NCBI GenBank assembly: GCA_026929865.2
Contig: CM049396.1
Coordinates: 18,717,001-18,781,000, forward strand
Origin: Hyperoplus lanceolatus
Lineage: Eukaryota > Chordata > Actinopteri > Uranoscopiformes > Ammodytidae
DNA: 64,000 nucleotides
Direction: 5' to 3'
Shown: piece by piece, positions 1 through 64,000 of the stretch
How the letters are laid out: the number at the start of each line of letters is the position of its first letter
How positions within the stretch are numbered: position 1 is the stretch's first letter
The notes under the pieces: model-generated
Seen by the model: the letters and a program-made list of their open reading frames with translations, nothing else
Told to the model about the DNA's origin: nothing
The model's database searches: none
Made by a program: the position numbers and the translations under genes

Positions 1-410
1 TTTAATTATGACTATGGTATTATGTGCCTCTATTACCTACTATATAATATATTTTTTTAGGTTGTCACATATATTTACCTACATATCTTTTATCATATCA
101 ATGACTTCTGACTTCTGTATACATTTAGATTTTCGATGTACGCTAATTGCCAGCCCACCATGATCATTATATGGTATTGAATATTTAACTGTACATTCTA
201 CGGGTCTTCATACTCACAGTTCATCCTATGCAAAATCTTTGATTGGATTAATTGTGGTGATGATATCTTAGTTTATTAATAGTAGAATAGACTCAACAGT
301 AGCAATACTGTTCTGCTACTTGTGTTCTGATATGGCACTGAGGTTTAAGATTGAAGAAAAACAAACACATGTTTAGCATTGTAAATGGTTTCTGGCAACT
401 AAAGTACTTC
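1..410. other. AT-rich upstream DNA, no gene seen
   Basis: No open frame of note, no recognisable repeat end and no RNA gene was seen. The last eight bases (403-410) are the left target-site duplication of the foldback MITE that follows. Confidence 0.6.
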
Positions 411-903
411 GGCAACACTTTATGATAACTATCCGTTGTAACTCGTTAATAGATCATTAGTAAACTCTTAATTGATGATTATTAATGATTTGTTAAGTGT
501 TTGTTAGCAGTTTGTTAAGGATTTATAAAAATGGTAGATAGTTAATAGCTTAATAATTGAATCAGTTCATCTGGGAGGTAATCCGAGATACCGACGAGGC
601 TGAAATAGGCTATAGACTATACACAGTGCATGGGCAACTGAGGGCAGCCCCATTTTCAAATATTTTTAAATAAACTCAATACACACTGTGCATGCCATGG
701 ACTTGAACGTGACGTGATCAGTTAATCTCGGATTACCTCCCAGATGAACTGATTCAATTATTAAGCTATTAACTATCTACCATTGTTATAAATCCTTAAC
801 AAACTGCTAACAAACACTTAACAAATCATTAATAATCATTAATTAAGAGTTTACTAATGATCTATTAACGAGTTACAACGGGTAGTTATTATAAAGTGTT
901 ACC
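411..903. mobile_element. hAT-type foldback MITE
   Basis: The two ends form inverted arms of about 179 bp (411-589 and 725-903) around a 135 bp centre. The outer ends read GGCAACACTTTATGATAACT and, on the other strand, GGTAACACTTTATAATAACT. It is flanked by an 8 bp target duplication with one mismatch (AGTACTTC at 403-410, AGCACTTC at 904-911), as expected for the hAT superfamily. It has no coding capacity and must have been moved by a transposase made elsewhere. A related end (GGTAACACTTTACAATAAGG) occurs near 12410. Confidence 0.8.
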
Positions 904-911
904 AGCACTTC

Positions 912-2684
912 AAAGTCTTAAGGCCAGGACACACCGGCCCGATAATCGCTGTCGTAGAGTCGGGAGGGGGAGGGGACACGAATCTGTTTGGTGTGTGCCG
1001 TGAAATCGGTCGTCGTAGATTTCGTCGGGCTTCTTTTGAGCCGATTGGCGCCGGGCAGTCTTTCAGTTGGAGCAATTTGATTTGTGGAGGGCTAGCGAAT
1101 CAGTGAAGCCCGGAAGTGAGGCGGGTAGTACAAACAGCTAACAACAGTTAGCCATAGTTTTAATGTGTTTGTTTGTTTCATTCAGCGAGTACTCACATGC
1201 ATCAACCCTTGTTGACTGCTCGACACCATGCTCGACACTCTCTGCTAAAAATGGTGCTCTTTATGGTCCATAAATATAAATACGTATTTCTATCTATGTT
1301 TATGGTCTAGAGAGCCATCCCATCATTTCCGGCTTCCGTATTTTTTCGGGCCACAATACAGATTAGCGCCGCCTGCTGTTATGGAGACATTACGTCCCGC
1401 GCAAGCGCAGAGCGTACGGAAAGTCAGCAGTCGGTTTGGTGTGTTCTTTGCACTTTTTCGGCCGCGACGGGAAGACTGGAGCTCCCTGAATCGGCAGTCT
1501 GATTATATGATTAGGGGGCCCCTGGGACTCAGAACACAGGAGAAGACCCAACTGGATTATAACATCAGCATGTCATACTCTACAACTAAGCCTACTCTAC
1601 ATTCCAGCCCTACAGGGAAAGATGAGAAGGTGCTCTTTCCATGTGGTTGCCCCAGGTCGTCTTCCTGGTGTATTTCCTTGGCATGATGGCTTTTCTACAA
1701 TGTGTATGACATTAAAATAAAACATATGTTATGTAATATAACATTAAAATATGTTTAAGACTAAACTTAACTTGGCTCACTTTCCCCCACAGCATTTGGC
1801 TCACTTTCCCCCACCACCACAATTTGAGAAAAAACTACCTCCAGCATTTCAGGCTAATCTTTAACTAATATTAACACATGGTTTTTATATGTTGGTAGTT
1901 CATCAACACGTATGATAGAAGTTTTTCTACGTGAATACATTTGCTTTGGCACAACAGTTGATAAAGTTGACAGCAAGAAAATTTACTTTTACATGCAAAA
2001 TACCTATTTTGGTGAAAAAAACATGCTTACCTCAGCACCATGAGGTCTTCTCTTTCAGGGCCATGGGGAAATGAGAGGGGCTTGAAAATATATATCTCAC
2101 ATGACCACAAATGTATTCCGTTGCCTAGATACAGGTGGTGGCTCACATTACCCGATGCCTCAGATTCCCCCGTTCTCCCCTACAATGTTTGTTTTGTGTA
2201 TTTCCCTGGACTGGATTATTATTTTAATTGCACACAATTTAGTAATTCTTCAACCGCTGGAGATTGAGTTCAGTGAATGTTATTTGTGTGAAGGGTGAAA
2301 AGCCCAATTTAGCAACCAATAAGCTACCATGCCGCTTTAAGAGTTACTTGGCACTCGAGCTAAGGAGCAAATATCTTGCAGAGTCCCCTGCTGTGACTTT
2401 GAAATACTGAGCTGACCAGAAATAACCCTCAAAGAGCAAAACATGTGAAAAGGCCTGAACTACATTACATGAATAGCTATTATAAGCAAATAAACTTAAG
2501 ACCACTTTATACTCAGAATTAAAGTTCAGAGAGGAAAGCACATGAAAGGGTATAAAGGGGCAAGATATTATCTAAAACAACTAATAACCATAGATTTTAA
2601 TGGCTGTACAAAATATTTCACACCTGCATGATAATTATTTTTGAAATGTTATGACGTGTGCTGTCACAAATGACCTTCTGACAC
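912..2684. other. Intergenic DNA without a supported gene
   Basis: A GC-rich stretch at about 920-1480 contrasts with AT-rich surroundings and may be part of a degenerate MITE, but no matching pair of ends was found. A frame of 101 codons from 1381 and frames of 65-75 codons around 2040-2300 have no recognisable domain and no splice context, so no gene is called. A short direct repeat (TTGGCTCACTTTCCCCCAC) occurs at about 1772 and 1797. Confidence 0.5.
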
Positions 2685-3065
2685 TTAAAGGTGCAGTGTG
2701 TAGTATGACATCATCAAGAAAGTTCTACAAAGTTCTAGAATGCAACGCTCCCTGGGTAACCCCAACCCTTTAGAATAATAACAGAAGCTACAGTGGCCTT
2801 CAAGGACAAGAACAATTCTAAATTTTAAACAATGCACTGATGACATTCCAACTATGACACTTTCAAGATGGCGGCACTAGGCCTTGGTCCAAGATATGCA
2901 GAAATATGGACATATATGAGACCCTTTCTAAGGGAAAAAATAATAATTCAAAACATTTTTTTCAGCTATTATGGACTAAATTAAATGTAATTATGGATAT
3001 TGTAATTACTTTCTACAAAATCTGCTAGGAAATAAAACCCAAAATTCTACACACTGCAGGTTTAA
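2685..3065. mobile_element. TTAA-bounded MITE
   Basis: The element lies between TTAA at 2685-2688 and TTAA at 3062-3065. Its ends are AGGTGCAGTGTGTAG on the left and, reverse-complemented, ACCTGCAGTGTGTAG on the right (13 of 15 identical). TTAA target duplication is typical of piggyBac and Kolobok transposases. There is no open frame inside. Confidence 0.7.
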
Positions 3066-3654
3066 CAAACACCTTTGTTAAAAGCTGCAATTTCCGACTG
3101 TGTTAAATGACTTATGCCTTGGGTGTAGCAATACTGGCTGGCCGCCAATCACCCTGAAGTGTCTATTAAGTGTCTGTGACTAGCGTGATTTCGGGTTTGC
3201 TTATTCTGGGAAACACTTCTATGAAGATACATAAAGATTTATATACAGTATCTCTCAGTTTGGATTATTGGATGAAGTTTCACGTATGAATACTCACTCC
3301 ACCTCTCAAGTTCTGCTATACTGCTCAAAAGTTCAAATCATGGTAATGCATACAAATGTCCCTATCAGAATTAATCATTTAACATTAAATAACATATATA
3401 CTAAGGTTCTGGACTGGAGTTTAGAGGGGAGAAGCACATGAAAAACCAGCATACAAAAGCAATGCATTTTTTTAAATTTCTAAATTCTATATAACCAGGT
3501 AGAAAACTTATTTTTGCACACGTTAAAGGGTTCCCCCTTGTGGCTCAAGCATATGGCACGGAATTTGTTAGGTAACCCTTACAACTTTGCAGCCAGTTGA
3601 TAGTAGCTCAAGGGTCTATGCAAGCCTCTATCATTATCTGTCTCCCTCAGCGGC
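3066..3654 (+). other. 5' flank of the SLC6 gene
   Basis: A pyrimidine-rich tract ending in CAG (to 3650) directly precedes the start-codon region and could be a splice acceptor, meaning that a 5' untranslated exon lies further upstream. In the frame of the start codon there is a TAG stop at 3604 and no earlier ATG. No TATA box or other promoter element can be assigned with confidence. Confidence 0.4.
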
Positions 3655-3829
3655 ATGGCAGGATCTCTGTGCAGGCAAGGCCATCTCCCCACAAACACTG
3701 CTTCACAAACAGTCAAGAGCCGTGGAAAGTGGGGTAGCAAAAAGGAATTCATCCTGTCAGTGGCTGGTGCTGTTATTGGGCTTGGAAATGTATGGAGATT
3801 CCCATATCTGTGCTACAAGAATGGTGGGG
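3655..3829 (+). CDS. SLC6 exon 1 (start codon, N terminus, TM1)
   Basis: Encodes residues 1-58 and the first base of codon 59: a short cytoplasmic N terminus of about 30 residues and TM1 with the unwound GLGN segment. Position 39 is Ala, where GAT1 has Tyr60 and BGT1/GAT2/GAT3/TauT have Glu. The donor is GTAAGT at 3830. A CAG at 3650 leaves open that the exon starts at 3651 with an untranslated exon upstream. Confidence 0.88.
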
Positions 3830-6800
3830 GTAAGTCATTTTGTTTATTATTCTCTCAGTTTAGTATTCCTACAACCCACCCTCCACTTTAGCAAAGGGCA
3901 GTAGGCTATAGTGTCATATCTTGCATGCAAACTTTTTAAAACACTAGAGAATTGAACTAAAGATATTGATGGCCAATTGTTGAGCATTGTTTTATTATTT
4001 ACCAAGTCACCATTAGATTCTTATCTTTTCTTTTTTTACATTACTTTTTGGGTGGTAAAATTTTGAAAGCTGACATAAACTGCAGCTGTTAAGCATGATT
4101 TAAAAAAAGACCAGATGGTTTTAAGGCGAGACACGGCAGGCAAAAACATCGTTTTTTAAGCACTGGTCAATTTTGAGATTTGTGTCTATTTAGCTTCCAT
4201 AACATGTCTTCTTTCATACTAGTATGGATAAAAGGTCCAAAATATAAGTTTTAGGTGTTTATTTTACTAAACTTTGACTGCTTGCGTCTGTATTTTGCTC
4301 CTAAATTCGTCAAAAGTGAGCATTCTAACGTAACATACATCACCGCGACCGCTGTATGAATCATAATAACCATGGTGCTGTTGGAAAGCTCTGAATCTCA
4401 AGCACAACGTTATCTGATCCAAATATGGTCATTTCCTTTGTGTCAGTAACCAATCGTGAAAGTGTGAGGAGGGATTCAATGCTAGGAAAGCGACCTCATT
4501 GGCTAATTGGCACACCTCATTGGCACATTTCTGACGATGTGATTCGCTAAAAGGCATCACGTGATGCTAGCCCCGGGTAGCTCGAAAATCACAAAATAAA
4601 ATGGGAAAAACGTCGAAAATATGCCAAACCAAGACAAAAAAAAATACTTAATCAATTGGCTACGGGCATTACATGATCGCCATTTGAAGGGGAGAAGTGT
4701 TAAAGTAAATCACGGCGATCACGTCGGAGAGACAGACTGTCAGATGATCAGAGGGGAGATGGTGGGGAGAGAGAGCGTCTGTGCCGACTCCGGAGCAGGT
4801 TGACAGACAGTGGCTAATAATTATGAAGGTATTTATGTAGCATAAGTCTTTAGCACGTGTAACTGCACATGTTGAATGCGTAAACTGAAGTCACAAATGT
4901 GTAACAGTAGATTTGAAGTCGTAAATATTTGTTTTGCATGTGTACTCCAAAGTCAGTAAATTTGAAGTCGTAAATATTTTTTCTACCATTGTGGACACAA
5001 AATAGGGGCTACGAGTTCACAAATCGTTGTTACGGGTGCACAAATCCTGTCCTGTGCATCGCAACTTCAGAGAGTCATGCGCTTGACACTTTTGCTACAA
5101 ACATTGCAGCACAGTTGGTGCAAAACACATTTGCACACCCGTGTTTCATAATGTGAGAACATGCCCCCAATTTGTGCATTCGTAAACCCAAATGTGAACT
5201 AACGCATCAGAAGTTGCACATCTGTGAAAAATGTCCCCTCAAATAAAATGATATCGAGCACAGCATTTTAATGAGCGAGCACAAATCGATGATACAACTG
5301 CTCAAATCTGTTCCTACAAGTCTCAGCTGAGGGTTTTCTCTGCTCGAATCTGCTTCTGCAAGTCACGGCTGTGGGTTTTTTTGCAGGTAGATTTGCACCA
5401 CGCCCAGGTGGTAAATGTGGTGCAAAAGTGTTTCGTATAGAGACAGTGCATAAAGCGTCATAATTTGAGGCCACGCCCATCGTGGGGGAAAACAATACAC
5501 AGCGCTCCATCCACTTTATATTGAATGACACCCGTATTCGGCAAACAAACTTAATAAAAACGTAATACGACATGCCTTTCACAAATACACGTTACTTTCT
5601 TTAAAGCCACGACTCTTGTCTGTCTACACAAGCTGTTTTTGTGAAAAAGTATTGAATAATTTTCAATATCGAGACAAAACTCTTAACTAATGTATGCTGT
5701 ATGCTAGGCTAATGTTAGCCTTCTGCTGTAGGCTAACCCTCACGGACGGTTAAAAACACCTCAATATTGAAAATTACTCAATTATTTTTCACAAAACAGC
5801 TCGTATGGACAGACAAGAGTCGTGGCTTTAAAGAAAGTAACGGTTTTTTGTTAAAGAGGACCTATTATGCTACTTTTCTGGTCTTTATTTCTTGTTTTAC
5901 ACTGCTATAGAGCAACCTGACACGAATCACATCACAAAAAACTATGTAGATTTTCGGGAAGCTCTTTCTCTTATTTTGGCGATCCAGCACATCCTGCCAA
6001 CACTTGAGTGTGTGTGCTTCGGCTCCCTCCGCCTGTGCTTCGGCCATCTCCGCTCCCCTCCCCCCCCCTCCTGCAAACCCCACTCCGTTGTGATTGGTTA
6101 CCTTCCTTCCGGAACACTTTCAGTGGCGGGAAGCACGAGCATGGACCTATAAGGGCGCGAGGCAGACGCGAACAGGGAAGTGACAGCATTACCATACATG
6201 GAAACATCCGCGTGGAGACGTCACAAAGTTTTATGCGACGTCACAAATTATGAAAGGGTAGACCGCTTTGAAGACGTGACTTCTCGACTGGCTAGAATAG
6301 TGTTTAGTGCTCTGCACAGACACCCCAGACGGTCAGCAGGGAATATGTCGAAATGCATGTAAGTCATTATTTGATAATTTAGTATGGTTAAGCATGACTA
6401 TGAATCATCATAACAACGTTTATAGGTCATAAAAGTCAAAAAGCATCATAGGTCCTCTTTAAATGGATGTTCGATTACGTTTTAATTAAGTTTGTTTGTA
6501 GAAGACAGGTCTCCTTCAATACAAAGTGAATGGAACGGTTTCCCCCTCGATGGGTCTGACCCGGTCCGACCGGACAAAAACACCTCAATATTGAAAACTA
6601 CTCAATTATTTTTCACAAAAACAGCTCATATAGACAAACAAGAGTCGTGGCTTTCAAGAAAGTAACGTTTTTTTCTTAAATGGATGTTTGATTAAATTTT
6701 AATTAAGTTTGTTTGCAGAAGACAGGTCTCCTTCAATACAAAGTGGATGGAGCGCTGTTCAATGTTTTCCCCCACGATGGGCGTGGCCATGGGCGTGGCC

Positions 6801-9800
6801 TATTTCATGCACTGTCTCTATGCGTAGAACAGATTTGTATCCGTAGAAGGTGGGCGGGACAACATTGTCGCATCATCCAATGAAAGCGCCGGTTGGGACA
6901 AACGGAGGAAAAGCCTTTTTCCTTCGTCCCTTTTCACCAGAAATTGTAGGAAATGTAATAATAAGGGAATAGAGCTGTTAAGCGGAAGTGGCGGAATTAC
7001 GGGGAATGGGACCTATCGGCTGAAAAAAAATGAATGGGAGTCTATGGAAAGTAATCTACTATTTTCTGGTCCCAGTCATTAAATGCCTTGGATTACATAT
7101 ATGTTTTGTATGGGTCTAAATGATCATTTTTCATGTGAAGAGTTTGACGGTATGTTGTATGATTATTCGTCTAACGGCCTTTGAAAAAATGTTACGAGAA
7201 CAACTACAAGTCTTGTCGCCTCTGTGACGTCACCTCAACACATTCCCTCCACTTCTCGACTGACAGTGCTAATGCTAATGGCTGGCGTGGACAACGCCAA
7301 CAATCTCCCCACTCGAGAAATTGAAACTCCACATGTCCACTTGTGTAGTGATTTTCGCCATGCTAAAGACTTTTGTCTTGTCATTGAAAGAAGGCGGTAA
7401 AGTGCATTAAAGACACAGCCATGTTTCTGAGCTAATCAGGTGCCAGTGGTGGTGACGTATATCATAAGTGTCAAGAGCAGCGAAGAGCTGTAGTCCACAA
7501 AAGCGCTCTGCACAAAACCTGACCGTATCCAGCTTCTACTCGCTAAATTGTTCCATTCTTTGCACGAAAAAATACCATCTAAATCCATACAAAACATATG
7601 TGTAATCGAAGGCATTTCATGACTGGGACCAGAAAATAATACATTTCTTTCCATTGACTACCGTTGTAATTTTTCGAGCCGATAGGTCCCATGCCCCGGA
7701 AGTAAGAAACTTCCGCTTAACAGCTCTATTGAATAAGAGGGAACTACAGCGGAGCCTTATGCCAGTAGTGAAAGTCATAAACAAGTTTACTTTAGCAGAT
7801 ATAAGGGCCAGCGTCCACGTCAGTTAACGTCAGCTGTGTGATTGGCACTGGTGTAACTGTTTAAACCTGCTGTTTTTCTCTTTAAAACCTTTACATTTTA
7901 ATAAAAGTAGTCTTATTAAATAGAGAATGAATTTCCATTATATATTTTTTTTAACCTTTATTTCTACAGGTAAATCCCATTGAGTCCGAAGACTCTTTTG
8001 CAAGGGAGACCTGTTCCCATTTACACGTTACCATTCACGCACATTCATACACCGATAGCAGGCTAACTATCAACAATAGTTTATTGTCCCGCAGCCGCTG
8101 TTAAGGCTCCTCGCTGTTAAAACTATCTATGGTTAAAACACACCACACGCAGGGGGTGAAGAGGACGTTGCAGGCATTGAGGACCAAAGTAAATAAAGTA
8201 GGCCTACATATCTTGCTGCAGAGTATTCAGCATGTATCTAAATCCAGAAATATGCTTATAAATCATACACTTAGTCTTCTAAATGTAGTAAGCTTAATTA
8301 ATTTAAACGTGTGAATAGTGAAGTGAAGTGAATAAGTAACCTACTCTACAAGGCAATAGAAAAGTATAGAGGACAACATTAAAACTGAATTGGAATAATT
8401 GTTTCTCTATCTCACATTTTCCATGTGAAATTATCACTACTTGTATCACAAACTGATAATTAGATGATCAGGTTTAACTGTGTGCTTATCCCCAGACAGT
8501 TCTGCTATACACCTTACCTCATGTGATGTGTCCAGAAGAACAGGGTACAAAGCTTCATATAACCTCATTTCAGTGATTACTTTAATTAATCACAATCACA
8601 AAGTGTCACACCATAACATTTTATGCAGTTTAGAACATGTTAATTCAGATCACGTGCTGCATTAATAAGTAGGTCTGCATGCTGCTAAAGCAAGACTAAT
8701 AAATGCCCTATATCAATTATATTTATGATTTGCAGTTATCACATCAAAGCACAATCAGTACAAATGTATTGTAAAAGCTTACCCCACAAACAAATCACAA
8801 GATTTGGACTTTTAAATATTTGTGGATTTACTAAACATATACATACGGTCAAAATGAAAAATACAAATCTACCAGTTTAAAACTAGAATGCACTCACAAT
8901 TGCATACCTCCAAGTAAAGTTCTGTATGGCGTTATTTTATTAAGAGAAAATGAACAAAATACCCAAAATGCTCTGGCATGTGCCGGAACAAGACTTTATA
9001 AAACAAAACATAAAACTAGTAACTTAGTCCTTGGTCTGTAGCCCAACTGTTTACCATATTTAATCAAAATCTCCCCTACCTTTTTAATATGTCAAACAAA
9101 TAAACATGACTGAGTATGTCACCTCATTTACTGCAATCAATATGATTATGAATTGAGTATGATCTGACTTTGTCTAGATTTATAATAATCACAATCTAAA
9201 AATTGAAAACAAATTGTGTGTAGAGTGTAGAGTCAGACTGATGTGCTGTGACTGCCAGGTGAGTTCCACGCTGCTCCATCTTCGGAGATCTTCTCAAGGC
9301 AGCAGGAGCAGTGAAGTCTTCAGTTATCTGGAGTGTCCTTCCCTCAGCAATGCATACACTGGGGACGGAAACAATTGTTAGATCCCATTAGTGATGTTAT
9401 AGTAAACACATGACGGATAATAGTTAGGACTGACGGTAGCTGCTCACTGTACAATGGCTTCTCCCTGACAGGGTGGAAATCCCAGACACTTGTGCAGGCC
9501 TTGTGCAGGACAGCCAAGATGAGTCTGTGGAAAAGCAGATTGTGCCATTCAGATGTTAAGATAATGTTAAGATTTATAAAATAAATAAAATACATGTAGG
9601 TTCGAGTTGATGAACAACACAAAGCTAAAAACTAATCAATATAGTTTATTATAACAGCCCTGCAATTCATTCTCTTCGTGGGGGGTATCTTGTCATTAGT
9701 GACTTTTAAAATTAGTTGTAAATGTTTTTTTTCAGGCTGGAAAAACAGATATAAAATATGATTTAAACACGATGGAGCTGCACAATTAAAAAAAAACCCT

Positions 9801-12800
9801 TTGCATAATGGGACGCTTGTCTACCTGTTTTTATTCAGAAACAGCAACATGATGTTGAGACGGGCTGAGCAGAATAGTATACTGCTCACATGTGTTTATT
9901 TGGATCTTCATAGCCACTATTAAGACAGAAAACGCACTATATGAGGTCGACACATGCTAACATTACATCCTGATGTAAAACTAGTAGGCTATGTATGAAG
10001 GTGCCGATGTCCCAGAAAAGCAGACATACAGACACGCTGATTATTATTATAGCAACAAGACTCCAGTATTCAGCTGCCTCATATTTCCCTGGCTAGCGCC
10101 GGGATTATTTTCACTGATTAACGAAAGGATTCATTGGTCAGCCTTCTTATTTTACGTTAACAGTTAATTATTAACATCCTTAGAAGTGACTAAATGCCTT
10201 AAAAAACGGTACATCCTTTAAAAGAATATGCTAACGAACATTAGCTGTTATACCCATTATGACTTGTTAGCTAGTGGTTAGCTATGCTGCCTGCAATACA
10301 TTATAACCACACGTTGCTTCTCATCATTGAACGTATTATACCGACCAACTTTGAAGTTTAAAAACATAAGAAAACCAGACTTACAGTTCATAGTTTCCGT
10401 GGGATGGCTCCGTGTCCTGTAGGCTCTAGCTAAACCCTAGGTCTGTGTCCGTGACCGTCAGTCCAGACACTGCTGTGGCTCCGGACAGAGATTGTGAAGC
10501 AGCTCAACTGTTTATTAAACCACCGCAGGTCCTGGTGTTTAATGGGTATCCCCTCCTCAACTTCACCGTGTCACATAATAAGCCTCCTGTCCTGTCTAAA
10601 ATGATCGGGAAACCACCTCAAAGCTAGCTAACGCGGCTTATTTACTGTTACAGACACCTTGGACTACTTTTCCTCAAAGGCTGGAGTACATATAATATAA
10701 TTCTCCATTACTTAAAAAATGCAATGTAAAACTACAGAAAAAGAGTTCAATTCACTACTACCTACTACTTCGCATTAGTTTGATAGTTGTTGTTGCTCAT
10801 TTAGTCATTTCCTACAATTTCTGGTGAAAAAGGACGAAGGAAAAAGGCTTTTCCTCCGTTTGTCCCAACCGGCGCTTTCATTGGATGATGCGACAATGTT
10901 GTCCCGCCCACCTTCTACGGATACAAATCTGTTCTACGCATACGAAACACTTTTGCACCACATTTACCACCTGGGCGTGGTGCAAATCTACCTGCAAAAA
11001 AACCCACAGCAGTGACTTGCAGAAGCAGATTCGAGCAGAGAAAACCCTCAGCTGAGACTTGTAGGAACAGATTTGAGCAGTTGTATCATCGATTTGTGCT
11101 CGCTCATTAAAATGCTGTGCTCGATATCATTTTATTTGAGAGGACATTTTTCACAGATGTGCAACTTCTGATGCGTTAGTTCACATTTGGGTTTACGAAT
11201 GCACAAATTGGGGGCATGTTCTCACATTATGAAACACGGGTGTGCAAATGTGTTTTGCACCAACTGTGCTGCAATGTTTGTAGCAAAAGTGTCAAGCGCA
11301 TGACTCTCTGAAGTTGCGATGCACAGGATAGGATTTGTGCACCCGTAACAACGATTTGTGAACTCGTAGCCCCTATTTTGTGTCCACAATGGTAGAAAAA
11401 ATATTTACGACTTCAAATTTACTGTTACACATTTGTGACTTTGGAGTACACATGCAAAACAAATATTTACGACTTCAAATCTACTGTTACACATTTGTGA
11501 CTTCAGTTTACGCATTCAAAATGTGCAGTTACACGTGCTAAAGACTTATGCTACATAAATACCTTCATAAATAATGAATTAACCACGTTTAAATTAGCAT
11601 GTGGATGTAAATGTTACTATGCTATGGTTTATATAGCCTATGTTAAACAGTGGTAGGCCTATATGGCATTGAGGGGTGCAGGGCCTAATTCAATAAATTA
11701 CTCTAGCTATAATCAGTGATTATCAGCAGAATTCTCGTTTTTATCTTTAACGGCCGTTTTCTCAAAATGAGCTTTTTCCAATACTCTGCGAAAGATATCT
11801 CAACTTCTAGACCACTGACATCAACCAAACTTTCTATGATCATTCATAGCACTATTTTAAATGTTTTTACACAAGGATTTGTTAATATATTGTTAATTGT
11901 CTGATTTATGATACATTTTCCTCCTAAAAACATGCCGAAAATGCATTTCCTAGACATGTACATAGTCTTTTTTGATTTATTAAATGAAAAAAGGCTGTAT
12001 CCAAAATCTGTTGTGTAAAAACTTTAGAAACTAATATGTGGTTAAAATAAAATAGAGATTTTAACTCTGGCTTTATCCAACATCTCAAAATTTTTCTCGA
12101 AAAATTACCCAAATTTACGCATAATTGGTTAAATATTGCCATATTTGCATATTTAATAAAATATTAAAGAAAAACATGTAATACAAACAATAATTGTGTT
12201 AGTGTCAGTAATCAACTGGCAAAGTTTCATGATGATATCTATAAGTTAAAAAAAATCCCTATTCACCTGGGGTGTCTCGCCTTAACAAGTCTTGCTTCAA
12301 ATCCGTGTATCTTCCGTTCAATCCATATCCGTTTGGAAATCAAAACACGAAAAACGAAAAAAAACTTTCTGATTTAAATTTTTTATAATTAGTTACATTA
12401 AAAAAAACGGTAACACTTTACAATAAGGGTACATTAATTAATGGTTAGTTAATGCTTAATAAGGTTTAACTAACCATTAGTTAAAGAGCAACTTGCAGGT
12501 TAGAGACCCCAGTGAAACAGCATATAGGAAAAAAATTCAACTACTCGATTTGAAAAAAAAAAAATGTAAAAATATACATCACAGTGGCTTCTGGAGCTAT
12601 TTTTGTGCGAGAATTGTTCATCCGCATCTAAAAAAAAAAGGCACAAGGCCGTGACGTCACGGGAGGGACTGCGGTCCATTCGAACAATATAAATTAATGC
12701 GTTTTAGTGATATTTTGGACACTTGCAAAAATATATTCATGTGGATATGACGGGACACACACTTATAATTGTGATCCGTATATGTCTAAGAGAACAGGAC

Positions 12801-15800
12801 AAGTCAAGGATCAGAAAATAAAACTAAATAATAACAGAAATATGGACGGGAGTGATGGCATGTTTACAGGCTGACTGTGACTTACTACTGAGCGTTAGCT
12901 AGGGATATGCTGTGTCCACGTCGCGGCCAGACTACCACACGCCTACACTGTGATCACGTTGTAAATGGTTGCTTTTGTTTCAGCAGTAAGTGAACTAGTG
13001 TTGTGTAGGTTATCTAACACTGTCTGACAGGAGTAGCCTATTGATACTTGTTATGAAACTATAGTCTCGGACTAATTGTAACTCCACATGCTGCTGCTCT
13101 AACGTTACCGCACGGGAGAGAGAGCGGGCAGGCGAGCGAGCGAGAGAAAGAGAGCGAGTGATTTATCAGATTTGTTCTACAATAGGAATAAAAGCATTGA
13201 GGATCAAATTAAAGTAAATACAACATACAGTAATTGATTATGACTATGGGTTATGAATTGTTAGCAAGTGGTTATGCTGCCAGCAATACATTATAACCAC
13301 ACGTTGCTTCTCTCACCATTGAAATTAGTATGCCGACTAACTTTGGAAGTTTAAAAACATTAGCAAACAAGACTTACAGATCATAGTTTCTGTGGGATGA
13401 ATTTCTGACGGCTCCGTGTCCGGTCGGCCCTAGGTCCTATTCTGTGTCCCACCGTGTGTCCGTGACCGTCAGTCCAGCTGCGGCTCGGGACAGAGATTGT
13501 GAAGCAGCTCAGCTGTTTATTAAACCACGCAGGTCAGGTGTTGTATGGGTATCCCCTCCTCAACTTCACCGTGTCGCATAATAAGCCTCCTGTCCTGTCT
13601 AAAATGATCACCGTGTGTTTCGTGAGGGAGGGAGGCGGCTGCGGCAGCGATGTAGTCCCGTACACAATACTTCTCCATTATTTTAAAAATACAATGTAAA
13701 ACTCCAGAACAAAAAGGAACACACTAAATGACAACAGTTCAATTCACTACTACCTACTACTGTGCATTGGTTGAGGCTGTTGTTCGGTCAGATTCTCACG
13801 ACTCCCTCCCGTGATGTGTTCGAATGCTGTGAACTTTTTAGCAGCGTAGCTCAAAAACGCCACTTTTCTCTCAGAATTTACATATTTGTGTTTTGAAAAA
13901 CGTATAAAATCCTTCATAGTCTTTTTGAATGGGCATGTCCAGAGTAGGTTATCAATCTCGTTTTTTTTCAGAGGAAACCTGAGGGGTATACTACGAAGCG
14001 AGATTAAGGGCTGAGCGAGGTCTGTTGAGTCTAAAGCCGTCTAAAGCCAGAATTTTCAGTATCACGAAAGGTGGCTCTCTTTTTACCTGGCTAGATCACC
14101 GTGGTAACAGAGGCTGCACGGCTAACCTGCTCAGAGCAGTTTTTGTTTCAGAGTTTGAGCTTAAATTCCGCTCTTAGAGCGCTGCCCTTCAAGGAAACTT
14201 CACATTTAGAAATCCCGCGGACCTGACTATATTGTCTGAGCGCTACATTCTCACTGAGGAAACTGTTACATCTAAACTTATTGATCAGTAAGTTAATGAA
14301 CGAAACGAAGCCGTGACATAAGGCTTACAGAGTGAACTGTAACATCGTGCTGCGGCTTTTTGCCACATGCATACAGTTATTGAAAATGTAAAATAGCCCA
14401 CACCTATAGCCTACTGTATGCAGCGCCACTCTATGCTCTCCTCTCAAATGATTTTACCTGGCGATCTACACACATTGGCTCTTAATAAAGCGTTCTATAA
14501 AATCACAGGTTGCAACATTATTTCACTGTGGGCTTCTTTCTTTTCATCAGTAGCGATTACAGTTGGGACGTGACAGGTGACAGCTGTCACAGTTCGGACA
14601 TCGCTGCAGACTCGCAGGTTAAGCTTCTCATAGTAGATTCATATTTGTCCGAAAAATCCAGACTACATGTTTTTTTAATGTAGGCCTATTGGTATTTTTA
14701 AGATTCAAATAAAAGACTAATAGTCTAAATCAAAATTGTGTTCATTATGATGTGGCCCAAAACTAAATTATTTTCCATAGGCTATTCATTTGGGGACAGT
14801 GTCAGACTTAAATTACATTCTTAAGTGTGGGACTATAGGCGTAGTGCTAGAAATATGGCAAAGTAGTCTATATATATATATTAGGCTAAATGGTATAGTG
14901 TTTAAATCTGAGTTCAACGTTTCATTGATTTATAATGTCACGTTACGCACTGTGAGAACGATCGGCAAGATAAATAAATAATTTCCATGCTGGCAGCATT
15001 CCACTCTCCTTAGCCTATTTGCAGTAAGAGTTTTTTTCGGCTCTCTGTTTTCTGCTGTAATAATTCAGACTGACAAACTCTTCCTCTTGAATGAAGTTGG
15101 CGACACACTTTTGTTTTACTCAGCTGCTCACAATCAGTCCGTTAGTGTAAAGTTAGCGGCACAAGATCAGTCCAGTCTGTGCGGAAGCAGAGTCAAATGA
15201 CGGTCAAACGCCCCCTCTCATGGGGACGCGCACAGAGCCTGAAGCTGAAACCCTCGTTCAACATAAGAGGTTGATAACTTCCTTCGTGATACCGGTTAGC
15301 TCTGAGCGAGGGTATGTGTTATGTTGAACCAGATCAGAAAAAGAGAGCCGGGCTCTGTTGAGTTTGCTTTGTAGTATACGCCCCTCAGGCATGATCTAAA
15401 CAGCGACAGACAAACAGCTGTTGATCCAGATCAAAACGGGACAAACCACCAAATGTTTAATCTTTATTGAGGGGGGAAACATATTTTGGCTGACTGCCAA
15501 AAGGCTGCTATGTCAAAGTCTGTCATAGGCTACCATCAAGTGCCTTATTTTACAAAAAGCTCAATTCAAATGGCCTATAGCCTAAACGTGGACAACATAT
15601 AGCCTAGACAAGTTTCTTCTTTCCTCGACACACACACACACACACACACATACACACACGCGCGCGCGCGCCCCTTACACTGGGCGATTGCCCACTTTGA
15701 CTCGGCAAGTGAAGTGAAGACAGAGAAAAAAGAGAGACAGAGACGACGATCGCCTCAGACGCAATGTTCACTCGTGGACCTAACCAATACAAATGTTTTC

Positions 15801-16631
15801 ATATGCAGCTGTCTGCACTGGGGCTCATGCCTCAGCTGATCACGAGTATCAATAACATTATCAATAGGATGTGTCCCTCAGTTCCCAGTGCGATGCTGAC
15901 GTCCGCACGTAATCGGTGATTAATGAATGAAGAGTAAAACAAACATTTATTAGATGATTATGAGACCCAAGGTAATTGCCTACCTTTGCGCAATGGTTAA
16001 ATTCGCCTCTGGGCGCGCGCGCAAACACACGCACACACGCGTGCGCACGCACTTCTTTCACTAAATTGAAACATGTATTTTTCAAAATTAACATTTAGGC
16101 CATTATTCTCATATTTGATATCCTGGACATGAATTGTGATTAAAAATTGATAAAAACGTGTTTTTAGTATAATATATAATATAGATGAGAGGATGATTAT
16201 TAAAAAAACAGGTCACTTTTCGTTTTTCGTGTTTTGATTTCCAAACGGATATGGATTGAACGGAAGGTACACGGATTCCACCGACTAGGTGAATTGTTAT
16301 TAAATACATGGCATTCTTTTGTTACAACCTCCCCCACTAACGAGATAGGTTGTAACACATGCTGGGGTAAGTTCAGACCCAAACCCGAGGTCTCACCATA
16401 TTTATCACTATAAGCTTAAAAAAGATGTTTATTGAAAAGAAAGAGCAATCCAGAACAAGCCTCTCTTTCTGTGACTAACCAGAACATAAATCAACTTTCT
16501 TTTTCACTCTTTATGTTGAAATAAATCTACCAGAACAATTTGTATTAATATTTTGTATGCATAATTCATATTATAATATGATAAAAATATATAACATAAT
16601 TGTACCTGCATGAAGAGCATATAGGTCGAAA

Positions 16632-16689
<58 letters not shown>

Positions 16690-19600
16690 ACCTGCATGTG
16701 GGTTACAACTCTCCCCATGTTACAACCATACCAGTCAGATAAAATGTTATTCTGTTTTTTAAGTTCATTCAAACTGTATTCCAGCAACAACAACAAAAAA
16801 AAATGTTTTTTCCCTTTAATATCTCCCCCTGTTTCACATCTGATGAGTAACGGTTTGACAGGTTACAAAAGGCTAGAATAACCATGTTTGTTTAATGTGC
16901 AGCATCACATTCTTTGCTAATTCCCTCAAATAACCATGTTTGTTTAATGTGCAGCATCACATTCTTTGCTAATTCCCTCAAAGCAGACCCGGCGGCAGAG
17001 AAAATCTATATAGGGGGCACGTCGATTTTGTGGGAGGGCCCGCATCAATATTAGCCTCGATCGACTAGGAGCCATCTTGCTCAGACCTGCGCAATGAGTA
17101 ATGGTTTGACAGGTTACAAAAGGCTAGAAAAACCATGTTTGTTTAATGTGCAGCATCACATTCTTTGCTAATTCCCTCAAATAACCATGTTTGTTTAATG
17201 TGCAGCATCACATTCTTTGCTAATTCCCTCAAAGCAGACCCGGCGGCAGAGAAAATCTATACAGGGGGCACGTCGATTTTGTGGGAGGGCCCGCATCAAT
17301 ATTAGCCTCGTTCGACTAGGAGCCATCTTGCTCAGACCTGCGCAATGAGTAATGGTTTGACAGGTTACAAAAGGCTAGAATAACCATGTTTGTTTAATGT
17401 GCAGCATCACATTCTTTGCTAATTCCCTCAAATAACCATGTTTGTTTAATGTGCAGCATCACATTCTTTGCTAATTCCCTCAAAGCAGAGAAAATCTATA
17501 CAGGGGGCACGTCGATTTTGTGGGAGGGCTCGCATCAATATTAGCCTCGTTCGACTAGGAGCCGTCTTGCTAAGACCTGTTTGATTATGACGCGCGGCTT
17601 GCTGAGCGCACAGCATTTTTGTTGTGCGCTCAGCAAGACGCGCGTCATAATCAAACAGGTCTTAGCAAGACGCCGACATCTAAAAAGAGGCAATTATGAC
17701 AGACAGGTGTAGCCTACAAAAAACTCAATCGCAACAGTCCACAGCAGCGCAAACACATCAGCATGGCCAACAGCATTGCCTTAAGAAGCACGCAGCTAGC
17801 AAATAATACACATTAACACACACAAACAGCCAAATACAAATCACCTTTGCATTGTGTGCGCAAATACACATAAACATACAAAACATTCCCAACATTGAAT
17901 CATGTGCTCGGCAAAAATATTGTCACATAATCCAATGAAGCGCCGGTCGGGAGCCATGACGTCGGCATGTGAACAGACTTCGTCTCTTTTCACCAGAATT
18001 TGTAGGAAATTAGCAACAAAGACTACCAAAACAATTACCATAACACAGTGATTTTCGCTTTTCATAGCTTCAGGGCCTGTGTCCAAGCTGTGTGTATTTT
18101 ATTTTTTTGTCGGTTCACTGGCTGTGCTCTCGGGAGCGGCCGGGGCATGCGTATGTGCAATGGGAGAGAGAACGCTTTGTGTGGAGAGAAAAAAGGAGAC
18201 ACGGGAAACCCCGTTTAGTTCTGAAAGTGGTCCTGTACAGGAAAAAAAAAAATAAGTTGATGAGGCAAAAATTAATTTTTATGCGCTGGGAGCAGGGGAG
18301 AAAAAAAGATGATGTCATCTTGTCCACTGCCTATGTTAAACACTGGTTAACTGTTTAGACTAACTGTTCTCTTTTTAAAATCGTTACATTTTAATATGAG
18401 TAGTCTTATGAAACGGAGAATACCGGTACTTTCCACCATCCTCTGTTTGGATGAAGAGTTATCGCGGCTCCTGCAAACACACACGGAGCAAGTAATAGGC
18501 TGATGCGCATGAAATGAGATAACAAATAAAGTGAATAAAGTGTTTGCCTATCTGCTCCCACAAGAGGGCCCGCATCAATATTATGACAGACAGGTGTAGC
18601 CTACAAAAAACTCAATTACGACAGTCTACAGCAGCGCAAACACATCAGCATGGCCAACAGCATTGCCTTAAGACGCACGCAGCTGGCAAATAATACACAG
18701 TAACACACTCAAATCCAGCTCCAGCAAGGGGCTCAGCCCGGTCAGGGATTAAGCTAACTTTACTTACTGTAACTGCAGGTTTTTTTCCGGATAAGTAGGC
18801 CCATTAGTTGTTAACCAGCGTCTGATATCCATTTTCAAAACACCAGAGCAGGCTGGGCTACTGATTTGAATTTGCCGGTTAACGCTGTCGTTCCGTGTGA
18901 TGCATTCTGAATAGTGATAGGTTTACACATATGGCAATCACATAGTCTCTATTTTCTACACATTTTTTATTCAGTTTAACAATTATTTTTTGAGATTTTA
19001 ATTAGTATCTGACATCATATATATCTTAGCATAAAAAATGAAATAAAAAATTAAAATACATTTTATTTTTACAAGGGCAAATACATCAAATGGGCGGGGG
19101 CGGGCCGCCCTTGGCGCCGGGTCTGCCTCAAAGGTTTCTAAACATTTCTAGCGTCAGTAGTAGTTTTGGATGTTGATGGTATTATATTACCGGATTATGC
19201 TACTTTTTTGTGTAGCCTATTGGCTATATTTTGGGAGGAGAAGCCTCGCCTATCTCTTTTGTAAAGGAATGGTATATGTTTATAATATATTCAGGGTTCG
19301 ACATAAGGCATGGCCCATAGGCCCGGGGCCAGTAAAATCATCTGCAGGGCAAGTTGATTGGCCAGTCACAGGCCCGCCCGGGCCAGTAACGGCCAATCAC
19401 AGTTCAGTATCTTTTTGTAGACTACATCATGGTTCATTGAAATGCGCGTTGATAGTCGTAATGAAAGCAGTGTTTATTTAAGACTCAATATAATAAACCT
19501 AGTATAAAATATATTTTTTAATGAAAGGCCAGTGGACAAACGATGCGTGGGCGTTTTGACAGGCGGAGCAACAAGCGGGCGCACTCTCGCTCCGTTGGCA

Positions 19601-22600
19601 GAGCTGCCTGCCGTCCGCCTGCGAGTCGACAAATCAATCGACTTACTCTGCCCCCTTTCTTTCTTCCCACAGCAGAGTTTGAGGTGCAGAAAATGAAGTG
19701 AAAACTACGCTTTTCCTTTAGCTGCCGCAGTAATGTTACAGTATTTGCATGCAAGCCCCAATGGTTATACAAATGAGAGGCTTTATTTAACCGCTGTGAA
19801 TGTGTCTACGGTGATTGTGTCGGTTGTTGACAGAAACCAACGGAGGGACTCGGCTCACTGGACAGTTCCTATAGTCGCGCAGTTTGTCTGCCGACATGGC
19901 ACTGTGTTTTCAGGCTCAAGACATACAATCAGATCGCGGAAGTCTTTCCCATTGAAATCGCTAACGGGGGAATATCCCCGGTTATTATTTTAGCCACAAA
20001 CCACAGTTCATCTGCGCGACGGCTCACTCGCTGGCGAGATCACACGGTGAAACGCTGTGCTCGGACAAAGGCATTGTGTGTTTCTAAGGTGATTTAACGT
20101 CATAGTTTCAGTCGAGCGTTTAACTTTTGCTGCATATTTTGCACTGCATTGTTTTTTATCAATAGTTTGAAAAAATGGTCCCACACCGGACTCTTATGTG
20201 AAGCTGACACTTCATGCTGAAGTGACGCTCCTGCAGCGCGCTCACGACCAGACGTGAACTTGCATAGGCTACACGGTGAAATCTCCTATTAAAAAAACGG
20301 CATAAACCCCTGATTTTCGGATTTCTATTCTATTTTTAAAGTCAACTTGAGCGCAAGTGGAAAACCGGTCATTCGGTCGACACATTCACATCCCTAATGC
20401 ATATAGAGAAAGTAATAAAAACAGCCTTCCACACCACAAAGACTGATCAGACCTTCATCTCTTATTTATTTTTTTAATGTTTGAACATGACTTCTGCAGG
20501 TGAACTGTTCATTAAACTGCCCAAATTCAAGAATAAAAACAATCATCAAACTATTGGACTTTAAAATACTGTCCGACCCCTTCAACATACTTCCAGTTGT
20601 AGGCTTCAAATTCAATGTTTGCCTGGTTTTATATTATGTGTATGAGCAATCTCAACATTTCATATAATTAACTAAAAGAAAAATAACCAAATCTAAAGGG
20701 AATATCTATACTGTTACAGTATAGATATTCCCTTTAGATTTGGTTATTTTTCTTTATTTTTCTAATACAGGTATTATAATTATTGACACTAAATTATGAA
20801 AAAAAAAAAGTGTGTGCAGGGCCAGTGAAAATATACAAGGGGCCAGTAAAACTCGGATCCACTGGCCCGGCGGGCCAGTAGGAAAAAAAAGTTATGTTGA
20901 ACCCTGATATTAAGTAAATGGTACATGTATCCTTTTCCGAACAGAGATATCGGAGAGTTTCATGCATTCTTAACACAAAAGATTATGAAATTAACAGAAA
21001 CAACAAACTTCATGCCACTCTCTCAACCAGGTCCCTCTTGCCTATACATTCTTTTTTCTGTCAATGACACTTTCCTATGAGCACTGCTGAGACGCTTAGT
21101 GTAAACAGAAACACACACACCGCTTAGGCAACCTAGCCTATGCATCCTGTGTACTGTAGTCTGTATGCTTTCAGTGTTAGGAGAACACTACTTGAGATGT
21201 CACACATCTCGCCTGTGTGTAGTGCAATTTATATTCCACTATTTCAGTGTTTTCAACCCAAACCTTCTTTTTCTTGAAAATTCTGGGACATTGATCCTGG
21301 ATACCTGTATTGGCTACATCACTGAGATTCTAATATGTAATGATAATACTAATTGATGAGATTTAAATGGTGCTTATGAGTTATGAAAGGCACAGTAGGC
21401 TTTAACCCTCATCCTTGACGTATTTTACATACAAGGACTACCGACGGGGTCACTAGAGACCCCAAGCAAAAAACAATGGAAGAAACCACCATCAAAGAAA
21501 AATTATTTATTATTATTTGTCTTCTTTAAACATTATCATTTATCTAAATAATGTAATCTGAGAACAAATTATAATCATTTTAGGAGTGTTAGAAAGTTGA
21601 TATGCAGTGTGGAGGTAAAATAGCCCAGCCTGAATATACATCTGAATGGACACTGCTCTTGCAGACAGCCCCCTGCTGCTTCTCTGGTCAGCCTGCCCCT
21701 CCCACGATTATAATAGCAATGTATATCTCAACCTGTCTGCCTCCCAACCTGTCTCCTCCTCCCCTTGTAATGTAAACTAGAAAATCCCGCGGAGATTTTG
21801 AAAGTACGGGCCGCCCATGTAAATCGGGGAAGAAAAAAATCACGACTGACCCCTATGGTCCGAGAGACTTTATCGTAGAGCAACATGAGCTGTACATGTC
21901 TGACACATAATAAGTCAATCAGAGTCAGGGGGAAAGGGGCGTGGCCTGTCAAACATTGCATTGGTGAATTATGTTTTTCGCATTTGTGGCGCCCCCTATG
22001 GGTTAACCTCGACAAGCTTAGAGGGCCATGCTATCACATGTCTTCTGCACATATCCTGCAACTTTCATGATGATAGGACCTATGGTCAATGAGTTATGGT
22101 CAATTTTTAATCAAGCCCCGCCCCTGCGTAAACGTTTTAGTCAATGGCGGCCATGTTTTTCAAGCTATCCTAATAATATTTTTCGGAGACGTGCGTCATC
22201 GTCCCCCGGGGCTTCGTCAGACATATGGTGTTGATAGAGTAAAACTTGAAAAAGTTGTGGATAACACCCTGTTTTTCAGTTTATGCTAATTAGCGGGAAA
22301 TATTCCCAGGCGGACTTTTATGGTCCCAGAGGCTTTTTTGTAGAGCACCCTAACATACACCTGTGTGAGAAATTTCAAGTCAATCGGATTTATGGTGTGC
22401 GGGGCGTGGCCTCTCAAACTTTCTTCAGTCAGGGCTTAATAACAGCGCCCCCTAGCAGAAATTAAAAAAACTGTCCGAGAGGCTATATTGTAGAGCACCA
22501 TGAGCTGTACAAGTGTAATCAATTTCAAGTCAATCAGAGTCGGTTGACATTTGTGGCGCCCCCTATGGGTTAATCTCAATAAGATTCGAGGGACATGCTA

Positions 22601-24962
22601 CCACATGACTTCTGCACATACCCAGCAAGTTTGATGATGATAGGACCTATGGTTAAGGAGTTATGGCCAATTAGTTAATAAGCCCCGCCCCTGCGTAAAC
22701 GTTTTGGGCAATGGCGGCGAAAAAAAAATCATGGCTGACCCCTATTGTCCGAGAAGCTATATTGTAGAGCACCATGAGCTGTACATGTGTAAGAAATTTG
22801 AAGTCAATCAGAGTCAGGGGGCATTTCTGGCGCCCCCTATGGGTTAATCTCGATAAGCTTCGAGGGACATGCTACCACATGACTTCTGCACATACCCAGC
22901 AAGTTTGATGATGATAGGACCTATGGTTAAGGAGTTATGGCCAATTAGTTAATAAGCCCCGCCCCTGCGTAAACGTTTTGGTCAATGGCGGCCATGTTTT
23001 TCAAGTTGTCCTACTAATCTTTTACGGGAATGTTTATTGTAGTCCCCCGGGGCTTCACGAGAAATTTGGTGTTGATACAGTAAAATTTCAATAAGTTGTG
23101 GATAACACCCTGTTTTTCAGTTTATGCTAATTAGCGTACGATATTTCCTGAAGAATTTTTATGGTCCCAGAGGCTTTTTTGTAGAGCACCCTAACAAACA
23201 CCTGTGCAAGAAATTTCAAGTCAATCGGAGTTACGGTGTGCGGGGCGTGGCCTCTCAAACTTTCTTCAGTCGGGGCTTTATAACAGCGCCCCCTAGCGGA
23301 AATTCAAAAAACTGTATGACAGCACACCCCGTGGGGCGGGGACGCACGTTGTGTGGAATTTTTGCGTTTCTACGTGCAACGGTGTGGGAGGAGAAGCAGC
23401 TAGAAAATGTGAGGAAGAAGTCAGAAGAAGAAGTAAGAAGTAAGAACTAGAAAATCCCGCGGAGATTTTGAAAGTACGGGCCGCCCGTGCAAATCGGGGA
23501 AGCAAAAAAGTCACGGCCGACCCCCGTGGTCCGAGAGGCTAAATTGTAGAGCACCATGAGCTGTACATGTGTAATCAATTTCAAGTCAATCAGAGTCGGG
23601 TGACTTTTGTGACGCCCCCTATGGGTTAATCGCGATTAGCTTCGAGGGACATGCTACCACATGACTTCTGCACATACCCAGCAAGTTTGATGATGATAGG
23701 ACCTACGGTTAAGGAGTTATGGCCAATTTGTGGATAGGCCCCGCCCCTGTGGTGCCCCCTATGGGTTAGTCGCGATAAGCTTCGAGGGACATGCTACCAC
23801 ATGACTTCTGCACATACCCAGCAAGTTTGAAGATGATAGGACCTACGGTTAAGGAGTTATGGCCAATTTGTGGATAGGCCCCGCCCCTGTGGCGCCCCCT
23901 ATGGGTTAGTCGCGATAAGCTTCGAGGGACATGCTACCACATGACTTCTGCACATACCCAGCAAGTTTGATGATGATAGGGCCTATGGTTAAGGAGTTAT
24001 GGCCAATTTGTGGATAGGCCCCGCCCCTGTGGCGCCCCCTATGGGTTAATCACGATAAGCTTCGAGGGACATGCTACCACATGACTTCTGCACATACCCA
24101 GCAAGTTTGATGATGATAGGACCTATGGTTAAGGAGTTATGGCCAATTTGTGGATAGGCCCCGCCCCTGTGGCGCCCCCTATGGGTTAATCGCGATAAGC
24201 TTTGAGGGACATGCTACCACATGACTTTTGCACATACCCAGCAAGTTTGATGATGATAGGACCTATGGTTAGGGAGTTATGGCCAATTTGTGGATAGGCC
24301 CCGCCCCTGTGGCGCCCCCTATGGGTTAATCGCGATAAGCTTCAAAGGGACATGCTACCACATGACTTTTGCACATACCTAGCAAGTTTCATGATGATAG
24401 GACCTATGGTTAAGGAGTTATGGCCAACGTGTTATTAAGCCCCGCCCCTACGTAAACGTTTTGGTCAATGGTGGCCATGTTTTTGAAGTTGTCCTACTAA
24501 TCTTTTACGGGTATGTTTATTGTAGTCCCCCGGGGCTTCACGAGAAATTTGGTGTTGATACAGTGAAATTTCAGAAAGTTGTCGATAACACGCTGTTTTT
24601 CACTTTATGCTAATTACCGGGAAATATTCCCTAAAGACTTTTTATGGTCCCAGAGGCTTTTTTGTAGAGCACCCTAACATACACCTGTGTGAGAAATTTA
24701 AAGTCAATCGGAGTTACGGTGTGCGGGGCGTGGCCTCTCAAAGTTCTTTCAGTCGGGACTTCATAACAGCGCCCCCTAGCGGAAATTCAAGAAACTGTAT
24801 AATAGCATACCATTCGGGGTAGGGACGCACGTTGTGTGAAAGGGTAGGGACGCACGTTGTGTGAAATTTTTGCATGTCTGCGTGAAACGGTGTGGGAGGA
24901 GAAGCAGCTCGAAATTTGAGGCAGAATAGAAAGAAGTCAGAAGAAGAATAAGTATGGTGGAG

Positions 24963-25015
<53 letters not shown>

Positions 25016-28000
25016 TTGTCATGGTTTAGGGGAAGGCTAAAAGAAGCTTTCCCAAAGGTTTCAATTTCTACTGTAAGGAACATTGTCAGGGAATGGAAGG
25101 ACACAGGCACAGTGGCTGGCAGACCAAGAAAAATACAGGAGTGGCATAGGCGGAGTATTGTGAGAATGGTTGCACACAACCCACAGATCACCTCCAAAGA
25201 CCTGCAAGAACATCTGGCTGCAGATTGTGTATCTGTACATCGTTCAAAAATTCAGCGCAATTTGCACAAAGAACATCTGTATGGCCGGGTGATGAGGAGG
25301 AAGCCCTTTCTGCGCCCACACCACAGATACAGTTGCATGGAGTATGCAAAAGCTCATTTAGACAAGCCAGATTCATATTGGAAGTTTGGACTGATGAGAC
25401 AAAATTTAAGTTATTTGGTCTCAACAAAAAGCGCTAGGCATGGCGAAAGAAGAACACTGCATTCCAAGAAAAACACCTGCTACCTACTGTCAAATTTGGT
25501 GGAGGTTTAATCATGCTGTGTCCACTTCAGGGACTGGGGCCCTGGTTAAAGTCAATAGTCGGATGAATTCAACCCAGTTTAAACAGATTATTCAGGATAA
25601 TGCTCAAGCATCAGTCACAAAGTTGAAGTTGCGCAGGGGCTGCTATTCCAACAAGACAATGACCCTTAACACAGTTCAAATTCCTGCAGAGGGAAAAGTG
25701 CAATGTTCTTATATGGCCGTCGCAGTCCAATGACATGAATATTATCGAAAATCTATGGGATGATTTGAAGCGAGCTTTCCATGCTCGGCAGCCATCACAT
25801 TTAACTGAACTGGATCGCTTTTGTATGGAAGAATGTTAAAAATACCTACATCCAGGATCCAGCCATTCATCACAGGCTACCGGAGGCGTCTAGAGGCTGT
25901 TATTTTTGCAAAAGGAGGCTCAACTAAGTACTGATGTCATTTTTCTTTTGGGGTGCCCAAATGTATGCACCAGTCAAATTTTGTTATGATACCTATTGCA
26001 TATTTTCTATTATTGCAATACACAAAATGACACTGCTGAATTGCTTCATATATGAAAAAGGAATTTGCTTCTTTGAAATCCCAGCTCATGATGAACAAAA
26101 ATCCCCAAAATTAGAAGGGGGTCCCAAACTTTTTCATATGACTCTAAATACAACGGTACATTGTTATGTATAAACAGAGGTTGGTCGTAACGCGCTACAT
26201 TTACTCTGTTACAAATACTTGAGTAACGTTTTGAATAAATTGTAATTTTAGGAGTAGTTTTATTGCAACATACTTTTACTTGAGTAAATATTCGAAGAAA
26301 GAACGGTACTTTTACGCCGTTCCATTTGGCTACGTGACGGTCGTTACCTTATTTTTTTATATATTTTATTTATTACACGCGAGAGCTATTTCTCTCGTGA
26401 GTTCTCTCCCCGGGGACGTCTTCAGTCAACATCTCTATCACGTGACTATTTCAACCAATAAAAAACACATTACAAAAGCTTGCCAATCAAATGCAGCCAC
26501 TTCAGTCACATGACAAGTGTTGCCATGTTGTCATAGGACGCAACCATGGGCTCAACTATGGTTGCGTTCCGAATCGCATACTTTCTACTATATAGTATGT
26601 AGAAAAAAGATTTAGGATGTCCCGATTCTTGTGGCCAGATTTAGGATGGTTAGAATACCCGGATGGTCTACTTCATGCGGCCAAGATTGTTAGTGTTGAA
26701 AAGTGCATCCTATTTGGGCGATTCTGACCCACAATCCAGTGCGCACGTGAAGTGACGTAACATCGACGAAGCCTATAGGTCCATGTTATGAAAACAAACG
26801 GGGATGCGACGGATATAAAAGCAAGAGGCAAGATCAAGGCGCAATGTTATGATGAAATAAGAGAGAAAAGTACGTCCCAATAGTATGCCTACTGCATCCT
26901 AACTAGATTCTTTTTATCGTCAGATGTAGTATGTAGAATAGAAAAAAGAAAGAGTATGCGATTCGGAACGCAACCAATGTCCGCGGACTTTTTTAAAGGC
27001 TGCGGTTCCGCACCGATGTTGTGTCCGTGGCCGTGCCATGTAGGTTAAACGCATATTTTACCGACTATCTGGGTCAGTCGAGAAAATGCAAGAAACCGCT
27101 GATTCCGAGGAGCAATAGCCACACCCCTGGCCTCAAATACAAACTCACACACTCGCAAGCTCTCAATCACACTAACTCACAAAATAACAATCACACAGTC
27201 ACAGTGACACAGACTCCCACACACTCGCAATTACAGAGAAGCTGTTCTTCTTTGACACATGTCCTGTTCTCCCTGTAGCCTACTCACTTCGCATGCCCCA
27301 GTCTGGCTGTGTGAGAGTCTGAGAGTGGTCTCTTTGTTCAGCCACTCTGTAGTTTCATACGTTAAGTGAGTGTGCCAGCAGGTTTTGATGTGTAACGAAG
27401 TTTAATTTTGTGTGTTTTATATTTTTGGGGCTAAACCCAACCTAGATAATTTTCTCAGGGCCAGTGACATATTGTAGGAATTTGTTTTAAAATGTGTATG
27501 TGCAAAACAATTGCAACAGTGTTATAAGTGTATTGGTTTTAATTAATATAATTTTGGACAAGCCTAATTTATTATCATTTTATTTGAAGGGTGATTTATT
27601 TAATTTGGCAGATAATTAATTTATTATTGTTTGAGTTCAAGGGTTATTCATTTGATTTTTAAATACCTTATTTATTGTTTTATTTAAAATTATGTTATTT
27701 AACATATCTTTATTTGAACATTGCTGTTTTATATTATGTTCGTGTCTATTCTGTACCGTTTGTGTTGCTCTGTATATTTAAAAAATAAATCCAGAGTAAT
27801 TCAGTAGGCCTACTTGTGCTCTTGAGTACTTGAGTAGTCTTTTCACTGCATACTTTTTTACTCTTACTTGAGTAATATTTTTTACGACTACTTTGACTTC
27901 TACTTGAGTAATTATAATCTTAAAGTAACTTACTTTTACTTGAGTAAATTTTTTGGCTACTCTGCCCACCTCTGTGTATAAATGAAACCTCACATTTGTA

Positions 28001-31000
28001 TTTTACCTTATTGTGAACTTTTTCTGTGCTGTCAGTAAGGACTATCTTAACATGTGGCCATCTCATAGTATCCCTGCAGGCGGTTCCTATGTGGCAGGCC
28101 TAATGAAACCAATAAATGGGTGGAATGAATTTAAACTTAATTAACATTCACTCGTGTATTCCTCTCCTTTCTCACACACTGTAAATCTTAAACCTGTGTC
28201 ACAAAATCCTCCACACAGCATACTTTTTCAAGATGTACCGTGTATAACAATTCATAAAGCTGTACTGTATGTAATTTATATATTTCTAAACTTTAGCTGT
28301 TCTCTGAAATGATGATGGTTTATAAATGATTGGCACTCAAACATTTTTCAATACTGAGCAGCAAATTGAGATTTTGGACACCTACATATCAATATAACTT
28401 GGCATCATCAATCCATTGCATGCATTGTGCGATTGTAAGCAGAAGTGTACATTTCATGGATGCCACTTGTTTGACACTAATCAGCATTTACAAAGAAACC
28501 CTCCCCTTTAGCCTGGCCCTGAATCAATGTATGTGATAGTCAACTATCAAAGGCGTAACAGATACCACTTGTAATTCTTTGCATGTGTGGGGCAGTATGC
28601 ATTTATAATGATTTTTCATTACAAATGCAGGTGCATTCCTGATTCCATACATTCTGTTCCTTGTTACCTGTGGGATTCCTCTGTTCCTGCTGGAGACATC
28701 ACTGGGCCAGTACACCAGTCAGGGAGGAATCATGTGCTGGAGGAAGATTTGTCCCTTGTTTGAAGGTGAGGTATACCTGTGATGTACTGAACAAAGTTTA
28801 GCAGGTTAAGAAGGAAATAGTAAAGGGTCTATTGGCAGATGTTTTCATATTGTGTACGAACTGTGAACCTTACTGATGCAAATGGATATTTGTGGTATTA
28901 GCCTTTTTATACAGTATATAAAACTGATTTGAGTTAAAATACTACAGTAATGCAATTTTAACATTGAATCTTGTTTCCAGGCATGGGATACGCCAGCCAA
29001 ATGATCATTTTATATGGAAGTTTCAGCTACATTGTGATCATAGCCTGGGCTTTACTCTACCTTTTCTCGTCCTTCACTTCGGGTGAGCTGCCATGGGCTA
29101 CCTGTAATAATACATGGAATACAGGTCAGTTTGTCTTCAAAATGTATACCTTATTATTAGATCTATCTCACACATGCACCTGTCACTATCAGTGTTTAAG
29201 TTGTTACTAATAATTATTAATGTAATTAATGATTTACCATTTACACAACTTGATTTTAATAATGATAACTAGTTAGGAAAAGGTTTGCATTTTTTGTATT
29301 AAATATGGTGTGAACTGAATTAAATCCATTAATCAAGCTAAGCATTCTTTGTCAAACTGTGTTCAACGATAAATCGATATATTTCAGATTCTTGCGTGAT
29401 ATTGAGCAGCTATAATGCAACTGCCAACTGGACCTTGCCTGTGAATGCATCAATGTCTGTAACTGAGTTTTGGCAGTAAGTATTTATCCAAATGAGCCTG
29501 AATTCAATATAAATTAGTAACAAATTATCAAATGGATAAAAAGACAAAAAAAAGTATGCAACAGCGATTTGTAAAAAGACGTGCTACTTCAGTGGGAGAA
29601 AGTTCAAACAAATTAGATTTTTGAGAGCTTTTCTAAAATGCCTGTTCATATTTGTTCACGTAAGCATTGTCTGGCACTGTTAGGGTATGTCCAAACTTTT
29701 CGTAACTCATTGACATCTAATCAGTTTGTTACGTGTTAGGGCAGGAGAGCTTCAAACATTTTATAATAGAGGTTCAGGCCTCATGTAATTCCTGACGTTA
29801 TTCCCTGACATAACTGAAATTTGAAACTTGTCACTTCACAGTTGGATTTATTAGTCATATCGACTCTACATCTAACTTTAAACGGGTACAGGCTTGTCTT
29901 AGAATATGAAAAATAAGACTTCAAGACCACTGCAATGATTCAAACATCTTTGAGTACACATACATTTATATAATTCTTATTTTTTCTTGCAATCATGCAA
30001 GCAGCTTGAGTTACTTAGATGTGAACGCTCCAAAGCAACTTAAGTACAGTGTCAGTGCTTAAAAGCTCTTCCATCAAGCTCATTAGTTAATTTACACATA
30101 AAAACACCACCTGAATACTGAAGGTGTGAAGGGCTTCAAGCAAGTATTATTATTAATAGTTTGCTGAGTTTCATCATCATTGTTACTTTCAAGACTTGTC
30201 AATCACAGATATATCTTATGATGCTTATGGCTACATACCATTTAAGTGTGACAGTGCCAGAACCCTGGTATTTTGCAAGCTGGCTTATCAGGACATCTAA
30301 AATGTAACAAAGCCATTGCTGTTCATTACACTAGTTTACAGAAAATACTGAGACTGGGGTGTCATTACTAGAGCTTAACCTTTTTCTTTTCTTTTTTTGC
30401 AGGAAAATAATAAACAATAGTAAGAAAATATTAACATTATTGACATGCATTGTTGTACATTTCCACAAATAATTGGATGGCAATATCTTTATCCTTCCAG
30501 ACGGCGGATCCTAAATATCTCGCCCGGCATAGAGATTTTGGGAAAAATACAGTGGGACCTTTCTTTATGCCTTCTTCTGGCCTGGATCTTCTGCTACTTT
30601 TGCGTCTGGAAGGGAGTGAAATCCTCAGGAAAGGTGAGACTGAAATTCATTTATATGAATTTCTTTGGTTACTCCATCTGAGTGAAGGTTTTTTCAAAAG
30701 ATTGCCAGACCGAAACATTACAGTTTTAAATATTTGTCAATGTATTCTAACTAAGGATGTTACGGTATGGAAAACTCACATTTCGATAATACCTCTGTAA
30801 CAATCCACAGTAAAGTATTTATGGCAATATTTGAATTAAAAAAATAAATATTACCCCAATATATGGGATATATAATATCTACATTTATAAATACATAGTT
30901 CAACTCATACCCCACAGCAGCCTGTGTTACATACCTTTGGTATTTAAAAATGAATGGATTAAAATTAAATGTTACTCACAATATTTCTGATAACCAATTT

Positions 31001-34000
31001 TCTACATCAAACTAAATCTTCTGAATTTCTCAGTTATTCACTTTTTTCACATGCGGTTTCATGATACATTCTGTACATTACCCAGCAAACTCTCCAACAT
31101 GTTTATAAGAATAGGCGCTTCTTTTATTTGTAACAAAATAATTCTCTGCTTTAATGTAGGCCACCTACTTCACAGCCACCTTCCCCTTCCTCATGTTGGT
31201 GGTGCTATTCATTAGAGGAATGACCCTTCCAGGAGCCTTCCATGGCATAAAATACTACCTGTACCCAGACCCTTCACGGCTTGCTGACCCACAGGTTTCT
31301 TTCAGCCCAAAAAGTGTCATATAATTGTCTGATTATTCTATAGCAATAAGTAGGAGTGTTTTAAGTAAAACACACTTGTGGTTTATAGGTTTGGATGGAC
31401 GCCGGAACCCAAATTTTTTATTCCTATGCCATATGTTTGGGAGTCCTGTCTACACTTGGGAGCTACAACGAGTACAACAATAACTGCTACAAGTGAGTAT
31501 GTCAAGATATGACTATGTGAATCATTTTCCTGTCAGCCTTCAGTTATATGCATCCATCACTCATATTTAATTTTTCTATTACTCATGTTTTTCTTTAGTT
31601 TGACTACAAGTTTTTTTTAATGTATTTGCATACATTTGAAAGGGTTAGCATGTTCTGTACATTATTTTACTGTAAAAACAGAAGTTTAAGAGACCAAGTA
31701 AGACCTCATGACACAAGGCATTTTTCTTGATTTGCAGGGACTCCTTCTACCTTTGCTTGTTGAACAGTGGAACTAGCTTTGTATCTGGCTTTGCCATTTT
31801 CTCAATTCTTGGCTACATGTCACAGAAACAGGGTGTGGACATTTCTACCGTTGCTGAGTCAGGTACGAATGTGAACCAACATTAGTGTCGGTGAGAGCAA
31901 GGTCAAAAGGGTTGCCCCCTAATGCAGACAGTCAAGGCAGCTGGTTAGCGTCAATGATTTATTTTGGAAAATAGTCAGCAGCTCAGGTAGTAAGATGGGG
32001 AGACAGGGATACCAAGGGCTTAAAGCAGACACAACAGACAATGCCAATTAAAGAGACTTTCTATTGTACGATCACATGAAAATAATATCATATGGCCTAC
32101 TTTTTCCCACAGTTTTGATTTTCAGAATATAATAAAAATGAAGAAGGCAGACAACTGATTGTTCTCAATTGAAGGAGTATTTTACAATTTCAAATGGCTT
32201 CTAATTTTAATTTTCAGTTGTATCTGTCATGATTATTCTGCCCAAAACATTCAAGTGAAGAACATGCACAAGTAAACGGCTTTGACACAGACAGAGAAAA
32301 TAACCAGCTTTATCGCCCCCCAAAGTTTTATCAAAAGACACACTGTGGCAGACAGCGATGGCTTATTCACTGTTGGTTTCACTTTCCAGGTCCTGGCCTT
32401 GTCTTTATAGTCTACCCACATGCTGTGACCCTTCTGCCGTGCCCTCAGGTCTGGTCCGTGTGTTTCTTCTCCATGGTCGTCTTTTTAGGAATAGATGGTC
32501 AGGTGAGTTGGAGTCTTTTCCGGCAGTTTCTCCCGGTAATGTTTTCTCTTCTGTTGTCCCTGAACTAACTAGTACAGCAGATAAGCGCACATATTAATAA
32601 CAAGTGTGCACTTTTTGAGAAAAGCATCACATTTCTAACATGGTTAGTCCATGCAATAAGGTTTGTTTATTTTCAGGTGTGGCGCTACAGCAAACCTCGT
32701 AGGGTTACCAAAATCATCGTAGCTCCTCCTCAAAGACATTTGACACGATTCCCATTAAAACTTTTTGAGTTATTAAGGTCACAAGGCAATCCTACCTTAC
32801 CAATGATCGGCTTATCAGTAGCTGTCATAGTAACAAACCTTGACACTAAACAGGAAATTGCAGTCAACCACCAGTCATCAGCAAAAACCAACCAACAAAT
32901 CATCCCAAAATTGTAATATAAGCCATCAGGCAATGTATTTATTTCCAACCACTTGGCTGTTGCAGTTGCAGCAGAAAATGAGTATGCATGGCTCAGCAGG
33001 TCAAGAAAGCTGTTGAAAAAAACAATGGATGGCATGACATTGTGGAAGTTTTACCATACTGATGCACATCACACTTTAATTTCACCTGCAGCAATCATTA
33101 CACTTCCGCCTTTGTTTCTTGACAACGCACACTCAGTGATTATGATGTGGTACTCAATAAACTTCATCTGGGAAGCAGTTCAGCATATGAACCCTGGTCG
33201 GAATGCTGTCCTAGCTACTGACCAACCGCTTTTCCCGCTTGCCAAGGAGAACCATGGACCTGGACAGCAACTCACAGAGAGTATCACTTTTCCCCTTCAT
33301 ACTGTACATACCAGCCATGTCAACAAGACCCACCATGCACACCAGGTCACAGCTGCAAGCCTTTTTTTTTATCAATATATTTTTTGTTTTTTTCTTTTTT
33401 TTAACAAGAACAAGAACAATACAACAACAAAAACAATAGAAATACACAAACAGTACTGACCAAATAATAAAATAAAAAATAAAAAAATATATACACATAC
33501 AGTATAGCCTACTGTATATTATATAGAAAAATAAAAAAAATATAAAAAACGGGGGGGAGTGATTAGTCAGGGGCCAGGGTCGCTAACGAATTAAAGTAAT
33601 TTATAAATGAATCCCATTTTTTTGAAAAGAAAAATGAGCAGCCTCTAATTGTAGGGAAGAGTGGCCTGAGCTGTGCCAGTGGGGAAGTTGTGCCACCCCT
33701 TGTTTCTAGAAAACCGTGGAGGAAATTGGAAATGTGACCATATATTTAAGAAGAGCCATCCATTTGACTCATCCTGTAAAGAAGGACAAGGAATAAGACA
33801 TAAGCACATTTAAGCTCAAACAACTGTGTTTTCAAAGTAAAATTTCCATGATCAAGGTTTTTTAATTATTGTGCCTGAACAATTATAGACAAGTTTGAAA
33901 ACATTTGACACATGTTTTAGTGCTGTAGCATGCTACACTTTGAGTCTAACAGTTGTCAGCCCTAAACTGCTGCATCATGCTAATTAGCCAAAATTCTGGG

Positions 34001-37000
34001 GTTTGGGTGATGTGTGCCAAAGGGCCTAGGTGAGTTATAAGTAAGTAAGTAAAATGCATTTATAAAAGCACATTTATAACAGTTTGCACTGTGCAAAGTG
34101 CTGTACACAGTGCATTCAGTTGGTAAACAATGAAGGTAAAATAACGATAAAAAAAAGACATAAAGCCCATACATCCACATATAAACAAAGATAGTAGTGC
34201 AGAGATAAGATAGTTAATGGGGAGGAAAAGCCAGGTTATACATATGGGTTTTGAGCCTTGATTTAAAGGCAGAAATGGAGGGGGAATCACATTTGTCAGC
34301 TGGCAGTTGGTTCCACAAGCACAGAGCAGCTAGTGCAAAGTTGAGTTGTGCCAGTGGCATGGCTGTATACTCTGGTCACCAAAAAGAAATTGATCGTCTA
34401 CAGTAGCTCAGAAGAGACTGACATCTCCATTCCACTTAACGACACCACTGACAAGAGTTCATGGGCCTCATTTATAACGGTGTGCGTAGAAACCATCCTA
34501 AAACATTGCGTCCGCTGAAAGCCAAAAATGTGCAGTGCAAAAAAAAATTCAGATTTATAAAACTGTGCGGCGCACAGTTTCACGCAATCTTCCCTTTATA
34601 AATACCCACCTGCGGTGAATTGTGCGCAGACGATCTCCACCCCGTGTCCTCCCACTTCACCTCCCAATTTCATTCCACATTCTACCATACATGGCGAATG
34701 CTAAATAGCTCCTGAATATGATGACACACTTAATAAGCACGGAATTTTGACTGACATGAGGAAAAAAGGGAGGCAACCGTCCGCAAAGAAAGCGACTGTG
34801 AAGGAAGAAAGCCCGTGACGTGCATGTGCTGCAGAAACTGGCACACACACACACACACCCGCGCGCTTATCACATATTATGATTGGCACAGTCGTTGTAG
34901 TCTTTGTAAAGCAGTTTCGCCCAACTTTGTACTTCATGCAATATTACGTATTAGCGTAGGCCTACCTGTAGTATTATGTAGGCCTATATAAAATATGGTG
35001 TGACAAGTGAAATAATGCCTATAGTCTATTCGAGAGAATTGTTTATCTCCGTGAGATCAACACATTTCCAACAACGTCAGATTATAGTTTAATCTAGAGG
35101 GGGAATTGTTATGGGAAAGAGATGCGTGTAATGATTTGCTAAATTCATAACATGATTTTATCTAACGAAATATAGGCCTACAATTTAATTAATATCTGTT
35201 GGCCTTAACTTTGTACAAAACTGCTTTTTACTCCCCTCTTAAAATTTGCTCTCCCGCTGGGCACTCACGGAAACACCTCCCGACGTATAGGATATTATTA
35301 TAGAGTAGCGCTAAAAGATTAAATTTATAAAATAACCAAAACATGTAGACCTAGGCTTCTTGATAAGTAATTCAACCTACATCACAACTGCATGCCATAG
35401 ACTACAGTAGCCATATATTCGCAACTATAGGTAAGCCTATACATTTTATTGACTAAATATATTGGGTGTCAAGCATCATTTGTCTGGGTTTTTCTGATGA
35501 CTGAGCTTTATTTCGTGGTGTTGCCATTGAGTGTCGCTGATTCCCCGAGTCAGGAAAACCTTGCGGTAGCTCTACGCATGGTCAAAAGTTGGCGTAGGAA
35601 TACGCACACTTCTCCGCAAATAATGTTTTTATAAATACCAATGTTTGCCACCGCACATTTTCCCGCACATTTCTTTCCGTCTACGCAAGTTTTTTTTGCG
35701 CCGCAAGCTTTATAAATGAGGCCCCAGATGGCCAGAACGATGAAGATGGTGACGTTGTCATTGTGAGCTTTGCAGGTAAAACCACCTAGATCTGCCAGGC
35801 CTTGACCTTCAATCTTTGTAAAATATTTACTTTATTTACTTTAAATAAACCTTAAATAAGTAATTGTCTTATGGATTTTTCTTGCATTACAGTTTCTGAG
35901 ATATATATCAATGGCACAATTTACCCCATGTTATTCTCTCTTGTGGCACAATTTACACCACACTAGGGGCAAGTTGTGCCACAAGACAACTTTTTTTTTT
36001 ACGAAAGCTATATTTCTTAATCAGTTTATTCCAGATCCAAAGTTTTTATTGCCAGGAATGCACAACACCCTGAAATATATGTACATATTTGAGTTGTAGA
36101 CATACCGGTCAAGGCTTCACTTTAAAATAACTTTGAGAAAAAGTGGCACATCTCACCCCACTCTCCCCTATATCTTATTTTTTCAAATTTGAGAAAGAAC
36201 ATGATGTCCTTGAGCCAGTTTGGAATCGATGGGGGATTAGGGGATTTCCACAAAAGTAAAATATGGCGTTTTGCCAGAAGTGGGGTGAATGCTAATATTT
36301 CTGATTGTAAGGTGGTAATATGGGGTTGTGTAAATGGGGTTCCAAATATTGCAATGAAGGGGTCTGTCTTAATCTGGGCTCCTAGAACCTTTGTCATGAT
36401 CATAAAAAAGTCAGTCCAGAATCTGTGGAGTCTGGGACAATAAAAAAACATATGACTCAATTTACAAGAGGAGGCGTGGCATCTGTCACATTGGTCCACA
36501 ACATCTGGATAAATTCCAGATAGTCTGGATTTGCTAAAATGGACTCTATGTAACACTTTAAACTGTATAAGCTGCAGCCTGGCACAAGGAGAAGATGAGC
36601 GTAGACTATGCACAGCCTTATCCCACCATTGATCTGTCAAATTTACCCCAAGCTCACGCTCCCATGCATTTTTGCTTTTGACAGCGGAACTGTTTTCCAG
36701 AGCCATGAGTTTGTCATAAATCTTAGATATTAGTGATTTCTGCTGGGGTTTTAAGTTGCAAACCTTTTAACACTTCTTCAACAAACTTACACTGAAGACT
36801 GCACATCTGATGATACTGATGACATGCAACCTGATAGTCTTTTTGGGGGGGTGCATTAAATATGACTGCAATAGGGATTCCACATACAGCTGGAATTTAT
36901 CTTCATTAAGTGACCTTATGTTTCGCAGCAAGAGAAGCTTGATGTCAGGAGGATAAAGCGGTTGGTCAGTAGCAAGGACCGCAATCTGACCCACAGATGT

Positions 37001-39551
37001 CTTGACCTGCTGAGCCATGCATACTCATCTTCTGTGGCAGCTGCAACAGCCAAGTGGTTGGCACATTTATTGAATCCAAAATGATGGCTAATATTACAAT
37101 TTTGGGATCAACTTATTACAGGAGGATTACTTGTTGGTTGGTTTTTGCTGATGCCTGGTCGTTGACAGCAGTCCCTGCTTTTGTGTCAAGGTTTGTTACT
37201 TTGACAGCAACTGACAAGCTGATCATTGGTAAGGTAGGATTGCCTTGTGACCTCAAAAAGTTGGAATGGGAATCATGTCAAATGTCTTGAGAACAACAGC
37301 CACGTTGATTTTGGTAACCCTACGAGGTTGGCTGTAGCGCTACCACCAGGCAAGACTTTGCCTTTACTGACTGAATTGTCTAGATTTTAGTTAATTCTTA
37401 CCTTGACATGGACCTAAATGCATTTCCTTGAACACTGGTGATCTCAAAGGTGTCAGTTATTGATTGGGCATTTTAAATTTATTTGGAAATTACACCTTAA
37501 ATATTTTATTACATTGAATGGTTCTTCAATTATGAAAGTTTGAACATTATACCCAGCGGAATGGCCATCTTGGTCGTGGCCTCACGGTCCGCAAAGGTAA
37601 AATCTGACTCCCCTCCACATCTGAAAATAAACCTTATGGCATACTCATGCTTTTCTCAAAAGGTGCATAATTGTTATGGTTATCCACTGTACTAAACCTG
37701 TCTTTCCATCATCTTCCAGTTTGTTGGTCTTGAAAGCATCATGACCGCTATAACAGATGCCTACCCTTCCCATATCCAGAAAGGATATCGGAGAGAGCTT
37801 CTTCTGATGTTGATCTGTGTTGTATGTTTTGGGCTTGGCCTGTTTTTGGTAACAGAGGTAAGCAATAGGAGGTACATTCATGGGGGTAAGACAGAGTTGT
37901 ATGTGTAGGCCAAGCGATCAATACGCAGCATTTTATTTTATTTAATTGGAGCTCTGTACTTAAAAACAAAATAAAGGTTATTTATATTCAGTTCAATTTA
38001 TTCCCTTTTGTTTTAATTCTAGGCTGGTGCTTACATTCTTCTGATCTTTGATCACTATGTATGCAGTGGTCCCACTCTTCTTATAATGGCAATCTTCCAG
38101 TCAGTGATCATTGGATGGATTTATGGTAAGATACAGTCATGAATGTTAAAACTACCTTCGGTTTTGATATATGAGGCTATACTGACCTCATACCAATTGT
38201 AAAGCCTTATAATGAAACCTATGTCCCTATGCCATATATTGATTTAACAGCTTTGAATATTCAGTTATTTTGGCCTGAAAGAGAGAGTATGCTATACTAA
38301 AATAGATACTAAGTATGCATATTTAGTAGGCTTGAGTTTTAAGTTGACTGTTGATGTAGACTCTATTGTCCCATAACGCAAAAAAAACGTGAATTGAGGA
38401 CAGTGTGGCGACAGCGCAGAAACATTGATTCGACCTGTTAAATTAATTCGGCAAAAGTCGGATGCAAATGTCAAACTGTGAAAACGTTGTATAACTAAAT
38501 GCAGTGCATTGCAAATCACAAAAAAAAACAATAAAAATATGTAGACCATAGGTTTGCAACAAACAATTTGAACAATAGCCAAACAAGAAAAACTGGAGTC
38601 AGCAACAACTGTCAAACAAATCTCTTTATGAAACATGCCACAAAGCATCATCAGAGAAACAACTAAATTAAGTCCCCATATGAATACTTGTTCAAAAAGG
38701 GGATGTGATAAGAAGATACAAGTTTATTTTGGTCAAAATGGGTGAATGTAACAGTGTCAGGTAAACTTCAGCAGTTACTGCAAACAACAGAATTTTCATT
38801 TGAAGCCAACTTCAGCTGCTGGTGGCAGAATATCATTTTAGAATTTTAGTAAATAATACCTAATGTGCATTTATACTTGTTTACTAAGTTTAGTTTACAC
38901 GACATACTGTAGGCCGATAGTGTATAAGTAACATGGAACTTGGACAGAACCGTGTCATATGTTTGTCTCGGTTACAGGTGCTGAACGCTTCTCTGACAAC
39001 ATTCAGGACATGATTGGTTACAAACCTCTGTCGCTGTTCAAGTACTGCTGGATGTATGTCACCCCTATCATTTGCAGTGTAAGTGTTTTAAGCAGGCCAG
39101 AAAACATTTTATGTATGGAGATAACCTCTCTTTTTTAACGTAACAATGTTTTTACACATTTTGTTTTTCCTCTATAGGGCACACTTGTGTTTCTGTTCCT
39201 GAGATACACCCCCATGAGGTTCAACAGCTCCTATGTGTATCCTGGATGGGCGTACGGGATCGGCTGGTTCATGGCCTTCTCATCTCTTACCATGATTCCA
39301 TTGACCATGATCTGCAAACTGGCCAAAGGAAAAGGGACTCTCTGGCAGGTCAGTTGTTAGTGTATGCATAATCTTGTACAGGCAGCCTCCTATGTGTAAC
39401 CCTGTGCGCACTTTTCAAATTGCAAGTTACAATGTTATTAACCTTTTTCTAGCGTCTTAAGACAAGCTCCCGGCCTGCTGATGACCTTCAAATGATGACA
39501 AAGGAAATGGCCAGCATCGGTGAAATCCAAATACTTAAAAGAATAAATTAA
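3655..39551 (+). CDS. SLC6 family Na+/Cl- coupled transporter (GABA/taurine/betaine/creatine-like), 14 coding exons
   Basis: Joining 3655-3829, 28631-28765, 28981-29124, 29388-29475, 30501-30633, 31160-31294, 31389-31492, 31738-31862, 32390-32502, 37720-37857, 38023-38125, 38978-39078, 39178-39348 and 39453-39551 gives 1764 nt: 587 codons plus TAA, close to the roughly 600 residues usual for SLC6. All introns have GT-AG ends, and exon sizes (104, 125, 113, 103, 101, 171) are as expected for vertebrate SLC6 genes. The protein should be a plasma-membrane symporter with 12 helices and a large glycosylated second external loop. Seen: [18 protein letters not shown] in TM1; gate pair Arg48/Asp440; Tyr120; chloride ligands Tyr65, Gln278, Ser282, Asn314 and Ser318; Cys145/Cys154. 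Unusual: Ala39, Tyr281, Gly383 and Gly387 (GAT1 Tyr60, Phe294, Ser396 and Thr400). The ATG at 3655 has G at -3 and +4. Closest recalled relatives are GAT2/GAT3, BGT1 and TauT; a fish-specific paralogue (slc6a22-like) is possible. Orthology is not established. Confidence 0.93.
3830..4120. other. Start of intron 1
   Basis: AT-rich intron sequence after the exon 1 donor; no repeat end or other feature was recognised. Confidence 0.7.
5439..6819. mobile_element. Palindromic element inserted in the left foldback arm
   Basis: Both ends read AGAGACAGTGCAT, and the arms remain inverted copies for over 200 bp (5439-5665 against about 6590-6819). The intact target is visible in the right arm of the host element (about 10940-10960 on the other strand), so the insertion is exact with a 2-3 bp AT/TAT duplication, compatible with a Tc1/mariner-type mover. 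It contains a further TTAA MITE. Confidence 0.75.
5851..6462. mobile_element. TTAA MITE nested in the palindromic element
   Basis: TTAA at 5851-5854 and 6459-6462 enclose ends AGAGGACCTATTATGCT and, reverse-complemented, AGAGGACCTATGATGCT. This is a repeat end commonly met in teleost genomes. The frames of 60-86 codons inside are not supported as genes. Confidence 0.75.
6967..7731. mobile_element. hAT-like MITE with about 160 bp inverted ends
   Basis: The ends read AATAGAGCTGTTAAGCGGAA on both strands, and the inverted similarity continues through GGGACCTATCGGCT. The flanks carry a near-duplicate (AATAAGGG before, AATAAGAG after), suggesting an 8 bp hAT duplication. No transposase is present. 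Confidence 0.65.
7732..10260. repeat. Foldback centre, no gene recognised
   Basis: At about 7945-8055 lies a dispersed teleost repeat (AACCTTTATTTCTACAGGTA and CAAGGGAGACCTGTTCCCAT). At about 7850-7940 there is similarity to segments near 18350 and 54760. The remainder is AT-rich, with short frames (60-92 codons) lacking any domain. Confidence 0.45.
10261..10790. repeat. Dispersed repeat, first copy
   Basis: This segment is closely repeated in the same orientation at 13265-13785; both share ACATTATAACCACACGTTGC, GTATCCCCTCCTCAACTTCA and AAGCCTCCTGTCCTGTCTAA. It shows two insertions of one element family within 3 kb. The short frame over it has no recognised function. Confidence 0.7.
13265..13785. 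repeat. Dispersed repeat, second copy
   Basis: Direct-orientation copy of 10261-10790 with small indels, for example a missing stretch near 13440-13490 relative to the first copy. A frame of 66 codons from 13499 overlaps it but is not conserved between the copies. Confidence 0.7.
13982..15393. mobile_element. 1.4 kb non-autonomous transposon, uninterrupted copy
   Basis: The ends read CCTGAGGGGTATACTAC and, reverse-complemented from the right, CCTGAGGGGCGTATACTAC. The same family appears at 43930-61960, where it is split by a DIRS-like retroelement. Here the corresponding target (CTCTCTGTTTTCTGCTG at about 15041-15057) is intact. No transposase frame was seen. Confidence 0.75.
15629..15671. 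repeat. (CA)n-(CG)n microsatellite
   Basis: About 11 CA units followed by a short interrupted stretch and a run of alternating CG. The alternating purine-pyrimidine tract could adopt Z-DNA. Confidence 0.95.
16011..16051. repeat. Alternating CG/CA tract
   Basis: A second alternating purine-pyrimidine stretch (GCGCGCGCGC followed by mixed CA/CG steps) 340 bp from the first. Confidence 0.85.
16633..16686. repeat. (TG)27 microsatellite
   Basis: An uninterrupted 54 bp TG run. Long frames reading through it on both strands are repeat artefacts. Confidence 0.97.
16842..17562. repeat. 251 bp tandem duplication across a hAT left end
   Basis: The landmark GGTTACAAAAGGCTAGAA starts at 16861, 17112 and 17363, giving a period of 251 bp over about 2.8 units. 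Each unit contains two copies of a 52 bp subrepeat (from ATAACCATGTTTGTTTAATG), then the hAT end CAGACCCGGCGGCAGAG and about 100 bp of element. The third copy has lost ACCCGGCGGCAG. The duplicated unit therefore spans host flank plus transposon end. Confidence 0.85.
17563..17672. repeat. 110 bp near-perfect palindrome
   Basis: Arms of about 50 bp (17563-17613 and 17622-17672) with only about two mismatches surround a loop of a few bases around CATTTTTG. The arms contain GACGCGCGTC-like steps and the repeated GTCTTGCTAAGACC, itself partly palindromic. It would form a long hairpin in single-stranded DNA or RNA. It lies inside the hAT element, just after the tandem duplication. Confidence 0.9.
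17694..17827. repeat. Direct repeat A (first copy)
   Basis: Closely matches 18581-18712 in the same orientation (shared AGACAGGTGTAGCCTACAAA and CATCAGCATGGCCAACAGCA). The two copies bracket about 750 bp within the hAT element. Confidence 0.85.
17828..18580. repeat. Segment between direct repeats, related to other elements
   Basis: At 17935-18010 it resembles the foldback inner arm near 6870-6955 (CAATGAAGCGCCGGTCGGG, CTTTTCACCAGAATTTGTAG). At about 18110-18500 it resembles the interior of the Harbinger MITE at 54550-55334 (shared GGAGAATACT, GAGTTATCGCGGCTCCTGCA). It is probably a degenerate insertion; frames here are not supported as genes. Confidence 0.5.
18581..18712. repeat. Direct repeat A (second copy)
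   Basis: Second copy of 17694-17827, with a handful of substitutions. Preceded by CCCGCATCAATATTA, which also occurs in the units of the upstream tandem array. Confidence 0.85.
19292..20906. mobile_element. hAT-like element (CAGGGTTC ends)
   Basis: The left end CAGGGTTCGACATAA and the right end, reverse-complemented CAGGGTTCAACATAA, define about 1.6 kb. Subterminal GGGCCAGTAA-like motifs occur near both ends. Flanks (AATATATT before, ATATTAAG after) are not a clean duplication. It contains a perfect 40 bp inverted repeat. No transposase frame was recognised. Confidence 0.65.
20675..20755. repeat. Perfect 40 bp inverted repeat with 1-base spacer
   Basis: 20675-20714 is exactly the reverse complement of 20716-20755, separated by a single T at 20715. 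The arms contain ATAACCAAATCTAAAGGGAA and end in TATACTGT at the centre. The structure can extrude as a cruciform. Confidence 0.95.
20907..21775. other. Intron 1 DNA between repeats
   Basis: A possible TTAA-type transposon end lies at about 21400-21465 (TTAACCCTCATCCTTGACG with GGGTCACTAGAGACCCC), but no partner end was found. Frames of 60-63 codons are not supported. Confidence 0.45.
21776..24960. repeat. Segmental repeat array (GCGCCCCCTA family)
   Basis: Several blocks recur: ACTAGAAAATCCCGCGGAGA at 21776 and 23446; TATGGTCCCAGAGGCTTTTT at about 22319, 23159 and 24643; GCGCCCCCTATGGGTTAA-type blocks throughout. Units are long, mosaic and partly higher-order. Short translated frames such as [11 protein letters not shown] recur because the DNA recurs; they are not a gene family. 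Its core is a regular 140 bp array. Confidence 0.85.
23621..24440. repeat. 140 bp tandem array, six units
   Basis: The phrase ATGGGTTA begins at 23621, 23761, 23901, 24041, 24181 and 24321, exactly 140 bp apart each time. Units differ by only a few substitutions and no indels until a small insertion in the last (CAAAGGG near 24344). Each contains CATGCTACCACATGACTT and AAGTTTGATGATGATAGG. Confidence 0.95.
24966..25013. repeat. (ATT)16 microsatellite
   Basis: A 48 bp pure trinucleotide run lying exactly between the segmental array and the Tc1-like fragment. Confidence 0.95.
25016..26150 (+). pseudogene. Tc1-like transposase relic
   Basis: Translation from 25019 gives a helix-turn-helix segment ([20 protein letters not shown]) and the Tc1 stretch [10 protein letters not shown], then in another frame [12 protein letters not shown], the first catalytic Asp region of the DDE domain. 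After about 25430 the frame breaks repeatedly through stops and shifts (for example KFGGGLIM, then stop codons), so the gene is dead. The right end (GGGGTCCCAAACTTTTTCAT at about 26118) resembles a Tc1 terminal repeat; the left terminal repeat appears to be missing, replaced by the ATT run. Confidence 0.8.
26175..27974. mobile_element. 1.8 kb hAT element with perfect 8 bp target duplication
   Basis: The element starts CAGAGGTTGG and ends CCACCTCTG, flanked on both sides by TGTATAAA (26167-26174 and 27975-27982). The subterminal regions are rich in ACTTGAGTAA-type repeats, a common teleost hAT-type repeat. No intact transposase is present. Confidence 0.88.
26560..26975. mobile_element. MITE nested in the hAT element
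   Basis: The ends GGTTGCGTTCCGAATCGCAT and their reverse complement at 26953-26975 form a terminal inverted repeat of about 23 bp; similarity continues through TAGTATGTAGAA on both sides. No clear target duplication was found. Confidence 0.8.
27983..28630. other. End of intron 1
   Basis: Unique-looking AT-rich DNA up to the exon 2 acceptor; no feature recognised. Confidence 0.6.
28631..28765 (+). CDS. SLC6 exon 2 (TM2)
   Basis: 135 nt, residues 59-103 plus one base of codon 104. It completes the NGGG motif and encodes TM2 with [18 protein letters not shown], a family hallmark. Tyr65 is the chloride-site tyrosine (GAT1 Tyr86). The acceptor is TGCAG at 28626-28630 and the donor GTGAGG at 28766. 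Confidence 0.93.
28981..29124 (+). CDS. SLC6 exon 3 (TM3, start of extracellular loop 2)
   Basis: 144 nt, residues 104-151 plus one base of codon 152. TM3 keeps Tyr120 (GAT1 Tyr140, which binds the substrate carboxylate), but its surroundings read GSFSY where relatives have LNVYY or LNIYY. The external loop begins with [13 protein letters not shown], carrying Cys145 and a glycosylation sequon at Asn146. Acceptor TTCCAG, donor GTCAGT. Confidence 0.93.
29388..29475 (+). CDS. SLC6 exon 4 (extracellular loop 2)
   Basis: 88 nt, residues 152-180 plus two bases of codon 181. It carries Cys154, the likely disulphide partner of Cys145, and N-glycosylation sequons at Asn161, Asn165 and Asn171. It ends in VTEFWQ, matching the VxEFWER segment of relatives. 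Acceptor TTTCAG, donor GTAAGT. Confidence 0.92.
29476..30500. other. Intron 4
   Basis: About 1.0 kb of AT-rich DNA with no recognised repeat. The true acceptor is CTTCCAG at 30494-30500; an earlier TTTTTTGCAG near 30393-30402 would not restore the conserved reading frame. Confidence 0.6.
30501..30633 (+). CDS. SLC6 exon 5 (TM4)
   Basis: 133 nt, residues 181-225. It continues FWQRRILNIS (another sequon at Asn186) into TM4, [20 protein letters not shown], almost identical to the GAT/BGT/TauT consensus. The acceptor is CTTCCAG ending at 30500 and the donor GTGAGA. Confidence 0.93.
30634..31159. other. Intron 5
   Basis: 526 bp, AT-rich, no recognised feature. Confidence 0.7.
31160..31294 (+). 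CDS. SLC6 exon 6 (TM5)
   Basis: 135 nt, residues 226-270: [20 protein letters not shown] of TM5, followed by the TLPGA motif and the external loop ending in DPQ. The donor GTTTCT is weak, but the frame and the length match the family. Confidence 0.92.
31389..31492 (+). CDS. SLC6 exon 7 (TM6)
   Basis: 104 nt, residues 271-304 plus two bases of codon 305. TM6 reads [17 protein letters not shown]. Gln278 and Ser282 are the chloride ligands. Tyr281 sits where most relatives have Phe (GAT1 Phe294, LeuT Phe253), the aromatic lid over the substrate. Confidence 0.93.
31738..31862 (+). CDS. SLC6 exon 8 (TM7)
   Basis: 125 nt, residues 305-346 plus one base of codon 347. TM7 carries NSGTS with Asn314 and Ser318, the remaining chloride ligands. 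The exon ends in the conserved VAES before GPGL. Acceptor TTGCAG, donor GTACGA. Confidence 0.93.
31863..32389. other. Intron 8
   Basis: 527 bp with no recognised repeat. Donor GTACGA, acceptor TTTCCAG. Confidence 0.7.
32390..32502 (+). CDS. SLC6 exon 9 (TM8, altered Na2-site motif)
   Basis: 113 nt, residues 347-384. [17 protein letters not shown] leads into TM8, which ends in LGIDGQ. Relatives have LG(I/L)DSQ; Asp382 is kept, but the Na2-site serine (GAT1 Ser396, LeuT Ser355) is Gly383. The codons ATA GAT GGT CAG are unambiguous and followed by donor GTGAGT. Confidence 0.93.
32953..33360 (+). pseudogene. Relic of a transposon-borne coding region (DQPL motif)
   Basis: One frame runs from 32953 and contains [20 protein letters not shown] followed by [19 protein letters not shown]. 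The inverted arm at about 36900-37010 encodes [10 protein letters not shown] on the - strand, so this is element sequence and not a host exon. I recall a multi-copy eukaryotic transposon-associated family with a DQPLYA-type motif after a PLF...HS segment, but cannot name it with certainty. The frame runs into the poly(T) end of the L1 at 33361. Confidence 0.4.
34354..35776 (+). pseudogene. Coding-like segment of the TA element, copy 1, split by a MITE
   Basis: The + strand carries the codons of [19 protein letters not shown] before the MITE and DGQ-like acidic sequence followed by DVVIVSFAG after it, ending at GCAGGTAAAA, which looks like a splice donor. The copy at 50900-51064 has the same arrangement without the MITE. 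An acidic stretch before a DGDFVxVxFAG-like segment is reminiscent of the C-terminal part of some fish transposon proteins; identification is tentative. Confidence 0.45.
34462..35724. mobile_element. 1.26 kb MITE (GGGCCTCATTTATAA ends)
   Basis: The ends TGGGCCTCATTTATAA and TTATAAATGAGGCCCCA form a terminal inverted repeat. The paralogous site at about 51011-51020 reads GTTCAGATGG without the element, while here it is GTTCA-element-CAGATGG, so insertion was exact with a CA dinucleotide repeated. A centre region contains short CG/CA alternation; short frames are unsupported. Confidence 0.85.
37348..37719. other. End of intron 9
   Basis: 372 bp of non-repeat DNA leading to the exon 10 acceptor. 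Confidence 0.7.
37720..37857 (+). CDS. SLC6 exon 10 (end of TM8, TM9)
   Basis: 138 nt, residues 385-430. FVGLES completes the TM8 region; Gly387 replaces GAT1 Thr400 and matches the creatine transporter at this position. [20 protein letters not shown] is TM9, followed by VTE. The acceptor CTTCCAG lies 372 bp after the end of the transposon block in intron 9. Confidence 0.93.
38023..38125 (+). CDS. SLC6 exon 11 (TM10)
   Basis: 103 nt, residues 431-464 plus one base of codon 465. [16 protein letters not shown] corresponds to GGMYVFQLFDYYAASG of relatives. Asp440, the outer-gate acid paired with Arg48, is kept, while the following Tyr is His. Confidence 0.93.
38126..38977. other. Intron 11
   Basis: 852 bp, AT-rich. 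A - strand frame of 119 codons (38292-38651) has no recognisable domain and is not called. Confidence 0.6.
38978..39078 (+). CDS. SLC6 exon 12 (intracellular loop 5, start of TM11)
   Basis: 101 nt, residues 465-498: [18 protein letters not shown], the family's conserved loop (normally YDNIEDMIGYRP), followed by [13 protein letters not shown]. Acceptor TTACAG, donor GTAAGT. Confidence 0.93.
39178..39348 (+). CDS. SLC6 exon 13 (TM11-TM12)
   Basis: 171 nt, residues 499-555. Contains [20 protein letters not shown] and the last helix, [20 protein letters not shown]. Acceptor TATAG, donor GTCAGT. Confidence 0.92.
39453..39551 (+). CDS. SLC6 exon 14 (C terminus and stop)
   Basis: 99 nt, residues 556-587 and TAA. 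It encodes [20 protein letters not shown] and a short tail without the PDZ-binding ends of some relatives. The C terminus is shorter than in human GAT2 or BGT1, but the exon starts with the usual (Q)RL motif. An AATAAA overlaps the last codons (39542-39547). Confidence 0.9.
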   Translation, partial: RLKTSSRPADDLQMMTKEMASIGEIQILKRIN

Positions 39552-39794
39552 ATTTTATATTTTTTTAACCCTTGTGTGTTCTTAAAGTTTTTGTTACACT
39601 CATGCCCCTCCCTATGAACTGCCATAAAATTATATTAGTATATATTATAATTAATATTTAAATTTTACAGTAATATTTTCTTCAACTTTTTTTTCAAACC
39701 TTTTATCCCACTTGAGCTATGTACATACATATCAAATATTAATTAATTTTCAATTTCTTTTAACCCTTTAAATGGCAGCTTTTGTGGCGATGAG
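39552..39794 (+). other. Probable 3' untranslated region
   Basis: AT-rich sequence after the stop. AATAAA overlaps the end of the coding sequence (39542-39547), and others lie further on (41726-41731 and about 41845), so the real end of the transcript is undetermined. Confidence 0.4.
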
Positions 39795-40373
39795 TTAGCC
39801 TGGAAATCCAGACCCTGATATCTTGAACGATAGAAGGTCTGGCCACGATCAATAGTAATTTCCAACTCAAGGGGCGGCTCCTACTCGTGCATTTCAAATG
39901 CCACTGCACGCAGTTGGATAGCACTACAACCAATCAGAGTGATGCACAAGGTGACGTAAGCCCCTTTCGTTTAGCGAACAGCTGTTAAACTGTTAAATAA
40001 AACGTTTGCCGTTGTCGGTCGGCAAAACAGAACATTCCACTTACTTGCTAATGAAAGATTTGAGTGCCGTCTTCCAAATCGTTAAGGGTCGAGGCCAAAG
40101 CAGTCTCAAACTCACACAACATATCCGCAGCCATCTTTGATGTTTACTATCACGGCTTCGACGTCGCATGCACGTCACTGTCGTCATCCGGTTACGTCCT
40201 CCCCAGAGTACCATATAAAGGGCTCTGGCGCGCCCATATTAGATAGAATCAATTGAAACCATAGCCAGATTTCTGGTCTTCTTGATAAAGCTTCAACGGA
40301 GTGCGCCCAGACCAACACGCGCAGCAAATTTAATTTGCCAACGCCTAGTGGCAGGTCTGGGAATGCAAGGCTA
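39795..40373. mobile_element. hAT MITE with perfect 8 bp target duplication (copy 1)
   Basis: The element TTAGCCTGGAAATCCAGACC...AATGCAAGGCTA is flanked by GCGATGAG on both sides (39787-39794 and 40374-40381). A 374 bp member of the same end family lies at 62763-63136. It may lie within the 3' untranslated region of the SLC6 gene. Confidence 0.85.
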
Positions 40374-40585
40374 GCGATGAGCCATTTTTAGTAAAAAACA
40401 AAAACAATAATTAAATAAAAATGTCTTATAATCTATGCAAAGTGGATTTTTTTTGAGTGGGATAATTGCCTAATATCATCAAATATACATGTTTGTCACA
40501 TGGCAATGTTTTGAAAAAACAACGTTTTTGCTTTCAAATTGGGCAATTTTTTCCATACAAGTTTGAGTGTGTAAAAATTGGCTTT

Positions 40586-40587
<2 letters not shown>

Positions 40588-40629
<42 letters not shown>
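40588..40629. repeat. (CA)20 microsatellite
   Basis: A run of about 40 bp of CA; frames through it are artefacts. Confidence 0.95.
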
Positions 40630-40630
<1 letters not shown>

Positions 40631-43162
40631 ACCATAATTCATCATTACACACGTATGCACCATACACTGGCATCCCTACCAACACACCCACCCAGTTTAG
40701 GTTGAAATATTTTTTTTCATTGTGCTGTGGGGGGCAACAATATGGCAAGACAGACAACAGGGAAAAGTGTCTGTAATCTAAATATAGGGAAATGGCTCGA
40801 TATGGTGATGGTGTTAATAATTACACATTTTGATGCTTTGTGTCGAGGATGAAAGCATAAATTAACATCATAGAAAAAAATATCTTGTGCTGTAATGACG
40901 GCAGTATCAAATTGGTAAAAAAAAAAAGAGGCAGTTTTGAATGGAAGTCAATGAGGGAAATGTCCTTGGGGTTATGAGTGTAACAAAAATGTGTCCTGCC
41001 TTTATTATAGATGGTACAAAGTTGCTGAGTAGAAATTCACAAAATATTTGGAGAAAATAAATCCCTGGACAAAATGTATTCGGTTAACATTAGCACAGCC
41101 AAAGTTATACACAAAACAAAGCATACAAAACTGAACAATTACAAAATGTCCCCAAGAACACATAAAGGTTAATACTGTGTGTAGATCAGGGTATTTTTTA
41201 TATGGTGGTAGTATTAATTCACATTTGTTTAAAGATTCGATGAACCACCTGAATATAATGTATTAAATATCTATGGCTTGGTGTTTTTTTCAATTTATTT
41301 TATAATATTTTAAAGTTGTCAAAGATACTGAATGTAGAAAACACTGCATTGATTTGCAACCAGTGCCTTAAGGACAACAATGGTGTTTCTACAAGTTTTG
41401 TACTCAAACTCATACAAATTTGAAGGGCAAGGGTTGTTTGAGATTGTTAAAATAGCTTCTGTGAACGTCACGTTGCAGATACGACCACCGACTATTTGTA
41501 CAACAATGTGGCCACAATATAGCACACATGACTGTGCATGGTAGACATATCCTGTTACCACCCAGTCTTCTTTATTATTACTTTTCTTACTTTAACTCAG
41601 CTGATATGATCCCCAACATTTCCTTTGTACCTGCCATTGACTTAAGAGAGTGATATATTTGTCTGTTTTTATATTTTAAGTTTTTATGTTACCCATTTTA
41701 CAACATATTGAGACCTTTTAATCCAAATAAATATACCTAACCACGCTGTCTGATAAATGTTGAGGTATGTGTTTGATTTATAATACAAATCCTAAAGAGC
41801 CTTAAATAAACAGCTTTTATGTTTATTTGTGAAATAATGTTTACAATAAAATACTTTCTGGGGCATTGAATGAACTGATATACTGTATGGACAATTGATC
41901 AAAAAGGGATTATAACTGGTAAATAATTGGTGAGAAACACAGGTTAAAGACCATTCTGGGGGTGTTCTACATTTAGTTTTTCTATTTTTTTAAAAGTTTT
42001 GTAGACTCCTACTAGTAATGGAGTATTTTTATATGGTTGTATACGTGGGTACTTTTATTTAAGTAATGGATATGTGGGTTTCTTCTGCTACTGCAGAGTA
42101 GTCCATTTGATTTTAAGTTGGTTGTTGATGTAACTATGCATTTTTATACTGTGCAGTGTGCACATACTCTGGCATCTTCTTGATTTACTTTGATTACCTT
42201 GTAGATATTCATATAACTTAATTGGAGTCCACTTGTAGAATTTAACTTGTTTTTTTACATTAGAACTTATAGTTCAGTTCTTCCTTCTTGAAAAAACTCA
42301 GCCATGAATTCTAAGGACTCTGTGTTATGACGAAGCGGAGATCTGGGACAGGGTTTAAAGCTTGTAACTTATTCCCAGGCAGGTGTTTGGAAGTGAACCT
42401 ATTGTTTTTTCTCTCCATTTTCAATAAAATGGAAAATGTAATGGTATGGAAATTAATTGCATAATCATGTGTATTTGTAATATTGTCATATATTGTTTAA
42501 CACAGGTCAATTATTTGTAAAAGAGTTTGACCTGGAGAGGGTTTGACCGCCTCCTGTTATGTCTGTAACACAGATCGTAGACGGTTGAGGGAATATAAGA
42601 TAAGATAATATTTTTGATGTTATAACAAAGCAAGGTTGCCTAGGATTGGAAGGGTTGAGATGCTATGAGGTCATGAAGGTTAAACACATCTACGCACTGT
42701 GTTATCAACAATTGCTGAAGAGAGACTGCCTCTCTTCAGTCATATCTGCAGTCCTGTGAATGCTGGCTTGCAACCAATAAAGATCTACTGAAAATGGGAA
42801 AATTGTGTCACATGGTTTTTCATTATCAACTTTCATCTGCACTAGACAAACTGATATTTCAGTTTCCATAACAGTAACCAAGAGCATACAACTGTCAATC
42901 CTAACAATTTATTTTTGGAAAACCGACAGCAAATGGTTGCGAGTCCTTTTGTCCCTAGATTACTGTATTCGTACCTGAATTGTCCTTACTTTTGGTATTG
43001 AACAAGTATTGAACAAAACCAAAAGTGTACTAAACAGTAAAAAAATGTATATACACCAATTAGTTGATATCTTCTTGTTTACCTGTTATAATAGTGCTGC
43101 AAATAACAACCATTCATATTATCGAGTAATGTGCTGATTATTTTCTCAATTAATTCTGAGGT
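40630..43162. other. 3' flank, no gene recognised
   Basis: AT-rich DNA with possible poly(A) signals at 41726 and about 41845. Frames of 60-92 codons have no domain. No repeat end was recognised. Confidence 0.5.
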
Positions 43163-43496
43163 CTATAAAACATTAAAAAAAAAGTTGGGACGTTATGTAA
43201 AACGTGAATAAAACAGAATGTGATAATTTCCTAATCTTTTTGACATGTATTCAATATAAAACAGTACAAACACATCATATGTATTTGTTTAAACTGATAA
43301 ACGTTATTGCTTTTTGTAAATATACACACATTTTAAATTTTGGGCCTGCAACACATTTCAAAAAAGTTAAATCACCCTTTCTGTTAACAACACAGGGTAA
43401 GCTTTTGGGAAGAGAGGACATTAATTGTTGAAACTTTGAATGCAAAATTATTTCCCATTCTTGCTTGAAATAGATTTTCAGATGCTCAACATTCCG

Positions 43497-43929
43497 TCAT
43501 CTCCATTGTGATAGTTTGTGCTTCATAATGCACCACATTTTTTCAATGGGACACAGGTATGGACTGCAGACAGGCCAGTCTAGTACCCTCACTCCGAATC
43601 TGGCTCGATATGTCTTGCTTAAATAAGTAGGGGATGTCCCTGAAATAGAATTTGTTTGGATGGCAGCACGTTGCTCCAAAACCTGTACGTACTTCTCAGC
43701 ATTAATGGTGCCTTCATAGATTGGTAAGTTACAAATGCCATGGGCAGTAACCCACCCCCCATCACAAACGCTGGCTATCCAACTTTGGATTGGCAACAAT
43801 CTGGGTGGCCCTTTTCCTCTGGAGCACAGAGGACACAATGTCCATGATTTACAAAAACAATTTGAAATGTAGACTCATCAAACCACAGCACACTGTTCCA
43901 CCTAGCGTCAGTCTATCTCAGATGAGCCC
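43497..43929 (-). pseudogene. Tc1-like transposase fragment
   Basis: On the - strand the sequence encodes VLWFDESTFQIVF (first catalytic Asp), then TAHGICNLPIYEGTINAEKY, and in a shifted frame VRVLDWPVCSPYLCPIEKMW, corresponding to the DWPxxSPDLxPIExxW signature around the second catalytic Asp and the Glu. Frameshifts and the loss of the SPDL aspartate (Y in its place) show it is inactive. The N-terminal part is separated by the nested insertion. Confidence 0.85.
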
Positions 43930-44990
43930 AGAGGGGTATACTACGAAGCGAGATTAAGGGCTGAGCGAAGTCTGTTGAGTCTAAAGCGGTCTAAAGCCAG
44001 AGTTTTCAGTATCACAAAAGGTGGCTCTCTTTTTACCTGGCTAGATCACCGTGGTAACAGAGGCTGCACGGCTAACCTGCCCAGACCAGTTTTTGTTTCA
44101 GAGTTTGAGCTTAAATTCGGCTCTTATAGCGCTGCCCTTTAAGGAAACTACACATTTTGAAATCCCGCGGACCTGACTATATTGTCTGAGCGATATATTC
44201 TCACTGAGGAAACTCGTTAAATAACGAAATTTATTGATCAGTAAGTTAATGAAAGAAACGAAGCCGTGACATAAGGCTTACAGCAGAGTGAACTGTAACA
44301 TCGCGCTGGGGCTTTTTGCCTCATGCATACAGTTATTGATGCAGAACATGTTAAATAGCCTAGACCTACTCTATGCAGCGCCACTCTATGCTCTCACCTC
44401 AAATGGTTTTACCTGGCGATCTACACACACTGGCTCTTAATAAAGCGTTCTATAAAATCACAGTTTGCAACATTATTTCACTGTAGGCTTCTTTCTTTTC
44501 ATCAGTAGCAATTACAGTTGGGACGTGACAGCTGTCACAGTTCGGACATCGCTGCAGACTTGCAGGTTAAGCTTCTCACAGTAGATCCATATTTGTCCGA
44601 AAAATACAGACTACAGTTTTTTTAATGTAGGCCTATTGGTATTTGTAAGATTCAAATAAAAGGCTATTAGTCTAAATCAAAATTGTATTCATTATGATGT
44701 GGCCCAAAATTAAAGTGATTTTCCATAGGCTATTCATTTGGGGACAGTGTCAGACTTAAATTACATTCTTAAGAGTGGGACTATAGGCGTAGTGCTATAA
44801 ATATAGCAAAGTAGCCTATATATATATTAGGCTAAATGGTATAGTGTTCAAATCCGAGTTCAACGTTTAATTGTTTTATAATGTCACGTTACGCACTGCG
44901 AGAACGATCGCCAAGATAAATAAATAATTTCCATGCTGGCAGCATTCCACTGTCCTTATTTGCAGTAAGAGTTTTTTTCGGCTCTCTGTT

Positions 44991-45169
44991 CTATTTCGTT
45001 CCTACTGACCGCCAGAGGCAGTGCTTACAGCACTGGATGTTCCATCGCGCGCATGCGCAGGTCGAGATCTTTATACCAACAAAGTCACCTGTGACACCTG
45101 GGTGACCCCGGGAATGTCTATATATTCCGGAAGTCACCAGAGGATCTGTTCCTTCTATCTTCTCGCGGA
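44991..45169. repeat. DIRS left inverted terminal repeat
   Basis: Begins CTATTTCGTTCCTACTGACC and is the reverse complement of 60428 to about 60590 over more than 150 bp, with few mismatches until the last part, near TCTTCTCGCGG. Confidence 0.9.
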
Positions 45170-46090
45170 CTAGCAGGTCGCACACATTGTTGTGTGATAA
45201 TATACCATTAGCTTGTCGCAAGTAGCTCGTACCTAAGGGTTGGTGCTTCGATTTGACTTCGACCACCAAGGGCTGCGACTTGCAATTCGTTCGACTTGGA
45301 AGGGGTGAGTAAAGTGTGAAGGCTACGCGTAGCCAGGTGTTGTGCCGAATTCCCACTCCCCCGCAGGATCCCACTCCCCTACGCAATTCTTAGGCTTTGA
45401 GGAAACTGTTAGTAGGCTATTTAATTCATGTTTCATCAAAATATAAGTTATGTTGTGCTGCACTAAATAGACGTACTTTGGAGCTGCACTTGAAAAACGA
45501 TGTTGATGTCGATGTTGTGCTACACTGTCCTATTATCGAAATGACGGTAATATGTGAATTATGTTGAAGTTGCGACTGCTGTTATGTCACTGTCTGGTAA
45601 AAGCGAGAATCCTTCTGTGTATTCATTTGTACTAATCATTTTTAGTAGAACTATTCACTTCTGATTCTTGATTACGTTGTACTTGCTGTTATAGGTATAC
45701 TCACGCGTAGGGGAGTGGGATCCTGCGGGGGAGTGGGAATTCGGCACAACACCGGCTACCGCGGAAGCTATTCACCTTTCCACCTTGCTTCGATTAGATC
45801 AGGCGGCGGCTGGGTTCACAGTCGCCGTGCTATTCTTCGTTCGCACCGTTGCTTGTGTGTTTCGCTAAGCCCGGTTGCTAATTGTATGCTCGAATGTATT
45901 GTTTTCTAGCATTGTCGACTGTTGCTCGGGTGTTAACTCGCCTAGACCGGTTGCTTACTTTGATTTAATCGACAGCGAGCGGCTTGGGGTCGGGTCCAAG
46001 CCGCCGCCACATTACTTGTAGCATTGTCGCTGTTGCTCGGCTGCTGAGTTAGCCTAGAGCGGCTGCATAGGCTACTTAATTCAATAGTAT
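45170..46090. other. DIRS 5' region, part 1
   Basis: Non-coding 5' part of the DIRS element, interrupted by a 0.44 kb MITE. After the MITE, motifs such as TTGTCGACTGTTGCTCGG begin the DIRS 5' tandem-repeat theme. No supported gene. Confidence 0.5.
45327..45763. mobile_element. MITE with 49 bp perfect inverted ends
   Basis: GGTGTTGTGCCGAATTCCCA and the next 29 bases at 45337-45385 recur exactly as their reverse complement at about 45704-45752; weaker similarity (GTAGCC/GGCTAC) extends outward. The centre has no coding capacity. Perfect ends suggest recent activity. Confidence 0.85.
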
Positions 46091-46448
46091 CCAGCTGCAG
46101 CCCCGGAGACAAGCACCCTGGCGTGACAACGACACCCAGGCGTGACGGAAGTAACTGTGGTGTGACGGACGTTACCTGTAGATTTTATTTTTGCAACATC
46201 ATAAACTTCTAAGTTGTAAACAACGTCAAACAATAACAAGACAGCAGATCGATACTAAGTTTGTGTTATTTATATTGTTTTGGCGATTAGGTTCAGGCAT
46301 CACAGTTGGGTGGTTAGGGTTAGTGACATAGCAGACATGTCATGGAAGCTAAATAGTCAAAAATCACGTCCGTCACACCACAGTTACTTCCGTCACGCCT
46401 GGGTGTCGTTGTCACGCCAGGGTAACTTGTCTCCGGGGCTGCAGCTGG
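46091..46448. mobile_element. 358 bp MITE with about 85 bp inverted ends
   Basis: CCAGCTGCAGCCCCGGAGAC at the left and its reverse complement at the right continue as inverted copies through GACAACGACACCCAGGCGTG and AGTAACTGTGGTGTGACGGA. No target duplication is evident. Confidence 0.85.
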
Positions 46449-46978
46449 ACCCTACTCACTTAATTTGCTCGTCAGGTGGGCGGCTTCGGGTCAGAAGTCT
46501 CTTTCACTGTTGTACTTGAGCTGTGTCGCACCAATCGTGTGCTCTCACCTAAGCCTTGCGTTGGATAGCTTACTTTGTTGCTTGCCAGTGGGTGAGCTGT
46601 GCCAAATACTAGTATGCTGTTGCATACAATGTATGCTGCTGTATTGCTCGCCGGTGGACGAATTAGTTTCCTATATCGCCTTCACCGTGTTATTTAGCCA
46701 TGTCACACTGTTGCTCGTGTGCAGGCTGCTGTAGTGTGTCTCCAGTGGCAGCTCAGTTTCACACCACTGTATTATTATAGCCATGTCGCACCAGTGCACG
46801 GTAGCTCACGCCTTAGCCTGGTTGCATAGGCTAATTTATTCGCTCGCCAGTGAACGTCTTGGGATCCAAGTGTTGCCGTCACTGTGTTATTTAAGGCGCA
46901 TTGTTGCCTGGGTGTGCTCTCGCCTGAGGCTCGATTGCTTAGCCTTCGTTGATTTGCTCTCCAGTGGGCGGCCGGCGT
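46449..46978. repeat. DIRS 5' tandem-repeat region, part 1
   Basis: Motifs such as TTGCTCGCCAGTG, GTGTTATTTAGCC and CTCTCGCCT recur and are the same as those in 55620-56725, in the same orientation. This was one continuous region before the 8.5 kb insertion at 46979-55455. Confidence 0.7.
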
Positions 46979-47224
46979 GGTGAAATTGGTTTTATATTCG
47001 ACATTCGTCTATTTTCCGGGGTTGTAACTGTAATAGCGTCACGAAAACCGCACCAATTTCCTCCAGAAAGGTATTATTATGTACAGAAGACTAAGACTGA
47101 CATTGCACAGGCTTGATCAACTCACCAAAATCAGCGAGTCTCGCGAAAGATCACAGAAACCGCGCCGAATATAGTTTTTAGTGCCACACGGCAGCGGACT
47201 GCTTAGGGACCGTCGCAAAAGTGC

Positions 47225-49990
47225 AACGTCTTTTTTCTATTCTTAATAACTCACTGGAAATTCATCCTATCAACACCAAACCACTTCTGTTGTGTTTATG
47301 AACTCATTTTGTAGTTACCACAACCCTTTGTTTTAAAGAAAAACCTTTGATTTTTTTTTAAAAAGGGAAAATTATTCAGTGTGTATATTGCTTCCATATT
47401 TAAGGCTATTTTTTTCAATAGCTCACTGTTTTTTATAGTTATCAACACCAAACCAACTCTGGTGTGTTCATGAACTCACTGTGGAGTTCCCACAGCCCTT
47501 TATTTTCAAGGAAAAACTTTTAATTTTTTTTAAAGGCAAAAGGAGTCATATATTTAATCCATATTTAAGGCTATTTTTTCAATAGCTCACTCGTTTTTAT
47601 AGTTATCAACACCAAACCAACTCTGGTGTGTTCATGAACTCACTGTGGAGTTCCCACAGCCCTTTATTTTCAAGAAAAAAACTTTGAATTTTTTTTTAAA
47701 GGCAAACGGAGTCAGATCATATATTTAATCCATATTTAAGGCTATTTTTTCAATAGCTCACTCGTTTTTATAGTTATCAACACCAAACCAACTCTGGTGT
47801 GTTCATGAACTCACTGTGGAGTTCCCACAGCCCTTTATTTTCAAGAAAAAAAACTTTGAATTTTTTTTTAAAAGCAAACGGAGTCAGATCATATATTTAA
47901 TCCATATTTAAGGCTATTTTTTCAATAGCTCACTCGTTTTTATAGTTATCAACACCAAACCAACTCTGGTGTGTTCATGAACTCACTGTGGAGTTCCCAC
48001 AGCCCTTTATTTTCAAGAAAAAAACTTTGAATTTTTTTTTAAAGGCAAACGGAGTCAGATCATATATTTAATCCATATTTAAGGCTATTTTTTCAATAGC
48101 TCACTCGTTTTTATAGTTATCAACACCAAACCAACTCTGGTGTGTTCATGAACTCACTGTGGAGTTCCCACAACCCTTTGTTTTAAAGAAAAACCTTTGA
48201 TTTTTTTTTAAAAAGGGAAAAATATTCAGTGTGTATATTGCATCCATATGTAAGGCTATTTTTTCAATAGCTCACTCGTTTTTATAGTTATCAACACCAA
48301 ACCAACTCTGGTGTGTTCATGAACTCACTGTGGAGTTCCCACAGCCCTTTATTTTCAAGGAAAAACTTTTAATTTTTTTTAAAGGCAAAAGGAGTCAGAT
48401 CATATATTTAATCCATATTTAAGGCTATTTTTTCAATAGCTCACTCGTTTTTATAGTTATCAACACCAAACTAACTCTGGTGTGTTCATGAACTCACTGT
48501 GGAGTTCCCACAACCCTTTGTTTTAAAGAAAAACCTTTGATTTTTTTTTAAAAAGGGAAAAATATTCAGTGTGTATATTGCATCCATATTTAAGGCTATT
48601 TTTTCAATAGCTCACTCGTTTTTATAGTTATCAACACCAAACCAACTCTGGTGTGTTCATGAACTCACTGTGGAGTTCCCACAGCCCTTTATTTTCAAGA
48701 AAAAAACTTTGAATTTTTTTTTAAAGGCAAACGGAGTCAGATCATATATTTAATCCATATTTAAGGCTATTTTTTCAATAGCTCACTCGTTTTTATAGTT
48801 ATCAACACCAAACCAACTCTGGTGTGTTCATGAACTCACTGTGGAGTTCCCACAACCCTTTGTTTTAAAGAAAAACCTTTGATTTTTTTTTTAAAAAGGG
48901 AAAAATATTCAGTGTGTATATTGCATCCATATTTAAGGCTATTTTTTCAATAGCTCACTCGTTTTTATAGTTATCAACACCAAACCAACTCTGGTGTGTT
49001 CATGAACTCACTGTGGAGTTCCCACAGCCCTTTATTTTCAAGAAAAAAACTTTGAATTTTTTTTTAAAGGCAAACGGAGTCAGATCATTTATTTAATTCA
49101 TATTTAAGGCTATTTTTTCAATAGCTCACTCGTTTTTATAGTTATCAACACCAAACCAACTCTGGTGTGTTCATGAACTCACTGTGGAGTTCCCACAACC
49201 CTTTGTTTTAAAGAAAAACCTTTGATTTTTTTTTAAAAAGGGAAAAATATTCAGTGTGTATATTTCATCCATATTTAAGGCTATTTTTTCAATAGCTCAC
49301 TCGTTTTTATAGTTATCAACACCAAACCAACTCTGGTGTGTTCATGAACTCACTGTGGAGTTCCCACAGCCCTTTATTTTCAAGGAAAAACTTTTAATTT
49401 TTTTTAAAGGCAAAAGGAGTCATATATTTAATCCATATTTAAGGCTATTTTTTTCAATAGCTCACTGGTTTTTATAGCTATCAACACCAAACCAACTCTG
49501 GTGTGTTCATGAACTCACTGTGGAGTTCCCACAGCCCTTTATTTTCAAGAAAAAAACTTTGAATTTTTTTTTTAAAGGCAAACGGAGTCAGATCATATAT
49601 TTAATCCATATTTAAGGCTATTTTTTCAATAGCTCACTCGTTTTTATAGTTATCAACACCAAACCAACTCTGGTGTGTTCATGAACTCACTGTGGAGTTC
49701 CCACAGCCCTTTATTTTCAAGGAAAAACTTTAAATTTTTTTTAAAGGCAATTTGGAGTCATATATTTAATCCATATTTAAGGCTATTTTTTCAATAGCTC
49801 ACTGGTTTTTATAGTTAGCAACACCAAACCAACTTTGGTGTGTTCATGAACTGACTGTGGAATTCCCACAACCCTGTATTTTCAAGGAAAAACTTTAAAA
49901 ATTTTTTAAAGGCAAAAGGAGTCATATATTTAATCCATATTTAAGGCAATTTTTTCAATAGCTCACTCGTTTCTATAATTAGCAACACCA
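47225..49990. repeat. About 16-unit satellite array (about 171 bp unit)
   Basis: TATCAACACCAAACCAACTC recurs every 163-173 bp from 47268 to 49985. Two unit types alternate irregularly: one with CAACCCTTTGTTTTAAAGAA then ATTCAGTGTGTATATTG, the other with CAGCCCTTTATTTTCAAG then GGAGTCAGATCATATATTTA. The outermost units are the most divergent. Confidence 0.95.
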
Positions 49991-50502
49991 AACACTGGGT
50001 CTATGCCCAGGCAAAGGGTCTCCCAGCCAGGGGAGAGTGATGGCTTGACTGGGGTCAGAGGGAATAAAATGAAAGAGGAATAAAAGAAAGGGGGGGAAAA
50101 AAAGGTCAAATATAATGGGGCCGTTTGGAGGAAGCACAGCCCAGTCATAGTGAGTGAAAGAAGGGAGAAGGCGCTGGTGCTCTGCCTTGGTGAAGGGTCT
50201 CCCAGACGGGTAGAGTGGTGGCAGGCCTGGGGTAGGAGGGACAAGGCACTGGGGCCCTGCCTGGGTGAAGGGTCTCCCAGACGGGCAGAGTGGTGGCAGG
50301 CCTGGGGTAGGAGGGACAAGGCACTGGGGCCCTGCCTGGGTGCAGGGTCTCCCAGACGGGCAGAGTGGTGGCAGGCCTGGGGTAGGAGGGACAAGGCACT
50401 GGGGCCCTGTCTGGGTGAAGGGGGGCCCTGCCTAGGTGAAGGGTCTCCCAGACGGGGAGAGTGGTGGCAGGCCTGGGGTAGGAGGGACAAGGCACTGGGG
50501 CC
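49991..50502. repeat. 75 bp GC-rich minisatellite
   Basis: GGGTCTCCCAGACGGG starts at 50195, 50270, 50345 and 50441 (the last unit has 21 extra bases). The unit is 75 bp, a multiple of three, so frames of up to 175 codons with 25-residue repeats stay open on both strands. There is no other sign of a gene. A related single unit lies near 50010. Confidence 0.9.
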
Positions 50503-51470
50503 CTAAATTGCTGCATCATGCTTATTATCCAAATTCTGGGATTGGAGTGATTTGTGCCAAAGGGCCTGGGTGAGTTATAAGTAAGTAAGTAAGTAAAATG
50601 TATTTATAAAAGCACATTTATGACAGTGTGCACTGTCCAAAGTGCTGTACATAGTGCATTCAGTAGGTAAACAATGAAGGTAAAATAACAATAACCAAAA
50701 TAAAAGACGTAAAGCCCATACATCCACATAAACACAGATAGTAGTGCAGAGGTAAGATAGTTAATGGGGAGGAAACACCAGTGTGTACAGATGGGTTTTG
50801 AGCCTTGATTTAAAGGCAGAAATGTAGGGGAATCACATTTGTCAGGTGGCAGTTGGTTCCACAAGCATGGAGCAACTAGTGCAAAGTACATTTCTGAGAG
50901 TTGTGCCAGTGGCATGGCTGTATACGCTGGTCACCAAAAGAAAGTGATTGTCTACAGTAGCTCAGAAGAGAGTGACATCTCAATTCCACTTAACGACACC
51001 ACTGACAAGAGTTCAGATGGCCAGAAAGATGATGATGGTGACTTTGTCATTGTGAGCTTTGCAGGTAAAACCATTAGATCTGCTAGGCCTTGTTTAAGAA
51101 AGTTGTCCTTCAATCGTTGTCAACTATTTACTTTATTTACTTTAAATACACCTTAAATAAGTGATTGTCTAATGGATTTGTCTTGCATTACAGTTTATGA
51201 GATATATATCAATGGCACAATTCACCCCATGGTATTCTCTCCAACCGCACAACTTACACCACACCGGGGGCAAGTTGTGCATCAAGACAACTTTTTGTCC
51301 GAAAGCTATATTTCCTCAACAGTTTATTCCAGATCCAAAGTTTTTATTGCCAGGGATGCACAACACCCCGAAATATATGTACATATTTGAGTTGGAGACT
51401 TTACTGTCAAGGCCTTACTTTAAAGTCACTTTGAGTGAAAAGTTGCACAACTTAGGCCACTCTCCCCTAT
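50503..51470. mobile_element. Truncated second copy of the TA element
   Basis: Matches 33960-36170 but lacks the left end and the 1.26 kb MITE. The right end reads CTCTCCCCTA as in copy 1. On the + strand 50839-51064 contains [20 protein letters not shown] and an acidic tail up to GCAGGTAAAA; TTGCATTACAG at about 51182-51192, before VYEIYINGT, looks like a matching acceptor, suggesting an ancestral spliced transposon gene. Confidence 0.75.
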
Positions 51471-51659
51471 TGTATTTTTCATGAAGTTGAGTTTTAACCT
51501 GTAAATATTTTCTTCTTTTCTTATGACCTGTTGAGATTCCCTTATAAGCTCCTTCGAGTTTTTTAACTTCCACTCCTTTCTCTTAATTTTATTGAGTGTT
51601 ATGATGTATTGTTGTATATTTTAATGAATGTGTGCAAATAAAATAAAGTCAATTAACAC
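51471..51659. other. Centre of the satellite-bearing element
   Basis: AT-rich DNA with no recognised repeat, followed by inverted satellite units. Confidence 0.5.
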
Positions 51660-52092
51660 ACAATAAGTGGTTTGGTGCTGAAATGTTGAAGTACAAGTGA
51701 GTTATTAAAAAATAAACGCCTTAAGTAGGAATCAAATTTACAAACTGATTACTTATTCCGTTTAAAACTCTTGTAAAGGTTTTTCTGAAAACCAAACGGG
51801 TGTGGAAACTGAGCAATTGAGCTATCAAAAAATAAAAGCCTTACATATGAATGCAAAATATGCACTGACTACTGATTCCTTAAAACATTTTTAAAGGTTT
51901 TTCTTGAAAAGAAAGGGTTGTGGGAACTCCACAGTGAGTTCATGAACACACCAGAGTTGGTTTGGTGTTGATAGCTATAAAAACCAGTGAGCTATTGAAA
52001 AATAGCCTTAAATATGGATGCAATATACACACTGAATATTTTTCCATTTTAAAAAAAAATCAAAGGTTTTTCTTTAAAACAAAGGGTTGTGG
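51660..52092. repeat. Inverted satellite units, part 1
   Basis: About 2.5 units of the 171 bp satellite in reverse orientation (GGTTGTGGGAACTCCACAGT at about 51917). They belong to the right arm of the element at 46979-55455. TTGTGG at 52087-52092 is the left target duplication of the next element. Confidence 0.9.
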
Positions 52093-52929
52093 TATGGGGC
52101 TATTATTGTAGCTAAACGTTTGCAAATGTGTATTTGTGTATTTGCGATTTGTATTTGCGTTTGCAAATGCGCATTTGTGTATTTGCGATTTGTATTTGCG
52201 ATTTGTATTTGTGTATTTGCGATTTGTATTTGCGTTTGCAAATTTGTATTTGCGATTTGCATTTGCGATTTGTGTATCTGCAAATGGTTTTGTGCGTGTG
52301 GGCACAGATTTGTGTCTGCAATTGGATTTGCGATTTGTATTTGCGATTTGTATTTGCGATTTGTGTATCTGCAAATGGTTTTGTGCTTGCACACAAAGAT
52401 TTGTGTGTGTGTACACGGTTCTGTGTATAAACACATCTGTAAATTATATTAATTGTGGTTCTAAAAGCTCAAATAGACTAAGTCTTTTTACAAATCTCTT
52501 TTTACAAAGCCATGGAAGAACTGTAGCAAAAGTCACGTGGTGTAGCAAAAGTCACGTGTGAAAAGACAGACACGTTGATTGGTCAATGTGTTACAGTGGC
52601 AGGACTCTTATTTTGAAAATCCCTAAACCGGATGTAAACAGAGCTTTGGCTATGAACCCATGTGGGCTATGCATGGAGGTGTAGTGGAGACAGAAGGCGA
52701 AGAGTGCTAACGGACACTGCAGTTGACAAAGCACTTCAACTTCAAGTAGTTTAAAAGTAAGTATTGATTAACAATTTTCCTTTTTTTTCTTTTCAAGAAT
52801 CATTCGTTCCTATGTAAATCTCAGTGATATCGGATACGTTTGCAAAGAGGAATCCCCTCGTGAATGCGTGCCGTGGAAGGACCATTGTGTGTCATTGATT
52901 ATGTGTCCGTAGGCTATGCTGTGTGCTTG

Positions 52930-52965
<36 letters not shown>

Positions 52966-53981
52966 GGTGTCGGAGCTCGTTGTGCGGTCTTGTTGTTCAC
53001 ATATTTAAAAGAGAAGCTACCCAAGGCTTACAACTGGATGGACAAAACTGACGAAGATGAAGCGATTGCCGGTGTTGAAACTCTCACTCGCGTTATTAAA
53101 ATAATTATTGTGACGATGTTTCACATCAAGCTAATGGTCCTTCCACGGCACGCATTCACGAGGGGATTCCTTTTTGCAAACGTATCCGATATCACTGAGA
53201 TTTACATAGGAACGAATGATTCTTGAAAAGAAAAAAAGGAAAATTGTTAATCAATACTTACTTTTAAACTACTTGAAGTGCTTTGTCAACTGCAGTGTCC
53301 GTTAGCACTCTTCGCCTTCTGTCTCCACTACACCTCCATGCATCGCCCACATGGGTTCATAGCCAAAGCTCTGTTTACATCCGGTTTAGGGATTTTCAAA
53401 ATAAGAGTCCTGCCACTGTAACACATTGACCAATCAACGTGTCTGTCTTTTCACACGTGACTTTTGCTACACCACGTGACTTTTGCTACAGTTCTTCCAT
53501 GGCTTTGTAAAAAGAGATTTGTAAAAAGACTTAGTCTATTTGAGCTTTTAGAACCACAATTAATATAATTTACAGATGTGTCTATACACAGAACCGTGTA
53601 CACACACACAAATCTTTGTGTGCATGCACAAAACCATTTGCAGATACACAAATCGCAAATACAAATCGCAAATACAAATCGCAAATCCAATTGCAGACAC
53701 AAATCTGTGCCCACACGCACAAAACCATTTGCAGATACACAAATCGCAAATACAAATCGCAAATACAAATCGCAAATACAAATCGCAAATACACAAATAC
53801 GCATTTGCAAACGCAAATACACAAATACAAATCGCAAATACAAATCGCAAATACACAAATACGCATTTGCAAACGCAAATACAAATCGCAAATACACAAA
53901 TACGCATTTGCAAACGCAAATACAAATCGCAAATACACAAATACACATTTGCAAACGTTTAGCTACAATAATAGCCCCATA
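52093..53981. mobile_element. Foldback element with hexamer-repeat arms
   Basis: Inverted arms of about 790 bp (52093-52883 and about 53130-53981) start TATGGGGCTATTATTGTAGC at both ends. Next come arrays of ATTTGC/ATTTGT hexamers (52110-52385 and 53640-53955), then single-copy arm sequence. A 6 bp target duplication, TTGTGG, lies at 52087-52092 and 53982-53987, confirmed by the intact satellite text GGTTGTGGGAACTCC. The centre (52884-53130) includes a GT run and a frame with YLKEKLPKAYNWMDKTDEDE of unknown origin. Long frames in the arms result from the hexamer repeat. Confidence 0.88.
52932..52964. repeat. (GT)16 microsatellite
   Basis: A pure GT run in the centre of the foldback element. 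Confidence 0.95.
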
Positions 53982-54420
53982 TTGTGGGAACTCCACAGTG
54001 AGTTCATGAACACACCAGAGTTGGTTTGGTGTTGATAGCTATAAAAACCAGTGAGCTATTGAAAAAATAGCCTTAAATATGGATTAAATATATGACTCCT
54101 TTTGCCTTTAAAAAAATTTAAAGGTTTTCCTTGAAAATAAAGGGCTGTGGGAACTCCACAGTGAGTTCATGAACACACCAGAGTTGGTTTGGTGTTGATA
54201 ACTATAAAAAAAACAGTGAGCTATTGAAAAAAATAGCCTTAAATATGGATGCAATTACACACTGAATAATTTTCCCTTTTTTAGAAAAAATCAAAGGTTT
54301 TTCTTCAAAATAAAGGGTTGTGGTATCTACAAAATGTGTTCATAAACACAACAGAATTGGTTTGGTGTTGATAGGATGAATTTCCAGTGAGTTATTAAGA
54401 ATAGAAAAAAGACGTTGCAC
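53982..54420. repeat. Inverted satellite units, part 2
   Basis: Continuation of the inverted satellite after the foldback insertion, about 2.5 units, ending with the type carrying AAAGGGTTGTGG next to the terminal repeat, mirroring the left arm. Confidence 0.9.
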
Positions 54421-54549
54421 TTTTGCGACGGTCCCTAAGCAGTCCGCTGCCGTGTGGCACTAAAAACTATATTCGGCGCGGTTTCTTTGATCTTTCTCGA
54501 GACTCGCTGATTTTGGTGAGTTGATCAAGCCTGTGCAATGTCAGTCTTA

Positions 54550-55334
54550 GGGCCCGTGTCCACCTAACGCCTTTTTCCAGCGTTAAACGCTGGCTGTGCG
54601 CTCGGGAGTGTGTCTACTGAGCGTTTTTTTTTGACTGCTTTTTTCAAGCGTTTTATGAGCTGGGAGAGCTGGGAGAGAGAGCGCTGTGATCGGGGGAGAA
54701 AAAAAGCTGATCGTCACCTGTCAGTCAGACCTATGATCAACACTGGTTTAACTGTTTAGGCTTGCTGTTTTCTATTTAAATCGTTACATTTTAATATGAG
54801 TAGCCTTATGAAACAGAGAATACTTTCCACCATCCTCTGTTTGGATGAGGAGTTATCGCGGCTCCTGCAAACACACACGGAGAAAGTTGTAGGCTGACGT
54901 GTGCGCTTGAAACGATCCGTAGGAGATACAAAAATACAGCAAATCAAGTGTTCGCCTAATCTGCTCCCACAAACGGGCTCTCCTCCCTCTGTTCTGGTCA
55001 TTTTCTGGTCACTATTTTCATACAGTTTTGGGTAAACAGAGACGGAAAAAGCAGTTTCTCTTCCGTCTTCTTTGTTGCCGAGGCGACGAGTCCCGACGAT
55101 CTACTATCTGATTGGTCCTTTGAAAAAAGCGGCGGTGACGTCCCCACCGCCTTTCTGAAAAGTTAAACTTTTTTCAACTGGAAAAGCTCGAAGCGGCCGC
55201 ACAAAAAGTCAAAAACGCTCGGAAAAAAGTTTTCTCCGAGCGGCCGCCTTTTGTCGAGGCGGCCGCTTCTCATTGGGAATCAATTGAAAAAAGGCGCTTG
55301 CGGTGGGAAAAAGGCGTTAGGTGGACACGGGCCC
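54550..55334. mobile_element. PIF/Harbinger-type MITE with TTA target duplication
   Basis: Ends GGGCCCGTGTCCACCTAACG are identical for 29 bp. They are flanked by TTA at 54547-54549 and 55335-55337. The opposite arm of the host element has the empty site (GACTAAGACTG at about 47090, i.e. CAGTCTTAGTC on the other strand), proving an exact insertion with a 3 bp TTA duplication, as in PIF/Harbinger. The 785 bp interior has GCGGCCGC sites near the right end and no transposase. Confidence 0.93.
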
Positions 55335-55455
55335 TTAGTCTTCTGTAGGCTACATAATAATACCATTCTGGAGGAAATTGGTGCGGTTTTCGTGACGCTA
55401 TTACAGTTACAACCCCGGAAAATAGACGAATGTCGAATATAAAACCAATCTCACC

Positions 55456-56725
55456 CCGGTTGGGTGGCCGGGGTTACCTGGAGCCGCTGACAACGCCAGG
55501 GGACTACAGATAGAGAATAGCATTTTGGCTAATTCTAGCATTAACCCATGTATGATCATGTCTTTTGTTATATGCACTGTCCCCTTCTTAAATAAACTGA
55601 ACTGTGTTGTTTAGGGGGTTGCATTGTTGCTTGTGTGCACTCTCGCCTAAAGCTCAATTGCCTAACCTACTGTAACTTGCTTACACCGCCACTGTGTATT
55701 CTAGCGGTGAAGCATATTTTAATTGGCTCGACAGGCCGCATTGTTGCTTGGGTGTGCTCGCCTAAAAGCTCGATTGCCTAGCCTACTGTAACTTGCTCGC
55801 CAGTGGGCGGCATAGTTTACACCGCCACTGTATTATTCTAGCAGTGTCGCACCGTGGTTCGGGTGCTCTCGCTTGAAGCCCGGTTGCATACCTTATTCGG
55901 ATTACATATTTTAATTGGCTCGACAGGTCGCATTGTTGCTTGGGTGCTCTCGCCTAAAGCTCGATTGCCTAGCCTACCGTAATCATGCTCGCCAGTGGGC
56001 AGCATAGTTTTACACCTCCACTTTTTTATTCTATCGGTGTCGCATCGAGGCTCGGTTGCTCTCGCCTAAAGCCCGGTTGCATACATTAGTTGCTCGCCAG
56101 TGAGCGTCTTGGGTTTCCAAAAGTTGCCTTCACTGTGTTATTTTAGCTGTCACACCGTGGTCGTGTCTGTGCAGGCTACTTCAACTTGCTCGCCAGTGGG
56201 CGGCATGGTTACACTGCCAATGTACTATTCTAGCGGTGTCGCACCGTGGCTCGGTTGCTCTCGCCTGAGGCCCGGTTGCATGCCTTAGTCGGATGCATAT
56301 TTCAGCTGGCTCGACTTTGGCTAAATTCTAGCATGTTTTACTGTAACTTGCTCACCAGTGGGCGTAGTTTTACGCCACCACTGTATTATTCTAGCGGTGT
56401 CGCCCTTCTTATATGTCCATGGGTGTCGCACCGAGGCTCGGTTGCTCTCGCCTAAAGCCCGGTTGCATACATTGGTTGCTCGCCAGGGAGCGTCTTGGGT
56501 TTCCAAGAGTCGCCTTCACTGTGTTATTTTAGCTGTCACACGGTTGTCGTGTCTGTGCAGGCTACTGTAATTTGCTCGCCATTGGGCGCTATAGTTTGCA
56601 CCGCCGCTGTATTATTCTGGCGGTGTTGCGCCGTGGCTCGGCTGCTCTCGCCTGAAGCCCAGTTGCATACCTTAGTCAGATGCATATTTAGTTGGCTCGA
56701 CAGCGGGCAGCTTACGCCTTCATGA
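55456..56725. repeat. DIRS 5' tandem-repeat region, part 2
   Basis: Repeated phrases include TCTCGCCTAAAGC, GGCTCGACAG, CTTGCTCGCCAGTGGGCGG and ACTGTATTATTCTAGC. Larger blocks recur about 380 bp apart (GAGCGTCTTGGGTTTCCAA at about 56103 and 56489). This is presumably an untranslated leader of the DIRS element; frames of 60-76 codons are not genes. Confidence 0.75.
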
Positions 56726-56729
56726 CCTC

Positions 56730-57900
56730 CATACAGTGGGGAATGGCCATGACAAGTGCCCTGCAGGTCTCGGGGTTGAGCACCTGAGGGAAGCGCTGTC
56801 AGATAACCCATGCATGAATTATAGTTTCATGTCTCAGGCACTTAGGTTGCTAGGTAGAGGCTCTTCTTAGCCTCCAACCAGCTCATGGTACCAGTGGCAG
56901 TGAGTAACCTTGCGGCTGGGCATCCTTCCTACTACAGGGGATGACATGCTGTCCACAGCTGCGTCCTGTAACCTCTTAGAGGTGGGCAGCTCGGCTAGAG
57001 GGTCAGTGTCCGTCCGTGACTCGCCGAGTATGGGGTTAGATGAAGCTCTGGTTTCATCTGCACCCACGAATGCCTTCTTTTCGGCAGGTCCTAATCCTCC
57101 GTTCTGTGGCCTCCCTCTGAGCCTTATTCCGCAGAGCTCCGTAGATGCTGGCCAGATTTAAGGGCTCTCTCATCACACTAGTGACAGCAGAGCTCTGGCA
57201 GCCATGCACAATGCTGATAGTTAGGGCTTGGACTGGTTAGCTCTGATTGAGCCTGCTATAGCATCCTTGGTTGTCTCTCCAGGCGAGGCTCTGAGAGCCG
57301 ATTTGCGCTGTCCTCGGCCCCAGTGCCGGATTTCAGGCAACCTCCTTACTAGGAGTTACGACATTGCTGCCTGTGTGGGCCATCTGGGAATTTGCTTCTC
57401 ACACAGTCCTGGCTCGGTCGCAAACCATACAGGGGTCAGGTGCTGGTCACTCAGCATGGACCCTCAGTGATGCTTCTCTGCAGACTTTGCATTATGATTT
57501 AGGGAGCTAGGCAGGTTGATGTCAACTGTGGCGTGGCGCGCCACCAGGGTTGGCTGGCGCAGTCGTCCCAGTCGGAGGTGTGTCGACAGACCCTCCGTTC
57601 TCTTCCAGTGATACCAGGCCAGCCGTTCGGCCAGCTGCTCTTCAGGCCCGGTGCGAAGTGTTCAGGTTGACCAGGCTAGACAGTAGTTGCACGCTGCGGC
57701 GTGCACCTCTGCCTGATTCCAGGCCGGGAACCTCTGTGGTACCCCGTGCCAATAGCTTCAACCACGTTCAGGTGGACAATCAAGGGGCCAGTGCTTCTCA
57801 GCACATTCTGTACAGCGCCGTAACACTGCGCTACAGCTGCATTTCAGGCGCCAGGAGGTCGGCGTCCAGCCTCCGCCCTTCCCCAGAGTCTTTGGGGGTG
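56730..57900 (+). pseudogene. DIRS gag-like relic
   Basis: Position, and a frame reading GDDMLSTAASCNLLEVGSSA, resemble the first open reading frame of fish DIRS elements. Multiple stops and frame changes follow. The assignment rests on position and on one recognised phrase. Confidence 0.45.
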
Positions 57901-57939
57901 CTACTCGATGCTCGGTAGGTTCTACTCAACCTAATTCCA

Positions 57940-58920
57940 GATGCCAGGAAGTGGGGCGGGTTCGCCCCGTTCTGGACTAAGAGGGCAGAATCAGTGCCTC
58001 ACGGTTCTTCCTTCCACATGCTGCGTGTTGCAGGTGTCCTCCAGTCTATCGCTCAGGCGGACTGGGTTGTGTCATAGCCCTGAAAGATGCTACTTTCAAG
58101 TCCCTACTGCCCAATGTCACAGGTGGTCCTCCCCTTTGCATTTCTGGGCAAGGTGTACCAGTTCAGGGTTCTTCCGTTTGGGCCGTCCCTGGCTCTGCGT
58201 ATATAAAACAGTGTGCGGCAGCATCCCTGTCACCATTACAGCTCAGCTGGTGCTCGACTCGGCGGCCATGCGAGCCTGCCTTTTCTCCAGAGTGCGTAGC
58301 TACCAGTCGGCAGCTACTACTTCATGCAATGGAGACTGCTGGAGTACAGCCTCTTCCTTCGCAGGGGGGCACCAGATCGAGGCGGAGCCTGCGGGTCGCG
58401 CAGGGGCTCCTTACAGGGGTGTTCCCCCATTTCCTAAGCCTAAAGGCTGTCCATGTTCCAGGTGTCCGGAACACAGCGGCAGACCTTCTCTCTCGCCAGA
58501 AGCCACCCTCCGGGGAGTGGATGCTCCATCCGGAGGTGGTGGGCATGATTGGGACAAGTATCCCTGCCACCATTACAGCTCAGCTGGTGCTTGACTCGGC
58601 GGCCATGTGAGCCTGCCCTTCTCCGTAGCACGTAGCTACCGTTCAGCAGCTACTACAGCACTTCATGCAATGGAGGCTGCTGGAGTACAGCCTCTTCCTT
58701 CGACTAATAAGTATGCTGACCTCAGCATTATCTAATTATCATTATCTAAGCTGTCCAAGTGTCAGGTGTCCGGAACACAGCGATAGAAAAGGGCCACCCC
58801 CGGGGAGTGGAGACTCCATCCGGAGGTGGTGGGCATGATTGGGACAAGTATGGCAGGGCAGTGGCATATCTCTTTGCTTCCGAAGAGATGACCCACTGTC
58901 CCCCTGTGTTCTCCTAGATG
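57940..58920 (+). pseudogene. DIRS reverse transcriptase and RNase H relic
   Basis: Across frames one reads QADWVVS, then VVLPFAFLGKVYQFRVLPFG, the palm-domain region preceding the catalytic motif, and further on LKAVHVPGVRNTAADLLSRQ, a characteristic RNase H/connection stretch. The YxDD box is missing: sequence between about 58200 and 58330 is replaced by a duplicated block (CATTACAGCTCAGCTGGTGC occurs at 58217 and again at 58571). The enzyme is dead. Confidence 0.75.
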
Positions 58921-60260
58921 GAGAAGACCAGTCCCCTAAGGCAGGATGCTCTGGCTAATGCTTGGCCAGTCAGCCTGCTTTATGCATTTCCTACAATTCT
59001 TCTGTTACTGACAACACTGGATGGGGTCCAGCATTGCAGTTACAGCCTACGTTTGGTGGCTCCACATTGGCCAGGGAGGCCATGGATCCCAGCGTTACTA
59101 AACTCCTCAAGGAGAGCCTTGGTGCCTTCCAGGGAGACAGGACCTTCTGTCTCAGGTAGGCGGACACATGTGGCACCCGAACTCGGGGCGCCTGCAGCTG
59201 TGCGTGGGGCTCCTGGTAGCCAGGACCCACTGGGACGTATTGCGACCAGTCAGAGGTCTATACCCTTTTACTTCAGGGGCACTCTCCACTACATGGCGCT
59301 ATGCAAACGGGTGGAAGTTGTTTTCACAGTGGTGCATGGCACATGGCGAAGTCCCATGGACTTGCTCAGTGATAGTGATACTACACTTCTGCAGTCTGTG
59401 TTGGGCAGCAGGAGAGCTGCTTCCACCCTGTGCGTCTATGTGGCTGCGATATCGGCCGCACATGCAGGGGTGGATAACCAGACGGTAGGGTCCCACTACC
59501 TAGTCAGGTAGTTACTGAGGGGAGGCCAGAGGCTTCATTCAGCCACCATGACCCCTGAGGGCACCATCATGGGACTTGCAAGTAGTCCTGAGGGCCTTAG
59601 GTCTACCCCCATTTGGGCCGCTGAGTCAGGCAGACCTGACGCGGCTGTCTATGAAGACGGCATTCCTCCTTGCCATTGCGACTGCAATCGGTCGGTGAAC
59701 TCCATGCCTCGTCAGTGAGCCAGGCGTGCTTGCTCTGGCATACAGAAGGGTCAGGAGTGGTGCTCTCACCAGATCCATCCTTCCTATCCAAACGATTGTC
59801 TCCCCACTATGTAAACCAATCGATTGAGTTGGCTGCTTTCAATCCCCTAGGCTCACCAGGGGGTGCAGAAAGAATGTCAGACCCACTATGCCCGGTGCGG
59901 GCGCTTAGGGCATAGGTTGTGGCAACAACCAGCTTGCGTAAGACAAAGACAATACCTCTTGCCTGTTATGGGAGCTGCAGGGAGGGGGCTTCCCTGTCCA
60001 AACAGAGACACTCCCACTGACTTGTGGATGTGGTCTTGAATGCATAGAGCACAGGGGCTCCCCATGCCTTGGCCGTTGAGTGCCACTCTACCAGGAGTAT
60101 GGCTACATCATGGGCTGCCTTGAAGCAGATTTCACGGCAGGACGTTGCGCCACGGCTACATGGTCTCCATCATGTACGTTGCGCGGCTCTACAGAGTAAA
60201 TGTTGCTGCACCTCATCCGGTGGGATGACAGCTGTCTTGTTGATGGCTGTAAGCCCTTAA
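58921..60260 (+). pseudogene. DIRS tyrosine recombinase relic
   Basis: Early part: DALANAWPVSLLYAFPTILL and LVAPHWPGRPWIP. Then QADLTRLSMKTAFLLAIATA, VGELHASSVSQACLLWHTEG and RLSPHYVNQSIELAAFNP, as in DIRS recombinases. Near the end VARLYRVNVAAPHP carries the likely catalytic tyrosine. The arginine expected just before VGEL is replaced (QSVGEL), and there are frameshifts and stops throughout. Confidence 0.8.
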
Positions 60261-60295
60261 TTGATGAGTACTCTTCGTGACCTTTTTGGTATAAG

Positions 60296-60395
60296 TCATC
60301 CAGTGCTGTAAGCACCGCCTCTGGCGGTCAGTAGGAACGAAATAGAACGATAGTTACGTATGTAACTACAGTTCTATGAGTTCCGGATGACCGCC
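60296..60395. repeat. DIRS internal complementary region
   Basis: GGTCAGTAGGAACGAAATAG is the complement of the left terminus (44988-45015); it runs directly into AACGATAGTTACGTATGTAA, the complement of the right terminus (60610-60633). The join is at a single shared GTT (AAC on this strand), as expected for a circular-junction template. Confidence 0.92.
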
Positions 60396-60427
60396 AGAGT
60401 TCTCTGTCACTCAGACTTCTCAGACAC

Positions 60428-60630
60428 CGCGAGAAGATCCAGTTGGAACAGATCCTCTGGTGACTTCCGGAATATATAGACATTCCCGGGGTCACCCAGG
60501 TGTCACAGGTGACTTTGTTGGTGTAAAGATCTCGACCTGCGCATGCGCGCGATGGAACATCCAGTGCTGTAAGCACCGCCTCTGGCGGTCATCCGGAACT
60601 CATAGAACCGTAGTTACATACGTAACTATC
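60428..60630. repeat. DIRS right inverted terminal repeat
   Basis: Reverse complement of the left terminal repeat plus an extension (TCATAGAACCGTAGTTACAT) to the end of the element. Confidence 0.9.
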
Positions 60631-61960
60631 GTTTTCTGCTGTAATAATTCAGACTGACAAACTCTTCCTCTTGAATGAAGTTGGCGACACACTTTTGTTT
60701 TACTCAGCTGCTCACAATCAGTCCGTTTGTGTAAAGTTACCGGCACAAGATCAGACGCGCAAAGGGGGCATTCGACCCGTCATTTGACTCTGCTTCCGCA
60801 CAGACTGGACTGATCTTATGCCGCTAACTTTACACAAACGGACTGATTGCGAGCAGCTGACTTCGCTGACTTCACTCAAGAGGAAGAGTTTGTCAGTCTG
60901 AATTATCACAAAAAAGCAGAAAACAGAGAGCCGAAAAAAAACTCTTACTGCAATTAAGGAGAGAGTGGAATGTTGTCAGAAAATTGGGCTACTGAATTGA
61001 TTAATTTATTTTACAGATTGTTCTCGCAGTGTGTAACGTGACATTATAAAGCATTAAAGGCGTTGAACTCTGGATTTAAACAGTACACCATTTAGCCTAG
61101 TTGAATGATAATCCTACATTTAATAATCTGATTTAAATCTGACACTGTCCCCTAATGAATAGCATAGCCTATGTGGAAAACCACTGTGTTTTGGGCCACA
61201 TCAAAATTAATACGATTTGATTTATGCTAATAGCCCTTTATTTGCATCTTATAAATACCATTAAAATAAATAGCCTAGATACAAACCTGTAGTCTGTATT
61301 TTCCGGACAAATATGAATCTACTGTGAGAAGCTTAACCTGCGAGTCTGCAGCGATGAACTGTGACAGCTGTCACCTGTCACGTCCCAACTGTAATCGCTA
61401 CTGATGAAAAGAAAGAAGCACACAGTGAAATAATGTTGCAACCTGTGATTTTATAGACTACACTATTAAGAGCCAGTGTGTGTAAAATCATTTGAGGTGA
61501 GAGCATAGAGTGGCGCTGAATACAGTAGGTCTAGGCTATTTTACATTTTCTGCATCAATAAATACGCATGGCAAAACGCAGCGCGATGTTACAATTCACT
61601 CTAATGTAAGCCTTATGCCACGGCCTCGCTTTCAGTTTCACATTTACTTACTGATCAATACGTTCACTGATTTAACTAGTTTAGCCTAATTAGCAGGGAT
61701 GTACGCTCAGACAATATAGTCAGGTCCGCTGGGATTTCAAAATGTGTAGTTTCCATAAAGGGCAGCGCTCTAAGAGCCGAATTTAAGGTCAAACTCTGCA
61801 ACAAAAACTGGTCCGGGCAGGTTAGCTGTGCAGCCTCTGTTACCACGGTGATCTAGCCAGGTAGAAAGAGAGCCACATTTCGTGATACTGAAAACTCTGG
61901 CTTTAGAGACTCAATTAGACCCTCGATCAGCCCTTAATCTCGCTCGTAGTATACCCTCAG

Positions 61961-62628
61961 CCAAGAGAAGTCTGCAGTATTTGTGGATGTTGTTGATTTA
62001 TGTCTTTCACTTTGCATGGTATAGTCTTATCTTTCATTTGTGGATGTAGTGACAAACCGTGTTTACCGACAATGGTTTTAAGAAGTGTTCTATGGCCTAT
62101 GTACTAATATCCTTTACAAAATCATGTCATTTTTTAATGCAGTGCCATCTGAGGTCGTGGGCATTACATTTTAATGTTGGACCTTGCCCCTTATGTGCAG
62201 AGATTTCTCCAGATTCTCTAAATATTTTAATTATATTATGGATTGTAGATGGTGAAATCCTAAATTATTTGCAGGAATGTTGTTTTTAAACTGTTTGACT
62301 GTTTTACTCTGCAGTTCTTCCTAAAGTGGTAAGCCTCACCCCATTATTGCTTGTGAAGACTGAACCTTAAGTGATGCCCCTCTAACATTCTACAGCTTTC
62401 CCAATTCTTTAATGCCCCTGTCCCAACTTTTTGAAATGTGTTGCTGGCATCAAATTCAGAATAAGCATATATTTACAAAAAACAATGAAATAGATAGGGT
62501 AAAACATGTATATTTCCTTTGTATTGTTTTCAACTTGATTGTATGTGAAAAAGGATTAACACATGATCACATTCTGTTTCATATACATTTTACATAATGT
62601 CCCAACTTTTTCAAATTGGGGTTGTATA
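61961..62628 (-). pseudogene. Tc1-like element, right part
   Basis: Continues the Tc1-like element after the palindromic insertion, with sequence typical of the family (CAGAGATTTCTCCAGATTCT, TGTCCCAACTTTTTGAAATG) and the right terminal repeat to about 62628. The N-terminal half of the transposase would lie here on the - strand, but is too decayed to translate. Confidence 0.75.
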
Positions 62629-62762
62629 CAAGTTCTCTTATCAGACCATCCCACAGTCCAAAGCGCTACATATATTCAAAAATTGTATCGTTTACATTTA
62701 AGTTAGGATTTTTTAGTTGTGAATGAAATTGAAAGCATAAACAATGAAGGTAAGGATTCATG

Positions 62763-63136
62763 CTAGCCTGGTTCGTCGCCCGCCTACTTCCGGCCAAACT
62801 TTATTTTCCCTTCAGTAGTCAGTCTGGGTGTACAGCCCATTTCCCAGTTTTGCTGGAGATTCGACAGCCGGTCCAATCAGCGAAACAGAGCGAGTGGCTG
62901 AGAACGATGACGTCGAAGTCGCGCTCCAGTTTCAGTTGCCAGAAGCCGGCTCATGACACACGGACGACCAAAACGTTATGCGATTGGTTGGCTAATCCAG
63001 AGTGGCACTGGGCAGATCCAATAGTTTTAAACTTTAACAGACACCCGCCTTCATGAGCGAACGTTTGCCAATTAAAGCACTGCCAGACCTTCTGTACAAA
63101 TGAAATGAAGTACGATGGTCTGGTAGCACCAGGCTA
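62763..63136. mobile_element. hAT MITE with perfect 8 bp target duplication (copy 2)
   Basis: CTAGCCTGGTTCGTC...GTAGCACCAGGCTA is flanked by GATTCATG at 62755-62762 and 63137-63144. The ends are of the same family as 39795-40373 (YTAGCCTGG and GGCTA). A frame of 98 codons inside is not conserved. Confidence 0.87.
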
Positions 63137-63144
63137 GATTCATG

Positions 63145-63520
63145 CCTCAACGTTCAGTAAAAGTACAGTACATAAATGGAACTTCTCTTCTCTTCTGTAT
63201 CAGTAGCTGTGTATCTGAATCTGATTAAAATGGAGGTGGGACCTAATAAGCCTTTTGGCTTCTCCTGTTACCTTTCGGACCATAACAAAGAAATATGTAT
63301 GAATATGTGAAAGAGAAAATTGTGTATTGTGTGAAATTGTCCGAAAGAAAATAAATAACTAGAAAATGCATTTCCTGCTGAAAATGCGTGTGAATGCTGA
63401 AACAGCTTATGCTAAACTGGATAGCTGAGTATGAAGATTTGAAAAAGGTCTATAAAGGTTTATAAAGTTGTTGAAGTTTATAAAGGTCATAATTGTGTAA
63501 AATAAGTTTAAAAGGAGTTG
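63145..63520. other. AT-rich DNA, nothing recognised
   Basis: No gene or repeat end seen. Purine-rich with GAAAATG-like repeats leading into the tandem duplication. Confidence 0.5.
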
Positions 63521-64000
63521 AAAAGTTGAATATATAGAGGTTTGAATAACAATTCTGCTGAAATTATGAAGAAGTTGAAAGACATGGATAAAAATCTTTA
63601 AAACTATGAAATAGTAATTGAATAGACTTCACTGTAAGCTAAACTATCTTTGATGGCTTGAATGTATATGAACTAGCTAAAGGAGTATGAAGATGTGGAA
63701 AAGTAAGGAACAGTCTTAAGTATGAACAGTAGTGAATTGTTTAACTCTTATAGGAATGATGTTGAATATTTAAGTTGAAAAGTTGAATATATAGAGGTTT
63801 GAATAACAATTCTTGCTGAAATTATGAAGAAGTTGAAAGACATGGATAAAAATCTTAAAACTATGAAATAGTAATTGAATAGACTTGACTGGTTAAACTA
63901 TCTTGATGGCTTGAATGTATATGAAGCTAAAGGAGTATGAAGATGTGGAAAGTAAGGAACAGTCTTAAGTATGAACAGTAGTGAATTGTTTAACTCCTTA
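63521..64000. repeat. 257 bp tandem duplication, cut by window end
   Basis: TATATAGAGGTTTGAATAAC starts at 63531 and 63788, 257 bp apart. The copies share GAAGAAGTTGAAAGACATGG and TTAAGTATGAACAGTAGTGA with a few single-base indels. The second copy is truncated by the end of the window, so the number of units is unknown. Confidence 0.9.

Follow-up and report, generated by a model that had tools for sequence, protein, structure and literature searches.

The window analyzed here, i.e., the whole stretch of 64,000 nucleotides from Hyperoplus lanceolatus contig CM049396.1, contains at 44991-60630 an element whose sequence organization marks it as a DIRS1-like retrotransposon, decayed and belonging to a fish-type family. 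The element lies between two GTT trinucleotides on the plus strand, the left junction GTT at 44988-44990, which is the target/crossover trinucleotide, and the right junction GTT at 60631-60633. An earlier sequence-only reading had described a DIRS element between GTTs, with an internal complementary region (ICR) that encodes the junction, and this observation is confirmed on the letters of the window. Both ends of the interval that it gave, 44988-60633, are correct, but about 8.5 kb within it is a nested palindromic (inverted-repeat) insertion at about 46976-55458, with no strand assigned. Because this insertion interrupts the element, a single DIRS element of 15.6 kb is ruled out. The insertion holds a 2.7-kb tandem array of 171-bp repeats (47268-49993) and a further insert at about 54551-55333.

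The decayed coding region (57520-60200, plus strand) consists of peptide pieces in shifting frames, which by eye we take to be RT/RNase H-like and YR-like; no methyltransferase was recognized among them. The third-frame translation of 58902-60300 contains the HSTR motif, which is named in PMC3266345. No Pfam family was matched at E values up to 1 by the open reading frames and X-masked frames of the element, and Rfam gave no match in the window. The 71% identity of an internal repeat (58220-58561 vs 58557-58851) was dropped as a date of decay, since it is mainly gaps that depress the value. The proteins that mobilized this copy were probably made elsewhere.

Termini and internal complementary region

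The left terminus starts with a divergent part of the inverted terminal repeat (ITR), delimited by alignment (44991-45006, plus strand), which has its counterpart in the left ICR half. It is followed by the conserved part (45007-45152, plus strand), identical at 144 of 146 positions to the complement of the conserved right ITR (60445-60590, minus strand). The ICR (60297-60399) is the complement of the sequence right end-GTT-left end. Its alignment with the reverse complements of both termini, which had been proposed as a check, shows a left half (60297-60345, minus strand) complementary to the left end at 48 of 49 positions, the core AAC (60346-60348, minus strand; GTT on the other strand), i.e., the encoded trinucleotide of the circular junction, and a right half (60349-60399, minus strand) complementary to the right end 60580-60630 at 50 of 51 positions. 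Only 24-29 matches were obtained in controls (one reversed and three shuffled sequences). With up to one mismatch allowed, the junction word TATCGTTCTATTTCG has a single match in the window (60338-60352, minus strand) and none in 100 shuffles; the junction pattern had no matches in wider collections of genome contigs and viral contigs. The right end has a near-palindromic right extension (rE; 60609-60630, plus strand), which the ICR also contains. We refer to the 282 bp between the ICR core and the terminal GTT (60349-60630, plus strand) as the 3' block; the window copy has it in the normal orientation.

DIRS1-like elements are recognized by ITRs whose outer part is divergent and whose inner part is conserved, by an ICR that is complementary to both termini and overlaps at the 3-bp circular junction, by an rE that the right end and the ICR have and the left end lacks, and by insertion at a trinucleotide identical to that of the junction, with no duplication of the target. 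All of these are found in the window element, the last on one empty site, with departures in other copies. The split direct repeats of Ngaro/PAT elements, in the order A1-B1-A2-B2, are absent, the termini in the window being inverted.

Target site

The left junction reads CTCTCT-GTT-CTATTTCG and the right junction reads AACTATC-GTT-TTCTGC, while the empty site at 15041-15055 reads CTCTCT-GTT-TTCTGC. The element was received by a fold-back repeat, of which the left part occupies 43918-44987 and the right part 60634-61960 (no strand assigned to either); the left part is 80% identical in inverted orientation to 60922-61956. The left flank (43918-44990) matches 13968-15049 at 91.6% over 1095 columns, and the right flank (60631-60754) matches 15047-15170 at 98.4% over 124. 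The single GTT of the empty site CTCTCTGTTTTCTGC (15047-15049, plus strand) is kept, as had been claimed, but the site belongs to a paralogous copy of the fold-back repeat, rather than to the same locus before the insertion.

Genome-wide inversion of the 3' block

A 58-nt pattern that tolerates at most 3 mismatches counts 335 right ends of the family in the genome and none in the control. A 73-nt pattern of right end-GTT-left end, i.e., the junction of an inverted block, was found at 26 places (control, 0). Hence, at 26 of the 335 right ends (7.8%, about one in thirteen), the 3' block is turned around exactly with respect to the body, and the family exists in two isomers, one of which has everything from the AAC of the ICR core to the terminal GTT inverted. 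We read 27 inverted copies (the 26 pattern places and L054) and 51 normal ones. For example, L109 and L110, which are inverted copies of full extent, have bodies colinear with the normal copies L010 and L016 and the block reversed (in L109, 288 bp at 100%); their inner ITR is direct, yet there is no A-B-A-B order. The inverted blocks are 282 bp long in nine copies, 280 in nine, 281 in two and of other lengths in seven. Seven of the nine blocks of 280 bp belong to a subfamily whose 16 normal copies likewise have 280, and 30 of the 35 other normal blocks have 282.

Among the 26 right end-GTT-left end junctions, there was no clear case of integration through the ICR or of a tandem copy. In 25 of them the left end continues into body sequence, in L044 beyond a deletion and in L068 for 9 bases, where another insertion follows; in L069 the interruption already falls within the left-end sequence, too early to tell ICR integration. 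It should be noted that a permuted copy of the inverted isomer would not be caught by the 73-nt pattern. A pattern search shows body sequence ahead of the ICR core in 50 of the 51 normal copies. Inspection by eye shows it in L031, which has a different body sequence there and is counted as normal. Two partial junction matches (1-247 and 1-225) proved to be the interrupted inverted copies L068 and L069. L009, with ITR sequence ahead of its ICR, resembled an ICR-integrated copy for that reason; its alignment is that of a normal copy with a colinear body, the left ICR half having about double the usual length. L039 and L040 represent a duplicated locus with one and the same flank; both are included among the 51 normal copies, but only once in the count of 77 flanks.

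The earlier suggestion that GTT would be found at the junctions of other copies is borne out for most of them, with other trinucleotides in some. The left-end trinucleotide is GTT in 34 of 36 other genome copies (one TTT and one GAT), and the right or outer one is GTT in 70 of 78 (48 of 51 normal and 22 of 27 inverted copies), a sample partly biased toward GTT. The bias stems from one right-end query that ended in GTT, so that its 40 top right ends favor this trinucleotide; the window copy comes from this set, as do 34 of the 51 normal ones. The left ends (query starting after GTT), the inverted copies (query starting inside the block) and 16 added copies are free of it; the latter came from 40 matches, of which 16 were read, 5 were already among the inverted copies, and 19 lie outside the sample. 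Non-GTT trinucleotides at element ends are GGT, GAT, GAC, ATT and TTT. A strict GTT rule is therefore ruled out, and GTT is a preference. An ATT outer core can arise from GTT by CpG decay.

Recurrence and timing of the inversion

In one subfamily, 16 copies of normal and 4 of inverted orientation have an identical block; identical blocks across orientations are also found in L010/L014 and in L045/L053/L044. The flanks are distinct in all 27 inverted copies. Identical blocks in both states, together with 27 different flanks, lead us to infer that the inversion occurs repeatedly during replication, probably ahead of integration. For 20 of the 27 inverted copies, no other inverted copy is closer than the nearest normal one, and 14 differ from some normal copy by at most one mismatch. 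Five of the 27 have a non-GTT outer trinucleotide and an inner core GTT, and these were counted in favor of inversion before integration; the difference in non-GTT outer cores between inverted (5/27) and normal (3/51) copies is not significant (p = 0.12). For the remaining 7 of 27, the nearest copy is another inverted one. In a poorly resolved tree of 59 rows, which excludes L044, L068, L069 and L093-L108, there are 12 changes of orientation, compared to a mean of 18.9 and a lowest value of 13 in 500 label shuffles. The inverted copies thus cluster somewhat on the tree, and given this and the seven nearest-inverted cases, some of them may descend from inverted parents.

Discussion

The junction and ICR anatomy of the window element is the published DIRS1 anatomy, so the sequence-only reading was largely right, but what it described is known. 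The combination GTT/GTT/AAC is listed for stickleback DIRS (Piednoel et al. 2011, Table 3, PMC3266345), and an integration model with an ICR-encoded junction has been published there for the DIRS superfamily. As in the window element, the stickleback elements GaDIRS1 and GaDIRS2 have GTT at both ends and an AAC circular junction; TnDIRS1a shares AAC but ends in GAT (PMC3266345). In these three elements (PMC3266345), the conserved ITR is 144-148 long vs 146 here, the divergent ITR 19-21 vs about 16-20, the rE 26-27 vs about 22-26, and the ICR halves 36-46 and 56-57 vs 49 and 51; their length is 5.3-5.9 kb, whereas the window copy is decayed and interrupted. Dictyostelium DIRS-1 likewise has ITRs, an rE and an ICR (PMC5633606, PMC4482531), but its junction trinucleotide is TTA, unlike GTT (PMC3266345, Table 3). 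Its ICR has been proposed as the template for missing ends, and circular cDNA was reported in one mutant (PMC5633606, PMC4482531). The supported parts of the earlier interpretation, which hold in other genome copies as well, are the DIRS element, GTT integration without target duplication, and the encoding of the circle junction by the ICR; yet the model was already published, GTT is not obligatory, a large nested insertion lies in the interval, and the copy is decayed.

The new part is the genome-wide second orientation of the ICR/right-end block, which could not be seen in the window alone. We found no report of inverted or isomeric DIRS 3' ends in the open-access literature searched, and the consulted passages of PMC3266345, PMC5633606, PMC9210276, PMC5941688, PMC3783388 and PMC4482531 do not mention a second orientation of the 3' block.

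The explanation that we favor, with a probability of roughly 0.5, is that the block is recurrently inverted before integration by transfer of a terminal hairpin during ICR-templated DNA synthesis, and that the recombinase then integrates the product. A comparable terminal-hairpin transfer produces the flip and flop forms of parvovirus ends. Malicki, in Nucleic Acids Research in 2020, reportedly found DIRS-1 cDNA to be single-stranded and the ICR to be needed. In the proposed pathway, the right end of the cDNA would fold back onto the ICR, its template, and would be extended through GTT into left-end sequence; this extension is the published use of the ICR. The snap-back strand would continue as the second strand, and the hairpin would be cut on the other side of its loop, at the GTT/AAC core. 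The loop, made up of the gap and the inner ITR, would thereby pass to the other strand, leaving the block inverted. Finally, the recombinase would join the ends and integrate the element at W-GTT-TTAT-like sites. The single strand 60296-60633 is predicted to fold into the hairpin that this pathway needs (z -13.7). Variants common to the ICR and the end were found in 5 copies, which fits ICR templating, whereas differences in just one of the two numbered 13 and 8, i.e., more than the 5 shared, which counts against it; L011 and L023 were set aside from this comparison for indels, and L093-L108 lay outside it.

Since the block sits between identical inverted arms, recombinase or homologous inversion would yield the same sequence, and sequence alone cannot decide between hairpin transfer and inversion by the tyrosine recombinase. 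It is possible, though we doubt it, that the element's own tyrosine recombinase inverts the block in a double-stranded DIRS circle, after which either isomer integrates. Such a circle would contain two inverted copies of one attachment site, the junction and the ICR, which resemble each other over about 102 bp; FLP inverts a segment of the yeast 2-micron plasmid in this way. A GTT core with arms at both sites, recurrence in several groups of copies, and precision wherever no later indel blurs the flip (block lengths mostly 280-282) are consistent with a recombinase. However, if the ICR were an equal site, permuted copies should be common, and none is clear among the 26 junctions; moreover, the inverted form, at 7.8%, is far below the 50% expected of free flipping. 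It should be noted that the parvovirus and 2-micron systems are compared here only for their two segment orientations between inverted arms, and no sequence kinship is claimed.

Host homologous recombination or polymerase template switching, before or after integration and without enzymes of the element, could act on the same inverted arms, which are about 53 bp long (102 bp in the circle) and about 180 bp apart, and its products would look alike. Nevertheless, 27 exact flips in one family are many for arms this short, unless they occur at the cDNA stage, and we consider this origin unlikely. An assembler could also have traversed a small inverted loop wrongly at some loci, given that inverted repeats of such a length can leave the path through a short-read graph ambiguous. 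There is, however, no N in the window or in the 253,203 bases of fetched copies, and the 2.7-kb array of 171-bp repeats in the window is resolved, suggesting a long-read assembly, so that such an artifact is very improbable.

The replication of DIRS elements is a long-standing puzzle, in that the incomplete ends of the RNA have to be rebuilt and insertion is carried out by a recombinase rather than an integrase. Recurrent exact inversion at the ICR in one genome looks like the footprint of a replication intermediate, and it makes the models testable, because hairpin transfer, recombinase inversion and homologous recombination differ in their by-products, e.g., permuted copies. The inversion also bears on silencing, because the inverted block carries the inner right ITR, which is a promoter in the best-studied relative. 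In Dictyostelium DIRS-1, the right ITR drives antisense RNA (PMC4482531); a block inverted as in this fish would aim that promoter outward. A speculative and rather doubtful extension is that DIRS replicates as two interconverting isomers, the 3' block being a terminal segment able to invert at the ICR core in every cycle and the ICR serving both as flip site and as template, and that the flip would switch a promoter and so affect silencing, by virtue of the antisense promoter of the Dictyostelium right ITR. If so, antisense RNA from one isomer would feed silencing, whereas the other isomer would transcribe outward into host DNA and escape it.

Element anatomy and decay

The junction letters claimed by the sequence-only reading of the DIRS1-like element at 44991-60630 are present in the window, i.e., CTCTCT-GTT-CTATTTCG on the left, AACTATC-GTT-TTCTGC on the right, and CTCTCT-GTT-TTCTGC at an empty site in a related repeat (15041-15055). 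The overlap between the filled and empty sites is exactly GTT, with a mismatch one base beyond it on each side. A single-GTT empty site thus exists, but it belongs to a different fold-back repeat copy (13968-15216) and is not an allele. The copy that hosts the element is at 43918-44990 and 60631-61960; the ends of this repeat family are like GGGTATACTACGA(A)GCGAGATTAAGGG. Alignment of the internal complementary region (ICR) to both element ends bears out the proposed circular junction: 49 bases complementary to the left end and 51 complementary to the right end adjoin at 60297-60399 via AAC, with one mismatch in each half, compared to about half as many matches in one reversed and three shuffled control sequences. 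In the outer 16-20 bases the left end is unlike the right end, and each ICR half still fits its own end.

This anatomy agrees with that of published fish DIRS1-like elements in the GTT at both ends, the AAC circular junction, the right extension, ICR halves of ~50 bp, and inverted terminal repeats (ITRs) that are divergent outside and conserved inside (146 bp, 144 identical). In PMC3266345, two stickleback elements have a divergent ITR of 19-21, a conserved ITR of 144-148, a right extension of 26-27 and ICR halves of 38-46/56-57, and the DIRS model there has ends matched to the ICR, a circle, and recombination at the 3-bp junction without target duplication. Since both anatomy and model fit the window element, the earlier finding is a correct rediscovery of known DIRS anatomy.

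The 15.6 kb are not a single element. A nested palindromic insertion (46976-55458, ~8.5 kb), bounded by inverted repeats at 46976-47658 and 53983-55458 with a further insert in the right arm (~54551-55333), leaves ~7.2 kb of DIRS. Inside the nested element, whose inverted terminal repeats are 97% alike over 570 bp, are 16 tandem copies of a 171-bp unit and a second, inner inverted repeat of 498 bp at 99% (52242-52739 / 53273-53770). On its two sides, at 45190-46975 and 55459-56703, the DIRS body contains tandem repeats of some 190-390 bp that are degenerate in sequence, and no usual gag region was recognised. The coding region (57520-60200) is broken, with pieces in different frames in which RT/RNase H-like and recombinase-like peptides, the HSTR motif named in PMC3266345 among them, were recognised by eye; a Pfam search of this region found nothing. 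The ITRs look younger than the coding region, and therefore the window copy was probably mobilised by proteins from elsewhere. The longest stop-to-stop frame was shorter than 300 codons in 16 of 20 fetched genome stretches and longer in four. Elsewhere in the window are another young repeat, an inverted pair at 4818-5438 / 10940-11573 (634 aligned bases, 97%), and a tandem array of six 140-bp units (23608-24449, 96% matches).

An inverted 3' block

We searched the genome containing the window (806.7 Mb, 527 contigs) for further copies. Three of the first 20 fetched (L014, L020, L027) departed from the normal map and read right end, GTT, 49-base left-end sequence, and reverse complement of the body; i.e., in element direction, the 282 bp between the ICR core AAC and the terminal GTT, the 3' block, are turned around. 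In the window copy the core is at 60346-60348 and the block, at 60349-60630, has the normal orientation. Among the best 40 right ends, five were inverted (these three, L041 and L044), and a query for the inverted junction gave 24 places at about full length and two partial ones. A genome-wide junction pattern (73 bases, ≤3 mismatches) matched 26 places and a right-end pattern (58 bases, ≤3 mismatches) 335, with no matches to either control, so that the inverted share of right ends is ~7.8% (95% interval 5.1-11.2%). We read 27 inverted copies, all 26 pattern places and L054, which has no pattern match. In two whole inverted copies, both with the usual GTT at the left end, the body is parallel to that of a normal copy: pieces of L109 are mostly 91-99% alike to L010, with the last 288 bases aligned at 100% in reverse, and most of the L110 body is 98.6% identical to L016, with the block likewise reversed.

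Normal L010 and inverted L014 share an identical block and identical neighbouring 113 bases; L045 (normal) likewise has the same block as L053 and L044 (both inverted). In a young subfamily (L059, L061, L063, L064, L093-L108; 20 of the best 40 matches), the 280-bp 3' block is identical in 16 normal and four inverted copies at different sites. A normal copy lies within one mismatch of 14 of the 27 inverted copies; 20 are as close or closer to a normal copy than to any other inverted copy, and the nearest relative of the other seven is inverted. On a tree with 59 rows and weak resolution, orientation labels required 12 changes, compared to a mean of 18.9 (lowest 13) in 500 shuffles; therefore, inverted copies cluster somewhat. 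Flanks differ among all 27. In our reading, the block flipped repeatedly, and some copies inherited the inverted orientation.

Target site

The claim of exact GTT integration held for the large majority of copies, with a few exceptions. Left ends, found by a query beginning after GTT or read in fetched copies, had GTT in 34 of 36 cases (TTT and GAT once each). At right or outer ends GTT was found in 70 of 78 copies: 48 of 51 normal (one GGT, two GAT) and 22 of 27 inverted (three GAT, one GAC, one ATT). It should be noted that 34 of the normal copies, and the window, come from a ranking by a query ending in GTT, which favours GTT; the other 16, free of this bias, had 15 GTT and one GAT. To the right of GTT, 77 distinct flanks are biased (T 0.87, T 0.74, A 0.49, T 0.62, T 0.35, T 0.51), and at the 36 left ends C is absent from the position before GTT, which T or A occupies in 92% of cases. 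Thus, the target is W-GTT-TTAT-like; non-GTT junctions, the observation named by the sequence-only reading as counting against it, do occur but are few. As a tyrosine recombinase site would predict, these flanks (TTATNT) resemble the element left end (CTATTT), matching it on average at 2.81 of 6 positions versus 1.97 for shuffled flanks.

Origin of the inversion

A flip before integration, followed by insertion at a non-GTT target, would be expected to give a non-GTT outer trinucleotide with GTT at the inner core, as in five of the 27 inverted copies. This is not proof, because ATT may reflect CpG decay and the non-GTT rate does not differ significantly between inverted and normal copies (p = 0.12).

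When a single strand of the ICR/right-end region is folded, the ICR pairs with the right end in a long hairpin (z -13.7), and transfer of such a terminal hairpin during ICR-templated synthesis would invert the block; the recombinase might nick it at the core. Some variants common to both arms fit templating of the end by the ICR: a C to T change at base 9 of the right ICR half (L032, L033, L049, L057) and another variant in L069, beside 13 differences in the ICR alone and eight in the end alone. Alternatively, the recombinase could invert the block freely on a double-stranded circle, with the ICR used as a site, and homologous recombination could also give an inverted block; all three routes leave the same sequence. 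Free use of the ICR, however, predicts copies inserted through it, whereas 25 of the 26 inverted junctions run on into the body (L044 past a deletion; L068 for nine bases, then another insertion). No clear ICR-inserted copy was found among these junctions, L069 being interrupted too early to tell, in a search whose pattern would not match permuted copies of the inverted isomer. Among the 51 normal copies, a pattern match places body sequence ahead of the ICR core in 50, and visual inspection does so in L031. Therefore, we prefer terminal-hairpin transfer over free inversion of the circle.

Two further copies are unusual in structure. L009 (G000:C8:19666163-19675163), a normal copy, has a left ICR half of about double length, in which 98 instead of 49 bases match the left end; this looks like templating that continued further into the ITR. 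L099 (G000:C9:18865800-18866390) is a miniature derivative of ~500 bp with GTT at both ends, in which almost nothing separates the left ITR from the ICR and 3' block.

Implications

In the open-access literature covered, we found nothing on inverted or isomeric DIRS 3' ends. The element is of a known kind, and its two-isomer structure is, within the literature searched, new. In Dictyostelium DIRS-1, according to PMC4482531, the left ITR acts as promoter for sense RNA and the right ITR for antisense RNA, an opposing pair from which siRNAs arise. By analogy, the right ITR of an inverted copy would face outward; such a copy is predicted to yield less antisense RNA, and its transcription might extend into the host DNA beside it.
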